From contig NZ_LQBN01000004.1 of the NCBI RefSeq assembly GCF_001507535.1, positions 186,001 to 250,000 on the forward strand: a stretch of 64,000 bases of DNA. The letters are read 5' to 3'. This stretch comes from Thiomicrospira sp. WB1 (lineage in GTDB: Bacteria; Pseudomonadota; Gammaproteobacteria; Thiomicrospirales; Thiomicrospiraceae). The notes below the pieces were generated by a model. The model had not been told where the DNA came from, did no database searches, and saw nothing but the letters and a program-made list of their open reading frames with translations. Below, one piece after another: positions 1 to 64,000 of the stretch (position 1 is its first letter; every line of letters starts with the position of its first letter). The translations under genes and the position numbers were made by a program.

Positions 1-1
1 C

Positions 2-3000
2 ATCACCGATGCTTCCGGGCGCACCCTGTCGGGCCAGACCACCGAAGCGTTTTACAATGCCGTGGCCCACGCCAACCCTCTGTCGGTGGGCCTGAACTGT
101 GCCCTGGGGCCGGAAGAGCTGCGCCGTTATGTGGGCGAACTCAGCCGCGTCTGTGAAGCCTATGTGTCGATCCACCCCAATGCGGGCCTGCCCAATGAAT
201 TCGGTGAATACGACGAAAGCCCCGAACAGATGGCGCACGAAATTGCGATCTGGGCGGAAAAAGGCTGGATCAACATCATCGGCGGCTGCTGCGGCACCAC
301 GCCTGACCACATCGCTGCCTTTACCCAGGCGATGAAAGACCACACCCCACGTGCCCTGCCCGAAATCGCCCCCGCCTGTCGTCTATCAGGGCTCGAGCCG
401 CTTAACATTGACGAGGACAGCCTGTTTATCAATGTGGGCGAGCGCAACAACGTCACCGGTTCGGCCAAATTCAAGCGCCTGATCATCGAAGACAACTTTG
501 ATGAAGCCATCGACATCGCGGTCAAACAGGTGGAAGACGGCGCGCAGGTGATCGATGTCAACATGGACGAAGGCATGCTCGATGCCAAAGCCTGCATGGT
601 CAAATTCCTCAACCTGTTGGCCAGTGAACCCGACGCTTCGCGCGTGCCGATTATGATCGACTCGTCCAAATGGGAAGTGATCGAGGCCGGACTCAAATGC
701 ATTCAGGGCAAAGGCATCGTCAACTCCATCTCGCTCAAGGAAGGCGAAGACGCCTTCATGAAACAAGCCAAGCTGGTTCGCGACTATGGCGCGGCGGCGA
801 TCATTATGGCGTTTGACGAAGACGGTCAGGCCGACACGCTCAAGCGCAAAATCGAAATCTGCGAACGCTCCTACCGCGTGCTGGTGGACAAGGTCGGCTT
901 TCCGCCGCAGGACATCATTTTCGATCCCAATATTTTTGCCGTGGCCACCGGGATCGAAGAACACAACCGCTATGGCCTCGACTTTATTGAGGCAGTGCGC
1001 TGGATCAAACAGAACCTGCCTTACGCCAAGGTCTCCGGCGGTGTGTCCAATGTGTCCTTTTCCTTTCGTGGCAACAACCCGGTGCGTGAAGCGATTCACT
1101 CGGTGTTTCTGTACTATGCGATCAAAGAAGGCATGGACATGGGCATCGTCAACGCCGGACAGATGGCGATTTATGATGAAGTGCCGGTCAAACTGCGCGA
1201 CGCGGTCGAAGACGTGGTCCTCAACAAAGATCCGGAAGCCGGCGAACGCCTGCTCGAAATCGCCGAAGAATACCGAGGCGATGGTCAGGCCGCCAGCAAG
1301 GAAACCGATATTGCCTGGCGCGAAAACACCGTGGAAAAACGCCTGGAACATGCGCTGATCAAAGGCATCACCGATTACATTGAAGACGACACCGAAGAGG
1401 CCTATCAAAAACTGGGCGCGCCGATCAATGTGATCGAAGGCCCGCTCATGGACGGCATGAACATCGTCGGCGACCTGTTCGGGTCGGGCAAAATGTTCCT
1501 GCCGCAGGTGGTCAAATCGGCGCGCGTGATGAAACGGGCCGTGGCCTATCTCGACCCTTACCTGCAGGCGGAAAAAGCCGAAGGCCAGGTCAAAGGCAAA
1601 ATCGTGCTCGCCACCGTCAAGGGCGATGTGCACGACATCGGCAAAAACATCGTCGGCATCGTCTTGCAGTGCAACAACTTTGAGGTGATCGATCTGGGCG
1701 TCATGGTCCCGGCCGAAGACATTCTCGACGCCGCCGAAAAAGAAAACGCCAATGTGGTGGGCTTAAGCGGCCTGATCACGCCCTCACTGGAAGAAATGGT
1801 CAATGTCGCCAAACAGATGCAGGAGCGCGGCATGCAAGTGCCCCTGCTGATCGGCGGGGCCACCACCTCCAAAGCGCACACCGCGGTCAAAATCGAACCG
1901 CAGTACGACCATCCGGTGGTGTACGTCAAAGACGCCTCCCGCGCCGTGGGCGTGGCGCAAAGCCTGATTTCACATGACAAAAAAGCGGCGTTTGCCGACA
2001 AAATCCGCGCCGAATACGCCGAGGTGCGCGAAGCGCGCAAAGCCCGCGCCAAAGAGGTCAAGCGGGTATCGATCAAACAGGCGCGTCAGAATCCAGCCCT
2101 GAAAACACTGGACGACCAGGCCTGGTCAGATTTCACGCCGGTCAAGCCAAGCTTTTTGGGGGTCAAGGTACTGGAAGACTTCCCGCTGGAAACCCTGCTG
2201 GAACGGTTTGACTGGTCGCCCTTTTTCCAGGCCTGGGAATTGCACGGCAAATACCCCCGCATTCTGGACGACAAGGTCGTGGGCGAAGAAGCCAAAAAGG
2301 TCTTTGCCGATGCTCAGGCCATGCTCAAACAGATTATGAACGAAAAATGGCTCACCGCCAAAGCCGTCTATGGCTTTTACCCCGCCAACCGCGTGGGCGA
2401 CGACATTGAGGTCTACACCGACGACACCCGCAGCGAAGTCTTGACCCGCTTTCATCATCTGCGCCAGCAGGCGGAGAAAAAGCGCGGCGGGGCCAACAAC
2501 TGCCTGTCCGATTTCATCGCCCCCAAAGACAGCGGTGTGGCGGATTACATCGGGTTCTTTGCGGTCACCGCGGGCATCGGCATCGACGAGCATGTGGCCC
2601 GGTTCGAGGCCGCACACGACGACTACCATGCAATCATGCTCAAGGCACTGGCGGACCGCTTTGCCGAAGCCTTTGCCGAGGCCCTGCATGAACGGGTCCG
2701 TAAGCAGGATTGGGGCTATGCCCCGGATGAGACGCTGGACAACGATGACCTGATTCGCGAGCGGTATCAGGGCATTCGTCCGGCCGCGGGTTACCCGGCC
2801 TGCCCCGACCACACCGAAAAAGGCATCTTGTGGGATCTGTTGCAGCCGGATGAACGCATTGGGCTCGAGATCACCGAATCCTTTGCCATGACGCCGACCG
2901 CGGCCGTCTCCGGCACCTACTTTGCCCATCCCGACAGCCGCTACTTCGGCGTCGGGTCCATCGGTCGTGATCAGGTCGAAGACTATGCCGAGCGCAAAGG

Positions 3001-3073
3001 CTGGACCTTTGCCGAGACCGAAAAATGGCTGGCCCCGAACCTGGGCTATGACCCTGAAGATTTTGCCAATTAA
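2..3073 (+). CDS. metH: Cobalamin-dependent methionine synthase, 5' end cut by window
   Basis: MetH transfers the methyl group of methyltetrahydrofolate to homocysteine through cobalamin, in the cytoplasm. The frame is open from base 2 with no start, so about 200 residues of the usual ~1220 are missing and 1023 are visible. Visible in order: the end of the homocysteine domain with zinc ligands GLNCALG (about 86-109) and GGCCGTTP (281-304); the pterin-binding barrel; the cap; the cobalamin domain with GDVHDIG (1621-1641), whose His is the lower cobalt ligand; and the activation domain with [12 protein letters not shown] for S-adenosylmethionine. Two copies of the AGGCCT palindrome lie in this gene, one in the linker before the activation domain. 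A GTG at 62 is internal, not the start. Confidence 0.97.
2115..2126. repeat. ACCAGGCCTGGT palindrome inside metH
   Basis: Full 12-bp copy, flanked G and C so that 14 bp are palindromic. It is read as Asp-Gln-Ala-Trp in the linker before the activation domain. Confidence 0.85.
2227..2236. repeat. CCAGGCCTGG core inside metH
   Basis: Ten-bp core after a run of T. It is read as Gln-Ala-Trp in metH, about 100 bp after the previous copy. Confidence 0.7.
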
Positions 3074-3088
3074 TCAAAAGCGACCCTC

Positions 3089-3376
3089 ATGAAAAAACGT
3101 CTGCAACAACTCGCCGCGCCCATTTTGACACCACTGGAGCAGTCAGAGGGGGCCTACCATTACAGCCCGTCCCACCGCAAGGTCCTTAAAATCATGGGAT
3201 TTTTGTTTGTGATACTCGGCGGTGTGGGACTTTATTTTTCCCTGCTTGCTGACATTCTGGCGGGCCTGTTTCCGGTGATTCTGTTTACCGGCATTGGCCT
3301 GCTGTGCCTGATTGTGGGCTATCTGGGCAGCGACAAAGCCGTGGCCAAACTCTGGCGCAATCGCCAGGAAAGCTAA
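3089..3376 (+). CDS. Small two-helix membrane protein, unknown function
   Basis: A 95-residue protein I do not recognise. Its N-terminal ~33 residues are polar with a basic start, followed by two hydrophobic segments at about 34-54 and 58-80 and a short basic tail ending NRQES. That is the shape of a small inner-membrane hairpin protein. It starts 15 bp after the metH stop with no clear ribosome binding site, so translation may be coupled to metH. Coding status rests on the clean hydrophobic pattern and the tight spacing. Confidence 0.65.
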   Translation: MKKRLQQLAAPILTPLEQSEGAYHYSPSHRKVLKIMGFLFVILGGVGLYFSLLADILAGLFPVILFTGIGLLCLIVGYLGSDKAVAKLWRNRQES

Positions 3377-3408
3377 CCCGCCGCCTTCACCTTTGCCAGC
3401 CACTGCGT

Positions 3409-3432
3409 TTGCGCCAGTGCGCAACCGGTTGC
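3409..3432. other. Two overlapping inverted repeats after the small membrane gene
   Basis: TTGCGC-CAGT-GCGCAA (3409-3424) overlaps the perfect palindrome GCAACCGGTTGC (3421-3432). They cannot form together. No T run follows, so this is not a convincing intrinsic terminator. Confidence 0.35.
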
Positions 3433-3457
3433 AGTCGACTAAAAATTAGCCTAGACT
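3429..3457 (+). promoter_or_regulatory. Predicted promoter of the tro-type metal transport operon
   Basis: A -35 hexamer TTGCAG (3429-3434) and a -10 hexamer TAGACT (3452-3457) are separated by 17 bp. Transcription would start near 3464, giving a leader of about 67 nt before the binding-protein gene. The operator below covers the -10. Confidence 0.5.
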
Positions 3458-3459
3458 AA
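3446..3459. promoter_or_regulatory. DtxR/MntR-type operator candidate
   Basis: TTAGCCTAGACTAA is a 14-bp palindrome with one mismatched pair. It contains TTAGCCTA, the centre of the classical DtxR consensus, followed by CTAA. It overlaps the predicted -10 of the metal transport operon, whose last regulatory gene encodes a DtxR-family protein, so autogenous metal-dependent repression is likely. Confidence 0.55.
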
Positions 3460-3530
3460 ACATTAAATTAGATCGTCCTACCGGGCGCACTCATGTTGTG
3501 CGCGCAATGAACGCAATGAGAGGTTGCCAC

Positions 3531-4469
3531 ATGCCCCGTTTCTCGACCCGTCTGCCGAACCTGACTCAACCGCTTGCCATCCTTGGCCTGATGCTGAGTG
3601 CTTTTCTGACCAGCCCTCTGGCTCAGGCCCAACTGAAAGTCACGGCCACAACGGGCATGATCGCTGATCTGGTGACAAACATTGCCCAAGACAACGCGCA
3701 GGTTCAGGCGCTGATGGGCGTGGGGGTGGACCCGCATCTTTACAAAGCGACTCAGGGCGACATTCGCAAACTCAGCCGGGCCGACATCATCTTTTACAAC
3801 GGGCTGCACCTTGAAGGCAAAATGCAGCCCATTTTCGAAAAAATGAAACGCCGCCAGACCGTGGTCGCCGTCACCGAAGACCTGCCAGAAAAACACCTGA
3901 TTCCCTACGATGCGCTGCATGATCCCCATGTCTGGTTTGATGTCAGCCTGTGGCAGATGGCCGCACAAAAAGTGGCGGCCACGCTTTCGGCCAAAGACCC
4001 GGCCAATGCCGACAGCTACCAGAAAAATTTGCGCATGTATCAACAACAACTGGCGCAACTGGACCAATGGGTGCGCGCCCAGATCGACGAGATTCCAGAA
4101 GGCAAACGGGTACTGATCACCGCACACGATGCCTTCGGCTATTTCGGCAAGGCATACGGTCTGGAAGTCATGGGGTTGCAGGGCATCAGCACGGCCGGTG
4201 AATTTGGCCTGCAGGACATTAAACACCTCAAGGACATCATTGTGGAACGCGATATTCAGGCGGTGTTTGTCGAAACCAGCGTCTCGCCCAAATTCATCCA
4301 ATCCCTCGTCCAGGGGGTTCAGGCCGAAGGTAAAAACGTTCAGGTCGGGGGCGAACTCTATTCCGACGCCATGGGCGCCGAAGGCTCGGGCGCTGAAACG
4401 TATCTCAAGATGGTTCGCCACAATGTGCGCACCATCCGTGACGGACTGCTGGGAGCCATTCATGAGTAA
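3531..4469 (+). CDS. troA: Metal ABC transporter substrate-binding protein, TroA-like
   Basis: Periplasmic cluster A-I binding protein that would deliver Mn, Zn or Fe to the permease encoded downstream. The ATG at 3531 has AGAGG eight bases upstream and gives a typical signal peptide ending near AQA (residues 31-33). An upstream GTG at 3498 is less likely. The 312-residue protein shows the four family ligands: His69 (DPHLY), His133 (DPHVW), His199 (HDAFGYF) and Asp279 (YSDAM). This His-His-His-Asp set and spacing match TroA rather than the His-His-Glu-Asp of manganese-specific PsaA. Its stop overlaps the start of the ATPase gene. Metal specificity is not settled by sequence. Confidence 0.92.
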   Translation: MPRFSTRLPNLTQPLAILGLMLSAFLTSPLAQAQLKVTATTGMIADLVTNIAQDNAQVQALMGVGVDPHLYKATQGDIRKLSRADIIFYNGLHLEGKMQPIFEKMKRRQTVVAVTEDLPEKHLIPYDALHDPHVWFDVSLWQMAAQKVAATLSAKDPANADSYQKNLRMYQQQLAQLDQWVRAQIDEIPEGKRVLITAHDAFGYFGKAYGLEVMGLQGISTAGEFGLQDIKHLKDIIVERDIQAVFVETSVSPKFIQSLVQGVQAEGKNVQVGGELYSDAMGAEGSGAETYLKMVRHNVRTIRDGLLGAIHE

Positions 4470-5247
4470 CCAACCGCCGCTCAAGGTCGATCAGCTTTCG
4501 ATCCGTTACCACCACAAGCCGGTGCTCACGGATGTGAGTTTTGAAATCCCGCCCGGCCAAACCGTGGCCATTGTGGGCCCCAACGGCGCGGGCAAATCCT
4601 CCTTGCTCAAGGGCATTATGAACCTCACGCCCGCGATACAGGGCAAGGTGCAATTTTACGGTCGTACATTGGAGGAAAAACGCCTGACCACCGCCTATGT
4701 GCCTCAGCGCGAGGAAATCGACTGGGATTTTCCCATCAATGTGATGGATGTGGTGCTGATGGGGCGCCACGGCCAACTCAAATTCTGGCAGCGCCCCAGC
4801 CGATGCGACCGCCAGATTGCCGAGCAGGCGCTCAAGGACCTGAAAATGTGGGACTTCCGTGACCGCCAGATTGCTCAACTTTCCGGTGGGCAGCAACAAC
4901 GCGTGTTTCTGGCGCGTGCGCTGGCGCAACAGGCCAGTCTTTACCTGATGGACGAGCCCTTTGCGGGGGTCGATGTGGCCACAGAAAAAACCATTATCGA
5001 GCTGTTCAAACAACTCAAAGCCAAAGGCAACACCGTGGTCTGCGTCCACCACGACCTCAACACCGTCGGCGAATACTTTGACCACGTGATTTTGATCAAC
5101 GCACGTCTGATTGCCGCTGGCCCGGCGCACCAGGTTCTGACCCAGGCCAACCTCAACAAAACCTATGGCGGTCGCCTGTCCCTGCTCAACGACCTCACGG
5201 AGCAGATGTACCGCAGCCGCCTCGATAACGCTCACCCAGGCGACTAA
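4462..5247 (+). CDS. troB: Metal ABC transporter ATP-binding protein, TroB-like
   Basis: Cytoplasmic ATPase subunit of the metal importer, 261 residues. Walker A GPNGAGKSS (39-47), Q-loop region YVPQRE, signature LSGGQQQR, Walker B LYLMDEPF and H-loop VHHDL are all intact. The ATG at 4462 overlaps the binding-protein stop by 8 bp, which implies translational coupling. The frame is open further upstream, but those residues resemble no ABC protein. The permease gene starts 6 bp after this stop. Confidence 0.93.
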   Translation: MSNQPPLKVDQLSIRYHHKPVLTDVSFEIPPGQTVAIVGPNGAGKSSLLKGIMNLTPAIQGKVQFYGRTLEEKRLTTAYVPQREEIDWDFPINVMDVVLMGRHGQLKFWQRPSRCDRQIAEQALKDLKMWDFRDRQIAQLSGGQQQRVFLARALAQQASLYLMDEPFAGVDVATEKTIIELFKQLKAKGNTVVCVHHDLNTVGEYFDHVILINARLIAAGPAHQVLTQANLNKTYGGRLSLLNDLTEQMYRSRLDNAHPGD

Positions 5248-5253
5248 GGCGCG

Positions 5254-6615
5254 ATGATGAACGGTTTCGAACCTTACAATGACCCCGGCTTTTTGGCCCA
5301 GGCCTGGCAACAATTGGGGGTCTTCTGGTCCTTTGACGACATGAACGCCACCTGGGTGCTGGTCGGCAGCCTGCTGTTGGGCATGAGCGCCTCCGTGATC
5401 GGCGCCTTTGCGTTTCTACGCAAACGCTCCCTGCTGGGCGATGCGCTCGCGCATGCGGCCCTACCCGGTGTGATGATGGCGTTTTTGCTCAGCGGCAGTC
5501 GGGACGCGGAAATCATTTTTGCGGGGGCACTCGTCTCCAGTCTGCTCGGGTTCTGGCTGATCGACTGGCTCCCCAAAAACACCAAAATCAAACCCGATGC
5601 CGCGCTGGCCATCACCCTGTCATTTTTCTTTGCGCTGGGCCTGATGCTGCTCTCCTACATCCAAAACACCAGCCTGCCCGATAAAAGCGGACTGGATAAA
5701 TTACTGTTCGGCCAGGCCGCCGCCATCACCTCAAACGACATTGACCTGCTGCTTTATGTCACCACCCTGGTCCTGGTGACGGTGGTGGTGTTTTTTCAGA
5801 AATTTCGGCTGATTGCCTTCAATCGTGTGTATGCGGAAACGCTGGGCGTGCCGGTACGCTTTTACGAAGTGGTGCTGGCCATTCTGATCGTGCTCTCAGT
5901 GGTGGTCGGTCTGCAACTGGTCGGGGTGGTGCTCATGGCCGCGATCCTGCTCACGCCGATTGCCGCCGCCCGTTTCTGGAGTCACCAGTTAAGCCACCTA
6001 TTAACGCTGGCGGCTTTGTTTGGCGCTTTAAGTGCCTCGCTGGGCGCTCAGATTTCCTATGTCGCGCCCGCCATGCCCACAGGGCCCTGGATTGTGGTCA
6101 GTCTGTCGCTGTTGTTTTTTATCAGTTTCATTTTTGCCCCAAGACAGGGGCTGATCAAACGCTATCTGGACGACCGAGCGCTCAAACAACGCGTCATTCA
6201 GGAAAACATTCTGCGCACCCTCTACAAGCTGCTCGAGCGCTCGCACTTTCAGCGCAACGGCTTCAGTCTGGCTGAGATCACCGAACTGCGCTCAATGTCA
6301 GGTACGGAACTGAGAAACCGCCTGGCAGAAATGGTTCGCCGAGGCTGGGTGAAACAGAACCGACAACAATACGCCCTGAGCGAAAAAGGCCTTTTGAAAG
6401 CGGTGAAACTGACCCGACGTCACCGTTTATGGGAAAGCTATCTGAGTCAGCACGCCGACATGACCTCGGATCAGGTGCATCAACAGGCAGAGCGCATCGA
6501 GCATATTCTCAACCGGGAACAGGAAGAGCAGATCGTGGCCGAGCTGATGGAACACTTTGACCCCCATGGCGCGCCCATTCCCGGCTTGTCGGACAATCAG
6601 GGGCACCCTTCATGA
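5254..6615 (+). CDS. troC: Metal ABC permease fused to a C-terminal DtxR-like domain
   Basis: Inner-membrane permease of 453 residues. Residues 1 to about 290 form a multi-helix ABC-3 permease with the RKRSLLGDALAHA motif near helix 2. Residues about 310-453 are soluble and resemble the winged-helix and metal-binding/dimerisation parts of DtxR proteins (RHRLWESYL, EHFDPHGAPIP), without the FeoA/SH3-like tail. The stand-alone regulator in this operon has the matching string THDPHGSPIP. Such fusions occur in TroC-like permeases. The tail may sense metal or gate transport, but that is inference. Two ATG codons lie in tandem at 5254 and 5257. The stop overlaps the next ATG. Confidence 0.88.
   Translation: MMNGFEPYNDPGFLAQAWQQLGVFWSFDDMNATWVLVGSLLLGMSASVIGAFAFLRKRSLLGDALAHAALPGVMMAFLLSGSRDAEIIFAGALVSSLLGFWLIDWLPKNTKIKPDAALAITLSFFFALGLMLLSYIQNTSLPDKSGLDKLLFGQAAAITSNDIDLLLYVTTLVLVTVVVFFQKFRLIAFNRVYAETLGVPVRFYEVVLAILIVLSVVVGLQLVGVVLMAAILLTPIAAARFWSHQLSHLLTLAALFGALSASLGAQISYVAPAMPTGPWIVVSLSLLFFISFIFAPRQGLIKRYLDDRALKQRVIQENILRTLYKLLERSHFQRNGFSLAEITELRSMSGTELRNRLAEMVRRGWVKQNRQQYALSEKGLLKAVKLTRRHRLWESYLSQHADMTSDQVHQQAERIEHILNREQEEQIVAELMEHFDPHGAPIPGLSDNQGHPS
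5298..5307. repeat. CCAGGCCTGG core inside the permease gene
   Basis: Ten-bp core read as Gln-Ala-Trp near the N-terminus of the TroC-like permease, before the first membrane helix. Confidence 0.65.
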
Positions 6616-7547
6616 GCACGCTGTTTCAATCATTCAACCTGTCTGACTGGGTATTGGATCTGTGGATACTGGCCACCGCCAGTCTGGTAGCGGCCGCGTG
6701 TGCCCTGGTCGGAGTGTTTCTGATTCTACGCCGTCAGGCCCTGATGGGCGATGCCATCTCACATTCCGTCCTGCTGGGCATTGTGCTGGCGTATCTGATC
6801 TCCGGCACCAACGCTTTATGGGTGATGCTCCTGGGTGCGGTGATCATCGGTCTGGTCACCGCCTGGCTGTCCGAAACCCTGCATAAAGTCAGCCGGTTAC
6901 AGAGTGATGCCAGCATCGGCATTGTCTTTACCCTGTTTTTTTCCATCGGGGTGATTCTGGTATCGCTCTACACCGGTCAAATCGATCTGGATCAGGAGTG
7001 CGTCCTTTATGGGGAAATTGCCTTTGTGCCGTTTGACACTGTGATCTGGGGCGACATGGAAACCGGCACCGACCTCGGGCCGCGCGCATTCTGGCTGATT
7101 CTGATTGTCTTTGCGGTCGTTTTGATCAGCCTGCTGGTCGGGTTTGAACGCTTGAAAACCGTCACCTTTCACCCGAGTCTGGCGGTGTCGCTGGGGATCA
7201 ACATTACCTTTTGGCATTATTTTCTGATGACACTGGTGTCCATGACCACCGTCGCCTCGTTTGACGCCGTCGGCGCCATCCTGGTGGTGGCCTTGCTGAT
7301 CATCCCGGCTGCCACGGCCTACTTGCTGGCCCGCTCTTTGAAAACCATGCTGTGGTTGGCCGTCGCCTATTCTCAAATGGCTGTCTGGCTGGGCTACGCC
7401 ATCGCCTTCTGGCTCAACAGCGCCATTGCCGCTGCCATTGCGGTCAGCGCCGGATTACTGATGGGACTCACCCTTGTGTTGATACAGCTGAGCAAACAGT
7501 ACCATAAACGGACTCATGCACATCCATTGCGTCAGATCAAGGATTAA
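6612..7547 (+). CDS. troD: Metal ABC transporter permease, TroD-like
   Basis: Second permease subunit, 311 residues. It has about eight hydrophobic segments and the family motif RRQALMGDAISHS after helix 2. It starts with ATG at 6612, overlapping the first permease stop by four bases (ATGA). Unlike its partner it has no DtxR-like tail and ends in a short basic segment. Two different permeases in one operon indicate a heterodimeric channel, as in TroCD. The regulator gene follows after 5 bp. Confidence 0.92.
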   Translation: MSTLFQSFNLSDWVLDLWILATASLVAAACALVGVFLILRRQALMGDAISHSVLLGIVLAYLISGTNALWVMLLGAVIIGLVTAWLSETLHKVSRLQSDASIGIVFTLFFSIGVILVSLYTGQIDLDQECVLYGEIAFVPFDTVIWGDMETGTDLGPRAFWLILIVFAVVLISLLVGFERLKTVTFHPSLAVSLGINITFWHYFLMTLVSMTTVASFDAVGAILVVALLIIPAATAYLLARSLKTMLWLAVAYSQMAVWLGYAIAFWLNSAIAAAIAVSAGLLMGLTLVLIQLSKQYHKRTHAHPLRQIKD

Positions 7548-7552
7548 CCCTT

Positions 7553-8272
7553 ATGCCTCGCCCCTCTGCCACAGTCAAAACAGCCCCGTCTCGCGCGTGG
7601 GAAGATTACCTGAAAATCATTTATAAGCTGGAAAGCCTCACTCCGGCGAACAAAGGCGTGCAGACCAAAGACCTGGCCGAGCGACTGGCGGTCTCCAAAG
7701 CATCGGTGACCAACATGCTTAAAAAACTGGCCGAGGAAGCTCTGATTCAGCACGAACCCTATTACGGCGTCAGACTCACCGATTCAGGCCGGAAAATTGC
7801 CATGAAGATGATCCGCAACCACCGCATTCTGGAAAGTTACCTGGTGGCCCGCCTGGGCTACTCCTGGGATGAAGTGGACGAAGAGGCCGAGACCCTCGAG
7901 CACTTTCTGTCAGACAAACTGGTGGACCGGATGTGGAATGATCTGGGCCAGCCCACGCATGACCCCCACGGCTCTCCGATTCCGGATGTGGATGGTCATA
8001 TTGAAAACAAGCCGCTGCCGGCTTTGTCTCATCTGGAACACAATACACCGGTGCGGGTTGCACGCATCAAAAACCGTTCGCCCGAAGAACTGCGTTATCT
8101 GGCGTCGATCGGTCTGCATCTTGGCAGTCGTATCGTGGTCAAAAACCAGGCGCCATTTAATGGTCCCCTGCTGATCGAAATCGACGGCGCGCAACTGCAT
8201 GCTCTGGATCATCGCATGGGACTGGCCATTCACGTCACCCCCGCCCACGAGGCCGATTCACCGCATGTCTGA
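7553..8272 (+). CDS. troR: DtxR-family metal-dependent repressor, TroR/MntR-like
   Basis: A 239-residue cytoplasmic repressor. Order: winged helix (about 18-80, with DLAERLAVSKASVTNML), metal-binding and dimerisation domain (RNHRILESYL, EAETLEHFLS), then a C-terminal FeoA/SH3-like domain (about 160-235). Being last of the transport genes, it probably represses this operon through the TTAGCCTA-type site at 3446-3459 when metal is sufficient. The order binding protein, ATPase, two permeases, regulator matches the treponemal troABCDR operon. Whether Mn, Fe or Zn is the corepressor is not decided by the visible residues. Confidence 0.9.
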   Translation: MPRPSATVKTAPSRAWEDYLKIIYKLESLTPANKGVQTKDLAERLAVSKASVTNMLKKLAEEALIQHEPYYGVRLTDSGRKIAMKMIRNHRILESYLVARLGYSWDEVDEEAETLEHFLSDKLVDRMWNDLGQPTHDPHGSPIPDVDGHIENKPLPALSHLEHNTPVRVARIKNRSPEELRYLASIGLHLGSRIVVKNQAPFNGPLLIEIDGAQLHALDHRMGLAIHVTPAHEADSPHV

Positions 8273-9314
8273 GCAAACATTGCATGCATCGCTCTTAACC
8301 GAAACGGCGCATCTATTGCCCCTGATTCGCCGGGATGCCCCAGTCGCGGAACAGCAGGGCCATCTGACCGAGGCGGTTTTGCAGGCGCTCTATCAACTCG
8401 ACCTGTTTCGGCTCTTCGTCTCGCCGCGTTATCAGGGACTCGGTGCCGATCTGCCCACCTCTCTGAATGTGTTCGAGCTTATCGCCTCAGCCGACGGAGC
8501 CACCGGCTGGTTGGTGATGATCGGTGCCGGAGGTGGGCTCTTTTCCGGCTTTTTACCCGCCGAGACGGCGGCGTCGATCTTTCAATCCAATCGTTCGGTG
8601 ATTGCCGGGTCGGGCATGGCCGGTGGCACCGCAATACCGATCCGAAACGGCTATCGGATCAGCGGCCGCTGGCCCTACGCCAGCGGGGCTTACCACGCCA
8701 CCACCTTTACCGCCAACTGCACCCAGGGGGCGGACAAACCACTGCTGTCCGTGGCCATGCCTGCCGAGGCCGTCATCCGACACGACACCTGGCGCGCCAT
8801 CGGCCTTCAGGCCACCGGCAGCCACGACTTCAGTGTGAACAACCTTTCGATCCCGGCTCAGGCGACCTTTTCGCTGGAAGCGACCCCCTATCTGAATGAA
8901 CCGATTTATCATTGCCCGCTGGACACACTGGCGCATGCATCGTTTCTCAGTGTGGCGCTGGGGCTTGTCAAATCGGCCCTGAACGCGTTTGAACAATCTT
9001 TTTCCTTGTTGCCTTCCGACCCGCGCTACCAGGCCTGGGTAGACGTTCATACCCACTGGCAGACCAACCGAAAGGCGTTTTATCATCAGGTGGAAAAACT
9101 CTGGCACAGCCTGACCACGCAGCAAGGACTGACGCCAACCGACCGCTTCCTTTTTTACCAGGCCTGCCTGGTCTGGCTGGAAGACGGCCTGACAGGGGTG
9201 GATCAGTTAAAACGGCATGCGGGCATGATGGCGATTCGCCCCGATTCCGACTTCGGGCGGGCCTGGCGCGACCTGCAGACCCTCAGCCAGCATGCCCTGC
9301 TGGCACCGCGCTGA
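8265..9314 (+). CDS. Acyl-CoA dehydrogenase-like flavoprotein of unknown substrate
   Basis: A 349-residue protein with the acyl-CoA dehydrogenase fold: N-terminal helical part, a beta part with GSGMAGGTAIP, GYRISGRWPYASGA and ATGSHDF, and a C-terminal helical bundle. It resembles the branch near HpaB-type and DszC-like flavin monooxygenases more than fatty-acid dehydrogenases, but no substrate can be read. The ATG at 8265 overlaps the regulator stop by 8 bp, so it is probably translated as the last gene of the metal operon, which is an odd partner. Two AGGCCT-motif copies are in its C-terminal half. Confidence 0.8.
   Translation: MSEQTLHASLLTETAHLLPLIRRDAPVAEQQGHLTEAVLQALYQLDLFRLFVSPRYQGLGADLPTSLNVFELIASADGATGWLVMIGAGGGLFSGFLPAETAASIFQSNRSVIAGSGMAGGTAIPIRNGYRISGRWPYASGAYHATTFTANCTQGADKPLLSVAMPAEAVIRHDTWRAIGLQATGSHDFSVNNLSIPAQATFSLEATPYLNEPIYHCPLDTLAHASFLSVALGLVKSALNAFEQSFSLLPSDPRYQAWVDVHTHWQTNRKAFYHQVEKLWHSLTTQQGLTPTDRFLFYQACLVWLEDGLTGVDQLKRHAGMMAIRPDSDFGRAWRDLQTLSQHALLAPR
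9029..9038. repeat. CCAGGCCTGG core inside the acyl-CoA dehydrogenase-like gene
   Basis: Ten-bp core preceded by A. It is read as Tyr-Gln-Ala-Trp. Confidence 0.65.
9157..9166. repeat. One-sided ACCAGGCCTG copy with T-rich flank
   Basis: Preceded by six T, like the intergenic copies, although it is inside a gene and read as Tyr-Gln-Ala-Cys. Confidence 0.55.
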
Positions 9315-9466
9315 CCCCATAGCAGAGCCATCGTGATCTTCGTTAAATTAAATGCTCTGATACCCCATAATATTATTTTATGGTTAGACAAAAAAGCTCT
9401 TTTTGCAGTCGTGACCACGGCCTTTTAAAATAAGTTTTCATTCACCGAATTAAATAAGAAACGCGT

Positions 9467-9955
9467 ATGGAAGTCATTGTCTGGAGCGCCTGGTTGGCCG
9501 GGCTGGCCATTGGGTTGTTCGTGATATTTCATTTCTGGCTGATGGGCAAACCCGCTGGCTGCTCGACCGGCTACGGCAACATCTGTGGTCTGGTCTGTCA
9601 GCGTGTGCCTTATTTCCGCCAGGGAGAATACCGCCACCTGAACAACGCCAAGCTCTGGTTCCTGCTCGGCATTCCGCTGGGCGGGCTGCTCAGTGCGCTG
9701 AGTTCCCCCGAGCCCTGGCATTTCAGCTTCAGCATGGGCATGTACGATGACATCCTGCCACAAACCTACGCCGGCAAGGCCATCTGGCTGGTGTTCGGCG
9801 GGGCGTTGCTCGGATTTGGCGCGCGACTGGCAGGCGCCTGCACCACCGGTCATGCCCTGGTCGGCGGTGCCATGCTCAACCCGCCGAGCCTATTGGCAGG
9901 CGTGATTTTCTTTTTGAGCGCTTTTTTCACCACCCATCTGCTGTTCGGCACCTGA
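9467..9955 (+). CDS. YeeE/YedE-family sulfur transport protein, first half
   Basis: A 162-residue inner-membrane protein with four hydrophobic segments and the family cysteine motifs PAGCSTGYGNICG (near residue 30) and GACTTGHALVGGAM (near residue 125). Full-length YeeE/YedE transporters carry thiosulfate or related sulfur compounds through a cysteine relay. Here the transporter is split into two adjacent genes. The preceding 150 bp are AT-rich and may hold the promoter. A sulfur role fits the sox genes nearby, but the substrate is inferred. Confidence 0.85.
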   Translation: MEVIVWSAWLAGLAIGLFVIFHFWLMGKPAGCSTGYGNICGLVCQRVPYFRQGEYRHLNNAKLWFLLGIPLGGLLSALSSPEPWHFSFSMGMYDDILPQTYAGKAIWLVFGGALLGFGARLAGACTTGHALVGGAMLNPPSLLAGVIFFLSAFFTTHLLFGT

Positions 9956-9967
9956 GGAGGCAGACCC

Positions 9968-10480
9968 ATGTACGAAGAGTCTTTGTTCAAACGCTGTCGC
10001 AATACACTGGTGTCGGGGTTTTTTGTCTACCGAACCCAGATATTTGGCTTACTGACCGGCATTCTGTTTGGCTTTCTGATGAGCCGGGCCGGCGCCACCA
10101 CCTATGACTACCACGCCAAGATGTTCCTGTTCGAAGACTTTCAGTTGATGATTGTCATCGTCACCGCTGTGATCATTGCCATGCTCGGGGTCTGGCTGCT
10201 GAAAAAAACCCACATTCATGCGGTCGCCACTGGTGAAGAAGTGGATTTTGTCAAAAAACCCTACCAGAAAGGCCTGATGATTGGCGCCGCCCTGTTCGGT
10301 GTCGGCTGGGGCATGACCGCCTCCTGTCCCGGCACGATTCCGGCCATGATCGGCGAAGGCAAAATCGCCGGTTTGTTTGCCCTGGCGGGCATTCTGATCG
10401 GGACCATGGCTTACGGCATTCTGCAAAGCCATCTTCAGCTGGCCAAACAACAGGCAAGCCGCTCAACGGATGCCAATTAA
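9968..10480 (+). CDS. YeeE/YedE-family sulfur transport protein, second half
   Basis: A 170-residue inner-membrane partner of the previous protein, 12 bp downstream, with a strong ribosome binding site GAGGAGG (9955-9961). It has an N-terminal cytoplasmic stretch, four hydrophobic segments, and the family cysteine in GMTASCPGTIPAMIGEG. The two halves probably assemble as one pore. The C-terminus is polar and ends after the last helix. Confidence 0.85.
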   Translation: MYEESLFKRCRNTLVSGFFVYRTQIFGLLTGILFGFLMSRAGATTYDYHAKMFLFEDFQLMIVIVTAVIIAMLGVWLLKKTHIHAVATGEEVDFVKKPYQKGLMIGAALFGVGWGMTASCPGTIPAMIGEGKIAGLFALAGILIGTMAYGILQSHLQLAKQQASRSTDAN

Positions 10481-10493
10481 TCCGGTCTTAACG

Positions 10494-10526
10494 GCCTCGT
10501 TTTGCCGTTGAAACGCGCAACGAGGC
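10494..10526 (+). terminator. Weak hairpin after the YeeE/YedE pair
   Basis: GCCTCGTT (10494-10501) pairs with AACGAGGC (10519-10526) around a 17-nt loop. The downstream tract is only pyrimidine-rich, so termination would be inefficient. Confidence 0.35.
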
Positions 10527-10603
10527 ACCGCTCCTTTCTCTTCTAAGCACTTGTGATCCAACAAAAAATCCGGGGTTTCACCAAAAAGGCGGCAGGGTTT
10601 CTG

Positions 10604-10609
10604 TATAAT
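10604..10609 (+). promoter_or_regulatory. -10 element upstream of typA
   Basis: TATAAT preceded directly by TG. No good -35 is found at 16-18 bp. The typA start is 32 bp downstream. Confidence 0.5.
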
Positions 10610-10640
10610 ACGCCCTTTTTGAAACACCCAGAGAGATTCC

Positions 10641-12467
10641 ATGAAGACCGATCACATTCGTAACATCGCCATTATTGCCCACGTTGACCACGGCAAAACC
10701 ACCCTGGTTGACCAGCTACTGCGCCAATCGGGCACCTTTGATGAAGTGCGCAAAGACATGGGTGATCGGGTCATGGACTCCAATGATCTGGAAAAGGAAC
10801 GTGGGATCACGATCCTTTCCAAAAACACCGCCGTCAACTGGCATGATTTCCGCATCAACATCGTTGACACCCCGGGCCACGCCGACTTTGGTGGTGAGGT
10901 GGAGCGTATTTTGTCCATGGTGGACTCGGTACTGCTGCTGGTCGATTCCGTGGAAGGTCCCATGCCTCAGACACGCTTTGTGACCGAAAAGGCCCTGCAA
11001 CAAGGGCTCAAGCCGATTGTGGTCATCAACAAAATCGACCGTCCCGGTGCCCGTCCGGACTGGGTACTGGATCAGACCTTTGATCTGTTTGACCGTTTGG
11101 GTGCCACCGACGAACAGATGGATTTTGACGTCATCTACGCTTCGGGCCTCAACGGTTTTGCCGGTCTGGAAGACGACGTGCGCGATGGCGACATGGAACC
11201 GATCTTCAAAATCATTACTGAAAATGTTCCGGCGCCGGACGTGGACATTGCCGGTCCTTTCCAGCTGCAGTGTATTTCTCTGGATTACGACACCTATAAG
11301 GGCGTCATCGGCACTGGCCGTATCAAACGCGGCGCGGTGGAAGCCGGTATGAGCCTGACCATCATCGGGGCCGACGGCAAAGAGCGCAAAGGCAAAATCG
11401 CCGAGCTGTTTGGCTACCACGGGCTGGATCGTGTCAGCGTGGACGAAGCCCATGCCGGTGACATCGTCGCCTTCACCGGGCTGGACCCGCTCAATATCTC
11501 CGACACGCTGTGCGATCCCAATCATGTGGAAGCGCTGCCGCCACTGACGGTGGATGAACCCACGGTAAGCATGACCTTCCAGGTGAATGACTCGCCGTTT
11601 GTCGGCCAGGACGGCAAATTGCTGACCTCACGTCAGATTCGCGAGCGTCTCGACAAAGAACTGCTCACCAACGTGGCGCTGCGCGTGGAAGAAACCGAAG
11701 ACGCCAACAAATTCCGAGTGTCCGGACGTGGTGAACTGCACCTGTCTGTATTGATCGAAAACATGCGCCGCGAAGGCTATGAAATGGCGATTTCGCGTCC
11801 GGAAGTAATTTTCCGCGAAATCGACGGTGAGCGTTGCGAACCCTATGAAAACCTGACCGTAGACATTCCGGAAGAAGCGCAAGGCTCGATCATGGAAAAA
11901 CTGGGCGAGCGCAAAGGCGAAATGCAGGACATGGTCCCGGACGGTCACGGTCGCGTACGCATCGATTTCATCATCCCATCCCGCGGCCTGATCGGCTTCC
12001 GTACCGAATTCATGACCGCCACCCAGGGGCATGGTCTGATCTTCTCCAGCTTCTCGCACTATGGCCCAACCTTCAGTGGCGACATCGGCGAGCGCAACAA
12101 CGGCGTATTGATCGCCAATGCTCAGGGCAAGGCACTGGCGTTTGCGCTGTTCAACCTGCAGGACCGTGGCAAGCTGTTCATCGGTCACGGCGAAGACGTG
12201 TACGAAGGCATGGTCATTGGTCTGCACAGCCGCAGCAATGACCTGACGGTCAATGCCCTGAAAGGCAAACAGCTGACCAACGTGCGGGCCGCGGGCACCG
12301 ACGAAGCGCTGACACTGGTTCCACCTCAGCGCTTTACGCTGGAACAGGCGCTGGAATTCATCGACGACGATGAACTGGTGGAAGTCACCCCACAGCACAT
12401 CCGCATTCGTAAGAAACACCTGACCGAAAACGAGCGCAAACGCGCCGGGCGCAGCAAAAAGGGCTGA
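10641..12467 (+). CDS. typA: Ribosome-associated GTPase TypA/BipA
   Basis: A 608-residue translational GTPase related to elongation factor G, involved in 50S assembly and in growth under stress. G1 [10 protein letters not shown]2 region [13 protein letters not shown]3 [11 protein letters not shown] and G4 NKID are intact, followed by the beta-barrel domain, EF-G-like domains and the basic BipA C-terminal domain. Length matches the family. The start follows GAGAG in the leader. The dtd gene begins 6 bp downstream, suggesting cotranscription. Confidence 0.97.
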
Positions 12468-12473
12468 TCGGCC

Positions 12474-12923
12474 ATGATCTGCCTGTTGCAGCGGGCCACG
12501 CAAGGCCAAGTCAGCGTGGACGGTCGCATCATCGGTCAGATTTCACCAGGCCTGGTGGTTTTGGTGGGGTTTGAACCCGATGACACCGACCAGACGCTGG
12601 CCAAAATGACGCACAAACTGCTGCATTACCGGGTGTTTGCCGACGAAAACGGCAAAATGAATCGGAACGTGCAGCAGGCGTGTGACGGCCAGGGTGGAGA
12701 GTTGCTGCTGGTGCCTCAGTTTACGCTGGCAGCTTCCACCCAGAAGGGGCTGCGTCCCAGTTTTCACACCTCTGCCCCACCGGACCAGGCGCAGACATTA
12801 TTTCAGACGTTTTGCGAGCGCATTACCCAGGCGTATCGTCCCCCTCAAACCGGTGAATTCGGAGCGGACATGCAAGTCTCCCTGACCAATGACGGCCCGG
12901 TCACCTTTTGGCTGCAAACCTGA
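12474..12923 (+). CDS. dtd: D-aminoacyl-tRNA deacylase
   Basis: Removes D-amino acids, and glycine from tRNA-Ala, as a proofreading dimer. The 149-residue protein has the two family signatures VPQFTLAAST (the usual motif is SQFTL) and NDGPVTF, which form the active site across the dimer. The N-terminus MICLLQRAT matches the family. The gene contains a full ACCAGGCCTGGT palindrome read as Pro-Gly-Leu-Val. It lies 6 bp after typA. Confidence 0.95.
   Translation: MICLLQRATQGQVSVDGRIIGQISPGLVVLVGFEPDDTDQTLAKMTHKLLHYRVFADENGKMNRNVQQACDGQGGELLLVPQFTLAASTQKGLRPSFHTSAPPDQAQTLFQTFCERITQAYRPPQTGEFGADMQVSLTNDGPVTFWLQT
12545..12556. repeat. ACCAGGCCTGGT palindrome inside dtd
   Basis: Full copy, 14-bp palindrome with flanking C and G. 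It is read in the Pro-Gly-Leu-Val frame. Confidence 0.85.
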
Positions 12924-12997
12924 TTCCGGGGTGGTTTCACGCTTTTTTTTTGCCGATAAAGGGTTTACACTGAGAACTCACAACCACGGGTTTTTCC

Positions 12998-15106
12998 ATG
13001 TCTCAATCGCACGCGTCTCTATCGTCTGATCTGACCCGCCTTCATGGCCAGCCCGCGCATGTCCTTGTCATTGATGATGACAAGGTCTCACGCCTGACCA
13101 TCGCCAAGGTTCTGGAAAAGGAAGGCTTTCGAGTCACGCAAGCTGAAAACGGGCGCGTCGGCTTCTCAGCCTTTCTCAATGCGCTGCCCGATCTGATCCT
13201 GATGGACGTCCTCATGCCGGAGATGGATGGCTTTGCCACCACCGAGGCCATTCGCAATTACGAAAAAGAACGCGCCATCCCCATTTTGATGCTGACCGCA
13301 CTGGAAGACATCACCTCCATTGATCGTGCCTTTCAAGCCGGGGCCACCGACTTCATCACCAAACCCATTAACTGGTCACTGTTGAGTCAGCGCGTCAAAT
13401 ACGCCATCAAAGCGTCCCTGACCGAAGACGCCTTACGCGTCAGTCAGGCCCAGCTGAGCTTTGCCCAACAGCTGGCCAAACTCGCCTACTGGGAATGGGA
13501 TGCGGTCAATGACCGCGTCAGCGGGACCGGTTTTGCCTTTGAACTGTTCGGCATTCCCAATCAAGCGGATGTGACCCTGGAGCAGTTTCTGTCCAACATC
13601 GAGGCCAAAGACAAGCCACTGGTGCAACAGGCCATTGCCGACGCCAGTCAGGGCTACAATGACATTCAGGTCAGTTTTCGAGTGCATCATCATGAAGGGG
13701 CCCCCCTTCACATCGACCTGTTGGGCGAAGTCTTTTTCAACGACCGCCATGAAATGGTCAAAGTCATCGGTTCGGCTCAGGACATCAGCCGCCTGCACAA
13801 AGCCGAAAGCCTGATTGATTATCAGGCCAGCCATGACAAACTCACTGATCTGGCCAACCGGTCGTTCTTTACCAAAGCCCTCAACACCTTCTTGAATGAA
13901 GCGCGGCCTGACCGCTTCAGTGCCACGGTGATTTTCGACATCGACAGTTTCAAAAAAATTAATGACAACCTGGGTCAGGAGCAAGGGGACGAGCTGCTGC
14001 GTAAAATGGCACAGCGACTCAATCGAGTGACCCGTGAAGATGACTTTGTGGCACGACTGGGCAGTGACGAATTTGCCATCATCATCAAAAACGCCCAGGA
14101 TGAACAGGAATTGGGCCTGAGTCTGACCCGCCTTTTTCAAGCCCTGTCCAAACCCTATCAGATCACCTCCCAGGAACTGTTTATCACCCTGTCTATGGGC
14201 ATCAGCCTGCTGCATCAGGATGGCGCGGAAGCCAGTGAACTGATTGCCCACGCCAACATGGCACGGACACAGGCCAAGCAGGACGGCGGGAACAAGTACC
14301 TCTACTATCAGGCACAGATGAATGCCCACTCCAAAGAACAGTTGATTCTGGAAAACGATTTACGCAAAGCGCTGGAACGCAACGAAATTGAAGTCTATTA
14401 TCAACCGCAGGTGGACGGTCAGACCCTCAAACCCTATGGCGCTGAAGCGCTGGTGCGCTGGAATCATCCAGAAGCCGGCGTGATCTCACCCGGGATTTTC
14501 ATTCCCATAGCCGAAAGCAGCGGCCTGATCGACGACATCGGGCACTATGTCCTCAAAACCGCCATGCACCAGGCCAAACACTGGCATCAAAACGGCTATG
14601 ACGACCTGCACATTGGGGTCAACCTGTCCGGGCGCCAGTTTTCTCACAACGACCTAATTCGTCAGGTGCAGACCTTGTTAACCGAATCCGGTCTGCCGCC
14701 CCGTTTTCTGGATCTGGAAATCACCGAAAGCCTGGCCATGAGCAATGCCGATCACAACATCAGCATTCTCAAAAGCCTCAAAGCCATGGGTGTGTCGCTT
14801 TCCATCGATGATTTCGGTACCGGCTATTCCTCACTCGCCTACTTACAGAGTTTTCCCATTGACACCATCAAAATCGATCGCTCGTTCATCGTCAACCTGG
14901 AAACCAACGAGGGCCAGGCGATTGTTCGCACCATTCTCGCCATGGCCGAAAGTCTGAATCTGCAGGTGGTCGCCGAAGGCATCGAAGAAGAATTTCACAT
15001 CGCTTTTCTGCAGAACAAAAACTGCGCGGTCTTCCAGGGCTTTAAATTTGGCAAGCCCATGCCTGCGGACGCATTCGACGAATTTTTGCGCCATAACGGC
15101 ACTTAA
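12998..15106 (+). CDS. Response regulator with PAS, GGDEF and EAL domains
   Basis: A 702-residue cytoplasmic c-di-GMP enzyme under phosphorelay control. REC (about 20-135) has the phosphoacceptor Asp70 in LILMDVLMPEMDG. A PAS-like region follows (about 150-258). The GGDEF domain (about 270-435) has the degenerate signature GSDEF (355-359) but keeps an RxxD inhibitory site (REDD). The EAL domain (about 450-695) is intact, with EAL at 483-485 and DDFGTGYSS. Phosphodiesterase activity is therefore likely and cyclase activity uncertain; the GGDEF part may be a GTP sensor. The HPt gene 70 bp downstream is a plausible phosphodonor. Confidence 0.92.
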   Translation: MSQSHASLSSDLTRLHGQPAHVLVIDDDKVSRLTIAKVLEKEGFRVTQAENGRVGFSAFLNALPDLILMDVLMPEMDGFATTEAIRNYEKERAIPILMLTALEDITSIDRAFQAGATDFITKPINWSLLSQRVKYAIKASLTEDALRVSQAQLSFAQQLAKLAYWEWDAVNDRVSGTGFAFELFGIPNQADVTLEQFLSNIEAKDKPLVQQAIADASQGYNDIQVSFRVHHHEGAPLHIDLLGEVFFNDRHEMVKVIGSAQDISRLHKAESLIDYQASHDKLTDLANRSFFTKALNTFLNEARPDRFSATVIFDIDSFKKINDNLGQEQGDELLRKMAQRLNRVTREDDFVARLGSDEFAIIIKNAQDEQELGLSLTRLFQALSKPYQITSQELFITLSMGISLLHQDGAEASELIAHANMARTQAKQDGGNKYLYYQAQMNAHSKEQLILENDLRKALERNEIEVYYQPQVDGQTLKPYGAEALVRWNHPEAGVISPGIFIPIAESSGLIDDIGHYVLKTAMHQAKHWHQNGYDDLHIGVNLSGRQFSHNDLIRQVQTLLTESGLPPRFLDLEITESLAMSNADHNISILKSLKAMGVSLSIDDFGTGYSSLAYLQSFPIDTIKIDRSFIVNLETNEGQAIVRTILAMAESLNLQVVAEGIEEEFHIAFLQNKNCAVFQGFKFGKPMPADAFDEFLRHNGT

Positions 15107-15179
15107 TCCATGTTCAAAAGTGCTTTTTTCTTTAAAAGGCCAGCCGAAAGAATTAGAGTATTACGCTTAAAGATTGTCC

Positions 15180-15551
15180 GTGAGTGACCCAATGACCGAA
15201 CACGCCGATGACGCGCCTCTGGACCTGAACAACCTGGCCATGCTCAAGGATTTGATCGGAGACGACCTAAAACCCATTGTTGAAGGTTTTGCAGCGCAAA
15301 TCCCGTTACTGCTGCGCCAGATTGAACAGGCGCTGGAAGAGCAAGAGGCCGCTGATCTGATCTTGCATGCTCACACATTAAAAGGCAGTTCAGCCAATGT
15401 CGGTGCCCGTCCGTTGGCGGATGTGGCCGCTCAACTGGAGCAGGCAGGTAAAAACCAAGACTGGCATCAGGCGGATGCATTGCTGACCCGGACGAAAGTC
15501 GAGTCAGAGAAAGCACGCGTTGCCAGCGAAGCATTCATCGCTCAATTTTGA
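15180..15551 (+). CDS. Histidine phosphotransfer (HPt) protein
   Basis: A small helical protein of about 123 residues with the HPt signature AHTLKGSSANVG, whose His accepts and passes phosphate between receiver domains. The start is uncertain: TTG 15174, GTG 15180 (with AAAG about 8 bases before) and ATG 15192 are in frame. I chose GTG. It follows the REC-PAS-GGDEF-EAL gene on the same strand and probably exchanges phosphate with that REC domain. The sensor kinase is not in the window. Confidence 0.85.
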   Translation: MSDPMTEHADDAPLDLNNLAMLKDLIGDDLKPIVEGFAAQIPLLLRQIEQALEEQEAADLILHAHTLKGSSANVGARPLADVAAQLEQAGKNQDWHQADALLTRTKVESEKARVASEAFIAQF

Positions 15552-15586
15552 GCTTCTCCGAATCTTGATTTGATATAGGAACCATC

Positions 15587-16201
15587 ATGCGCTATCAAGT
15601 GACAAAAGACGAAAAATTTCTGGCCAAAAACCCGCATCACATCTTCAACCTCAACATTCTGATCACGCACCTGGCCATTTCCAAAGTGGCGCTGGAACTC
15701 GGCGGCGGCAACCCTTTCTATTTTCTCATGGTGCCGGGTATCTCTCTGCTGGTCATCGCTTACCTTTATTTCCACGGCCAAAAAGTCCAGACACGGGGTT
15801 CCTGGTTTGTGTCTGCGCACTGGATGCTGGCCTGGCGCCGGGGGCGCAACCTGATCATCTCTTATGCCGTGGCAGTGGTGGTGTTGGTTCTGGCAACCAT
15901 TCTGGGCAATGTCTTCGGCGGTGGTTTGATGATGAATGATTTTTCAGATTCCGGCTCCTCCACCTCCATCATCCAGAAAATCGGCATGTTTTTCGCCGGT
16001 GTGGTGGTGTTTTTCACCGTGCTTTATAACTTCCTGCAGACGGGGATTTCGGTGTATGACGCGGGCAAAGGCATCATCGATAAAAAGATTGAACGGTTCC
16101 TACCCAGAGATGCGAATGCCAATGTCGAAATCGGCGAAGGCGACGAACCGGTCAAGCGTGACGACGAGGAGCAACAGGCGGACTCGGAGAAATCCTCATG
16201 A
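15587..16201 (+). CDS. Membrane protein of unknown function
   Basis: A 204-residue protein that I do not recognise. Hydrophobic segments lie at about 44-62, 88-110 and 132-152, with a possible fourth at 21-38, followed by a highly charged cytoplasmic-type tail rich in Asp, Glu and Lys. AGGA lies 7 bases before the ATG. Its stop overlaps the next ATG by four bases, so the two products probably act together. Confidence 0.75.
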   Translation: MRYQVTKDEKFLAKNPHHIFNLNILITHLAISKVALELGGGNPFYFLMVPGISLLVIAYLYFHGQKVQTRGSWFVSAHWMLAWRRGRNLIISYAVAVVVLVLATILGNVFGGGLMMNDFSDSGSSTSIIQKIGMFFAGVVVFFTVLYNFLQTGISVYDAGKGIIDKKIERFLPRDANANVEIGEGDEPVKRDDEEQQADSEKSS

Positions 16202-16842
16202 ACTTCCGTCCCTTGTTTCGCAAACTGCCCACTTGGGCCTGGGTGCTGATCGGTGCCAGCGTCATCACGGTTTTGTTCAGTGCCTTCCCGCCGCAGCAGG
16301 ATCAAACGCCCCCTGAACTGCTTCCATGGAATGCAAGCTACAACGCACAAGGCCAACTGGAGGCGCTTGGCCTGACGGTGGGGCAAGACACCCCGCAACA
16401 GGCGATCGACCTCTATGGGCATGACTTTGAAGTCAAGCTGTTTTCCAAAAAAGATGAAGACAACAAAACCGCGGAAGTGTTTTTCCCATCTATCCACATC
16501 AGCAGCATCCACGGCGCGATTGCGCTGCGTTTGAAAGTACCTCAGGAGCAGCTCAACCACTTCTACAGCGAAGGCGTGCAAACCACCGTCACCAAGTTAG
16601 GCAATCGCGAGGTCACGCCCCATAACGAAGCGATCGAGATATTGAAACAGTCACCGATTCAATCGGTCACACTGGTCCCACGCAAATCCCTGACCGAACG
16701 GGCCATCAAAATGCGCTTCGGCGAACCCGAGCGTACCGAAGTCCAATCGGACGGTGTGCCCCATTGGTTCTACCCAGACAAAGGCTTGGAAATCATCCTC
16801 AACAACGAAGGCCCTGACGCTTTGCAGTATTACCTTTTTTAA
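16198..16842 (+). CDS. Membrane-anchored protein of unknown function
   Basis: A 214-residue protein with one N-terminal hydrophobic segment (about 14-30), apparently a signal anchor, and a soluble domain outside. No known motif is seen. It is translationally coupled to the preceding membrane protein (ATGA overlap). The stop codon lies within a 24-bp AGGCCT palindrome that forms the end of the transcript. Confidence 0.75.
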   Translation: MNFRPLFRKLPTWAWVLIGASVITVLFSAFPPQQDQTPPELLPWNASYNAQGQLEALGLTVGQDTPQQAIDLYGHDFEVKLFSKKDEDNKTAEVFFPSIHISSIHGAIALRLKVPQEQLNHFYSEGVQTTVTKLGNREVTPHNEAIEILKQSPIQSVTLVPRKSLTERAIKMRFGEPERTEVQSDGVPHWFYPDKGLEIILNNEGPDALQYYLF

Positions 16843-16859
16843 CCAGGCCTGGTTAAAAA
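16836..16859. terminator. 24-bp perfect palindrome with AGGCCT core, bidirectional terminator
   Basis: The palindrome is centred between 16847 and 16848. Five T precede and five A follow AACCAGGCCTGGTT. It overlaps the stop codon of the upstream plus-strand gene and sits 20 bp before the end of moaC on the minus strand, so it can terminate both. Confidence 0.75.
16842..16853. repeat. ACCAGGCCTGGT palindrome at a convergent gene junction
   Basis: Full copy at the centre of the 24-bp palindrome between the membrane-anchored protein gene and moaC. Confidence 0.85.
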
Positions 16860-16878
16860 GGGGAGTTGTGAGGGAGGG

Positions 16879-17367
16879 CTATTCGTCTGCTTCTCGGGTC
16901 CAGTGCCCGCTCTTGCCGCCTTTCTTTTCTTCCAGCTGAATGCCTTCAATCTGCATGCCTTTGTCCACGGCTTTGCACATGTCATAGAGTGTCAGTGCAG
17001 CAGCCGAAACCGCGGTCAGCGCTTCCATTTCCACCCCAGTCTGACCGGCCAGCTTGCAGGTGGCCTGAATGTCCACACACTGTTCGTCTGCGTTTTCCGT
17101 GAGCTCGACCTTAACAGACGTCAACATCAACGGATGACACATTGGAATCAGGTCCGGCGTCCGTTTGGCGGCCATGATGCCGGCAATGCGAGCGGTGGCC
17201 AGCACATCGCCTTTTTTATGCGTGCCATCCATGATCATGGCAAGCGTCTCGGGTTTCATTCTGACCCGTCCGACTGCGGTGGCTTCGCGCTCGGTCACCG
17301 ATTTCTGGGTGACGTCGACCATGCGTGCCTGACCTTTTTCATCAAGATGTGTGAGAGTATTGTTCAT
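16879..17367 (-). CDS. moaC: Cyclic pyranopterin monophosphate synthase
   Basis: MoaC, with MoaA, makes cyclic pyranopterin monophosphate, the first intermediate of molybdenum cofactor. The 162-residue protein carries the family strings [29 protein letters not shown] and the C-terminal KSGHW. It follows moeA by 27 bp on the minus strand and is separated from moaADE by moeA and a terminator. The gap to moeA contains a one-sided AGGCCT copy. Confidence 0.97.
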
Positions 17368-17383
17368 GAGCGTTTCCTTTTTT

Positions 17384-17393
17384 ACCAGGCCTG
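17384..17393. repeat. One-sided ACCAGGCCTG copy between moeA and moaC
   Basis: Preceded by a run of T. Only one side is completed, so it is not a strong hairpin. It lies between two genes of one transcript. Confidence 0.55.
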
Positions 17394-17394
17394 C

Positions 17395-18612
17395 TTACTG
17401 GAAGGCATCAAACGGCAAGAAGGCAACGGTATCGCCTTTGGTTACCGTTGTGTCTTCTTCAATCACCACAAACCCCTCGCCCCAGACGGTGGACGTCAGC
17501 ACGCCTGAGCCTTGCTGAGGATAGAGCACCACTTTTGTTTCTGTATCCTGCGGCCCACTCACCAGCTGAGCGCGGGCAAATTCACGCCGAAAGCCGGCTT
17601 GGGGCCAGTCAAAGTCGGCTGTCACCCAGTAGGGTTTGATAAAGACGTCCTGCACCCCTTGTGAGCGCAACAGAAAGGCGCGTGCAAACAGATAACAGGT
17701 GGCAAATGCCGAGACGGGATTGCCCGGCAGCCCGATGAAAGGTGTGTCATTCACATAACCAAACGCCAGCGGTTTGCCCGGTTTCATTTTGACGCGCCAC
17801 AAATCCAGGTGCCCCAAAGCTTCCACCGCAGGTTTCAGATGGTCTTCCTCCCCGACGGACACACCACCGGTGGTAATCACCACATCGGCCTGTTCGCTGG
17901 CTTTTTGCAAAGTCTGCCGCGTTGCCTTCAGGTCATCGGGAATGCGTCCCAAATCAATCAGCTCAAAGCCCCATTTTTGCATCATGGCCTGAATGACGGA
18001 GTGATTGGCATTGTAGATTTTGCCCGGTGCCCAGTCCTCACCCGGCGCCAGCAACTCATCCCCGGTGGTAAAGGTGGCGATTTTCAACGGCACATAAACC
18101 GTGACCTCGGCTTGGCCGATGGAGGCGATCAGCCCTAAATCCTGGGGGCGCAACCGATGACCGACATTGAGAATGGTCGCGCCCTTTGCAATGTCCTCTC
18201 CTTTGCGACGGATGTTTTCACCCGCCTTGACGGTGTCCTGTTTGATCCGAATGCGCGCATCGTCAATCATCTCTGCGTTTTCTTGCATCACCACCGCGTT
18301 GGCGTCCGGTGGAATGGGCGCACCAGTGAAAATGCGTGCCGCAGTGCCTGTCTCTAACGGCGTGTCACCGCGATCGCCCGCCGTAATACGCTGGCTGATG
18401 TTCAGTTCACGGTCATGGGATGAGTCGAAGCTGTGCAGGGCGTAGCCGTCCATCTGGCTGTTATCGTGGGGCGGGACGTCCATGCCTGAGATCACGGGTT
18501 GGGCCAGGACATAACCCAGCGCTTCCCCAACTGCCAGAGTCTGGGTTCGCCGGGTGGGCACCGCTTTTTTAACCAGTTGGGTCAGGGCTTGATCAAAACT
18601 CAACATCTGCAT
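17395..18612 (-). CDS. moeA: Molybdopterin molybdenumtransferase
   Basis: MoeA inserts molybdate into adenylylated molybdopterin to give active cofactor. The 405-residue protein has the domain order of the family, with DVPPHDNSQMDGYA near the N-terminus, TTGGVSVGEEDH in the MoCF-like domain, PGKPLAFG and GLPGNPVS. The ATG at 18612 follows AAGGAAG at good spacing. A second ATG two codons later is possible. An intrinsic terminator lies just upstream, so moeA-moaC may have its own promoter. Confidence 0.96.
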   Translation of the reverse strand: MQMLSFDQALTQLVKKAVPTRRTQTLAVGEALGYVLAQPVISGMDVPPHDNSQMDGYALHSFDSSHDRELNISQRITAGDRGDTPLETGTAARIFTGAPIPPDANAVVMQENAEMIDDARIRIKQDTVKAGENIRRKGEDIAKGATILNVGHRLRPQDLGLIASIGQAEVTVYVPLKIATFTTGDELLAPGEDWAPGKIYNANHSVIQAMMQKWGFELIDLGRIPDDLKATRQTLQKASEQADVVITTGGVSVGEEDHLKPAVEALGHLDLWRVKMKPGKPLAFGYVNDTPFIGLPGNPVSAFATCYLFARAFLLRSQGVQDVFIKPYWVTADFDWPQAGFRREFARAQLVSGPQDTETKVVLYPQQGSGVLTSTVWGEGFVVIEEDTTVTKGDTVAFLPFDAFQ

Positions 18613-18632
18613 ACAGGCTTCCTTGTAATTCG

Positions 18633-18656
18633 AAAAAAAACCCCGCGACAGCGGGG
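18633..18656 (-). terminator. Intrinsic terminator after moaE
   Basis: CCCCGC pairs with GCGGGG around a 4-nt loop and is followed by eight T on the minus strand. It separates moaADE from moeA-moaC. Confidence 0.85.
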
Positions 18657-18693
18657 CAATGACAGTTAACCGTTGAAAGGTCGTTTAAAAAAT

Positions 18694-19170
18694 TCAGGCA
18701 TTTTCGGACGCATCCAGCCATTTCTTTTTGGCTTCGTCGTCCGACAAACGCGCATCTACCCAACGGGTTTCGCCATTGGGCAATGTTTCCTTCTTCCAGA
18801 AAGGCGCGTGGGTTTTGAGAAAGTCCATAATAAAATGCGCCGCTTCAAACGCCGCCTCACGATGGCGTGAGGCCACGGCCACCAGCACGATCTGGTCACA
18901 GGGACGCATCTCACCCACACGATGGATAATCAAACTGTTTTGCAAAGGCCAACGCTGGTGCGCTTTCTGACGGATGTTTTCCAATGCTTTTTCCGTCATG
19001 CCCGGATAATGCTCGAGTTCCAGTGCGGCCACATCCGCATTATCGTTAACGTCGCGCACCGTGCCCACAAAGCTGACCACCGCTCCGATGTCGCGATGCC
19101 CATCCCTTAATGCCGCAACTTCGGTACTTAGATCAAAGTCATCCAGTTGAACCCGGACCTGCTCGGACAT
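18694..19170 (-). CDS. moaE: Molybdopterin synthase catalytic subunit
   Basis: Large subunit of molybdopterin synthase, which adds two sulfurs from MoaD thiocarboxylate to the precursor. The 158-residue protein shows VSFVGTVRDVN, HRVGEMRPCDQIV, SRHREAAFEA and the active-site lysine region FWKKETL with GETRWVD. The gene starts one base after the moaD stop, as expected for the two subunits. Confidence 0.97.
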   Translation of the reverse strand: MSEQVRVQLDDFDLSTEVAALRDGHRDIGAVVSFVGTVRDVNDNADVAALELEHYPGMTEKALENIRQKAHQRWPLQNSLIIHRVGEMRPCDQIVLVAVASRHREAAFEAAHFIMDFLKTHAPFWKKETLPNGETRWVDARLSDDEAKKKWLDASENA

Positions 19171-19171
19171 C

Positions 19172-19423
19172 TCAGCCTCCCGTCACGGGCGGGAAAAAGG
19201 CGACTTCATCCCCGGCTTTGATCGGCGTGTGACGGCGTGCCATGTCCTGATTGACGGCAATCTGAACCTGGTTGCGATCACCAAGGATTTTTTCCCAGTT
19301 CTCTCCACGCTGCGATAAATGCTTTAACACACATTCGACGCGCTCGAAGCCCTCCATTGGCAGCTGCTCCTGGCTGGTCCCCAGTTCTTCACGGAAACGG
19401 GCAAAATACTGTACGGTCAACAT
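19172..19423 (-). CDS. moaD: Molybdopterin synthase sulfur carrier subunit
   Basis: An 83-residue ubiquitin-fold sulfur carrier. It ends FFPPVTGG, and the terminal Gly-Gly is the site of adenylation and thiocarboxylation. The N-terminus MLTVQYFARFREEL fits the family. It lies between moaA (15 bp upstream) and moaE (1 bp downstream). The MoeB-type activating enzyme is not in the window. Confidence 0.96.
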   Translation of the reverse strand: MLTVQYFARFREELGTSQEQLPMEGFERVECVLKHLSQRGENWEKILGDRNQVQIAVNQDMARRHTPIKAGDEVAFFPPVTGG

Positions 19424-19438
19424 TTTACTGTCCTCTTT

Positions 19439-20434
19439 CTAGCCGCCCAGAGAAACCATCTGGCGGAACTCAATGTTGTGAACGTTTTCATTAAAAAAGT
19501 GGCGTTCCGGTTTTTTTTCCATGGCTTTGACGATTAAGGCCTGTAAGTCTTCGTCCGAAATGCCATCGCGCAACGGTGTTTTCAAATCCACGGAATCTTC
19601 CTGCCCCAGGCAGAGCGCCAGAATGCCGGTTGCCGTCAATCGGACCCGGTTGCAGCTCTCGCAAAAATGATCGGAGACGGCAGAAATCACCCCGATTTTG
19701 GCCTGAGTATCCTGAATTTTAAAATTGCTTGCCGGCCCGTCGTGGCTTTGACTGGTGCACGGAATCAAATCCTTGCCCACATGATCGCGCACCCGCTGCA
19801 GGATTTTCTTTTTAGGGTAATGCTGGTCCATCATGCTGACACCGGCCGGGCCGATGGGCATGGTTTCAATAAACCGGACTTCGACCCCGTGCTCGATACC
19901 AAAATCGATCATGTCCTCGATCTCGCCATCGTTGGTGCCTTTCATCACCACCATATTGAATTTCATTGGGTTCAGGCCTGCCTCAATCCCGGCTTTGACC
20001 CCCGCCAGGACTTTGTCCAGATCGCCCCCACGGGTGATTTCCTTAAACAGCTTTGGCTTTAATGAATCAATCGAAACATTGGCCCGATGCAACCCGGCTT
20101 CTTTGAGGGCCACCGCATGCTTTGCCAGATGGTGTGCATTGGTGGATAAGGCAATCTCCTTGAGCCCCTCCAGTGGGGATATCTGAGAAATAAATCCAGG
20201 AATCCCTTTGCGGACCAGCGGTTCACCGCCGGTCACGCGTACTTTTTTAACGCCCAGGGCCACAAACGCCGTAATAATACGCGTGAGTTCATCAAAGGTC
20301 AGGTACTCGCTGTGATGCCCTTCCGGGTGGACGCCCTGCTCTGGCATACAGTACCCGCAACGGTAATTGCAGCGGTCCGTGACCGAAACCCGCAGGTACT
20401 CAATGTGTCGATCAAATGGGTCAATTAGCGCCAT
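19439..20434 (-). CDS. moaA: GTP 3',8-cyclase
   Basis: Radical S-adenosylmethionine enzyme for the first step of molybdenum cofactor synthesis. The 331-residue protein has the N-terminal cluster motif CNYRCGYC, a GGEPLVRKG glycine motif, a C-terminal second 4Fe-4S site (CESCNRVR, then ALCLG), and a terminal Gly-Gly needed for activity. It is first of the moaADE transcript, and a ModE-like box lies 23 bp before the start. MoaA feeds cofactor to SoxC, encoded next door. Confidence 0.97.
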   Translation of the reverse strand: MALIDPFDRHIEYLRVSVTDRCNYRCGYCMPEQGVHPEGHHSEYLTFDELTRIITAFVALGVKKVRVTGGEPLVRKGIPGFISQISPLEGLKEIALSTNAHHLAKHAVALKEAGLHRANVSIDSLKPKLFKEITRGGDLDKVLAGVKAGIEAGLNPMKFNMVVMKGTNDGEIEDMIDFGIEHGVEVRFIETMPIGPAGVSMMDQHYPKKKILQRVRDHVGKDLIPCTSQSHDGPASNFKIQDTQAKIGVISAVSDHFCESCNRVRLTATGILALCLGQEDSVDLKTPLRDGISDEDLQALIVKAMEKKPERHFFNENVHNIEFRQMVSLGG

Positions 20435-20456
20435 TGTGGCAATCCTTTGTCTCGCT

Positions 20457-20480
20457 CGTTATTTCCGAGTGGGAATAACG
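20457..20480. promoter_or_regulatory. ModE-like box upstream of moaA
   Basis: The outer hexamers CGTTAT and ATAACG are separated by 12 bp, the same half-sites and spacing as the Escherichia coli modA operator. It lies 23-46 bp before the moaA start, so molybdate control of cofactor synthesis is plausible. No modE gene is in the window. Confidence 0.5.
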
Positions 20481-20537
20481 GTTATTTTACGGATTTGAGG
20501 TTCAGACGCAAGTCTTGCGCCCCAGCGACAGGCAAAA

Positions 20538-20563
20538 AAAAAACCCGCCGAAGCGGGTTTTTT
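20538..20563. terminator. Intrinsic terminator after soxD
   Basis: A perfect 11-bp stem of six A plus CCCGC pairs around a CGAA loop (20549-20552), with T runs available on both strands. It lies 18 bp after the soxD stop and works for the minus-strand sox transcript. Confidence 0.85.
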
Positions 20564-20580
20564 ATACCAAACAGTATGGT

Positions 20581-21657
20581 TTACATACCGGCGTGACCCA
20601 CACCTGGTGGATCTTCGTGCAGACGCTCAGGCGTGTTGTACTGAGGCGTCCCATCTGGCAACAGACGTGCTTGAACAAAGTTCTGAATGTTGCCTTTGCC
20701 GTCACCGACCATGTAGTCAGGACAGTCAGACATACAACGTTCGTTGTGAATCACCGGACGGTGGTCACAGAAGAAGTTGCCCTGGTTCTTCATATACTTG
20801 TTCTGCTTCATCAGCAGTTCAGAGTTATAGAAGGTATCAAAGTCCAACTCAATCGGCGTTCCGTCTTCATCAAAACCAACTGGGATATAGTTGGATTGCA
20901 TGATGTAACCGGTCATGCCCATGTAACCCGCATCACCAATCGCTGGCATGTTCGGCGTCCAGAAAGGCATGGTACGGCGGATGTAGTCAAACAATGTCAC
21001 CGCATAAGGCCAGTAGTTGCCCACGGTTTTCATCGGTGCCGGATCGTCAAAGCTTGAGGTCACCAGGTTACCGTCTACGGCCAGTGGCAGGTAACCTTTG
21101 GCCCCTTCACCGAACTCACCGTGACACATACCACAGAATTGAACATACAGCTCACCGCCCTTTTCAACGGTCATGCCCACAGAAGGATCCGGCAGGTTGT
21201 TGCCGTCACCGTCCACGGTGATGTTCCAGACCTTGGTGGCTTCTTCCGCAATTGGGGTACCGAAACCATACGCTTTGAAGTCCGCATCGTTGGTGTAGTT
21301 TTTGGCAACGTTGTCATGCACTTCGGTGAAAGCGGCTGGCACTTTACACTGAGCATTCCCGTGGTTACCACCATCAATGCTGTCGTCCACTTCGAACGAG
21401 TAAGGGTTGGCCGGATCCAGCTTGGCCATCAGACCGGTACGACCGTAAGTAGCGTCTTCACCCAGGATGGCTTCGATCACTTTCGGGTCCAGGTACTTAC
21501 CATCATTCTCTTTGATGATTTCAGCGTAATTGGCAGCGTATTTGCCGTCAATCTTGTCGCCGTTGGACCCGTCGCCGCTGCCGCTCATTGCGAAGGCACT
21601 GCCAGCCGTGGCCAGAGCCACAGCGGATGCCAGTAGTGTTTGCTTAGTATTGAACAT
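20581..21657 (-). CDS. soxD: Sulfur dehydrogenase cytochrome c subunit SoxD-like
   Basis: Periplasmic c-type cytochrome that takes electrons from SoxC. The 358-residue protein has a signal peptide (residues 1-23, SAFA) and one haem site, CGMCH at 175-179. I see no second CxxCH; a later C-x3-C (RCMSDC) has no His and is not a normal haem site. Classical SoxD is dihaem, so this is a shortened or divergent form. The start overlaps the soxC stop by 14 bp. SoxD was chosen over SorB because of length and the SoxC neighbour. Confidence 0.85.
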   Translation of the reverse strand: MFNTKQTLLASAVALATAGSAFAMSGSGDGSNGDKIDGKYAANYAEIIKENDGKYLDPKVIEAILGEDATYGRTGLMAKLDPANPYSFEVDDSIDGGNHGNAQCKVPAAFTEVHDNVAKNYTNDADFKAYGFGTPIAEEATKVWNITVDGDGNNLPDPSVGMTVEKGGELYVQFCGMCHGEFGEGAKGYLPLAVDGNLVTSSFDDPAPMKTVGNYWPYAVTLFDYIRRTMPFWTPNMPAIGDAGYMGMTGYIMQSNYIPVGFDEDGTPIELDFDTFYNSELLMKQNKYMKNQGNFFCDHRPVIHNERCMSDCPDYMVGDGKGNIQNFVQARLLPDGTPQYNTPERLHEDPPGVGHAGM

Positions 21658-23005
21658 TTTCGATCATACCTCCGTTTTTGCCATCTTCCCATGGGTGAAC
21701 ACGCCAGGTCACCATTGCTGTACGGTGGTAGACGTTGTTAGTGCCTTCCAGCTCACGCATTTGTGGCATCGGTGGCTGTACATAACCTGTTTCATCGGTC
21801 ACGCGGCTCATCATAAAGGCTTCAGAACCATCCCAGTCCCATTCAACTTCGAAACGGGTCCAGGCTTTGTCCAGTACCGCTGAGGTGAAGTGCGCTTCTT
21901 TCCAGTTGCGCCCACCGTCAAAGGAGACGTCCACGTGCTTGACCTTACCGCGACCGGACCAGGCCAGACCGCGTACGAAGTACTTACCAGGTCCTTGCAT
22001 TTTGAAGTCTGGTGAAGGATAGGTAATCACGGAGTTGGCTTCCATGTACCAAGAGAAACGCTGAGCGGTGCCATCTGGCATCAGTTCAGTGTACTTGGAG
22101 GTTTCTTCACGGTGCTGTGCTGGCACATCATGCACCTGGATACGACGCAGGTATTTGACCCACATGTTGGCTTCACAACCTGGGACAACCAGACGAATTG
22201 GATAACCCTGCTCACGACGCAGTGCTTCACCGTTCTGAGCGTAGGCGATGATACAGTCATCCATCGCGATGTCCATTGGGATGGAACGCGTCAGAGCAGC
22301 CGCATCAGCGCCTTCTGGAATCAGCCACTTGGCTTCTGGCTTGATACCCGCTTCTTTCAGCAGATCAGACAGACGCACACCCGTCCACTCAACACAGGAC
22401 ATCATACCGTGTGTCCACTGGACCGAATCCAGCTGAACCCCTTTCCACTCCATCGCGCCGTTGGCCGGACACTCAGCAAAGTGGATACGGGAAACCGATG
22501 GGAAACGCTTCAGGTCGTCCATGGTAAAAATCAACGGACGTTCAACCAAGCCGTGAATCACCAGACGGTGCTCGGCCGGATCGATGGTGGGTACACCACC
22601 GTGGAAACGTTCAAAGTGCAGACCATTCGGGGTAATGATCCCGTGCAGGCTTTGCAATGGGGTCATGGTGATGGATGCCATCGCATCCGGCGTCAACCAC
22701 TCCAGGGTACGACGCTGCACTTCTTTCTCATAAGGAGAAGGCATACCATATGGGTACTTACGCACACCAAAGCCCAAAGATTTACGCGCCGCACCGTCTT
22801 GCAGCACTTCAGTCATTTCTTCTTGTCCGGCATAGGTCGAGACGGCTTTCTTCGGGTCATACTGACCGCCTTCCGCCGCTGACGCCGCCTTGGTGAAAAG
22901 CACACCACCGGCTACGGCTGCACTGCCTTTCAAAAAGGCACGACGACCCTGCTCACGGCTCTCGTCGGTTTGCACAGCAACCTTTTCAACGATTTTGTCT
23001 GTCAT
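21644..23005 (-). CDS. soxC: Sulfite dehydrogenase/sulfane dehydrogenase subunit SoxC
   Basis: Molybdopterin enzyme of the sulfite oxidase family that, with SoxD, oxidises the sulfane sulfur on SoxYZ in the periplasm. Residues 21-27 (RRAFLKG) start a twin-arginine signal, as needed for export of a folded cofactor enzyme. The Mo-ligand cysteine is Cys179 in FAECPANGA. The oxidoreductase core is followed by the Ig-like dimer domain. The ATG at 23005 has AAGGAGC at ideal spacing; an upstream in-frame start at 23050 lacks one. Length 453 residues. SoxXAYZB are not in the window. Confidence 0.93.
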   Translation of the reverse strand: MTDKIVEKVAVQTDESREQGRRAFLKGSAAVAGGVLFTKAASAAEGGQYDPKKAVSTYAGQEEMTEVLQDGAARKSLGFGVRKYPYGMPSPYEKEVQRRTLEWLTPDAMASITMTPLQSLHGIITPNGLHFERFHGGVPTIDPAEHRLVIHGLVERPLIFTMDDLKRFPSVSRIHFAECPANGAMEWKGVQLDSVQWTHGMMSCVEWTGVRLSDLLKEAGIKPEAKWLIPEGADAAALTRSIPMDIAMDDCIIAYAQNGEALRREQGYPIRLVVPGCEANMWVKYLRRIQVHDVPAQHREETSKYTELMPDGTAQRFSWYMEANSVITYPSPDFKMQGPGKYFVRGLAWSGRGKVKHVDVSFDGGRNWKEAHFTSAVLDKAWTRFEVEWDWDGSEAFMMSRVTDETGYVQPPMPQMRELEGTNNVYHRTAMVTWRVHPWEDGKNGGMIENVQY

Positions 23006-23128
23006 GATTTGCTCCTTGATTGACAACTGAACCAGCTGCCTCAATTTCAAGAGTTTATTGTTTAAAAGCTTTTTTATTTATTCAGCGCCACCAGCAACCA
23101 GCGACGCGCAGCACATTGCTAACCCGTA

Positions 23129-23157
23129 ATAATATGTTTTCCCCGGGTCAAGATCAA
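23129..23157 (-). promoter_or_regulatory. Predicted soxCD promoter
   Basis: On the minus strand, TTGATC and TATTAT are separated by 17 bp. The leader to soxC would be about 115 nt. The rest of the 263-bp gap is AT-rich with no other clear signal. Confidence 0.5.
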
Positions 23158-23268
23158 GTTTTCCCCCTGCTAAAATTAGAACTTGCTTATATAAATTTTT
23201 TATGGGGAAGCCACCTCAGTCTATTGAGTTTACTTATTGTAGGGATTTTGCAACCCTCCCCAGTGCGC

Positions 23269-23715
23269 TTACGCCTCATGCATTCGCTGGCAAACGGGCC
23301 CGCTTTTAGGGTGTTCAATGTCTTCGGCCACCTGATGCAAAAACTGCTGCAATTCCTCAATCGACAACACCGACAGCAACTTGTTCATAATCGCCGGGTC
23401 AATCGCCACGGTGGTGTAGTCCCCGGTACTGAGCTGAACTTGCACCCCACTGACATCGGCTTGGGCCCCGACCTCATTGCCTTCGATCAGAGCGGCCTGA
23501 TCTTCAAAGAACCGCTGATCGTACAAGGCTTCGACCTCATCCATCTGCTCGGGCGTCAGCGCTTGGCCGACCTGCACTTCGCACACACTCTCTTCGCCGG
23601 TTTCGGCCACGGCCATGACCTGTGCCGCAATGCCGCGCTCGGTCAACTGGTCGGCAAAACTTTGCGCCAGCGCCTGATCGAAAAACACATAATCAAAGGT
23701 ATCCATGTCACTCAT
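23269..23715 (-). CDS. Conserved-looking acidic protein of unknown function
   Basis: A 148-residue acidic soluble protein without a signal or a motif I know. The ATG at 23715 has AAGGG 5-8 bases upstream; a GTG seven codons earlier is in frame but less well placed. The N-terminal ~75 residues look like an alternating alpha/beta domain and the C-terminal part is helical (IEELQQFLHQVAEDI). It is alone on the minus strand between soxC and the divergent hemB. Confidence 0.7.
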   Translation of the reverse strand: MSDMDTFDYVFFDQALAQSFADQLTERGIAAQVMAVAETGEESVCEVQVGQALTPEQMDEVEALYDQRFFEDQAALIEGNEVGAQADVSGVQVQLSTGDYTTVAIDPAIMNKLLSVLSIEELQQFLHQVAEDIEHPKSGPVCQRMHEA

Positions 23716-23766
23716 TGCATCGCCCTTCGCTTTCACCCAAAAGGCCCAATTTTAACCCAACCTCTT

Positions 23767-23778
23767 ACCAGGCCTGGT
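23767..23778. repeat. ACCAGGCCTGGT palindrome in a divergent promoter region
   Basis: Full copy between two divergently transcribed genes, 9 bp before the predicted hemB -35. A terminator role is unlikely here. Confidence 0.8.
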
Positions 23779-23786
23779 CAGTTTTA

Positions 23787-25715
<1,929 letters not shown>

Positions 25716-25797
25716 AACCGCCCCGACGTTGGCAAAACGACGTCGGTCATCAAACATGCGTTGGCGATCCATCCGCGACACCCGATAAGGAGAGCCC

Positions 25798-27057
25798 ATG
25801 ACCGAGTTTCAACAACTGTTTTATCCCTTAGGCGTTGCCCTGGCCATCGGCTTGCTGATCGGGACCGAACGCGGTTGGCAGAACCGGGAAACCCGTGAAG
25901 GGGGGCGCATTGCCGGGGTTCGCACTTTTGGGCTGGTCGGCCTGCTGGGCGGTCTGCTGGCGGTGGCCGACCTGGGACACTGGGTAATCGGGCTAGCGTT
26001 TGTGGCCCTGGCCGCCGTCATGACCAGTGTCTACGCGCTCAATCTGCGTCAGGGCGATGACGTCGGCATCACCACTCTCATCGCCACACTGGTGACCTTT
26101 TCCCTTGGGGTGCTGGCCGGAACGGGGCAGTTTTTGCTCGCAGGTGCCACGGCCGTGGTGGTCACGCTTCTGCTGACGCATAAGCCCTTGCTGCATCACG
26201 GGCTGACTCGCCTCGAATCCAAAGAACTGCACGCCGCCCTGAAACTCCTGCTGATTTCCGTGGTGCTGTTACCGATTCTGCCCGATCAGGGCTATGGCCC
26301 CTACCAGGCGCTCAACCCCTATGAAATCTGGTGGATGGTGGTGGTGATTGCGGCCATTTCGTTTGTCGGTTACAGCGCCATCAAGATTGGCGGCCCCCGC
26401 AAAGGCGCGGTGTTTACGGGCGTATTTGGCGGCCTGGCCGCGTCCACCGCGGTCACCCTCCACTTTTCACGCCTGACCCGGACCCACCCGGAAATGGGCC
26501 CCATGCTCGCCACCGGCATCCTGATTGCCTGCGGCACCATGTTCCCACGCATGTTGCTGGTCGCCTCGGCACTGAGCCCGGTCCTCTTCTACCCATTAAT
26601 GCTGCCAGCGCTGATCATGGCCGTGCTCACCTATGTCCCGGCCCTGATTTACTGGCGGCATCAGGCCCATGCCAACCCGGTTCAGGCCACCCCCTTGAAG
26701 AACCCACTGGAACTGAAAACAGCGTTACTGTTTGGGGCATTGCTCACCGCCGTGATGTTGCTGGGACAGACCCTACGTGATTGGTTTGGCGATGCCGGCA
26801 TTCTGGCGCTGGCGGCGGCATCGGGCGTGGCCGATGTGGACGCGATCACACTGTCATTGGCACGCATGAGTCACGATGAGCTGGCCGCCCGTATCGCCGT
26901 CACCGGTATTGTGATCGCGGCCAGTGTGAACAATGTGATCAAAGGCAGCATGGCCGCCAGCATCGGGGGCAAACAGATGCTGACGCAGGTGGCGCTGCCT
27001 TTGTGGTTCAGCGCCGGCGTCGGCCTGATCACGACCTGGTTCTGGGTCTGGGTTTAA
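25798..27057 (+). CDS. MgtC/SapB and DUF4010 membrane protein
   Basis: A 419-residue inner-membrane protein with about twelve hydrophobic segments. The N-terminal ~150 residues have the MgtC/SapB pattern (ALAIGLLIGTERGW, RTFGLVGLLGG). The remainder matches DUF4010 (IKIGGPRKGAVFTGVFGG, GVADVDAITLS, NNVIKG). The function of this architecture is unknown; MgtC relatives modulate Mg homeostasis or ATP synthase. It starts about 80 bp after aroE and overlaps the convergent carbonic anhydrase-like gene by four bases. Confidence 0.9.
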   Translation: MTEFQQLFYPLGVALAIGLLIGTERGWQNRETREGGRIAGVRTFGLVGLLGGLLAVADLGHWVIGLAFVALAAVMTSVYALNLRQGDDVGITTLIATLVTFSLGVLAGTGQFLLAGATAVVVTLLLTHKPLLHHGLTRLESKELHAALKLLLISVVLLPILPDQGYGPYQALNPYEIWWMVVVIAAISFVGYSAIKIGGPRKGAVFTGVFGGLAASTAVTLHFSRLTRTHPEMGPMLATGILIACGTMFPRMLLVASALSPVLFYPLMLPALIMAVLTYVPALIYWRHQAHANPVQATPLKNPLELKTALLFGALLTAVMLLGQTLRDWFGDAGILALAAASGVADVDAITLSLARMSHDELAARIAVTGIVIAASVNNVIKGSMAASIGGKQMLTQVALPLWFSAGVGLITTWFWVWV

Positions 27058-27602
27058 TCCGACTGCGCATCCTGCTCGGCGTACGTATTTTTTAAGCGAA
27101 CGTAATGCTGAGCGGAGTAGGTCAGAAAAGCTTTTTCTTCCTCTGTCAGAGGGCGAATCTGCTTGACCGGTGAGCCCAGATACAGATGGCCGGATGCCAA
27201 TTCCTTGTTAGGCGGCACCAGAGAGTTGGCGCCGATCATCACCTGCGACCGGATCACGGCGTTGTCCAATACCACCGATCCCATCCCAATCAGGCACTGA
27301 TCTTCGATCATGCAGCCATGCAACACCACATTGTGCCCCACGGTCACGTCCTCGCCCACCAGGCACTGTGAACCTTTGGTCATATCGGAGCTGTGCGTGG
27401 TGTGACAGACACAGCCATCCTGAATATTGGAGCGGGCACCGATGCGAATGGCATTGACGTCCCCGCGCAGGGTCGCATTGGGCCAGACACTGACGTCCTC
27501 ACCCAGTTCACAGTCGCCGATCACCACGGCCGAGGCATCCACCCAGGCCGTTGTCGCCAAAGACGGCGTAAACGTTTTAAAACGTCGCAGTTTTTTTGTC
27601 AT
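27054..27602 (-). CDS. Gamma carbonic anhydrase family protein (YrdA/PaaY-like)
   Basis: A 182-residue left-handed beta-helix hexapeptide-repeat protein. Metal ligands of the family are visible as the histidines in CHTTHS and VGHNVVLHGC. YrdA-type proteins bind zinc as trimers, and few are proven carbonic anhydrases, so activity is uncertain. It is convergent with the DUF4010 gene and shares four bases with its 3' end. A carbon-fixing host would make a hydratase role attractive, but that is inference. Confidence 0.9.
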   Translation of the reverse strand: MTKKLRRFKTFTPSLATTAWVDASAVVIGDCELGEDVSVWPNATLRGDVNAIRIGARSNIQDGCVCHTTHSSDMTKGSQCLVGEDVTVGHNVVLHGCMIEDQCLIGMGSVVLDNAVIRSQVMIGANSLVPPNKELASGHLYLGSPVKQIRPLTEEEKAFLTYSAQHYVRLKNTYAEQDAQSD

Positions 27603-27728
27603 CCTATCCTCTCTGTTTGTTGACGCGGTTTGAGTCCACTTAAGTGTTGCAGGATTTTTGGGAATTGTTGCCGGTTCAGCGTGGTACGCTAAACGTGTTT
27701 CGTCATTATACGCTCAGGAGTTGACACG

Positions 27729-28253
27729 ATGCCATCCACTGCACACGCCCTTAAATGGATTCAAATCAGTCTTTTGGTTCTGGCCATGGGCTGGGCTCTT
27801 ATTTTTTCTCAACCGCTTATCGCGGCCCCACTTACTAATCAAACCGCTTTAAACAACGTTGAGCATGTCAAAGCGATTTACGATGTGCGAAAAAGTCATC
27901 CGACCTCGCTTTTGGGTTACCTCAAAGCCATTGAAACCAATGTCACCAACCTGAAGAAGGAAGGGGTCTCCTTTGATCTTCAGATGATTTTTATTTCCAA
28001 GGCTGTGACGTTCATTACCACCGAGCCGGAAGAAACCTTGGCAATGGAACACGGTGAAACGCTCGAGCAGATCGCACAACAGATTGCCCGTTTGCAATCA
28101 CTGGGCATCCAAATGGAAGCCTGCGGTGGTGCCACGGCTTACTTCAATGTTGATAATGAAACCCTACTCCCTGGCATTGACCCGGTGCGTTCAGGCTTTA
28201 TTTCTCTGATGGGCTGGCAGGCAAAAGGCTATGGGCTGATCACGGTTTACTAG
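27729..28253 (+). CDS. Exported DsrE/DsrF-like protein
   Basis: A 174-residue protein with an N-terminal hydrophobic signal segment (about 13-33, ending near LIAA) and a DsrE-like domain. It has one conserved-type cysteine in MEACGGAT, at the position that carries sulfur in many DsrE-fold proteins. It may be a periplasmic sulfur carrier; the cytoplasmic DsrEFH role does not apply. AGGAG lies eight bases before the ATG. It stands alone with a bidirectional terminator after it. Confidence 0.82.
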   Translation: MPSTAHALKWIQISLLVLAMGWALIFSQPLIAAPLTNQTALNNVEHVKAIYDVRKSHPTSLLGYLKAIETNVTNLKKEGVSFDLQMIFISKAVTFITTEPEETLAMEHGETLEQIAQQIARLQSLGIQMEACGGATAYFNVDNETLLPGIDPVRSGFISLMGWQAKGYGLITVY

Positions 28254-28264
28254 ACGTCTGAACG

Positions 28265-28293
28265 TAAAAAGGCCGTGCATGAGCACGGCCTTT
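28265..28293. terminator. Bidirectional intrinsic terminator
   Basis: GGCCGTGC and GCACGGCC pair around ATGA. T runs follow on both strands (five on the minus strand, three on the plus). It serves the DsrE-like gene and the convergent gor gene. Confidence 0.85.
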
Positions 28294-28324
28294 GGGGCTA
28301 GAAACCAGCTTGCCGCCAAGCGCT

Positions 28325-29695
28325 TTATTTCAAAATCATCGGGCGCATGGTCACCAACTCTTCGGACGAGGTCGGATGAATGGCGATGGTGGCGTCCAAA
28401 TCGGCTTTGGTCGCCCCCATCTGTACCGCCACGGCGAAGCCCTGGAGCATTTCATCCGCCCCTTCACCGACCACATGCAGGCCGACCACCGTCTGTTCTT
28501 CGCCCACACAGACCAGTTTCAACGCGGTTTTCACCTGATGAGCAGTGAACGCATTACGCATCGGCGTAAAGATGGACGTATACACCTCCACATTGTCATG
28601 GCCGTATTGCGCTCGCGCTTCGTGCTCCGGCAAACCAATCGTTCCCACAGGCGGGTGAGAAAAAATAACGGTTGGCACTTTCGATAAATCCATTTTCAAG
28701 CCCGGCTGGTTGTTGTACAGCCGCTCGGCCAGATAACGCCCGGCCCGGATCGCCACCGGTGTCAGTTGCGCCTGCCCGGTCACATCGCCAATGGCATAGA
28801 TGTTAGGGACTGCGGTCTGGTGATAATCATCTACCTCAAGGTAGCCTTTGCCGTTGACGCTCAAGCCGACGTTTTCCAACCCCAGGGGTTCGGTCACCGT
28901 TTCCCGCCCTACGGCCCAGATCACTTGATCAAAGCCTTCTAGGTGCTGACCGTCTTCGGATTCCACAATCAGGGTTCCGTCTTCGGCTTTTTGCAGTTTT
29001 TTGACTTTAAAATGATATTCCTTATGAACCCCGCTTTCGATCATGGCGTCGGTCAGGGTCTCCCGAATCATGTCATCGAATCCGCGCAACACCAGATCTT
29101 TCCGGCTCAACAGCGACACATCCGTTCCCAGTGCCTGCAACACCCCGGCGATTTCCACCGCGATGTAGCCGCTGCCAATCACCGCGACTTTCTTAGGCTG
29201 CTCTTTCAACGCAAAGAAGCCGTCAGAGGTGATGCCCAGTTCCGCATTTTCGGTTTCATTGGGAATCAGCGGTTTGCCACCGGGTGCGACCACAATGGTT
29301 TCAGCCGTGAAATGACGGCCATCGACTTCGATGGTGTGAGCGTCCACAAAGCGCCCCCACCCTTCAAGGACATCAATGCCCAGTTCATCGAAGTAACCTG
29401 CATACCATTCGGTGATATTGCCAATCAGGGTTTCACGCTGCTCAACCAGTTTTCCCCAGTCAAACCCTTTTTGTTCCACGTGGAACCCAAAATCCGGCGC
29501 ATCGCGTAAGGCTTCGGCAATGTGGGAGCCGAACCACATCACTTTTTTGGGCACGCAACCGACGTTGACGCAGGTGCCACCCATTTTCTTGGCTTCAACC
29601 ACCGCGCACTTTTTGCCATATTCCACCGCGCGTTCCACCACTGAAAGGCCACCACTGCCGCCACCGATGGCGATCACATCATAATCGTATTGCAT
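28325..29695 (-). CDS. gor: Glutathione-disulfide reductase
   Basis: FAD and NADPH enzyme that regenerates glutathione in the cytoplasm. The 456-residue protein has the FAD motif IGGGSGGLS, the redox pair Cys42/Cys47 in GGTCVNVGC, a second nucleotide motif GSGYIAVE, and the C-terminal catalytic [10 protein letters not shown]. The ATG at 29695 is preceded by AGGGAG; a GTG two codons earlier is less well spaced. The upstream neighbour is a glutaredoxin-fused peroxiredoxin that would consume glutathione. Confidence 0.94.
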
Positions 29696-29713
29696 ACTCA
29701 CTCCCTATTTTTT

Positions 29714-29725
29714 ACCAGGCCTGGT
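29714..29725. repeat. ACCAGGCCTGGT palindrome just upstream of gor
   Basis: Full copy with a six-T left flank, 19 bp before the gor start and after the terminator of the hybrid peroxiredoxin. It is thus in a gor leader or promoter position. Confidence 0.8.
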
Positions 29726-29817
29726 TCTCTCAAAACCCAGCCGGTCTTTGTTGTTTGCTGGCAGTGCTTTTAAACCAAACAATGCTCGTCAAACCCTGTC
29801 AGCAAACAGCAAAGATG

Positions 29818-29841
29818 AAAAAAGCGGCCAATTGGCCGCTT
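29818..29841 (-). terminator. Intrinsic terminator after the hybrid peroxiredoxin
   Basis: The perfect 20-bp palindrome AAGCGGCC-AATT-GGCCGCTT (29822-29841) is followed by six T on the minus strand. A second hairpin precedes it. Confidence 0.85.
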
Positions 29842-29848
29842 ATCAAAT

Positions 29849-29864
29849 GGCCGCGTGTGCGGCC
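29849..29864 (-). other. Second hairpin in front of the terminator
   Basis: GGCCGC-GTGT-GCGGCC, directly upstream of the main terminator on the minus strand. It shares the GGCCGC stem sequence with it, so alternative pairing between the two is possible. Confidence 0.5.
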
Positions 29865-29882
29865 CAAACGGCAAATCAGAGA

Positions 29883-30623
29883 TTAAGACGCTAGGTATTT
29901 TTCCAGGTCGTCGGAACCGCCGATCTTCTTACCACCGATGAATACCTGTGGCACGGTATCGGCATCCGCCACCGCGCGCAGTGTACGCAGGGTCACACCG
30001 GCATTGGCGATGGTGATCTCTTCAAAGTTGATGCCTGCATCTTCCAGAGCCGCTTTCGCTTTCGCACAGAAAGGACAACCGGGCTTTGTGAAGATGGTTG
30101 CGGTATCAATCGGCTTGGCATTGGGGTTGATGTAGTTCAGCATGGTGTCGGCATCGGACACTTCAAACGGGTCACCCGGCTTGTTTGGCTCGATGAACAT
30201 CTTGTCGACCACGCCGTCTTTGACCAGCATGGAATAACGCCAGGAGCGTTTGCCGAAGCCAAGGTCGTTTTTATCAACCAGCATTCCCATGCCATCCGTG
30301 AAATCACCGTTACCGTCTGGGATCAGGGTGACTTTGTCGGCTTCCTGATCTTTGGCCCATTCGTTCATGACGAAGGTGTCATTCACGGACATACAAACGA
30401 TTTCATCCACACCGTTTTCAAAGAAAACCGGTGCCAGTTCGTTATAGCGCGGCAGGTGCGTGGAAGAACAGGTCGGGGTAAATGCACCCGGCAGAGAGAA
30501 GACCACAACAGTACGCCCCTTGAAAATGTCATCGCTATTGACGTTGACCCATTCATTGTTCTGGCGGGTTGGCCATACAACACTTGGAACTTTTTGACCT
30601 TCCATGTTTTTGAACTCAGACAT
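29883..30623 (-). CDS. Peroxiredoxin 5-glutaredoxin hybrid, glutathione peroxidase
   Basis: A 246-residue fusion. Residues 1 to about 165 form a Prx5-type peroxiredoxin with peroxidatic Cys52 in [12 protein letters not shown]. Residues about 172-246 form a glutaredoxin with CPFC at 183-186. Such hybrids, known from Haemophilus and Chromatium, reduce peroxides with glutathione. The ATG at 30623 follows AAAGGAG. An OxyR-like site abuts the predicted -35, and glutathione reductase is encoded next downstream, so the pair forms a complete peroxide module. Confidence 0.94.
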
Positions 30624-30688
30624 ACACAACTCCTTTGCGTTGATTAAAAAGAACGACACGACCTGCGCCGTGCTGAAAGAATGCAATC

Positions 30689-30716
30689 ATTCTATCGTTT
30701 TTACAAAATAAGTAAA
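30689..30716 (-). promoter_or_regulatory. Predicted promoter of the hybrid peroxiredoxin gene
   Basis: On the minus strand, TTTACT and TAGAAT are separated by 16 bp. The leader is about 60 nt. Confidence 0.45.
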
Positions 30717-30753
30717 ATTAATTGTTTTAATAAAAACAATAGTTAAAAACTAT
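30717..30753 (-). promoter_or_regulatory. OxyR-like tandem site
   Basis: ATAG-N7-CTAT (30739-30753) matches the OxyR element exactly, including the inner T and A. Seven bases away is a weaker second element, ATTA-N7-TAAT (30717-30731). The pair has OxyR spacing and directly abuts the predicted -35, where OxyR activates. Confidence 0.5.
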
Positions 30754-30765
30754 CATAAAGCGGCA

Positions 30766-30785
30766 TAAAAAGGCGCCGAAGCGCC
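30766..30785 (-). terminator. Intrinsic terminator after the OmpA-like gene
   Basis: GGCGC-CGAA-GCGCC followed by five T on the minus strand, just after the stop. Confidence 0.8.
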
Positions 30786-30793
30786 CTGATGTG

Positions 30794-31441
30794 TTATTCG
30801 ACGATGGTCAGTTCGACCCGACGATTGTCCTGCCGCCCTTCCGCGGTGTCATTGCTCGCCACCGGATTGGTCTCACCTTGACCGTCTGTACGGATTCGGT
30901 CGGCGTCAATGCCCTGCTCGATCAGATAGGCTTTCACCGAATCGGCGCGGCGCTGGGACAGATCCAGATTGTAAGCAGCTCTGCCACGGCTGTCCGTGTG
31001 CCCAACCACTTCCACATTAATGCCTGGCACTCGCTTCATATAATCGGCATAAATGTCCAACTTGTCCTTGGCCAGCGCACGCAACGTGGCTTTATTGGTG
31101 TCAAAGAAACCACGAAACGCTTCGGGTTTGTTCAGCTCGGCTGGCGCCTTGGCCTGTTCGGGTTCCGGCTGAGGTTCGACAACCGTAACAGGCGAGGCCG
31201 GCACAGGCGTTGGCATCGGCTCGGCTTTCGCATTCGGATCGGTTCCACACGGCAGAGACTCTTCGGTCCAGTGAATGGTGCGCACACAATTGCCCCAGCG
31301 GTCACGCACCACGTAACCATCTGTGTCCCAGACATAGGCGCGGTTGTTGTAGTGCGGAATGTCTTCAAATGCCTGCGCCGTGGTCATAGACACCGCGGAA
31401 ACCGCTGACACGGCCATAATGGAAAGTAACGTCTTTTTCAT
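30794..31441 (-). CDS. OmpA-family outer-membrane/peptidoglycan-binding protein
   Basis: A 215-residue exported protein. The signal peptide ends near residue 24 (AQA). A short N-terminal region carries two cysteines (GNCVRT, LPCGT) that may form a disulfide. It is followed by a proline-rich linker and a C-terminal OmpA domain with GHTDSRG and LSQRRADSV, which binds peptidoglycan. The eight-stranded barrel of classical OmpA is absent, so the protein is probably periplasmic or anchored otherwise. AAGGA precedes the ATG. Confidence 0.9.
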   Translation of the reverse strand: MKKTLLSIMAVSAVSAVSMTTAQAFEDIPHYNNRAYVWDTDGYVVRDRWGNCVRTIHWTEESLPCGTDPNAKAEPMPTPVPASPVTVVEPQPEPEQAKAPAELNKPEAFRGFFDTNKATLRALAKDKLDIYADYMKRVPGINVEVVGHTDSRGRAAYNLDLSQRRADSVKAYLIEQGIDADRIRTDGQGETNPVASNDTAEGRQDNRRVELTIVE

Positions 31442-31522
31442 TGCTCGATCCTTCTGTCTTAATTCGTAAAAAATACCAGATTCATAGTAATACCAATGCA
31501 GGGAAAAAGAAAGCGCGGCGAC

Positions 31523-31972
31523 TTAATGCACCGGCGCGCCTTCCAATTCACGCATAAAGGTTTCCAGATGCCCCATGGCCTGAGCGTACTTCATCATCAC
31601 CCCCAGCACGGCCTGGTCTTCCTGTTTGCTGGCAATGCGCGCGGTCAGCTGAAACTCTTTGTCGGTCACGCTGCCCTGAAACGCATTGGCTTCGAGCAGA
31701 GCCGCCACAGCGCCTACATTTTTCAGCAGCGCGGCCGCCTGAAGTGGCTTGACCGTTTCCCCTTCGGCATCCTGTCCCACCGATTGTTGCGGCGAGACAA
31801 AATGTTCCTGAATCAGCACCTTGATCATCCAGTAATTCATTTCCGGTGCTTCCTGACTTTCCAGCGCATTCATAAAAATTTCATTGGGGTCGATGCGGTG
31901 TTTTTGCACCAGCACCTGTACCGACTTGGAGAAATGGTCACGCTGTTCTTCGGGCAAATCCAGTAAATTCAT
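31523..31972 (-). CDS. Helical protein of unknown function
   Basis: A 149-residue soluble, mostly helical protein that I do not recognise, without signal or known motif. The ATG at 31972 has AAGGA six bases upstream; frame upstream of it contains unlikely residues. The repeated-looking segments SPQQSVGQDAEGETVKPLQ and ALLKNVGAVAALLEA suggest an alpha-helical bundle. It lies 53 bp after the flavoprotein gene on the same strand. Confidence 0.7.
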   Translation of the reverse strand: MNLLDLPEEQRDHFSKSVQVLVQKHRIDPNEIFMNALESQEAPEMNYWMIKVLIQEHFVSPQQSVGQDAEGETVKPLQAAALLKNVGAVAALLEANAFQGSVTDKEFQLTARIASKQEDQAVLGVMMKYAQAMGHLETFMRELEGAPVH

Positions 31973-32025
31973 ATCAATCCTTGTGATGGCATCGTTTGCA
32001 TTCGTCTGGCAAAAGCAGAGCGCCT

Positions 32026-33270
32026 TTAAACCACCGAGCCGGCGGCATGGCCCGAGGCCCAGGCCCATTGAAAATTATACCCACCCAACCGTCCGGTGAC
32101 ATCCAATACCTCACCGATGAAATGCACCTGAGGCCAGGCTTTGGCCGCCAGTGTTTTGGACGAGATCTGATCGGTATCAATGCCGCCGAGCATCACTTCC
32201 GCTTTGTCATAGCCGCCGTCGGTCTCGGGAAGCCACTGCGCTGACGTCAGTTGCGCTGCAATCGATGCCAGGGTTTCGTTGTTGGCGTCTGCGAGATTGA
32301 TGGGGGTGTCTGCCCTGTCTTTCAACCAGGCCTGCACCATTTTTTTAGGCCAGAATTGTTGCAGCCAGCGATCCAGTCGGCCATTTTGTTCGCGGAGCTC
32401 TTTCAGGCGGGATGACACCGCCTGCTCCGGCAGCCAGTTAATCTCAATGGCCTGACCGGTCCGCCAGAAATTGGATAGTTGCAGCACCGCCGGACCGCTG
32501 ATGCCCTGATGAGTGAACAGCAGTTGATCGCTGACCGTATGAACCTGGCCTGCGGTGCGAGTAGTCAGAGTGACCGGTAAGCTGTTGCCAGCCAGCTCGC
32601 GGCAAAATGCCAACGCCGAACCTGCCATCCGCAACGGCACCAGACCGGGGCGGGTCGCGGACACTGACAGGCCCAGTTGCTGGGCAAACCGCAACCCCCA
32701 GTCGGTTGCCTTCAGTTTGGGATAGGCTTTGCCACCCGTGGCCACCACCAGTTTTTCACATTCAATAGAACCATTTGATGTTTTGACCAGGCCTGATGCC
32801 TGGGCCGTCGGTGGGTCCACCGAGTGCACCGACGTTTTCACCCGGATCTCTGCCCCGGCCCACTTGCACTGAGTCTGGAGCATATGAATCAGATCCCCCG
32901 CCCGATGGGCACAGAACAGCTTGCCCTGGTCGCGCTCTTCATAGGCAACGTCATGCATTTCCACCAATGCCAGAAAGTCGTCCGGGGTGAACCGTGCCAG
33001 CGCGCTTTTGACAAAATGCGGGTTGGCACAGACGTAGTCTCCGGGCGTCACAGACCGGTTGGTAAAGTTGCACTGACCGCCGCCGGAGATGCGAATTTTC
33101 GCCGCCGCTCTGGGCGCATGGTCCAGAACCAGAACCCGTCGCCCCCGAAACCCGGCAGTGGCCGCGCACATCAGACCGGCCGCCCCCGCACCAATGACCA
33201 ATACGTCCACCGCTTCATCCGCCGTTTGCGCATCCGCCCTGTGAGCGTTCGGGGCCGTTTCAGTGCTCAT
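32026..33270 (-). CDS. BaiN/HI0933-like FAD-dependent oxidoreductase
   Basis: A 414-residue flavoprotein of the HI0933/BaiN family (YhiN in Escherichia coli), whose physiological substrate is not known. FAD motifs visible: VIGAGAAGLMCA (near residue 25), KIRISGGGQCNFTN, ATGGKAYPK, and the C-terminal GEVLDVTGRLGGYN and QWAWASGHAAG. It follows the MoCF-domain gene by one base. Two one-sided AGGCCT copies fall inside it. Confidence 0.92.
   Translation of the reverse strand: MSTETAPNAHRADAQTADEAVDVLVIGAGAAGLMCAATAGFRGRRVLVLDHAPRAAAKIRISGGGQCNFTNRSVTPGDYVCANPHFVKSALARFTPDDFLALVEMHDVAYEERDQGKLFCAHRAGDLIHMLQTQCKWAGAEIRVKTSVHSVDPPTAQASGLVKTSNGSIECEKLVVATGGKAYPKLKATDWGLRFAQQLGLSVSATRPGLVPLRMAGSALAFCRELAGNSLPVTLTTRTAGQVHTVSDQLLFTHQGISGPAVLQLSNFWRTGQAIEINWLPEQAVSSRLKELREQNGRLDRWLQQFWPKKMVQAWLKDRADTPINLADANNETLASIAAQLTSAQWLPETDGGYDKAEVMLGGIDTDQISSKTLAAKAWPQVHFIGEVLDVTGRLGGYNFQWAWASGHAAGSVV
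32325..32334. repeat. One-sided ACCAGGCCTG copy in the BaiN-like gene
   Basis: On the minus strand the motif is read as Gln-Ala-Trp. Confidence 0.55.
32786..32795. repeat. One-sided ACCAGGCCTG copy in the BaiN-like gene
   Basis: Preceded by four T and a G. On the minus strand it is read as Ser-Gly-Leu-Val. Confidence 0.55.
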
Positions 33271-33271
33271 C

Positions 33272-34054
33272 TTAGGACAGGCTCTCGGAAGACAGCTCGT
33301 AATCCGCCTGGCGCGCTCTCACTTCGTTCACCAGCGCTTCAAACCCTTTTTCTGCCAGCTCGGGCTGGCCTTCCACGCCCAATTCAATATGACGGGTGCC
33401 GTCGGGTCGGATACTGGGCAAACTGAACAGCCGCAATTCGGGAAAGCGCGCTTCAAACGCCTCCATAAAATCAATCCACTCCGACTCATGACCATGGATC
33501 AAGCGCAGACTGCGCTCAACCGTGGGCGTGGTTTGATACGCTTGGTAATAAGTCTCCAGCACCCACTGCATCATGCCTTTGGCCATCATGGGAAACCCCG
33601 GCATGAAGTGATGATCCGCCACACTGAAACCGGGGACCCGGTTGTACGGATTGGGAATGATGCTCGCTCCCTGCGGGTATTCGGCCATTTTTACCCGATT
33701 AGGATAAGCGTCCTCACCAAACTGGGCTTCGATTTCGGCCACGGCCTCTGGGTGCCGCTCAATCGGGCGCCCCAGTGCGTCGGCCGCACACTGGCGTGTC
33801 CGATCATCCGGCGTCGCGCCGATGCCGCCAAAACTGAAAACCACATCCCCACTGGCAAAGGTTTCTTTGAGCGTGGCCGTCAGACGTTGCGGCTCATCGC
33901 CCAGAATCCGAACCCAGCTCAGCGCAAACCCTTTGGGCCTTAGCAGGGCGTTGGCCTGCGCCAGATGCTTGTCCTGTCGCTTGCCCGACAAGACTTCATC
34001 GCCAATAATCAACAGACCTACGGGAGGAAGAGACCGGTTTGTTGCGTCTGACAT
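33272..34054 (-). CDS. MoCF-domain protein, CinA N-terminal-like
   Basis: A 260-residue protein with a molybdopterin-binding-type (MoCF) domain over about residues 10-180 (IIGDEVLSGKRQD, FSFGGIGATPDD, MPGFPMMA). It resembles the N-terminal half of CinA and the stand-alone YfaY-like proteins. The C-terminal nicotinamide-nucleotide amidase domain of CinA is missing and the last ~80 residues are unassigned. The ATG at 34054 follows AAGGA; upstream frame is not homologous. Its role is uncertain; competence or pyridine-nucleotide repair are family-level guesses. Confidence 0.85.
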   Translation of the reverse strand: MSDATNRSLPPVGLLIIGDEVLSGKRQDKHLAQANALLRPKGFALSWVRILGDEPQRLTATLKETFASGDVVFSFGGIGATPDDRTRQCAADALGRPIERHPEAVAEIEAQFGEDAYPNRVKMAEYPQGASIIPNPYNRVPGFSVADHHFMPGFPMMAKGMMQWVLETYYQAYQTTPTVERSLRLIHGHESEWIDFMEAFEARFPELRLFSLPSIRPDGTRHIELGVEGQPELAEKGFEALVNEVRARQADYELSSESLS

Positions 34055-34099
34055 GCATATCCTTCTTTTACAAAACGACTGGGAGACAGGCACCCAAAA

Positions 34100-34127
34100 C
34101 AAAAAAGGCGCTCCCCTGGGACGCCTT
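34100..34127 (-). terminator. Intrinsic terminator after the small membrane protein gene
   Basis: An imperfect stem (AAAGGCG with CGCC and six T on the minus strand) sits between the 65-residue protein gene and the MoCF gene. Confidence 0.7.
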
Positions 34128-34142
34128 TGCCACACCGGCCCT

Positions 34143-34340
34143 TCAGGGTTCCGGTGTTTCCTTGGGCCGATAGGTTTCGACCGTGTCGGTGACCTTATCG
34201 CCCGTGTCTTTCAAGGTTTCAATGGCCGATTCGGTCGCATCCAGCCCTTGATCGGCCCAGTGTCGACTGTCAAACCAGTCAAACATCACCGCCAGAATCA
34301 AAATGGCCAGAATCACCAGCAATACCAATAGCTTTTTCAT
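34143..34340 (-). CDS. Small membrane-anchored protein
   Basis: A 65-residue protein with an N-terminal hydrophobic segment (about 3-21) followed by a polar helix rich in Asp, Glu and Thr and a proline-ended tail. It looks like a signal-anchored periplasmic helix. No homologue is recognised. It starts 21 bp after the lipoprotein gene, so the two are likely cotranscribed, and a terminator follows. Confidence 0.7.
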   Translation of the reverse strand: MKKLLVLLVILAILILAVMFDWFDSRHWADQGLDATESAIETLKDTGDKVTDTVETYRPKETPEP

Positions 34341-34361
34341 GCACTTGCCTTTGTTTGGGCG

Positions 34362-35435
34362 TTAACGGTTAAAGTTAACCTCATTCACTTTCTGAGCATA
34401 CTGATAGGTGCTCATAACCAGGGAATCGGTCAAGTCGTGTGACAACTTCCCAATGGCGGCTTGCTCGGCCAATTCAGGCGTTTTGCCTTGACCTGCATAC
34501 ACCTCACTCAGCGTGCTCACCGCCTCGCCATTGACATCCACCAACTCCACATCCGTCAACAACTGCGCTTCATCCGTCCCGCTCGTTTGGGGCTCAACAA
34601 AATAACGCACCGTCACATCAGGACGACGTGCACTGAGATTGTAGCCTTGATCGGCCAGTGCCTGTTTGAAAGGTTTGTCATAGGCCTCCGTCTCTCGCGT
34701 GATCGCATCCACACGCACCACCATGGCTTTCACCAGACGATTAAACTGCGCATCAAACATCGACGCCAGCTGAGCGGATTCCGACACAGGCGCCCGGTCA
34801 AATTGATCGGCCAGCAACGTCTGACTGCGCTGATACGCCATCAAGGTCGGCAGGGCCGGTGCCATGGATCGCACCTGTTGCAGGTGCGATCCCTTGCTGC
34901 TTACATCCAGGTAATCCCGCAACTGCGCCGCCATGGCAGTCGCTTGAGCCTGAACCACGTCTGCCAAAGCCGTCTTGGGCAGCTTCACCATGGCATAAAC
35001 CTGTTTGCCCGGCTGATCCACAAACACCTGAGACGTGGTAAGTTCTGGTGTCAAATACGGAGTCAGGTCCATGGCAGGCAGCTCGGCCTGAACCCGCTGT
35101 TTCAGCAGACGCGCCATATACGGCATCGCCTTTTCACGATCCTGAAAAGCCAGATTATTCAGGGCCTGGTCCGACCATTTTTCCAACTTGGCCTGCAGGC
35201 GGATCGACAGATGCGAAAAGGCCTGTCTTTTGGCTTCGGCCAAAGCCTGATCAACGCCGTCCTCGGCTTCATACTGTCTCTGGGATTTTTCAAAAAACGC
35301 TAAGCCCGAAGAAGGTGTTTCTGTAACCCAGCCTGGAGCACTGTGGTCAGCCAAATCTGTTTTTGAAGGAGTGTGTGAACACCCCACTCCCAACAAAGAA
35401 GTTAGAAGAATCAGGCCAGAAAAAGTTTTTTTCAT
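34362..35435 (-). CDS. LPP20-like lipoprotein
   Basis: A 357-residue predicted lipoprotein. The ATG at 35435 gives a basic start, a hydrophobic segment and a lipobox LLGVGC, so acylation at that Cys is expected. The mature part starts with an LPP20-type region (GLAFFEKSQRQYE, AEAKRQAFSHLSIRL) and ends with a second alpha/beta region (ARRPDVTVRYFVEP, LTDVELVDVNGE). A TTG four codons upstream is less likely. No clear ribosome binding site is seen. The function is unknown; relatives are outer-membrane lipoproteins. Confidence 0.82.
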   Translation of the reverse strand: MKKTFSGLILLTSLLGVGCSHTPSKTDLADHSAPGWVTETPSSGLAFFEKSQRQYEAEDGVDQALAEAKRQAFSHLSIRLQAKLEKWSDQALNNLAFQDREKAMPYMARLLKQRVQAELPAMDLTPYLTPELTTSQVFVDQPGKQVYAMVKLPKTALADVVQAQATAMAAQLRDYLDVSSKGSHLQQVRSMAPALPTLMAYQRSQTLLADQFDRAPVSESAQLASMFDAQFNRLVKAMVVRVDAITRETEAYDKPFKQALADQGYNLSARRPDVTVRYFVEPQTSGTDEAQLLTDVELVDVNGEAVSTLSEVYAGQGKTPELAEQAAIGKLSHDLTDSLVMSTYQYAQKVNEVNFNR

Positions 35436-35570
35436 TTTTAGTACCAAACATTTGGCTCAGGCAATTATGAAAGCCTGGAACGTGTTCAAGAGTGCAAAGC
35501 GTTTCGATCAATTCTATATTTTTTATGGGCAAAGCCGCCTTTGATCATCATTTATCATACTGTATTTTTC

Positions 35571-37631
35571 TCATGGATTGAAGTCGTAGTGACCTTTCTG
35601 CCAGGCGCGTACCGCAAAGCGTGCCGGGTGCACCCAATGGGCCACTGGCGCGGGCACGGGCCAGGGTCGCTGCATCATTTGGGCGACCAATAAATCGGCC
35701 GAAAGAAACACCGACATCAGTCCCCGAGCACCATGGCCATTGTTCACCCAGAGTCCGGGCTGATAAGGCATGTCCGGATAAAACCGGGGACGTTTGCCCG
35801 GCGGGCGACCCTCATACAAACGGGCCAACCCCTCCCAATCCGGCACCGGCCCCACCACGGGCAAGTGATCCGCTGTGGTGGGGCGCCAGGCCACACGACC
35901 GGATACCCCTTCTGGCCGAGTCATGGAACTGGCTTGCCAGTGCAACCAGTTCGGCAAGGCACTGGCCGCCGCCGCCAAATTATGCCGATGGCTGGCCTCC
36001 GTCAGTGTCTCGTCCGGGTCGTCACCTTCAAACGTGGCCCCACACACCGCAGCCACCTCCGGTGCCTGAGGCCAATGTGCTTCAATGCTGTACCCCTGAT
36101 GATTAACGGGCACGGATAGACGCTTATCCAGCGCCGCAGCCGACAGGTGCGTCACCTGTCCTTTAACCGGGCGGATCGGGCAGCGCAGGCGCTCAGACAC
36201 CCCAGCATCCAGCGCCCCCGTGGCCAAAATCAGATGATCCGCCTGGAAGCGCCCCTGTTCGGTCTCCACCCACCAGGCCTGGTTAATGTTGCCCCAGTCT
36301 GAAACCGGTGCCTGGCACACCACTTTTATGTTGGGGTGACTCAAGCAACGCGCCACCACCGAAGGCGGCGACACCCAGCCTGCCTGCGAAAACCAGACCC
36401 CATCACAGTCCGTGGCGCTTCCCAGCGTCGCTGAGATCCTACCGGCCTCCTGCAGACAGGCAAGACTTTCAGGCAGAGGAATGCGAAAGCGGGCCTTTTC
36501 AAAACGTTCTTTCAAGGCGGCCTTGACCGCCAGTTGCACGCCGCCATCCAGCCTGCCCTGAACCCCGGAGTCGGCCGCCGCCAGCCAGGGCATCAGCCAG
36601 CGGCGGGTGGCCGCCAGCCCCAGCGTATAAAACTGGCTGCGTCGGTTCCAATCGGCTGTAATCAGCGGGTGCAGGGTGCCGGCCAGGTTGCCCGATGCCG
36701 CCTGCGCGGGCGCCGCTTTGGCATCAAGAACCGTGACCGTCACACCCGACTGAGCCAGGGCATAGGCCGTGGTCGCCCCCGCCAGCCCGGCGCCCACCAC
36801 CAGTGCATCGCGCGGAGGCGATATGGCGGGCGCCGGGGCAAACCAGGGTGCCAGCCTTCTGTCTTGACGAGGGTGCACCATCTGGCCACAGCTGATATCA
36901 CGCTTGCCACCGAACCCCGGAATTTTTTGCACCGCAAACCCGACCTGTTTCAACCCCCGTCGGACAAACCCGGCCGCGGTAAAGGTGCCAAAAGTGGTTT
37001 GCCCGTGGCTCAAACGCGCCATGGTTTCAAACAGCGCCGGTTGCCACATGCCCGGGTTACGGGCCGGGGCAAAGCCATCCAGAAACCAGGCATCCACATC
37101 CGCTTCCAACTCTTTCAATCCAGCCAGAACGTCGCCCCAGAACACCTGTAGCGACACCCCTTGTTCGAGCCAGTCACACTGATGCCAACCCGGCACCCGG
37201 TGCGGGTAGGCGTCCTGCAATCGATGCGCCCACTCGGTCAGCGGTTGCCGACCCGGTCCCAAAAACGGCTGATGCGCCCGGGCAAGCTGCGACGGCGTCA
37301 AAGGGCATTTTTCAAACGACATGAAAACCAGACAGGGCAATTGATTGGGATCAAAGCGCGGCACCACCTCACGTTGCCAGAGGGCGCACAAATGCAAAAA
37401 ATTCAACCCGGTACCAAAGCCGGTTTCGGCCACACAAAAAACCTGCCGGGGTTTCAAAGCACGGAACCGTTCGCGCAAACGATTGGGCACCAGAAACACA
37501 TGCTCAATCTCCGCCAAAGGATCGATGGGGTGATAATAATGATCGTCATAGTGCGTGGAGCACGGGACTTCATGGCTGTTCCAGCTCAATTCGGCCCAGG
37601 GCAAACAAAAGGTCGGGGCAGCGTCGGTCAT
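35571..37631 (-). CDS. mnmC: Bifunctional tRNA 5-methylaminomethyl-2-thiouridine enzyme MnmC
   Basis: Completes the wobble modification mnm5s2U in tRNA. The N-terminal ~250 residues are the methyltransferase (FCVAETGFGTGLNFLHL, DAWFLDGFAPARNPGMW). The C-terminal ~400 residues are the FAD oxidase that removes the carboxymethyl group (VVGAGLAGATTAYAL, GHGARGLMSVFLSADL). The ATG at 37631 gives 686 residues, close to the family. Longer frame upstream lacks homology. No strong ribosome binding site. A full AGGCCT palindrome lies in the oxidase part. Confidence 0.95.
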   Translation of the reverse strand: MTDAAPTFCLPWAELSWNSHEVPCSTHYDDHYYHPIDPLAEIEHVFLVPNRLRERFRALKPRQVFCVAETGFGTGLNFLHLCALWQREVVPRFDPNQLPCLVFMSFEKCPLTPSQLARAHQPFLGPGRQPLTEWAHRLQDAYPHRVPGWHQCDWLEQGVSLQVFWGDVLAGLKELEADVDAWFLDGFAPARNPGMWQPALFETMARLSHGQTTFGTFTAAGFVRRGLKQVGFAVQKIPGFGGKRDISCGQMVHPRQDRRLAPWFAPAPAISPPRDALVVGAGLAGATTAYALAQSGVTVTVLDAKAAPAQAASGNLAGTLHPLITADWNRRSQFYTLGLAATRRWLMPWLAAADSGVQGRLDGGVQLAVKAALKERFEKARFRIPLPESLACLQEAGRISATLGSATDCDGVWFSQAGWVSPPSVVARCLSHPNIKVVCQAPVSDWGNINQAWWVETEQGRFQADHLILATGALDAGVSERLRCPIRPVKGQVTHLSAAALDKRLSVPVNHQGYSIEAHWPQAPEVAAVCGATFEGDDPDETLTEASHRHNLAAAASALPNWLHWQASSMTRPEGVSGRVAWRPTTADHLPVVGPVPDWEGLARLYEGRPPGKRPRFYPDMPYQPGLWVNNGHGARGLMSVFLSADLLVAQMMQRPWPVPAPVAHWVHPARFAVRAWQKGHYDFNP
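36272..36283. repeat. ACCAGGCCTGGT palindrome inside mnmC
   Basis: Full copy. On the minus strand it is read as Asn-Gln-Ala-Trp. Confidence 0.85.
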
Positions 37632-37727
37632 GGAGAGGTCATCAAAGCGTCTTATGTTTGTCAAAACGCTATTATAAAGTAAGGTCAGCAAGAAACGCAG
37701 CCAACTCAATGAACGAGGAGAAAACCA

Positions 37728-38054
37728 ATGCAACGACTTGAGCAAACCGGCCAACTGATGCAACGCTTAATGGTAGATCTGCCCGAGCAAACCAAAGAAT
37801 TCGGTGCCTTTGTCCAGATCGCCGAAAAAGCGGGGGCATTGGATGAAAAAACCAAACACCTGACGTTGTTGTCACTGGCCATTGCCTTCCAATGCGGCTG
37901 GTGCATCGCCGTACACACCCAGGATTGCGTCAAAGCCGGCGCCACCAAGGCTGAAATTCTGGAATCCGCCATGATGGCCGTGGTGATGGGCGGCGGCCCC
38001 AAACTGATGTACATGGAAGTGCTCTACGAAGAGCTCGACAAGTACGACCTCTAG
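37728..38054 (+). CDS. AhpD-like carboxymuconolactone decarboxylase family protein
   Basis: A 108-residue helical protein of the CMD/AhpD superfamily. It carries the redox signature CGWCIAVH (C-x2-C-x3-H), as in AhpD-like alkylhydroperoxidases, so a thiol peroxidase role is more likely than decarboxylation. GAGGAG lies nine bases before the ATG. It is divergent from mnmC and convergent with the ABC ATPase gene. Confidence 0.9.
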   Translation: MQRLEQTGQLMQRLMVDLPEQTKEFGAFVQIAEKAGALDEKTKHLTLLSLAIAFQCGWCIAVHTQDCVKAGATKAEILESAMMAVVMGGGPKLMYMEVLYEELDKYDL

Positions 38055-38059
38055 TCAGG

Positions 38060-38674
38060 CTAAAGCTGACGCTGACACGAGGCGACGCGCTTTAATTGCT
38101 CGGCGTCGTGCGACACCCATATGGCACAGGCACCATGCTCGGTCAGGTACTGGCTGAGCCAGCCTTCCACAGCCGCGGTGGCGTGTGGGTCCAAATTGGC
38201 CGTCACTTCGTCCAAAAGCAAGACCCGTGGCGAGTATTGAATACCACGAATCAACGCCAGACGTTGCTTTTCACCGCTGGACAGCTGTGCCACAGGTTGC
38301 TTGAGCATGGCTTCGGACAACTGCAAGGCCTCCAGTGCCATTTTTAACCAGGCCTGGTCAATTTCCTGCCTGAAATGCTCCCCCACAGTGTCCAACCACC
38401 AGGCGGTTTCCGCGGCGAACAGCATCACCCTTGCACGCCAGGCCTGGGGCGACCAGTCGTTTTGAGCGCGTCCGTTCAATGCCACACAGCCATCGTGCGT
38501 CAGCAAATCGGCCAGTTTTTTCAGCAACACCGACTTACCACCGCCAGAAGGACCGTAAATTCCCAGAACCTCTCCTTGATTAAGCGCAAACGACCAAGAG
38601 GGCTGTCCGGGACTCGGTGTCAAATCCGACACCTCAAACAAAGGCGCTGTCTGCGATGGGGCCATGGCACTCAT
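38060..38674 (-). CDS. Orphan ABC transporter ATP-binding protein, FetA/YbbL-like
   Basis: A 204-residue ABC ATPase: Walker A GPSGGGKS, signature LSSGEKQR, Walker B VLLLDEVTANLD and H-loop VSHD. Its short length and pattern resemble FetA (YbbL), which pairs with the permease FetB, but no permease gene is adjacent. Its ATG overlaps the uvrD stop by four bases (ATGA), so it is made from the uvrD message. Two palindrome copies (one full, one core) lie in it and are read as Gln-Ala-Trp. Confidence 0.82.
   Translation of the reverse strand: MSAMAPSQTAPLFEVSDLTPSPGQPSWSFALNQGEVLGIYGPSGGGKSVLLKKLADLLTHDGCVALNGRAQNDWSPQAWRARVMLFAAETAWWLDTVGEHFRQEIDQAWLKMALEALQLSEAMLKQPVAQLSSGEKQRLALIRGIQYSPRVLLLDEVTANLDPHATAAVEGWLSQYLTEHGACAIWVSHDAEQLKRVASCQRQL
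38347..38358. repeat. ACCAGGCCTGGT palindrome inside the ABC ATPase gene
   Basis: Full copy with a five-T left flank. On the minus strand it is read as Asp-Gln-Ala-Trp. Confidence 0.85.
38438..38447. repeat. CCAGGCCTGG core inside the ABC ATPase gene
   Basis: Second copy 80 bp from the last. On the minus strand it is read as Pro-Gln-Ala-Trp. Confidence 0.65.
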
Positions 38675-40878
38675 CCCATTTTTTCCAGTTTGGCAAACCC
38701 GGCGACCAGCCATTTGCTGCCCGCGTGTTTAAACTGAACCTGCACTCGGGCATGCGCCCCAGCGCCCTCGGTAGCGGTCACCATGCCTTCCCCGAATTTG
38801 GTGTGAAACACGATTTCACCGATCTGATAGTCGGTTTGGTTGATCTGCCCACCCGGCGGCACCACGGCCCGCCCATAGGCCTGAGTCTGTCCCTGAACAC
38901 GAACGGTTTGCACACAGTCCTGCGGCAGCTCGTGAATGAAGCGTGACGGTTGCGGAAAAATTTCGCGCCCATGCAGGCGTCGACGACTGGCATGGGTGAT
39001 CACCAGCTGTTTTTCGGCGCGCGTGATGCCCACATAGGCCAGTCGGCGCTCTTCTTCCATGCGGTTCGGGTCTTCCTGCGCCGACTGGCCGGGAAACAAG
39101 CCCTCTTCCAGCCCCACAATACATACCAGCGGAAACTCCAGTCCTTTGGCCGAATGCAGGGTCATCAACTGCACCGAAGACTCCCAGCGGTCAGCCTGCT
39201 GATCCCCCGCTTCCAGCGCCGCTTTGGCCAGAAATTCGGCCAGCGGGCTCTCATAAGCCGTCGTACCCTCATTGCTGCCGGCGGCCATGGCTTCGGTGAG
39301 CGCATCCACCTGCTGATCCGGGGTGAACTCCGACACCGCATTCACCAGCTCATCCAGGTTTTCCACCCGGCTTTGGCCCTGCTCAGAACGGTCCTTTTCA
39401 AAATGCGCCTGCAACCCCGAGCGCGACACCACCTGAATCACCTGATCCGTCAGGGACTGGTCGCGCAGGGTTTCATCCAGTTGATCGATCAAACTCAAAA
39501 ACCCCTGCACCGAGGTTTTGGCCCGGGCTGTCAACCCGGTCTGCACCAGGGCCTGAGCGGCCTGCCACAAAGACTGCTGTTCCACCCGGGCGGTTTCCCG
39601 GATTTGGTCCGCGGTTTTGGCGCCAATCCCTCGCGGCGGATGGTTATAAACCCGCTCAAAGGCGGCATCATCATCGCGATTGACCAGTAAACGCAAATAG
39701 GCCAGCACATCCTTGACCTCGGCGCGGTCATAGAAGCGCAACCCGCCATAAACCCGATAAGGAATTTGCGCCTGCAACAGCGCCTGCTCCAGCAGACGCG
39801 ATTGCGCATTGGAACGATACAGCACCGCCACCTCGGCGCGACTGCCGCCCTGCTCGCACCAGTCTTTGACCTGTTGCACCACATACTCGGCTTCGTCGTA
39901 GTCATTAAATGCTTCGTAGACTCGTATCGGCTCGCCCTCCTCGCCACTGCTCCAGAGGTTTTTGCCCATGCGCTCACTGTTGTGCGTGATCAGCCCGTTA
40001 GCGGCCTTCAAAATGGTGTTGGTCGAGCGATAATTCTGCTCCAGACGCACTGTCTGCACCTCGGAAAAATCCTGATCGAACTGGCGGATGTTTTCCACAC
40101 GCGCCCCGCGCCAGCCATAGATCGACTGATCGTCATCGCCGACAATAAACAACTTGCCCGTGGCACCGGCCAGCACCCGTAACCAGGCATACTGCAAGGC
40201 ATTCGTGTCCTGAAACTCGTCCACCAGAATGGTGCTGTATCGCGCCTGATAATGCGCCAGCAGCGTTGGGTTTTTCAGCCATAGCTCATGCGCACGCAGC
40301 AACAGCTCGGCAAAATCCACCAGGCCTGCCCGCTGACACTGGGTTTCATACGCCTCATACACTTTAAGCATGGTCTGCATGATCGGGTTGTGACCCGGAT
40401 CGATATTATGCGGGCGCCGGGCCTCTTCCTTTTCACCGTTGATAAAACTCTGCACCTGACGCACCGGCCACTGAGTTTCATCCAGTTCCAGTGCTTTGAG
40501 CAGGCGTTTGATCACCCGTTTCTGATCGTCGGCATCCAGAATCTGAAAGCTCTGCGGCAACCCGGCTTCGCGGTAGTGCTGGCGCAACAGACGATAGGCA
40601 ATCCCGTGAAAGGTGCCCATGGTCAGGCCACCCGCGCGCTGACCGACCAGGGCTTCCACGCGGCCGCGCATTTCCGCCGCCGCCTTGTTGGTAAAGGTCA
40701 CGGCCAGGATATTATAGGGAGCCGTGCCCATCACCTCGATCAACCAGGCAATGCGATGCACCAGCACCCGGGTTTTGCCCGAACCGGCGCCCGCCAGCAC
40801 CAGCGCATGCTGGTGCTCCAGGGTCACGGCCTGACGCTGGGCATCATTCAAATCATCAATCAGGTGGGAAACATCCAT
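38671..40878 (-). CDS. uvrD: DNA helicase II
   Basis: Superfamily 1 helicase for nucleotide excision and mismatch repair. The 735-residue protein has all SF1 motifs: LAGAGSGKTRVL, VTFTNKAAAEM, VDEFQDTN, GDDDQSIYGWRGA, LEQNYRST, LMTLHSAKGLEF and YVGITRAEK. The C-terminal end (FGEGMVTATEG) is the UvrD-type tail. A one-sided AGGCCT copy lies inside. The gene for an orphan ABC ATPase overlaps its stop. Confidence 0.96.
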   Translation of the reverse strand: MDVSHLIDDLNDAQRQAVTLEHQHALVLAGAGSGKTRVLVHRIAWLIEVMGTAPYNILAVTFTNKAAAEMRGRVEALVGQRAGGLTMGTFHGIAYRLLRQHYREAGLPQSFQILDADDQKRVIKRLLKALELDETQWPVRQVQSFINGEKEEARRPHNIDPGHNPIMQTMLKVYEAYETQCQRAGLVDFAELLLRAHELWLKNPTLLAHYQARYSTILVDEFQDTNALQYAWLRVLAGATGKLFIVGDDDQSIYGWRGARVENIRQFDQDFSEVQTVRLEQNYRSTNTILKAANGLITHNSERMGKNLWSSGEEGEPIRVYEAFNDYDEAEYVVQQVKDWCEQGGSRAEVAVLYRSNAQSRLLEQALLQAQIPYRVYGGLRFYDRAEVKDVLAYLRLLVNRDDDAAFERVYNHPPRGIGAKTADQIRETARVEQQSLWQAAQALVQTGLTARAKTSVQGFLSLIDQLDETLRDQSLTDQVIQVVSRSGLQAHFEKDRSEQGQSRVENLDELVNAVSEFTPDQQVDALTEAMAAGSNEGTTAYESPLAEFLAKAALEAGDQQADRWESSVQLMTLHSAKGLEFPLVCIVGLEEGLFPGQSAQEDPNRMEEERRLAYVGITRAEKQLVITHASRRRLHGREIFPQPSRFIHELPQDCVQTVRVQGQTQAYGRAVVPPGGQINQTDYQIGEIVFHTKFGEGMVTATEGAGAHARVQVQFKHAGSKWLVAGFAKLEKMG
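40319..40328. repeat. One-sided ACCAGGCCTG copy in uvrD
   Basis: On the minus strand it is read as Ala-Gly-Leu-Val. Confidence 0.55.
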
Positions 40879-41087
40879 AGCGGCACGTCGATCCAGTTCG
40901 CAGGTTGATCAGAGTAATTTAAAAACGCATATCCTATCCCATTTTACAGAGAGAAACGACCCGACATGGTGCCGACACCCCGGGCCAAGTGCAGGCGCGA
41001 CTCCGGCTTGAAAAGCGGGATTGGCCTGCATTTTGACCCGATCAACTGGTTTTTTGAGCAAAAACACCAAAATTTATTGCTCGATCC

Positions 41088-41116
41088 TTGCAAAAGCCAA
41101 TCAAAGTCAGTAAATT
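41088..41116 (+). promoter_or_regulatory. Predicted trxA promoter
   Basis: TTGCAA and TAAATT are separated by 17 bp, about 320 bp before the trxA start. Confidence 0.5.
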
Positions 41117-41143
41117 AGGTCAATCAGTTTTGTAATTTCGATG

Positions 41144-41185
41144 CATTGCGACATGAAAACGGAACACAAACCGTCTTTCGCAATG
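41144..41185 (+). other. Nested hairpin in the trxA leader
   Basis: The outer stem CATTGCGA (41144-41151) pairs with TCGCAATG (41178-41185). The inner stem ACGG (41159-41162) pairs with CCGT (41171-41174). Confidence 0.45.
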
Positions 41186-41435
41186 TCTCAATCGGATCCG
41201 GGTCTTGAAATGATCCGGTGGGGCGTCATAAAACATTCACGCCACACCCGACGATCAGACGTACAATCGGGTCCATTACAACGAACCTTTTAAACAGACA
41301 TCCGGTCATCAATTGCATCCGCGATTGAGTCACATGGCCCTGTATCGCTGCCCGCTTTCCCTGACGAACCCATCACAAACATCGCCTGGCGATGCGGGCT
41401 GCAGCAGGCCAGGAAGACACCAAGGAGCTTCAGTT

Positions 41436-41762
41436 ATGAATGAAAAAATTATTGCTACATCCGATGCCAACTTCGAAAGCGAAGTGCTGCAATCCGACCT
41501 GCCTGTACTGGTTGATTTCTGGGCGGAATGGTGTGGTCCCTGCAAAATGATCGCCCCGATTCTGGACGAAATCGCCAATGAATACGACGGCAAGGTCAAA
41601 ATCGCCAAACTGAACATTGATGAGAACCCGGCCACGCCACCAAAATACGGCGTTCGCGGCATCCCAACGCTGGTTCTGTTCAAAAACGGTGAAGTGGATT
41701 CCACTCAGGTCGGCGCCCTGTCCAAGTCACAGCTGAGCACGTTCCTGAACGACAACCTGTAA
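41436..41762 (+). CDS. trxA: Thioredoxin
   Basis: A 108-residue cytoplasmic thioredoxin with the active site WCGPC (32-36) and the cis-proline in GIRG-type [14 protein letters not shown] lies nine bases before the ATG at 41436; the frame is open upstream but those residues are not thioredoxin. It precedes rho, the same order as in Escherichia coli. A long structured leader precedes the gene. Confidence 0.96.
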
Positions 41763-41794
41763 TCCAGGCTTCGGCTCTCCCTTTAGGGATGAGC

Positions 41795-41896
41795 CATCAC
41801 AACCCGTCACTGACGTATCCCGCCATCGTGGCACCTTTCCGATTCGCCCGAATCACAATTCTGACAAACGATTCCAACAACCAAACCAAAAAACCT
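41795..41896 (+). promoter_or_regulatory. C-rich, G-poor rho leader (possible rut site)
   Basis: The trxA-rho gap is rich in C and A, poor in G and has no strong hairpin, the composition Rho binds. Autogenous control of rho by early termination is known in Escherichia coli. An in-frame ATG at 41789 would extend Rho by 36 residues but lacks homology. Confidence 0.4.
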
Positions 41897-43156
41897 ATGA
41901 ACCTAAACGATTTAAAAAAAATGTCAGCGGCCGCGCTGATTGATCTGGCTGCAGAAAAGGGGCTGGAAAACCTGGCCCGTCTGCGCAAGCAGGACATTAT
42001 CTTTGCCATTTTGAAAGCCCATGCCAAAAGCGGCGAGGACATTTACGGCGAGGGCGTGCTGGAAATTCTGCCCGATGGCTTTGGCTTTCTTCGCTCCGAC
42101 GACGGCTCTTACCTGGCCGGGCCGGATGATCTCTACGTTTCGCCCAGTCAGATCCGTCGATTCGGTCTGCGAAAAGGCGACACCATTCAAGGCAAAATTC
42201 GCCCGCCCAAAGACAGCGAACGCTATTTTGCGCTGCTGAAAGTCGAAAAAATTAACTTTGAATCGCCCGAAGTGGCCCGCAAAAAAATTGCCTTTGAAAA
42301 CCTGACGCCATTGCACGCCGACGACCGGCTGATCATGGAAACGGGCAACGGCAGCACCGAAGACATCACCACCCGGATCATTGACATCGCCTCGCCGTTC
42401 GGTAAAGGTCAGCGTGGCCTGATCGTGGCACCCCCCAAATCCGGTAAGACGGTGATTCTGCAGCAGATCGCCCAATCGATTGCCGAGAACCACCCCGACG
42501 CCTACCTCATTGTGCTGTTGATCGATGAGCGTCCGGAAGAAGTCACCGAAATGCAACGCACCGTGAAAGGCGAGGTGATCTCCTCCACCTTTGATGAACC
42601 GGCCCAGCGTCATGTGCAGGTCGCCGAAATGGTGATTGAAAAAGCCAAACGCTTGGTGGAGCACAAAAAAGACGTCATCATTCTGCTCGATTCCATAACG
42701 CGCCTGGCACGTGCCTACAATACCGTCGTGCCCGCCTCGGGCAAAATCCTGACCGGGGGCGTGGATGCCAATGCACTGCATCGCCCCAAGCGTTTCTTCG
42801 GTGCCGCCCGTAACATCGAAGAAGGCGGGTCTTTGACCATCATCGCCACCGCATTGGTCGACACCGGCTCCAAAATGGACGAAGTCATCTTTGAAGAATT
42901 CAAAGGCACCGGTAACATGGAGCTGCACCTGTCGCGCAGCATTGCGGAAAAACGCATCTTCCCGGCCATCAACATTGAGAAATCCGGCACGCGCAAGGAT
43001 GAGTTGCTGACCACACCGGAAGAGCACCAGAACATCTGGATTCTGCGTCGCTTCCTCCAGGGCATGAACAACGAGGTGGAAGCCATTGAAACGCTGATTG
43101 ATCAGATGAAGGTCACCAAAACCAACCAGGACCTGTTCAATGCCATGAAGCGCTAA
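41897..43156 (+). CDS. rho: Transcription termination factor Rho
   Basis: Hexameric RNA helicase that ends transcription. The ATG at 41897 gives 419 residues, the family length, starting [14 protein letters not shown]. Order: N-terminal helical and cold-shock RNA-binding domain ([16 protein letters not shown]), Walker [23 protein letters not shown], the Walker B and Q-loop region, and the R-loop near [20 protein letters not shown]. No ribosome binding site is evident upstream. Confidence 0.97.
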
Positions 43157-43201
43157 TTCAGCGCATTTAACGGAAGCGTTTGAAAAATTTGAACTTTGGC
43201 C

Positions 43202-43229
43202 TTGCAATTGGGCCAAAAGCTTCTATAAT
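43202..43229 (+). promoter_or_regulatory. Predicted rpmE promoter
   Basis: TTGCAA and TATAAT are separated by 16 bp. The -35 lies in the loop of a 7-bp inverted repeat (TTTGGCC at 43195-43201, GGCCAAA at 43211-43217). Confidence 0.65.
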
Positions 43230-43304
43230 TTCGCTTTCTTTTTTGAAACCGCTGAATTCTGGCAACCGTTTCGGAATCAGCCCAAATATAAATGGACCGT
43301 CATT

Positions 43305-43556
43305 ATGAAAACAGGCATTCATCCAGACTACAACGAAGTCGTTTTCCAGGATATTTCGACGGGTGAAACCTTTCTGACACGCTCAACACTGGAAAAAACT
43401 TCCGGTGAAACCATTGAGTTGGACGGCAAAGAGTACCCTCTGGTACGTATCGAAGTGTCCAGTGCCTCTCACCCGTTCTTTACCGGTAAGCAGACGCTGG
43501 TCGATACCGAAGGGCGTGTTGAAAAATTCCGTCAGAAATACGGATTGCGCAAGTAA
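43305..43556 (+). CDS. rpmE2: 50S ribosomal protein L31, type B (zinc-free form)
   Basis: An 83-residue ribosomal protein. It starts [12 protein letters not shown], has [11 protein letters not shown] and [11 protein letters not shown], and lacks the CxxC zinc ribbon of the ordinary L31. In organisms with both forms the type B gene is switched on by zinc shortage; whether a zinc-binding paralogue exists elsewhere cannot be told. No Zur-type box is clear at the promoter. A strong terminator follows. Confidence 0.95.
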
Positions 43557-43603
43557 GCTCAATTTACGGGATTGCCCATCACCCCGGCAATCCACGCTCA
43601 GTC

Positions 43604-43628
43604 AAAAAGGCCTTACGGGCCTTTTTTT
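43604..43628 (+). terminator. Intrinsic terminator after rpmE
   Basis: A 9-bp stem (five A plus GGCC with its complement) around a 5-nt loop, followed by T. Confidence 0.85.
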
Positions 43629-43652
43629 ATGTCCGAAACGCGACCGCTCAGA

Positions 43653-43671
43653 GTGGCAAAAAGATTGCCAC
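43653..43671. promoter_or_regulatory. Inverted repeat at the nuclease promoter
   Basis: GTGGCAA-AAAGA-TTGCCAC, a perfect 7-bp inverted repeat. Its right arm contains the predicted -35, so it is a candidate operator. Confidence 0.45.
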
Positions 43672-43693
43672 CGCCTCCCGGGTCGCTTACACT
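43665..43693 (+). promoter_or_regulatory. Predicted promoter of the exported nuclease gene
   Basis: TTGCCA and TACACT are separated by 17 bp. The start codon at 43701 is only 7 bp after the -10, which predicts a leaderless message. Confidence 0.5.
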
Positions 43694-43700
43694 TGCAGCT

Positions 43701-44513
43701 ATGAACCTAGCACGTTTCTTTCTTATTGGTCTGATATGGCTCAGCGGATGGACCTCTGTCCAGGCCGACGATTGTGCGCCTGTCAACATTGACGGTTGGA
43801 CCCAGGCCAGTTTTGCCCTGAGCGGAGATCGCATCATCGTCAACAATCAGCCCTTGAAGCTGATCGGGGTGCAGGCCCCTCAGGCCGAGAAGAAAACCAA
43901 ACTCAACACCAATGCACAGCCACTGGCTCAAGCTTCCCAAGACGCATTAAACCGCTTGCTTGCCAACCATGATATGCAGGTCGGCATTGAATATGACCAA
44001 CGCCGGGCGGACGAATTCGGCACCGCTGAAGCCCATGTGTTCATCAAGGAAAACGGGCAGATCCTCAGTCTGCAAAAAGCGCTGCTTGAAACCGGTCTGG
44101 CCCTGGCCAAAACCGAAACACCCAACCTGACCCATCAACGCTGTTATTATCAGGCCGAACAGTCAGCCCGTCAGCGCACTGTCGGCCTGTGGCGCCTGGC
44201 AAAAGAGCGTCCGGACCTGCGCTACCCCATCGCCCCCTCCAGCGAAATCACCACGGCCAACGAAGGGTTCCATATCTTCAAAGGCAAGATACTAAAGGTC
44301 GAGCGCAGCAGCAAAAACTACATCCTCAACATGGACACCACCGGTCTGCGCATCCGCAAGAAAGACTGGAAGCATTTTGACTACGACCGTCTCCAGGCTC
44401 TTGAGGGCCAGGTCGTCGAGGCCCGTGGTTATGGTTTTCTCTATGATCGCGCCATGTATGTCAAAATCCACGCTCCCTTCGCCATTGACCGCCTCAATCC
44501 GGCGCTGAAATAG
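43701..44513 (+). CDS. Exported thermonuclease-like (SNase) protein
   Basis: A 270-residue protein with a signal peptide (about 1-22, ending VQA) and a staphylococcal-nuclease-like OB domain (about 30-175: LKLIGVQAP, QDALNRLLANHDMQVGIE, ALLETGLALAK). The catalytic Arg and Asp/Glu of SNase are not clearly conserved, so activity is uncertain. A second OB-like part follows (ILKVERSSKNYILNM). The ATG at 43701 has no ribosome binding site, and the promoter sits immediately upstream. Confidence 0.82.
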   Translation: MNLARFFLIGLIWLSGWTSVQADDCAPVNIDGWTQASFALSGDRIIVNNQPLKLIGVQAPQAEKKTKLNTNAQPLAQASQDALNRLLANHDMQVGIEYDQRRADEFGTAEAHVFIKENGQILSLQKALLETGLALAKTETPNLTHQRCYYQAEQSARQRTVGLWRLAKERPDLRYPIAPSSEITTANEGFHIFKGKILKVERSSKNYILNMDTTGLRIRKKDWKHFDYDRLQALEGQVVEARGYGFLYDRAMYVKIHAPFAIDRLNPALK

Positions 44514-44595
44514 CCTGAAACGTAGAATCTCCCACTTTTGACCCACACACGTTAAAATACCCGAATTCAATTGATCTGGACACAAAGGAAAGAGT

Positions 44596-45657
44596 ATGAC
44601 CGCCTTGCAGAATGACCGTTTTCTTCGAGCCCTGCAGCGCCAGCCTGTGGATCGCACACCTGTTTGGATGATGCGCCAGGCCGGACGCTATTTGCCTGAA
44701 TATCGGGCCACGCGCAAGGAAGCCGGTTCCTTTATGGATTTGTGTCGCAACAAAGAACTGGCCTGTGAAGTCACTTTGCAGCCGCTGGAGCGTTACGAGC
44801 TGGATGCGGCCATTCTGTTTTCCGACATTCTGACCATCCCGGATGCGATGGGTCTGCAACTGCGTTTTGCCCCAGGCGAAGGCCCCATTTTTGACAAGCC
44901 GATTCGTACCGAAGCCGAGGCCAAAAAACTGTTTGTGCCGGACATGGCCTCGGAACTGGGCTATGTGATGGATGCGGTCAGCACCATCCGCAAGGCGCTG
45001 AACGGTCGCGTGCCCTTGATCGGTTTTTCCGGTTCTCCCTGGACGCTCGCCACCTACATGGTCGAAGGCGGTTCCAGCAAAACGTTTTCGCAGATCAAAG
45101 CCATGCTCTATGATCAGCCCCAGACCCTGCACCACATTCTGGGCGTTCTGGCCGACTCAGTGACCGCTTACCTCAACGCCCAGATTGAAGCCGGGGCTCA
45201 GGCAGTTCAGATTTTCGACACCTGGGGCGGTGTGCTGACCCCGCGTGATTACGAAGCCTTTTCGCTGCAATACATGGCGCGCATTGTTGACGGCTTAATC
45301 CGTGAAAAAGACGGGCAGAAAATCCCGGTGATTCTGTTCACCAAAGGGGGCGGTCAATGGCTGGAAAAGATGGCCGACACCGGTTGCGATGCGCTGGGAC
45401 TGGACTGGACCACGGATCTGGACGACGCACGCGCCCGCGTGGGTGACAAGGTCGCGCTTCAGGGCAATATGGATCCTTCTGTGCTGTATGCCTCGCCTGA
45501 GCGCATTCGTGAAGAGGTCGCGACAATTCTGGCCAAATTTGGCCAGGGCAATGGCCATGTGTTCAATCTGGGGCACGGCATCCATCCGGAAATTGACCCA
45601 GCTCATGCCGGTGCCTTCATCAAAGCCGTGACCGAACTGAGCCCGGCCTATCACTGA
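44596..45657 (+). CDS. hemE: Uroporphyrinogen decarboxylase
   Basis: Converts uroporphyrinogen III to coproporphyrinogen III, in the cytoplasm. The 353-residue protein has [15 protein letters not shown] with the substrate-binding arginines, [12 protein letters not shown] with the catalytic aspartate, [13 protein letters not shown] and [14 protein letters not shown] precedes the ATG. It is the last gene before the long AGGCCT palindrome. Other haem genes are at hemB and hemCDXY. Confidence 0.97.
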
Positions 45658-45690
45658 AACACTTATTTTGGGCGCTGTGCCGGGCGCCCG

Positions 45691-45726
45691 GGTTCACTTT
45701 TTACCAGGCCTGGTAAAAAGTGAACC
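45691..45726. terminator. 36-bp perfect palindrome with AGGCCT core
   Basis: Eighteen bases each side of 45708/45709 are perfectly complementary: GGTTCAC, five T, ACCAGG and the reverse complement. It lies between hemE and the convergent EAL-like/HDOD gene, whose stop is 3 bp away, and can form a very long hairpin on either transcript. Confidence 0.8.
45703..45714. repeat. ACCAGGCCTGGT palindrome at the hemE end
   Basis: Full copy at the centre of the 36-bp palindrome. Confidence 0.85.
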
Positions 45727-45729
45727 TAT

Positions 45730-46947
45730 TTATCCTATCTGTTTCTCTGCCAGCGTCATGACGTCATTGGCATACGCCATGGCTTCCAGATAACTCTGAC
45801 TCAGCCACCTTGGGGCCAAATCAGCCGGACGATCAAAATCAATCTGTCCCTGTTCAATCGCCAGTGCCGCTTTCAACGTTTTACCCGGTTCACCTTCAAA
45901 ATCAATCAACGCCAACATCACCCGGTCATCCAGATTAAGATGGATCAAGACCGATGACAATTCCTGATCCATCATGGCATCCAGGACAGAAAAAAGCCCG
46001 ATGGTAAAATAAGTTTCCGGGGCCAGATCCTGCACACGTCGGCCGATCATTTCACAGAAATGCGCCCGGATCAGCGCTGTCCGCATCAGTTCCGGTGGCT
46101 TGTCGTCCATCTGTGTCATGGCCAGCAGACTGACCCAGCTTTGCAATCGGTTCAAACCAAACTGAAGGACCGCCTGATGAATGGATTCAATCTTGTGAGG
46201 GGAGGTATTACTGGCCAGGCGCATGATTTTATGGCTTAAGCTCACATCCTGACTGATCAGAGCCGACAAATCCTGAAGCGCCACGTCCGGGTCATTCACT
46301 TTCGCCAGTAGCTGAACCAGGGTTAATTTATTGGCGGACAGGGACTTGCCCTGAACGATCTGTGGTTTGGCAAAAAAATAGCCCTGGAAGAAATCAAAAC
46401 CCAATTTCTGACAGAATTCAAACTGCTGCCGAGTCTCCACCTTTTCTGCCAGCAACCGAACGCCCTGCGCCTTTAAACGCGCACAATGCGTCTCTAGCTG
46501 CTTGGGGCCGACCTGCATAATATCGACCTTGATGATATCAGCAAACGCTTCCAGTTCGGCCAGCTCCGGATTGAAAACATAATCATCCAGCGCAACTCGA
46601 TACCCATGGGCCCGCAAACCACGCAGCGAATCCAGCAAAGCCGGCGACACCGGCGCATCTTCCAGCACCTCAATCACCACCTGGTCTTTCGGAAAGAAAG
46701 GGCGGTTCTTCTGGGTCAACAATCCTTCGGTCAGGTTAATAAAGGCATGATGCGAACCGACCACTTCTTTGAGCCCGAGTTCACCGAATAAATTCACCAT
46801 GACCTGGGCCGAGGCCGCATCCGCCTGCGAAAAGTCCGCCTGCGTGCTGCTTTCGGCTGCGCGAAATAACAACTCGAACCCATAAAGGGAATGATCGGCG
46901 CGAAAGATGGGCTGGCGCCCCAGAAAAATATCAGTCAGCTCGGACAT
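45730..46947 (-). CDS. EAL-like and HDOD signalling protein (YuxH-type)
   Basis: A 405-residue cytoplasmic protein. The N-terminal ~200 residues have the EAL fold, but the catalytic residues are changed: the EAL triad reads ELL (YGFELLF) and the DDFGTG loop reads DDYVFN, so c-di-GMP hydrolysis is unlikely. The C-terminal ~200 residues form an HDOD domain (ISQDVSLSHKIMRLAS, AVLQFGLNRLQSWVSLLA). Such proteins relay signals by binding partners. The ATG at 46947 is preferred over an upstream TTG; no ribosome binding site is clear. Confidence 0.88.
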   Translation of the reverse strand: MSELTDIFLGRQPIFRADHSLYGFELLFRAAESSTQADFSQADAASAQVMVNLFGELGLKEVVGSHHAFINLTEGLLTQKNRPFFPKDQVVIEVLEDAPVSPALLDSLRGLRAHGYRVALDDYVFNPELAELEAFADIIKVDIMQVGPKQLETHCARLKAQGVRLLAEKVETRQQFEFCQKLGFDFFQGYFFAKPQIVQGKSLSANKLTLVQLLAKVNDPDVALQDLSALISQDVSLSHKIMRLASNTSPHKIESIHQAVLQFGLNRLQSWVSLLAMTQMDDKPPELMRTALIRAHFCEMIGRRVQDLAPETYFTIGLFSVLDAMMDQELSSVLIHLNLDDRVMLALIDFEGEPGKTLKAALAIEQGQIDFDRPADLAPRWLSQSYLEAMAYANDVMTLAEKQIG

Positions 46948-46979
46948 AAGCGTAGAAATAAGCAACAAAAAAGGAAATC

Positions 46980-46985
46980 ATTATA
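46980..46985 (-). promoter_or_regulatory. -10 element for the EAL-like/HDOD gene
   Basis: TATAAT on the minus strand. An overlapping TATAAT is also present on the plus strand (46984-46989). Neither has a good -35 at 16-18 bp. Confidence 0.35.
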
Positions 46986-47014
46986 TAATTCTACGCTTTT
47001 TCAAGGAGGTAGCC

Positions 47015-47089
47015 GTGAAATTTTTCTATCTGACGGATAGAAAAACTAATAACAGACCACACGGCTTGATGGGTTACTCAGGCTGGTAG
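47015..47089 (+). CDS. Possible 24-residue small protein
   Basis: A GTG at 47015 is preceded at 5 bp by a perfect AAGGAGG and, further up, by a plus-strand TATAAT. The 24-residue product is basic with aromatics at both ends ([13 protein letters not shown]). An inverted repeat (47021-47045) lies at its start. It runs against both neighbours and its last 16 bases overlap the yggX end. The signal could also be chance, as no second evidence exists. Confidence 0.3.
47021..47045. other. 10-bp perfect inverted repeat, AT-rich
   Basis: TTTTTCTATC pairs with GATAGAAAAA around TGACG. It lies after the yggX stop (minus strand), where it may act as a weak terminator, and in the start of the possible small gene. 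Confidence 0.5.
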
Positions 47090-47343
47090 GCATCCGGCAG
47101 TTCAACGTCTTCATCCCCAAACAGAAATTTTTGCATTTCTTCCCGCAAAAACGCCTGGGCCTTGGGATCCAGACTCGACAGACGGTATTCATTAATCAGA
47201 ATGGTCTGGTGGCTTAACCACTGCTTCCAGGCCTCTTTGGAAACCTGTTCAAATATCTTTTCGCCCAGTTCACCCGGAAAGGGTGGAAAATCCAGCCCAT
47301 CCAGCTCTTCTCCCAGCTTGGCACACTGTACGGTTCTAGACAT
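47074..47343 (-). CDS. yggX: Probable Fe(2+)-trafficking protein
   Basis: An 89-residue protein of the YggX family, which protects iron-sulfur clusters from oxidative damage. It has [19 protein letters not shown] with the conserved cysteine, and [14 protein letters not shown]. It overlaps the mutY stop by 8 bp, the classical mutY-yggX arrangement; MutY itself carries a 4Fe-4S cluster. Confidence 0.96.
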
Positions 47344-48430
47344 GGTTGACCTCCCATTGCGTGATTACCTTTTGAATCGGAGCCGGCAAACCCCGTGACA
47401 GGGCTTGCGTGACTTTGACCCACTGGCCTTCGCCTTGAGGAGCGTGAGACAGGGGCAAGCTGACCGGCGTCATCATCAGGTGATAATGTGAAAACGTGTG
47501 TTGGAATGTGGTCCATTCTATCAAATCACCTGTGGCCACAGGCAGCGATTCAACCTTGATTTTAATCAGGTTTTGGCGTGTTTTGTGGGGCTCAATCTCC
47601 CCTTCTGGCAAATCAAAACGGGTTTCAGGCAAAGACCAGAGCCCGCCCCAAATGCCTTGCTCCGGCCGTCTTTCTAACCAAATCCAATCCGAATCCGCCT
47701 GATGCCACAGCCAGACGATGGCGTGACGCACGGGTTTGGTTTTTTTGGGTTTGCGCTTAGGCAGGGTGGCTGTCTGATCCGTCTGAAACGCAACGCAATC
47801 CGATTTGAAAGGGCACTGTTCACAGACTGGGCGCTGGCGCGTACAAACGGTGGCACCCAGATCCATGATCGCCTGGGTGTAGTCGCCGGGGCGATCGGTC
47901 TGCATCAACGCATCCGCTCGGAGCCATAATGCCTTTTCCGTCGCGCGTTCGCCCGGCCAGGTCGGGAGGCCATCGTACCGGGCGAGGACACGCTTGACAT
48001 TACCATCCAAAATGGGGAGGCGTTGCTGATGGCTAATCGCCAGGATGGCGCTGGCCGTGGAACGGCCAATACCCGGCAACGCCATCATCTCCGTCAGCGT
48101 CTGAGGAAATTCACCGCCCCATTCCTTCACCACCGTTTGGGCTGCTTTATGCAGGTTTCGGCCGCGCGCATAGTAGCCGAGCCCGGCCCAATAAGCCAGA
48201 ACCGTTTCCTGATCGGCGTCTGCCAGAGCAGACACATCCGGAAAACGTTGCATGAACCGCTGGTAATAATCGATCACGGTTTTGACCTGGGTCTGTTGAA
48301 GCATGATTTCAGAAACCCAAACACGATAGGGCGTTTTGTTGTGCTGCCAGGGTAGATCATGACGGCCGTGCTGATCGAACCAATCGAGCAAACGCTGTGC
48401 AAAGCACTGCTTTGTTTCCGGTTTCGACAT
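47336..48430 (-). CDS. mutY: Adenine DNA glycosylase
   Basis: Removes adenine opposite 8-oxoguanine. The 364-residue protein has [14 protein letters not shown] with the catalytic glutamate, the helix-hairpin-helix [12 protein letters not shown] followed by the catalytic Asp in [12 protein letters not shown], and the iron-sulfur loop [17 protein letters not shown]. The C-terminal Nudix-like domain recognises the oxidised guanine. It is divergent from trmB. Confidence 0.97.
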
Positions 48431-48466
48431 AGCAGAGTTCCCTTTTCGTGGCTAAGAGCAAGCGGC

Positions 48467-48472
48467 TATAAT
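48467..48472 (+). promoter_or_regulatory. -10 element of trmB
   Basis: TATAAT 30 bp before the trmB start. The -35 at 16-18 bp is poor. Confidence 0.45.
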
Positions 48473-48501
48473 AGCGACATTTTCATTCACAGGAAACCGC
48501 C

Positions 48502-49239
48502 ATGTCACACGAAACGGCTCCAGAAGCCACTCAGCCAGTTCGCCACCGCATCAAAAGTTTCGTATTGCGTCAGGGGCGCCTTTCCAAAGGCCAAAAGCGC
48601 GCACTGGAGACCTACTGGCCTCGTTTCGGCTGTGAGCGCGGCACCGAGAAACGCCCGCTTGAGACGCTGTTTGGACGAACGGCGCCGACCTTTCTGGAAA
48701 TCGGTTTTGGCATGGGTCACAGCCTGATGGCCATGGCGCAGGCACGCCCCGATGAGAATTTCATCGGAATCGAAGTGCATAAACCGGGCGTGGGTGCCCT
48801 GCTCAAAGACATGGGCGAAGCCGGGGTCGAGAATATCCGCCTCTTTAATGACGATGCGGTGGAGGTACTCGCCACCACCCTGCCGGAAAACAGTTTGGCC
48901 GGGGTGTATGTGTTTTTCCCCGATCCCTGGCACAAAAAACGCCATCACAAACGGCGTTTGATTCAACCGGCTTTTCTGGATCAGCTGGCTCGTTTTATCC
49001 AGCCGGGTGGCATTCTGCACATGGCCACCGATTGGGAGGACTACGCCGAACAAATGATGACGGTGGCCACCGACAGCCCCTGGTTCGACAACAGCCAGCC
49101 CAGTGGCCAGTTCACCCCCCGACCCGACAGTCGCCCCCTGACCAAATTTGAAAAACGCGGGCAAAAATTGGGCCACGGCGTTTGGGACCTGGTGTTTGTG
49201 CGCAACCAATCCCCCGCCGATGCGTCCTCAGTTCAATAG
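48502..49239 (+). CDS. trmB: tRNA (guanine-N7-)-methyltransferase
   Basis: Makes m7G46 in tRNA. The 245-residue protein has the SAM motif FLEIGFGMGHSL, GIEVHKPGVG, the catalytic-region YVFFPDPWHKKRHHKRR and FEKRGQKLGHGVWDL at the end. AGGAAA precedes the ATG. It converges with the AsmA gene, overlapping its end by 12 bp. Confidence 0.97.
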   Translation: MSHETAPEATQPVRHRIKSFVLRQGRLSKGQKRALETYWPRFGCERGTEKRPLETLFGRTAPTFLEIGFGMGHSLMAMAQARPDENFIGIEVHKPGVGALLKDMGEAGVENIRLFNDDAVEVLATTLPENSLAGVYVFFPDPWHKKRHHKRRLIQPAFLDQLARFIQPGGILHMATDWEDYAEQMMTVATDSPWFDNSQPSGQFTPRPDSRPLTKFEKRGQKLGHGVWDLVFVRNQSPADASSVQ

Positions 49240-51420
49240 CTGGCGCACCGCCTCCAACAGCTTTTTCTGATTGCCCGGGGACTGCAACAACTGATTCATG
49301 GTCGGTGCCTGCCAGATTAAGTCCTGTGCCGGGCCTGAAACCGTCACCGGCACCGTCACGCCCTGCAACGCCTTAAGGGCCGCGGGCGGCTGATCATAGC
49401 GAATCGACCATTGCATGTCGACCCGGTCTCTGGCCCAATCCCAGTGCCCCTCACCCTTTGCACTGAACCGTTCCGAGCGAGCGTCCAACTGCTGCCATTG
49501 CAAGCGCCCCTGCTTAACCGGTGCCACAAAGGACAGCCGTTCAAATTCGGTCTGACCGGGCTGAGCCGCCTGCCCTGAAAGCAGACGGTTCAGATCCAGA
49601 CCATGATACACACCGGATTGAATCTCCCCTTCCAGTCGTCCTTGTGCATTTTGCTTGAGCAACTGCGTGTTCACACCTTTGGAAGCCAGGTCGAACTGCA
49701 TAAACAAATCGCCACTCAATCGGCTCTGCTGCCAGGCATCGGTCATAAACGGTTGCAGTGACAGGCCACTGATCTGCCCCGAAGTCTGGTAGGCCGGCGT
49801 CTCCCCCGTTACATCCAGTGACACACTGGCTTCCAAGGTGCCGTCGTACCACCGCAGGGACAGGGGATTAAGATGCCACTGGCCGGATTGAGAGTCGATC
49901 TGTGCACTGAACTGATCATATTGCACGCCCTGATAACGCAGATGGTTCAACACCAACTGCCCACTGGCTTCCCAGGTACGTAAGCCTTGAATCGGCAGCC
50001 CCAGAGGCAGATGCCACCGGCGTGACGGTCGCTTCGACCCTGGTGTGATCGCCCCACTCGCTTCGGAGGGCGTTTTCGTAGATGGCTTGGCCGATGCGGC
50101 CGCGTCCAAATGGCTGGCCTTTGGTAAGACCTGAACCCGATACGCATCCAGATTGATGGCCTCGCCTTGTCCATCAAAGCGAATCTGTCCATTCGGATCA
50201 CGCCGCACCCAGCCTTTGAGCCGGGCCTGGTCAATGGTCGCTTCAATCTCTTGCAAAGACCACTGATCCGCCTGCCACTGCCCGCTCAGCGCCACGGAAA
50301 CATCGGTCAGCGCCTGGTCAGATTCAAAAATGGGCCAGTTCAGGCCAATGTGGCGCGCCCATTGGCGCAGATTGGCGCGCTCCATCGACACCTCACCGGA
50401 GACCGATGTCCTTGCCTGCTCTGACCACTGTGTCGATGCCGTCCATTCCAAGCGTCCCAACACGCTCAAAAGTTTCGCTTGTTTCACATGAAACTTTTTG
50501 AGATCGCCCCACTCGAGTGCGGCGTCCGCCAACTTAAACGTCGCCTGCAAAGGCGGAATCTCGTCGGTTTCTTTTTGTGTCAAGCGCAAGTCGGCCTGCC
50601 AGTCAGACAAGGCCAGACGTTGCATTGAGGGGGTAAAAGTCATCTGCCCTCTTGCATCGAACTGGGTCTGAAAATCCACCCCCTGTATATCCATTCGAGC
50701 GGATAACTGCACCTCACTGGGCTGCTCAGGCTTCAGGTCATAAGCCATCACGGCAATGCGATCCCATTGCCAGGTACGCGTCGGCGTATCCCAGCGCAGC
50801 ACCCCATTTCGTACCACAAAGGCGTCCAGATCCCAGCGCTGCGACTCCGATGCGGCATGCGCCTGTGCCGTCAACCAGCCGCCTGGCATCGCAATGGATG
50901 ACTGGGCAGACGCCACCTGCCACCGCTTCAACCAACGGTTTGTCACCAGACCTTTAAAATTACGCTGGCCAGCATCGGTTTCAATCAAGTTAATCCGGGG
51001 GCCAATCAATTCAACCCCGGATGCCTGAAGCCGCTGTTGCACAAACAACGACCAGAGCGACAGGGTTACTTCAACCTGCTCCATTTCCACAAGCGGTCGT
51101 TCAAACCCCTTCGGACTCGCCACCGTGGCATTATGAGCACTCAATGAAAACGGCCAGACACTGACATCAACGTTCCCTTCAACCGACAGATCGTAGCCGG
51201 TCTGCTTTTTGAACTCGGCTTCCAGCTGAGGCTTGTACTGATTAAAGTCCATAAAATGAATGGCTCCGGCAAACCCCAGCACCAGCACAATCGGAATCAA
51301 CACCCCCACATAAATCAGCCGATGGGTCCATTTACCCCAGTGTTTTAAGTGGTGTCGGGCTCGGTCACGTTTGGTTGGTTGTGGCGTCTCCGCCTCATTG
51401 GGCTGGGTCTCTTTCATCAT
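49228..51420 (-). CDS. AsmA-family inner-membrane protein
   Basis: A 730-residue protein with one N-terminal transmembrane segment (about 36-56) and a very long periplasmic part rich in beta-strands. The AsmA N-terminal pattern (YKPQLEAEFKKQTGYDLSVEGNV) and C-terminal AsmA-2-like region (GLSLQPFMTDAWQQSRLSGDL) are visible. Relatives are thought to bridge lipid flow between membranes. The ATG is directly next to the hemW stop. The last 12 bases overlap the convergent trmB. Confidence 0.9.
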   Translation of the reverse strand: MMKETQPNEAETPQPTKRDRARHHLKHWGKWTHRLIYVGVLIPIVLVLGFAGAIHFMDFNQYKPQLEAEFKKQTGYDLSVEGNVDVSVWPFSLSAHNATVASPKGFERPLVEMEQVEVTLSLWSLFVQQRLQASGVELIGPRINLIETDAGQRNFKGLVTNRWLKRWQVASAQSSIAMPGGWLTAQAHAASESQRWDLDAFVVRNGVLRWDTPTRTWQWDRIAVMAYDLKPEQPSEVQLSARMDIQGVDFQTQFDARGQMTFTPSMQRLALSDWQADLRLTQKETDEIPPLQATFKLADAALEWGDLKKFHVKQAKLLSVLGRLEWTASTQWSEQARTSVSGEVSMERANLRQWARHIGLNWPIFESDQALTDVSVALSGQWQADQWSLQEIEATIDQARLKGWVRRDPNGQIRFDGQGEAINLDAYRVQVLPKASHLDAAASAKPSTKTPSEASGAITPGSKRPSRRWHLPLGLPIQGLRTWEASGQLVLNHLRYQGVQYDQFSAQIDSQSGQWHLNPLSLRWYDGTLEASVSLDVTGETPAYQTSGQISGLSLQPFMTDAWQQSRLSGDLFMQFDLASKGVNTQLLKQNAQGRLEGEIQSGVYHGLDLNRLLSGQAAQPGQTEFERLSFVAPVKQGRLQWQQLDARSERFSAKGEGHWDWARDRVDMQWSIRYDQPPAALKALQGVTVPVTVSGPAQDLIWQAPTMNQLLQSPGNQKKLLEAVRQLLN

Positions 51421-52677
51421 TCAATCATCCAATAAAGTTTCCAAGAGCGTATTTAAATAACGATGGCCGGTCTGCGTCAACGTGCAATCGGCTTTCTCCG
51501 GCTGAGCGTGGCTGAGCGTCATCCAGCCTCTGGCCTCCCAATCACGCAAAATCGGCCAGAGGGCCTCGGCCGACAGGCCTGTGCGCGCTTCAAACAGCGA
51601 CACGGAAAAGCCCGATGACAGGCGCAGGGCATTCAATAAAAATTCAAACCGTCGGTCCTGAGCCGTCACTTCCGTTACCCGTCCCGGTAACACGCCCGGT
51701 TCCGCACTCGGTGGGTGCCGCTCAATTTCTCGTTCATAACTGCCGGGAGACGCGGGCAATTGAGTTCGCAGAATCTGATTGTGCTGCGGCAAGGTGAGCT
51801 TGCCATGCGCCCCGGCGCCCAGCCCAATGTAATCCCCAAACTGCCAATAATTGAGATTGTGACGACAGCGCTGGTCGATCCGGCTTTTTTCCTGCGCCCA
51901 GGCCGACACTTCATAAGAGGCAAACCCCGCCGCCTTGAGACGCTCATGCCCCTGCTCCTGAATTTGCCAGGCCTGGTCTTCATCCGGCAGTGACGGCGGC
52001 GCCTGATAAAACGGGGTATTCGGCTCCAGCGTTAACTGATAATAGGACAAGTGATCCGGTGCCAGGGCCAACGCACGGGCAACATCCTCCTCGGCTTCGG
52101 CGAGGGTTTGATCCGGCAAAGCAAACATCAGATCCAGGTTGATGCGGTCAAACCCGGCTCGCCTGGCCGCCTGAAAAGCCGTTTCGGCGTCCTCATCGGA
52201 ATGGATGCGCCCCAACGCCTTGAGCAATCGCGGCTGAAAACTCTGCACCCCCAGAGACAGGCGGTTGATGCCCGCGGCGCGAAAGCCTTCAAAACGGTCA
52301 CTGTCGATGGCCCCGGGATTGGCTTCCAGCGTCACTTCAATGCTTGGATCAAATCCCAGCCGGGCGCGCAGTTGCGACATCAGCCAGTTGAGCCCCGACA
52401 CCGACATCAGACTGGGCGTGCCGCCGCCAAAAAAGATGCTTTCAATCGGACGCCCCCAAATGGTGGGCAGGGTCGCATCCAGTTGCGCCACCAGTGCATT
52501 CAGATAACGTTGTTCCTGAGCCTGTGCATCGACATCCGGTTGGCGTTGATGGGAATTAAAATCACAATATGGGCACTTCTGGATGCACCAGGGAAAATGC
52601 ACATACAGGCTTAACGGAATCGGTTGGGTAAACGAGCTCATGCGTACAGGGCTTTGTGTCCTTAATGCAACGGTCAT
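51421..52677 (-). CDS. hemW: Radical SAM haem chaperone HemW
   Basis: HemN-like radical SAM protein that carries haem to respiratory enzymes and is not a coproporphyrinogen oxidase. The 418-residue frame has the cluster motif CIQKCPYCDFN, FFGGGTPSL, LEANPG, RLSLGVQSF and the C-terminal HemN domain. The cysteine needed before the motif in true HemN is absent. The ATG at 52677 has AGGA upstream; an alternative ATG at 52641 also fits. One AGGCCT core copy lies inside. Confidence 0.94.
   Translation of the reverse strand: MTVALRTQSPVRMSSFTQPIPLSLYVHFPWCIQKCPYCDFNSHQRQPDVDAQAQEQRYLNALVAQLDATLPTIWGRPIESIFFGGGTPSLMSVSGLNWLMSQLRARLGFDPSIEVTLEANPGAIDSDRFEGFRAAGINRLSLGVQSFQPRLLKALGRIHSDEDAETAFQAARRAGFDRINLDLMFALPDQTLAEAEEDVARALALAPDHLSYYQLTLEPNTPFYQAPPSLPDEDQAWQIQEQGHERLKAAGFASYEVSAWAQEKSRIDQRCRHNLNYWQFGDYIGLGAGAHGKLTLPQHNQILRTQLPASPGSYEREIERHPPSAEPGVLPGRVTEVTAQDRRFEFLLNALRLSSGFSVSLFEARTGLSAEALWPILRDWEARGWMTLSHAQPEKADCTLTQTGHRYLNTLLETLLDD
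51967..51976. repeat. CCAGGCCTGG core inside hemW
   Basis: Followed by TC. On the minus strand it is read as Asp-Gln-Ala-Trp. Confidence 0.65.
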
Positions 52678-52726
52678 AGAGTCCTGCTAAGCTATCACCG
52701 TCTTCATTCTAAAATTCGGGACGGTC

Positions 52727-54823
52727 ATGCAAAGCAATCATTTGTTCATCGCGCCTCGGGAGCGCCATGCAGGCAGTCTGCTGGTCTCTCTGGGACTGAT
52801 GTCTATTCTAAGGCAAAAGTTTGAAAAAATTGCGTTCTTTCGCCCGGTGGTCACGCAAACGCCGGATCCAGATGCCATGGTGATTCGGGAAGTCTTCGAT
52901 TTGTCCCAACCTTTGGAAGACATGACCGGCGTCACACTGGATGAAGCCAGCCAATGGATCGGGCATGATCAGACCCACCAGCTTTACACCCAGTTGCTCA
53001 GCCAGTTGCAGGCCTTGCAGCATGACTATGATTTTGTCCTGATCCAGGGCGCGGAGATGACGCGCCACACCACCGGATTGGACCTGGACCTGAATCTGGC
53101 CCTGGCCCGTGAATTCAACAGTCCTTATGTGCCGGTGCTCAATGGGCAGGCACGCGATGCTGAGGCCATCGAAAATGAGATTGAGATGGAACGCCATGCC
53201 AGTGGCAAAGTGGCCCCGTTTGCGCTGTTTGTCAACCGGATTGACCCGTCACAGACCGACGCCTTGAATGCGCCGGAACGCCCTTTTCCCATGTTTTTCA
53301 TTCCCGAGTCCGCTGAACTCAACACCCCCACCATGCTGGAGGTGGCGCAGGCACTGGAAGCCGAATGGCTGACTCCGCCCGATCAGGGCTGCGACCGCCT
53401 GGTTCAGGAACCCATTGTCGCGGCCATGACCGTGGAACACTATCTTCCCCGTGTCAATGAAGGCGATCTGGTGATTGTGCCGGGCGATCGCAGCGACATT
53501 TTACTCGGTTCGGTGATGAGCCTGTTCGCACGAAACATGCCCAACATCGCCGGCATCATGCTTACAGGCGGCTTTCGTCCCAATGCGGTGATACAGGATT
53601 TATTGCATGGCTTTCAGATTCAGGATCTGCCCATCGTCGTGGTCCCAACCGATACCTATCCGACCGCCATGCATGCCAGTCAGGTACGAGCCAGACTGCA
53701 GGCCAGAGCGCCACGCAAAATCAACCTGGCCCTGGGTCTGTTTGATCAGGCGGTGGATCGGACCTGTCTCACCGAAAAATTGCTCGCCCGCGTCAGTGAT
53801 CATCGCCACAGCATTACCACGCCGGTCATGTTTGAGTATGCTCTGTTTGAGCAGGCCCGCCAGTCGCTGCAGACCATTGTCTTGCCCGAAGCCCAGGACG
53901 AGCGCATTCTCAGGGCAACAGACGTGCTGTTGCATCGCCAGGTGGTGCGCCCCATTCTGCTGGGCCAGCCCGAAGACATCCGCTATCGTGCCAGTCTGCT
54001 GGGGCTGGATTTCAGCAACGTCGAGATCATTGACCCGGCCCAAAGCCCCTGGCGCGAGGACTTCATTGACACCCTGTATCAATTACGCCAACACAAAGGC
54101 CTCAGCCGCGAAGGGGCGGCCGATGCCATCAGCCATGTCAGTGTCTTTGCCACGCTGATGGTGCAGTGCGGGCACGCCGACGGCATGGTCAGCGGCGCCA
54201 CCCATACCACCGCGGACACCATTCGTCCGGCCCTGCAAATCATTAAAACCCGTCCCGATGTGTCCTTGGTGTCGAGCGTGTTTTTCATGTGTTTTCAGAC
54301 GCGCGTACTGGTTTATGGCGATTGCGCGGTCAATCAAAATCCCAATGCCGAACAGCTGGCGGAAATCGCCATCAGTTCGGCCGAAACCGCGCACCGGTTT
54401 AGTATTGACCCCAAAGTGGCCTTGCTGAGCTACTCCACGGGCGATTCCGGGCATGGCTCGGAGGTGGAAAAGGTACGCGAAGCCACCCGTCTGGCCAAAA
54501 CAAAACGCCCGGATCTGCTGATAGAAGGCCCGATTCAATACGATGCGGCGATTGATGCCGACGTGGCCCGTCAGAAACTGCCGGAATCCCGGGTCGCCGG
54601 CCAGGCCACCGTGTTTGTGTTCCCGGACCTCAACACCGGCAACAACACCTACAAAGCGGTGCAGCGGGCCTCCGGTGCCATTGCCATCGGTCCGGTCCTG
54701 CAGGGGTTGAACAAACCGGTCAATGACCTGTCGCGCGGTTGCAGCGTGGCCGACGTGATCAACACCGTGGCGATCACAGCGATTCAGGCTCAGTCCACCC
54801 AGGTGGAGGGCGTGCGCGCATGA
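52727..54823 (+). CDS. pta: Phosphate acetyltransferase
   Basis: Interconverts acetyl-CoA and acetyl phosphate. The 698-residue protein is the long two-part form. The N-terminal P-loop-like and DRTGG regions (about 1-360) are regulatory. The C-terminal catalytic domain (about 375-690) shows TIVLPEAQDERILRAT, GHADGMVSGATHTTADTIRP, STGDSGHGSEVEKVREA and FPDLNTGNNTYKAVQR. It overlaps ackA by four bases, so acetyl phosphate made here passes to acetate kinase or to response regulators. Confidence 0.96.
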   Translation: MQSNHLFIAPRERHAGSLLVSLGLMSILRQKFEKIAFFRPVVTQTPDPDAMVIREVFDLSQPLEDMTGVTLDEASQWIGHDQTHQLYTQLLSQLQALQHDYDFVLIQGAEMTRHTTGLDLDLNLALAREFNSPYVPVLNGQARDAEAIENEIEMERHASGKVAPFALFVNRIDPSQTDALNAPERPFPMFFIPESAELNTPTMLEVAQALEAEWLTPPDQGCDRLVQEPIVAAMTVEHYLPRVNEGDLVIVPGDRSDILLGSVMSLFARNMPNIAGIMLTGGFRPNAVIQDLLHGFQIQDLPIVVVPTDTYPTAMHASQVRARLQARAPRKINLALGLFDQAVDRTCLTEKLLARVSDHRHSITTPVMFEYALFEQARQSLQTIVLPEAQDERILRATDVLLHRQVVRPILLGQPEDIRYRASLLGLDFSNVEIIDPAQSPWREDFIDTLYQLRQHKGLSREGAADAISHVSVFATLMVQCGHADGMVSGATHTTADTIRPALQIIKTRPDVSLVSSVFFMCFQTRVLVYGDCAVNQNPNAEQLAEIAISSAETAHRFSIDPKVALLSYSTGDSGHGSEVEKVREATRLAKTKRPDLLIEGPIQYDAAIDADVARQKLPESRVAGQATVFVFPDLNTGNNTYKAVQRASGAIAIGPVLQGLNKPVNDLSRGCSVADVINTVAITAIQAQSTQVEGVRA

Positions 54824-55974
54824 ACATTCTGGTGCTCAACGCCGGCAGCTCTTCACTCAAATACAGCCTATTTCAAGGCGCCGACTCCCATTTGGTCGCC
54901 CATGGCGTCATTGACCAACTCAGCGATCGGCCCGAACACGACCATGCCTGGGCCTTGCTTGAAGCCGAAGCCACGCTGGTAAGACAGGGCTGGATTACAG
55001 AGCTGGGCGACTGCGAGGCCGTGGGCCACCGTGTGGTTCATGGAGGCGAACGTTTTCAGGCCCCGGTTCGCATCACCGCAGACGTATTGGAGGCCATCCG
55101 TGCGCTGTGTGAACTGGCACCATTACATAATCCGGCCAATCTGGCCCCGATTGAGCATCTCTGGCAACGTCATCCCGAGTTGACGCAGGTAGCGGTGTTT
55201 GACACCGCGTTTCACCAGTCCTTGCCCGCCTACGCCTATCATTACGCCATCCCGCAACACTTTTACGACCAGCACCACATTCGGCGCTATGGGTTTCACG
55301 GCACTTCACACGAATACATTGCCCAGCGTGCCGCCGCGCGGATGCAGGTGCCACGCAATCAAACGCATCTGATTTCCATGCACCTGGGCAACGGGGCCAG
55401 CGTCTGCGCCATCGAGTACGGACACAGCATCGACACCAGCATGGGGTTTACCCCGCTGGAAGGGCTGATTATGGGCACCCGTAGCGGCGATCTGGACCCG
55501 GCGATTGTGCTGTACCTGATCAACCACCTGGGGTACGACCCCAAAGACCTCGACACCCTGCTTAACAAACAAAGCGGGCTCAAAGGATTGGTGAGGCACA
55601 ACGACATGCGCCAACTGCTGGATCTGGCGGAAGCCGGGGATACCCAGGCCCATCTGGCGATTGAGATGTTTATTTATCGGTTGGTCAAGACGGTGGGCGG
55701 CTATGTGGCCATCATGGACAATCTGGAAGCGCTGGTGTTTACCGGTGGCATTGGCGAACATGCCGCCGAGATCCGAGCGCGTGTGATCGCACGCTTCCCG
55801 GCTCATTTCGGTTTCAAACTGGATGCGGACGCCAATCGACAGGTGAACGGTGAAACCTGCATCAGCGCCCCCGACAGCCGCTGCCAGATCTGGGTTATTC
55901 CCACCGACGAAGAATGGCAGATCGCTCAGCACACCCTGGCACTCAGCCCTCCGGAAACCGAAAAAATCACTTAA
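54820..55974 (+). CDS. ackA: Acetate kinase
   Basis: Makes ATP and acetate from acetyl phosphate. The 384-residue protein has NAGSSSLKYSLF, HRVVHGGERF, the catalytic-region DTAFHQSLP, GFHGTSHEYI, LGNGASVCAI and FTGGIGEHAAEIR. The ATG at 54820 overlaps the pta stop (ATGA), with GGAGG ten bases upstream. Longer upstream frame belongs to the pta message. Confidence 0.97.
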   Translation: MNILVLNAGSSSLKYSLFQGADSHLVAHGVIDQLSDRPEHDHAWALLEAEATLVRQGWITELGDCEAVGHRVVHGGERFQAPVRITADVLEAIRALCELAPLHNPANLAPIEHLWQRHPELTQVAVFDTAFHQSLPAYAYHYAIPQHFYDQHHIRRYGFHGTSHEYIAQRAAARMQVPRNQTHLISMHLGNGASVCAIEYGHSIDTSMGFTPLEGLIMGTRSGDLDPAIVLYLINHLGYDPKDLDTLLNKQSGLKGLVRHNDMRQLLDLAEAGDTQAHLAIEMFIYRLVKTVGGYVAIMDNLEALVFTGGIGEHAAEIRARVIARFPAHFGFKLDADANRQVNGETCISAPDSRCQIWVIPTDEEWQIAQHTLALSPPETEKIT

Positions 55975-56036
55975 GGTCTTGGCCTGCCAGCCGTTACAGT
56001 CCAAGAGTCAAGCTGTTTGGCTTTAAAGGAGTAAAG

Positions 56037-56264
56037 ATGGATATTTCAAACGTTTCGGCCGGAGCCATCGCCAGCCACGTCATGCGACAGGATCAGGCGA
56101 ACACGCACCAACAGGTGCAGGTGTCCATGCTGAAAAAAGCCATGGACACTCAGGCTCAGGGTGCCCTGGCCTTGTTGGAGTCGGTGCCCGGAGCAAGCGG
56201 TTCAGGGAGTGCGAGTGCCTCCTTGCCTGCCAACCTGGGAAACCACATCAACACCACCGCCTGA
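56037..56264 (+). CDS. YjfB-like putative motility protein
   Basis: A 75-residue peptide of the YjfB type: it starts MDISNVSAGAI and has VSMLKKAMDTQAQGALALLE, followed by a Gly/Ser/Ala-rich tail. AAAGGAG precedes the ATG. The family is linked to motility in Bacillus by regulation only, so function is open. It lies 62 bp after ackA and three hairpins follow. Confidence 0.8.
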   Translation: MDISNVSAGAIASHVMRQDQANTHQQVQVSMLKKAMDTQAQGALALLESVPGASGSGSASASLPANLGNHINTTA

Positions 56265-56286
56265 TTCGGGTTCTGCCCGTTCACAG

Positions 56287-56311
56287 ACCGCCCCTCAAAA
56301 GGGGGGGCGGT
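56287..56311 (+). terminator. First hairpin after the YjfB-like gene
   Basis: ACCGCCCC pairs with GGGGCGGT around a 9-nt loop. No T run follows. Confidence 0.5.
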
Positions 56312-56318
56312 GGTCACG

Positions 56319-56341
56319 CACGCCGACTGCACGTCGGCGTG
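56319..56341 (+). terminator. Second hairpin after the YjfB-like gene
   Basis: CACGCCGAC pairs with GTCGGCGTG around TGCAC, followed by TTTGTTTG. Confidence 0.6.
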
Positions 56342-56362
56342 TTTGTTTGCGCTGGACCACCA

Positions 56363-56386
56363 TTTTTGACCAGGCCTGGTCAAAAA
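56363..56386. terminator. 24-bp perfect palindrome with AGGCCT core
   Basis: Five T, GACCAGGCCTGGTC and five A, between the YjfB-like gene and the convergent hemY stop, which is 6 bp away. Confidence 0.75.
56369..56380. repeat. ACCAGGCCTGGT palindrome at the hemY end
   Basis: Full copy at the centre of the 24-bp palindrome. Confidence 0.85.
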
Positions 56387-56391
56387 CAAGC

Positions 56392-57576
56392 TTAATCATC
56401 CGACGGCGTCTGTTCCAATTGCAAAATCGCTTCTTTGTAGGTCAGTGCCGCCTGACTTTCCATGCCTTCCGCCTCATAACACTGCGCCAGGGCATGAAAG
56501 GTTTCAATTTCCGGTTGCAGACGCAGGCTTTCCTGCAGAAAATGACGTCCCTGGCCCCACAGCTGACTGCGACAGGCCAAACGACCCAAGGTCAGCAACA
56601 AGACCGGGTTGTCCGGATGCGCTTTCAGCCATTTTTCGGCCTGTTTCAGGCGCGTGAAGGCCGGACCCAGCTCAACCCGTCCATACTGATACACCAAACG
56701 CTCGTCCCATTGCTTGCGCAAAGCTTTTTCCAGCCATTCGGTCAGCCCGGTTTCGTCGCCCAATGCCCGTTTGCGCTCCACGTATTCCGCCAGAATCGAT
56801 GGGGTCAATCGCTGTTTGCGTGACAAACTCTGCCAACGTGCTTCCAGCGCCGTCAAATCGTTTGCGTTTTGCAGTTGCCCCGCCTGCAACCGGTTTACTA
56901 ACCGGGTCTGCTCGTCTTTGTCCAATGCCCGTATGCGCTGCACCTCCGGCATCAGGGTCTCCAGCAGCGTCCAAACGCGCTGATCGGCCAGCAAACGCGC
57001 GTACTCAGCCAGTACAGCCTTATGGGCCGGTTCCAGCCGGTGCAACTCTGCCAGAATCACCAGTGCGTCTTCGGCATCGGTTTTGGCCAGCAAGCGCGCC
57101 TCCACCAGGCCAATGGTGGCCAGGGCATCCGGAAACGCCTCTTTCGCCTGACGTATGTAGGCATTCTGGCGATCGATCGCGCCCTGGTTGTGCGCCATTT
57201 TGGCCGCCGCCAGATAGTGCATGACGCCATTTTCGCTGTAGTGGGCGGTGGCAATGAGGTGTTTTTCCGCCTGATGCCAATCCCCGCTTTCCTGAGCCAC
57301 CAACCCCTTGGACAAGCGCTTTTCCGCTTTGGCATAGCGCTTCATCTGACGGTGGCGACGCCAGTTGCGCGGCAGATGCCAAAGCCACAACCCCAGTTGC
57401 AATAAGCCATAAAGCAAGACAAACCCGACCATCAACATCGCCAGAGCAAAGGTCAGACTGGTTTCAATCACCCAGTCAAACCAGACCAGCGATAAGGTGC
57501 CATTGTCATAAAGCGCCAGCGTGGCCAGTCCGGTCGCCAGCAGAAAACCGATCAACCATTTCAGCAAGGTCGCCAT
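56392..57576 (-). CDS. hemY: HemY-like haem biosynthesis-associated TPR membrane protein
   Basis: A 394-residue inner-membrane protein with two N-terminal hydrophobic segments (about 4-23 and 42-66) and a cytoplasmic TPR-like helical array. It belongs to the proteobacterial HemY family, which is not the Bacillus protoporphyrinogen oxidase of the same name. It is last of hemCDXY, starting directly next to the hemX stop. Its exact task is unknown. Confidence 0.92.
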   Translation of the reverse strand: MATLLKWLIGFLLATGLATLALYDNGTLSLVWFDWVIETSLTFALAMLMVGFVLLYGLLQLGLWLWHLPRNWRRHRQMKRYAKAEKRLSKGLVAQESGDWHQAEKHLIATAHYSENGVMHYLAAAKMAHNQGAIDRQNAYIRQAKEAFPDALATIGLVEARLLAKTDAEDALVILAELHRLEPAHKAVLAEYARLLADQRVWTLLETLMPEVQRIRALDKDEQTRLVNRLQAGQLQNANDLTALEARWQSLSRKQRLTPSILAEYVERKRALGDETGLTEWLEKALRKQWDERLVYQYGRVELGPAFTRLKQAEKWLKAHPDNPVLLLTLGRLACRSQLWGQGRHFLQESLRLQPEIETFHALAQCYEAEGMESQAALTYKEAILQLEQTPSDD

Positions 57577-59001
57577 CTATTTCACCTCCGCAACGATGCT
57601 CAACGGCTGGCGGGGTTGAAATTGAACCGTGTCCAGAGGCTGAAGCAGAGGTTCAAGTGCGTCCCGCTTTTGCGGGAAATAGGTGTCGGCAAACGCGCGC
57701 ATCTGCGTCAGCGATTCCGCCAGCAAAGGCGATGACTGAGTCTGCACCGCCCACCGCATGCGCTCGATCAGCAACAGGCCGCGTTGCTCAATCACATCGG
57801 CTTTGACCAGTTTGTCCACGTTGGTCAAATCCTCACTGCTTTCGCGTTTGCGCACTTCAAACAACTGGGTAAACCCTTGCAGCAACTGATCGGTCCAGGC
57901 CTGTGAGCCGGAAGCGGTGTCATTCGTTTCCGCGGGCGTTGACGCCGCGTCCGACTCGGCAGCGGTCGGCGTATGCGTTTCGGCCGCGGACTGGACCCAG
58001 TCGGTTACATCGTTAAACACCGGTGCCCATTGGTCGGTACTTTGACCCTGCACCGTTTCCAGGCGTGCCATGTCTTCACCCAGCATGCGAATCAAACGGG
58101 TTTTATCCGGCAGGTCGCTGATGGCCAAGGCCTCTTCCACCGCCAGAAGCTGGGCACGTGTCTGCGCCACATGCCCGGTAATCAACCATTGTGTATTAAT
58201 GTCGGTCAGCCACTGCTGCAGCTGCGCCCGGGTTAAGGCGGCCGGCTCAGTGACGGGGGATTCGGTGCCATTGGGCGCCTGTTTTTCAGCCTCAGTCTGA
58301 GCCTTGAACGAAAACAATTCCGAAAGCTTTTCCTGCATCTGTTCCAATTGCTGTCGGACCTGATCTTCGGCCTGTTTCGCGGCCTGATCCAATTCGGACC
58401 CCGGCTTCAATTGCCCCTGCAACGATTCCAGAAACTTGTCCACTTTTTCCTGTGCCTGTTGGCGCGCCTGCTCAGCGGCCTGAGTCACGGTGGACTGCGC
58501 CTGGTCCAACTGCGTTTGCAAGCGCTCACGTAGCTTGTCCACTTCCTGTTCCAGCGCCTGCACATCGCCCTTTGACACCACCGGCTGCTGGTCGGGATCG
58601 CCCAGAGCGGCCTGCAGCTTCTGCTGTTGCTGGCTCAAGGCCTGCAACAATTCTTCTCGGGCTTGTGACTGAGAGGCTTTGAGGGATTGAGTCTCTTGCT
58701 GCAATTGCTGCACTTGGGTTTGCAGCTGGTTGATCCGCTCGATCTGGCGGTTTTGCTGCTGCGTCTGTTGCCAGTTGAAATAAGCGAGCACGCCCACCAC
58801 CATCAACAAAAACAGTGCAGCGCCTTTCAGCCAACGACCGCGTGTGCCGCTCGCTGACGCCTGTGCGCCGGATTTGGCCTTGCTCGCACCCTGGGTGGCG
58901 TCCTCCGGCTTTTTGGCCTCACTCAGCTCGCCGTCCAGCACACGTTGTTCGGCTTTGGGCGTGATGGGATCATTGGTGGATGAATCGGTTGGGTCTGCCA
59001 T
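57577..59001 (-). CDS. hemX: HemX-like membrane protein
   Basis: A 474-residue protein, often named uroporphyrinogen-III C-methyltransferase by mistake. Order: acidic N-terminus, one transmembrane segment (about 58-75), a long Gln-rich coiled coil (about 77-235), then a HemX domain (about 260-470: ALTRAQLQQWLTDINTQWLITG, LLLIERMRWAVQTQ). No SAM motif is seen. It lies between hemD and hemY. A one-sided AGGCCT copy is read as Ser-Gln-Ala-Trp. Confidence 0.93.
   Translation of the reverse strand: MADPTDSSTNDPITPKAEQRVLDGELSEAKKPEDATQGASKAKSGAQASASGTRGRWLKGAALFLLMVVGVLAYFNWQQTQQQNRQIERINQLQTQVQQLQQETQSLKASQSQAREELLQALSQQQQKLQAALGDPDQQPVVSKGDVQALEQEVDKLRERLQTQLDQAQSTVTQAAEQARQQAQEKVDKFLESLQGQLKPGSELDQAAKQAEDQVRQQLEQMQEKLSELFSFKAQTEAEKQAPNGTESPVTEPAALTRAQLQQWLTDINTQWLITGHVAQTRAQLLAVEEALAISDLPDKTRLIRMLGEDMARLETVQGQSTDQWAPVFNDVTDWVQSAAETHTPTAAESDAASTPAETNDTASGSQAWTDQLLQGFTQLFEVRKRESSEDLTNVDKLVKADVIEQRGLLLIERMRWAVQTQSSPLLAESLTQMRAFADTYFPQKRDALEPLLQPLDTVQFQPRQPLSIVAEVK
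57895..57903. repeat. One-sided CCAGGCCTG copy in hemX
   Basis: On the minus strand it is read as Gln-Ala-Trp. Confidence 0.5.
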
Positions 59002-59041
59002 GGTTTTGCCTCATGAAGGGTCTTAATGAATGCCTGTCGGC

Positions 59042-59836
59042 TCACTCTGATTGAAACTGGGTCAGGGCGTCGATGATGCCGCGCTGGCTTTGCGGACGGG
59101 CCACCCGACAAGGGCCTTGCCAGCCCGCCTGCTGCAAGCCCTGCGCAATGCGGTCGCTGAACACAATCGCCGCCTGTTGAAATAACCAGGCCTGGTCATT
59201 TTGGTTGCCAAAGCGCTGAACCAGGGTGCACAAATGCTCAAACCCCTGCCAGCTGGAAATCAGCACCACCGGGCGCCGGGCATGGGACCAGCTCTGCCAG
59301 CAGGCCTGCCACGCTTGTGCCGTCCAGTGCGCCAGCCTTCGCCGATACACCGGCCAGGCGGTGGTTGTGGCACCAGCGGACGCCAGGCCTTCGACCAGCG
59401 CCTGACGTCCGCCTTCGCCCTTGACCAGCACCACCTGCTGACCCTGCAAATTCTGCCAGTCATCCCGTGCCAGCAACGCCTCGGACACAAACTCTTCATG
59501 TGCCAGCTCCGCCGTCGGCCAGCCTTGTGCCTGCAAACTCGCTTGTGTGGCGGCCCCAATCGCAAAACACTGCGCCCCGGGTTTCATGTCCCGCTCGGGG
59601 GTCAACTCTCGCCCTGTCAGTGCCCGCCAGGCGATGGCCAGTTGCTCGACCGCATTGCGACTGACAAACACCAGCTTATCGGCTTGAGCCAGCTCGGTCA
59701 CTGCCGTCTCAGGCAGAGACACGCCTTCTATCGCCATCACCGGGCACTCAACTGAATCAAACCCGGCGGCTTCCAGTGCCTGGGTCAAGGCAGGTGCCTG
59801 ACCCGCCGGACGGGTGTTGAGCAGGGTCGGTGTCAT
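59042..59836 (-). CDS. hemD: Uroporphyrinogen-III synthase
   Basis: Closes and inverts ring D of hydroxymethylbilane. The 264-residue two-domain protein has LNTRPAGQAPALTQALEAAG, LVFVSRNAVEQL, AIGAATQASLQAQG and ISSWQGFEHL; HemD is weakly conserved, so position in the operon supports the call. It starts 6 bp after hemC. Two AGGCCT copies, one full and one imperfect (59300-59309), lie inside. Confidence 0.93.
   Translation of the reverse strand: MTPTLLNTRPAGQAPALTQALEAAGFDSVECPVMAIEGVSLPETAVTELAQADKLVFVSRNAVEQLAIAWRALTGRELTPERDMKPGAQCFAIGAATQASLQAQGWPTAELAHEEFVSEALLARDDWQNLQGQQVVLVKGEGGRQALVEGLASAGATTTAWPVYRRRLAHWTAQAWQACWQSWSHARRPVVLISSWQGFEHLCTLVQRFGNQNDQAWLFQQAAIVFSDRIAQGLQQAGWQGPCRVARPQSQRGIIDALTQFQSE
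59185..59196. repeat. ACCAGGCCTGGT palindrome inside hemD
   Basis: Full copy. On the minus strand it is read as Asp-Gln-Ala-Trp. Confidence 0.85.
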
Positions 59837-59842
59837 GGGGGC

Positions 59843-60781
59843 TTATTGGTCGGCTTCAGCGTAAACCGCTTCCAGAATCTTGCCCGCCCCCTGCGCCAAC
59901 AGGTCTTCGGCCACCACCACGCCCAATTTATGGGCCTGGCTTTGCGGTCCGGTGCATTCAGAGCGCAAAATGCGCGAGCCATCCAGCTCGCCCACCAGAC
60001 CACGAATGCGCATCTGCTCATTGGGCAGCAACTCGGCATACACCCCGATCGGCACCTGACAGCCGCCTTCCAGACGATGGTTCATGGCCCGCTCAGCGGT
60101 GGTGCGAATTTCGGTGTCACGATGATTGAGCACTTCAATCAGCTGACGCACTTCGTTGTCTTTTTCAAAAAACTCAATGCCGAGCGTGCCTTGCGAGACC
60201 GCTGGCAGACACACATCCGGCGATATTTCTTCGGCAATGCGCTCGTTCAGTTCCAGACGCTTCAGGCCAGAGGTGGCCAGCACAATGCCATCAAATTCGC
60301 CCGCATCCAGTTTGCCCAGACGCGTGCCCACATTGCCGCGCAGATTACGCACATCCAGATCCGGGCGCTGCGCCATCAGTTGCGCTTTACGACGCAGACT
60401 GGAGGTCCCAAGGATCGCCCCTTCCGGCATGTCGGAAAATTGTTTGTACTGATTGGAGACAAAGGCATCGGTCGGATCATGCCGTTCCAGAATCGCACCC
60501 AGCGCAAACCCGTCCGGCAACACCATGGGCACGTCTTTCATCGAGTGCACGGCAATGTCGGCTTCACCCGCCAGCATCTGGTCTTCCAGTTCTTTGGTAA
60601 ACAGGCCCTTGCCCCCGATCTTGGCCAAGGGCACATCCAGAATCTTGTCACCTTTGGTCGACATGGGCATCAACTCGACTTTCAGGCCGGGATGGGCCTT
60701 TTCCAGTTCGGCTTTGACAAATTCGGCCTGCCACATGGCCAGTGGGCTTTTGCGGGTTGCAATGCGCAAGGGTCGATCCAT
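59843..60781 (-). CDS. hemC: Porphobilinogen deaminase (hydroxymethylbilane synthase)
   Basis: Polymerises four porphobilinogens on a dipyrromethane cofactor attached to Cys241 (EGGCQVPIG). The 312-residue protein also shows [30 protein letters not shown] and [11 protein letters not shown]. The ATG at 60781 has AAGGA upstream; fifty further codons upstream are in frame but not homologous. It is first of the hemCDXY operon and divergent from the thioredoxin-like gene. Confidence 0.97.
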
Positions 60782-60944
60782 AAATTCCTTCCAATTGATG
60801 TTGTTCGCCTGACCCGGCGTTTCGATGCTTGGGCAAGCGTGAAAATAACGTGAATCATTGCTTTGATCGCCCCATTTTACTGAAAAACCCCACGTCTTTT
60901 GGATAAAATCCCAGTCATGCCATTCAAACAAGGAGCCTCCTGCG

Positions 60945-61472
60945 ATGTTTCATTCGTCTTTTTTTCGTGCCCTGGCGCTGATCGCATTCGGCTTCGGGCT
61001 CAGTGCCTGCAACCAGGGCGCTCAAGCCCAGGCCAACACCATCCCCGAACTGCAGGATCTGCAGACGCTGGCTCAGAAAGCCGAGGCCAAAAATCTGCCG
61101 ATTATGATCACCGTCGGCGCCGACTGGTGTGATTTCTGTTACGTGCTCAAAAAAAATGTGCTCGACCCGATGATGCTTGGCGGCGACTACGAAGGCAAAA
61201 AGCTCTATATGCGTTATCTGAGTCTCGAGGATGACACACCGATTCCGGGCATCGCCGGGCAGGAAATCATCAAGCGTGAATGGGCGGAGAAACACAAGGC
61301 CGATTTGACCCCCACTGTGATTTTCATTGACAGCTATGGCCGCGAAGTGGCGGACAAAATTGTCGGCATCTCGGCGCTCGAACTCTACATGGGCCTGATT
61401 CATCAACGACTCAATCAAGCCTACAGAAATCTGGGCAACCCCATGCGCGTTGAATCCATGCCCACGCCCTAA
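60945..61472 (+). CDS. Exported thioredoxin-like lipoprotein (SoxW/DsbD-gamma-like)
   Basis: A 175-residue protein with an N-terminal hydrophobic signal and a possible lipobox (GLSAC, Cys near residue 22). The thioredoxin-like domain (about 45-160) has the active-site motif CDFC in [12 protein letters not shown] and a cis-proline in LTPTVIFID. It resembles the SoxW/thioredoxin-7 group, so it may keep periplasmic thiols or Sox cysteines reduced; substrate is inferred. AAGGAG precedes the ATG. An AGGCCT hairpin follows. Confidence 0.85.
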
Positions 61473-61474
61473 TC

Positions 61475-61504
61475 CCCTTTTTGACCAGGCCTGGTGAAAA
61501 AGGG
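61475..61504. terminator. 30-bp near-perfect palindrome with AGGCCT core
   Basis: CCC, five T, then ACCAGGCCTGGT and the reverse arm, with one G/G mismatch next to the core. It ends the thioredoxin-like gene. Confidence 0.7.
61484..61495. repeat. ACCAGGCCTGGT palindrome after the thioredoxin-like gene
   Basis: Full copy. The argH promoter begins 15 bp later. Confidence 0.85.
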
Positions 61505-61510
61505 CCTGAC

Positions 61511-61540
61511 CTGACAGGGCGAGTGCTTTGGCGCTATAAT
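61511..61540 (+). promoter_or_regulatory. Predicted argH promoter
   Basis: CTGACA and TATAAT are separated by 18 bp. The leader is about 37 nt. Confidence 0.6.
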
Positions 61541-61583
61541 GAGCTGCTACATTGATTGCTACTTGAATTGACAAAGGGATGCC

Positions 61584-62993
61584 ATGAGCGACCAGACCAA
61601 TGCCCACAATCAGGCCAAACTTTCCAGCGCCCGTTTTTCCGAAGCCACCGATGCGTTTGTGGAGGCCTTCACCGCGTCCATCGGCTTCGACCAACGCCTG
61701 TACAAGCAAGACATCCAGGGATCGCTTGCGCACGCCAAAATGCTGGCCAAAGTGGGCATTCTCAACGAACAGGAGCTCACCGACATCGAGTCCGGTCTGG
61801 CGCAAGTGCAGTCCGACATCGAAGCAGGCAAAATGGAATGGTCGATTGCGCAGGAAGACATCCACATGAACATCGAGGCGCGCCTGACCGACCTGATCGG
61901 TGTGACTGGCAAAAAACTGCACACCGGGCGCTCGCGCAATGACCAGATCGCCACCGACATTCGTCTCTACCTGCGTGATGAAATCGATGACGTCATCCTG
62001 CCTGAGCTGCAGCGCCTGCGTGAAGGCTTATTGGGGCTGGCCGAGCGTGAAGCGGAGGCCATCATGCCCGGATTTACCCATTTGCAGAGCGCACAGCCGG
62101 TGACCTTCGGCCACCATATGCTCGCCTGGTATGAGATGATCACCCGAGACGTTGAACGCCTGCAGGACTGTCGCAAACGTCTCAACACCCTACCGCTGGG
62201 TTCGGCGGCGCTGGCGGGGACCACTTACCCGATTGATCGCACCCTGACCGCCGAGCTGCTTGGGTTTGAGCGCATCAGTCAGAACTCGTTGGATGGGGTC
62301 TCGGATCGGGATTTCGCGATTGAATTCACCGCCTTTGCCAGCACACTGCTGATGCACCTGTCTCGTTTTTCGGAAGAGCTGGTACTTTGGACCTCAGCGC
62401 AATTTGACTTCATTGATTTGCCGGATCGCTTCTGTACCGGCTCGTCGATCATGCCGCAAAAGAAAAACCCCGACGTGCCCGAACTGGTGCGCGGCAAAAC
62501 CGGTCGCGTGTATGGCCATCTGATGAGTCTGCTGACACTGATGAAATCGCAGCCGTTGGCCTACAACAAGGACAATCAGGAAGACAAAGAGCCCTTGTTT
62601 GATACCGTGGATACGGTCGCAGGGTCATTGCGCGCCTTTGCCGACATGGTCCCGGCGATTGAGGTCAAGCGTGAAAACACTTATGAATCAGCACGCAAAG
62701 GCTTCTCCACCGCCACCGATCTAGCCGACTATCTGGTCAACAAAGGGCTGCCTTTCCGAGATGCGCACGAAGCGGTGGGGCTGGCGGTCGCGCATGGCAT
62801 CGAAACCGGCCAGGATTTATCGGAAATGTCACTGGACACCTTGAAACGATTTCATGACACCATCGAATCGGATGTGTATGACGTGCTCACCCTGGAAGGG
62901 TCGGTCGCTGCCCGCAACCACTTGGGGGGTACCGCCCCGGAACAGGTCAAAGCGGCGGTTAAACGTGCCCGACAGGCAATGGCTCAGGGATAA
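61584..62993 (+). CDS. argH: Argininosuccinate lyase
   Basis: Last step of arginine synthesis. The 469-residue protein has the superfamily signatures [20 protein letters not shown], and the mobile catalytic loop [11 protein letters not shown] with its serine. AAGGGA precedes the ATG. It is alone on the plus strand. A hairpin follows its stop. Confidence 0.97.
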
Positions 62994-62997
62994 ACAC

Positions 62998-63018
62998 ACG
63001 CCGTGTTCAGCACGGCGT
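62998..63018. terminator. Hairpin between argH and the GGDEF gene
   Basis: ACGCCGTG pairs with CACGGCGT around TTCAG, between two convergent stops. There is no T run, so it may only stabilise RNA ends. Confidence 0.45.
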
Positions 63019-63023
63019 AGCCA

Positions 63024-64000
63024 TCACTCTTCTGAAATCGCCGCCTGCGCTTTGGCAAACGCCACGACCTGATTGCGTCCGGCGTCTTTGGCGGTATAGA
63101 GCGCCTGATCCGCCATGTCGATCAGCCCCATTTCGTCGGCGGCCGGTTGTTCCGGATACGACACCAGCCCCACACTCACCGTCAATTGAATTTGCTGCGT
63201 GCCTTCCTTAAAAAACGCGTCCTTGACCTGGTGCCGGATGCGTTCACAGACATTCATTGCGTTGCGTGATGAAGCCCCATGCATCAGTACCATGAACTCT
63301 TCACCCCCATAACGCACCACAATGTCGCCTTCGCGCAGACAGTTTTTGATGATGGCGGCGATCATTTTAATCGCGCGATCCCCGACCAGATGGCCATAGG
63401 TGTCGTTGATGGGTTTGAAATGGTCAATGTCGATCATCGCCAGACTCAGACTGGATTGATCGCGTACCGAGCGGGTGAAGTCCTCACGCAAACGATCCAT
63501 ACCGAAGCGCCGATTGTAGATACCGGTCAGGCTGTCCACCGCGGCAAGCTTCTGGAACTTGGAGTGAATCATGGCGTTGTTCATTGCCAGCCCGATACTG
63601 CGGCTGAAAATTTCCAGCAACTGCTCGGTGCGCTGATCGGCCAGTTCTGCGCCGGTTGCGGCCACGAGCACGCCCAGCGTTGAGCCTTTGAATTCGATGG
63701 GTTTGATAAACACTTCCGAGGGGGTAAATTGGGTCAGCACCCCATCCAGTGCAATGCCTTGGGGCATGGACACGCGCTCTTTCTGTCCATCGCTGATGAC
63801 CTTGCTCACCCGGTCATGTGAAGCCAGTGAGTCGGCTTCGAGGATGCCGTAGCTGCTGACCACTTCCAGCGCACCATTGCGAACCACCACCACGGCACCG
63901 GCTTCCACATGGGTGGAGCGTAACAGCAAATCAAGGGTTTCATCCGCCAGTTTGTCCAGTTGCAAATTCTCGCTCATCACTTGCGTGAAGCGATTGAACA
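63024..64000 (-). CDS. GAF-like and GGDEF diguanylate cyclase, 5' end cut by window
   Basis: The minus-strand frame is open to the window edge without a stop. An internal GTG/ATG pair at 63980 is probably not the true start, because the residues before it (FNRFTQV) look like the end of a HAMP helix. The visible part has a GAF-like sensory domain (about residues 10-145 from that GTG) and a GGDEF domain with active-site GGEEF, preceded five residues earlier by the inhibitory RxxD site (REGD). It should make c-di-GMP with product inhibition. Membrane anchoring is inferred. Confidence 0.88.
   Translation of the reverse strand, partial: FNRFTQVMSENLQLDKLADETLDLLLRSTHVEAGAVVVVRNGALEVVSSYGILEADSLASHDRVSKVISDGQKERVSMPQGIALDGVLTQFTPSEVFIKPIEFKGSTLGVLVAATGAELADQRTEQLLEIFSRSIGLAMNNAMIHSKFQKLAAVDSLTGIYNRRFGMDRLREDFTRSVRDQSSLSLAMIDIDHFKPINDTYGHLVGDRAIKMIAAIIKNCLREGDIVVRYGGEEFMVLMHGASSRNAMNVCERIRHQVKDAFFKEGTQQIQLTVSVGLVSYPEQPAADEMGLIDMADQALYTAKDAGRNQVVAFAKAQAAISEE

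Follow-up and report, generated by a model that had tools for sequence, protein, structure and literature searches.

The third gene of a five-gene operon-like run in the window (the whole stretch of 64,000 nucleotides analysed here) encodes an ABC-3 permease whose C-terminal tail, about residues 300-443, is confirmed as a DtxR-type winged-helix and metal-binding/dimerisation module. Across the tails of the window's family the six ligand positions of the metal domain are constant and the DNA-recognition helix has drifted, whereas that of the separate MntR is firmly conserved. We propose, with a probability of roughly one half, that the tail would act as a cytoplasmic metal-sensing domain feeding back on transport, a reading that draws on sequence comparison and modelling. 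We favour it over a cleaved repressor similar to YtgR of Chlamydia and over a partner of MntR. The computed support comprises homology, predicted fold, ligand positions, gap-free coupling to the permease, purifying selection and drift of the recognition helix.

Organisation of the operon

The five genes lie on the plus strand between 3498 and 8272 in the order binding protein, ATPase, tailed permease, second permease and MntR, and neighbouring genes overlap or are at most 7 bases apart (Table 1). The solved structure closest to the binding protein is TroA (E 1.8e-80), and the one closest to the permease is PsaC, from the manganese importer of the pneumococcus (E 5.6e-38). Because of these closest solved relatives, manganese or iron is the likely substrate. 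The ATPase possesses only ATPase-type Pfam matches, and a cytoplasmic substrate-binding domain of the MetNI/ModABC kind was not found in it.

Table 1. Features of the operon and of the tailed permease (positions in the window)
Feature	Position	Strand	Evidence or remark
Candidate operator TTAGCCTAGACTAA, imperfect dyad 5' of the operon	3446..3459	+	presumed target of the separate MntR
Periplasmic metal-binding protein (ZnuA/TroA family)	3498..4469 (start uncertain; candidates 3498, 3507, 3516 or 3531)	+	PF01297, E 8e-84
ABC ATPase	4462..5247	+	ABC_tran, E 1.7e-30
Permease with C-terminal DtxR-like tail, 453 aa	5254..6615	+	Pfam and full-length model
ABC-3 permease domain, residues 33-294	5350..6135	+	PF00950, E 2.3e-64; model vs PsaC 7kyp, TMt 0.89
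Linker and tail helix 1, residues 295-336, one predicted helix 300-329	6136..6261	+	gap-free 286-326 in 29/29; model
Drifted winged-helix (HTH) segment, residues 337-385	6262..6408	+	modelled two helices and two-strand wing; least conserved tail part
Metal-binding/dimerisation segment, residues 386-443, with H390 E394 H409 E413 E416 H417	6409..6582	+	PF02742, E 5e-19
Second permease, without tail	6612..7547	+	PF00950, E 1.7e-50
Separate MntR/TroR-type repressor (HTH, metal/dimer and FeoA domains)	7553..8272	+	PF01325 1.8e-15, PF02742 5.2e-29, PF04023 1.3e-14

The sequence TTAGCCTAGACTAA is the best match to the dyad pattern in the window, with 1 mismatch, and is likely a putative MntR operator. 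A site with at most 3 mismatches to TTAGCCATGGCTAA was found upstream of the binding-protein gene in 15 of 19 operons compared, the window having 3 mismatches. The operator-like dyad has two further exact matches elsewhere in the genome, one between genes that we take to be infC and rplT, and the other between a small ORF and sox-type genes; given these positions, the dyad search revealed no metal regulon. No known RNA element was matched by Rfam at gathering scores in positions 1-20000. Downstream of the operon, at 9467-9955 and 9968-10480, lie paired small membrane proteins that each match part of PF04143 (sulphur transport), presumably of the YeeE/YedE type.

Identity and predicted fold of the tail

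The reading frame at 5254-6615 is open throughout its 453 codons and is present in 13 of 13 fused relatives (its own included), which rules out a read-through artefact. One chain carries both the ABC-3 domain (PF00950) and the DtxR metal/dimer domain (PF02742), and both folds appear in one model. The PF02742 match covers residues 377-443 and scores 68.5 bits against a cut-off of 27. The FeoA domain of the separate MntR has no Pfam match in the tail.

The original prediction, that the tail resembles the repressor encoded two genes later, was borne out, with 42 of 138 residues identical by BLASTP (30%, E 2e-15) and the repressor in the position described. Searches of the tail sequence against DtxR-family structures returned SloR (2.4e-11), IdeR (from 2.3e-10) and DtxR (from 3.4e-10). 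An AlphaFold2 model of the tail from 69 sequences reached a mean pLDDT of 79.1 and a pTM of 0.69, and Foldseek matched this fold to IdeR with E 5.2e-07 and probability 1.00; among the best 50 matches listed, every one was DtxR, IdeR, MntR, SloR, ScaR or DR2539. The structure prediction thus gave a DtxR-like fold, and not the unrelated one that the same prediction had named as its refutation. Since sequence matches and predicted fold agree, the likeness is homology, and chance resemblance is ruled out.

The full-length model, built from 32 sequences, has a mean pLDDT of 90.4 and a pTM of 0.82, with confidence declining toward the C-terminus, where the last three blocks have values of 67, 58 and 34. 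It superimposes on PsaC with TMt 0.89 and on DR2539 with TMt 0.84 (rmsd 1.9). The last permease helix (276-294) is followed by a short turn and the single helix 300-329, then by helices 339-345 and 350-363, strands 366-369 and 372-375, and helices 377-400, 405-418 and 421-430.

Metal sites

In DtxR, site 1 is formed by H79, E83 and H98, and site 2 by M10, C102, E105 and H106 (PMC2628430). The window tail possesses H390, E394 and H409 at the site 1 positions, and N318 (in helix 1), E413, E416 and H417 at those of site 2. The metal-binding/dimerisation domain of a DtxR/MntR repressor is therefore present together with its ligand residues, and the loss of all ligands, the second outcome that would have told against the original prediction, did not occur.

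Among 69 tails the positions equivalent to H79, E83, E105 and H106 are constant (69/69), a constancy partly selected, as the loci L035-L114 were recovered with two metal-domain motifs. The H98 position holds H in 60 tails and D in 9, the C102 position is E48/D16/H3/M2, and the M10 position is N32/H27/D7 with 3 gaps. In the 13 tails of the window's family, which were found via the whole protein and are unaffected by motif selection, the six metal-domain positions read H, E, H, E, E, H in 13 of 13, and the M10 position is N in all 13.

Divergence of the DNA-binding part

The DtxR N-terminal HTH model PF01325 had no match in the 453-aa permease at E up to 1, and the window tail thus lacks the PF01325-recognised HTH of a DtxR/MntR repressor. 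At E up to 0.001, PF01325 matched 0 of 69 fused tails versus 45 of 47 separate repressors, and PF02742 matched 69 of 69 and 47 of 47. The repressor set consists of 49 separate frames minus a fused-tail fragment (L068), an 80-aa fragment (L076) and a frame without the motif (L091), with the window MntR added.

Twelve genomes of the family, leaving out G005 in which MntR was not found, gave 66 pairs for comparison. Mean identity was 68.5% for the permease, 35.1% for the fused HTH and 60.6% for the fused metal part, versus 71.3% and 81.8% for the HTH and metal part of MntR in the same genomes. The fused HTH was less identical than the MntR HTH in 66 of 66 pairs, and the MntR HTH less than the MntR metal part in 63 of 66. 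Part of the drift of the fused HTH reflects generally faster evolution, because the fused metal part was also less identical than that of MntR in 65 of 66 pairs. Compared with MntR, the tail as a whole evolves faster, and its HTH fastest.

An ungapped comparison of 24 tails with 20 repressors located this drift. Invariant columns numbered 5 versus 17 of 48 from the HTH to the wing, 17 versus 20 of 32 in the metal part, and 9 versus 7 of 16 in helix 1. In the 13 columns of the recognition-helix window, 8 were invariant in the 20 MntR versus 1 or 2 in the 24 tails at each of three registers, at which the comparison was repeated because it could be off by one there. The tail set leaves out the insert-bearing G002, G009, G013, G008 and G005 and four duplicate-genome loci, and L039 and 3 of 23 repressors were dropped because their spacing did not fit. 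The recognition helix is hence unconserved across tails, while the modelled winged-helix fold and the basic charge persist.

Other measures were compared across lineages. The HTH/metal identity ratio, taken from pairs with metal-part identity of 0.60 to 0.95 (three tails being three residues short), was 0.63 in the family tails, 0.52 in Cytophagia tails and 0.47 in other Chlamydiia. It was 0.78 in the genus-Chlamydia set, which was assigned by inference, including the WWW motif in 13 of the 20 loci L225-L244 (L088 and L100 are Chlamydiae), and 0.89 (family MntR) and 0.93 in separate repressors. With this ratio of 0.78, the best-kept HTH among the fusions belongs to the sole fusion group with published DNA binding. 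Column information for HTH and metal part was 1.71/2.73 bits in the 69 tails, 2.61/2.86 in the 47 repressors and 1.88/3.18 in 49 Chlamydiia tails (L234 was dropped from the Chlamydiia sets for an unreadable base). Fused tails and separate repressors could not be told apart by the net charge of the HTH, which is +5 in the window tail and +3 in the window MntR, with means of +1.9 in fused tails (65 of 69 measured), +2.7 in separate repressors (45 of 47) and +6.0 in Chlamydiia tails (49 of 49).

Nonetheless, failing PF01325 does not prove loss of DNA binding, because 0 of 49 Chlamydiia tails match this model and YtgR is described as binding operator DNA. This published activity, of an HTH likewise missed by Pfam, is the main evidence against the sensor. 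Drift also does not simply follow from the presence of a separate MntR, since the Chlamydiia outside the genus-Chlamydia set, in 24 of 30 of which a second regulator was not seen, have the most drifted HTH.

Joining stretch and selection

The 41 residues 286-326, which connect the last membrane helix with helix 1, align without gaps in 29 of 29 sequences. In 5 of 13 family tails (G002, G009, G013, G008 and G005), an insert of 8-12 residues separates helix 1 from the metal part. For the permease, the nine closest pairs gave a dN/dS of 0.007-0.055, and for the HTH 0.066-0.184; the metal part gave 0-0.099 in the 7 of 9 pairs where it was computable. The tail is a maintained domain under purifying selection.

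These values bear on whether the tail could be a vestige, an accidental fusion without function. The absence of the tail in two parts of the family tree and the drifting HTH would suit a vestige, but the low dN/dS of the metal part, the constancy of four ligand positions across 69 of 69 tails (in part a product of the search motifs) and the fusion in 61 of 63 Chlamydiia genomes make it highly improbable.

An alternative with a published precedent is that the tail, cut off or active while tethered, would be a second metal-dependent repressor with its own operator. The homologous YtgCR of Chlamydia is described as cleaved, and its YtgR as binding DNA (PMC5599777, PMC6504234). The fold kept by the tail, and its basic HTH (net +5) under purifying selection, argue for this alternative and likewise count against the sensor. 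However, the exposed recognition-helix letters already differ between the fusions of the window and of G012, which share 77% identity, and those of MntR are nearly fixed. The HTH/metal identity ratio is also lower here than in the genus-Chlamydia set or in the family MntR, and the operon already encodes a full MntR. Release of a free tail from an internal start at V314 was set aside, as the codon of this conserved residue varies among relatives (GTC, GTT, GTA and GTG) and no conserved start therefore exists there; the joining stretch is moreover without gaps. Taken together, we consider a second repressor unlikely in the window.

Distribution and evolutionary history

The motif search recovered 80 loci, 60 with 68 fused frames and 20 with separate genes only; some of the fused frames are cut by contig ends or frameshifted (L040, L065, L075 and L087), and some extend far upstream since they were read from stop to stop. 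Fusions were found in Gammaproteobacteria, Alphaproteobacteria, Hydrogenedentota, Planctomycetes, Bacteroidetes, Kapabacteria, Chlorobiota, Chlamydiae and a Bacillota MAG. One further record, labelled Armatimonadetes, is almost identical to that from Chlorobiota and may reflect a binning error. Fused frames occur in 7 of 274 genomes of the sampled class, and in 398 genomes of the phylum, with at most 9 candidates scored per genome, only the window's own was seen. With a profile headed by the window tail, fused frames were detected at E no higher than 4e-32 in 58 of 63 Chlamydiia genomes, and at any listed E in 61 of 63.

A separate DtxR-type regulator (PF02742) accompanies the fusion in 24 of 27 hand-picked genomes, the match of G313 containing a stop; 28 genomes had been picked, and G178 and G308, which share coordinates, were counted once. 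The single-contig genome G005 (L017/L104) has no PF02742 match besides the fused copy, and no separate PF02742 protein was found in two Chlamydiae MAGs, G305 and G306. In the alphaproteobacterial genomes and most of the Planctomycete-type ones, the separate regulators are short, at 153-187 aa; that of G314 has 239 aa. Of 9 Planctomycete-type loci, 8 have tails on both permeases and the other is truncated by a contig end, and these doubly tailed loci would suit a paired sensor beneath the transporter. The 7 Planctomycete-type genomes of the 27-genome set were chosen for the look of their loci, and both permeases are fused in all of them. The doubly tailed loci are L058, L059, L067, L071, L076, L090, L093 and L101, and the HTH part of their second permease is barely recognisable by eye.

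The original prediction offered two roles, direct sensing of cytoplasmic metal or pairing of the tail with the repressor. The former is the better supported, and the latter lost ground. Pairing through the shared dimer interface could tether or titrate MntR at the membrane; both proteins carry the DtxR metal/dimer domain, and their genes lie side by side here and in G012, G018 and G031. Nevertheless, the tail is present in G005, G305 and G306, where no separate PF02742 protein was found, and the separate regulators elsewhere are often the short ones described above. Its persistence in G005 and in 55 of 61 fusion-bearing Chlamydiia genomes without a second match (the profile favours fused tails, and some second regulators may have been missed) weakens such a pairing further, and we regard it as decidedly unlikely. 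For the sensor, the tail kept in G005 without a separate regulator is favourable.

A quick tree of 62 permeases, in which the other C-type rows (outgroups) were all chosen for having tails, places eight tail-less family members in two places among the tailed ones, on starred branches. If the tail is ancestral, this reads as two losses. The tail-less relatives in two parts of the tree indicate that the permease can do without the tail, which counts against the sensor. Tail-less G003 and G006, of the same genus and about 60% identical over the permease, speak against a role in handling metal, whereby the tail would take the imported ion at the permease exit and hand it on, or would stabilise the permease. 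The conserved ligand positions and the fixed placement past the last membrane helix are consistent with such handling, but for a mere chaperone a two-site DtxR module that has a dimer fold is in our judgement an odd choice, and we hold this role to be very unlikely.

The window fusion shares 77% identity with its counterpart in G012 and 58% with the one in G005. The protein at 10641-12467, which we take to be TypA-like, is 95% identical to its counterpart in G005 and 86% to that in G012. Since the two markers compared point to different relatives, the operon at 3498-8272 and its MntR were probably acquired horizontally from a Thiomicrorhabdus-like donor.

Proposed mechanism and significance

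We infer metal binding, the identity of the metal, the direction of the effect on transport, dimerisation and the loss of DNA binding from the features described above, and the sensor would operate as follows. The tail would derive from a DtxR/MntR-type repressor that is no longer held to reading DNA. Cytoplasmic Mn2+ (or Fe2+) would fill the conserved sites and thereby alter the shape of the module or bring it together with another tail. The stiff helix beside the last membrane segment would pass this change to the permease and slow uptake, a feedback of the trans-inhibition type, while the separate MntR would handle transcription on a slower time scale. The partner in a DtxR-type dimer could be the tail of a neighbouring transporter, the other chain of a C homodimer or MntR, and in Planctomycetes the tails of C and D.

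Permease-repressor fusions were found in 11 phyla by Thompson et al., according to the review PMC5599777, so the breadth of the distribution is not new and the permease-DtxR fusion is an already known architecture. What is added here is the contrast between metal sites and DNA-reading part. Among the titles and abstract beginnings listed, no paper dealt with such a fusion outside Chlamydia. That the fusions may regulate transcription throughout bacteria is a published extrapolation from Chlamydia (PMC5599777). Outside the genus Chlamydia, the lineages measured appear to have a loosely constrained DNA-reading part, fixed metal sites and usually a dedicated repressor alongside, and this contrast questions extending the Chlamydia model to the window's fusion. 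Tentatively, and with somewhat less confidence than for the window itself, the tail across bacteria may be mainly a metal-gated feedback valve, and YtgR a derived form of it, the valve domain having been recruited, or retained, as a repressor that can be released where a separate MntR is lacking. If true, a transcription-factor domain would have become a post-translational sensor on a manganese/iron importer, and slow gene control would be supplemented by rapid feedback. The natural tail-less relatives of the same genus make the sensor directly testable.

Comparison with known systems

Similar to the window, the ytgABCD operon of Chlamydia encodes an ABC-3 permease with a C-terminal DtxR-type module, YtgCR, and has the gene order A-B-C(R)-D (binding protein, ATPase, fusion, permease). 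YtgR is homologous to the window tail, as the profile search with the latter finds the Chlamydiia fusions, and these share with it the failure to match PF01325. In contrast to YtgCR, a separate full MntR is present in the same operon here, the HTH is more drifted than in the genus-Chlamydia set, and the WWW motif is absent from the window protein, by reading of the sequence. Within the Chlamydia-type YtgR tails (L225-L241) the HTH is missed by PF01325 and yet fairly well kept. DNA reading by such an HTH deserves a structure.

The troABCDR operon of Treponema has the order A-B-C-D-R and a separate repressor, as in the window, and its TroA is the solved structure closest to the window's binding protein. 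TroR is reported with N at the M10 and E at the C102 position (PMC2628430), a combination also found in the window tail. TroC is listed in the same source with 304/298 aa, which would be too short for such a tail.

PsaC of PsaBC (7KYO, 7KYP) resembles the window permease in fold and sequence, with chains of 282 and 290 aa and no DtxR tail. Trans-inhibition by fused cytoplasmic domains is established for the methionine and molybdate importers MetNI and ModABC (PMC10710835), in which the domain binds the imported substrate and inhibits transport; the same mode is proposed for the window. The regulatory domains of this kind described in that source have other folds and sit on the ATPase, which counts against the sensor, whereas that of the window sits on the permease.
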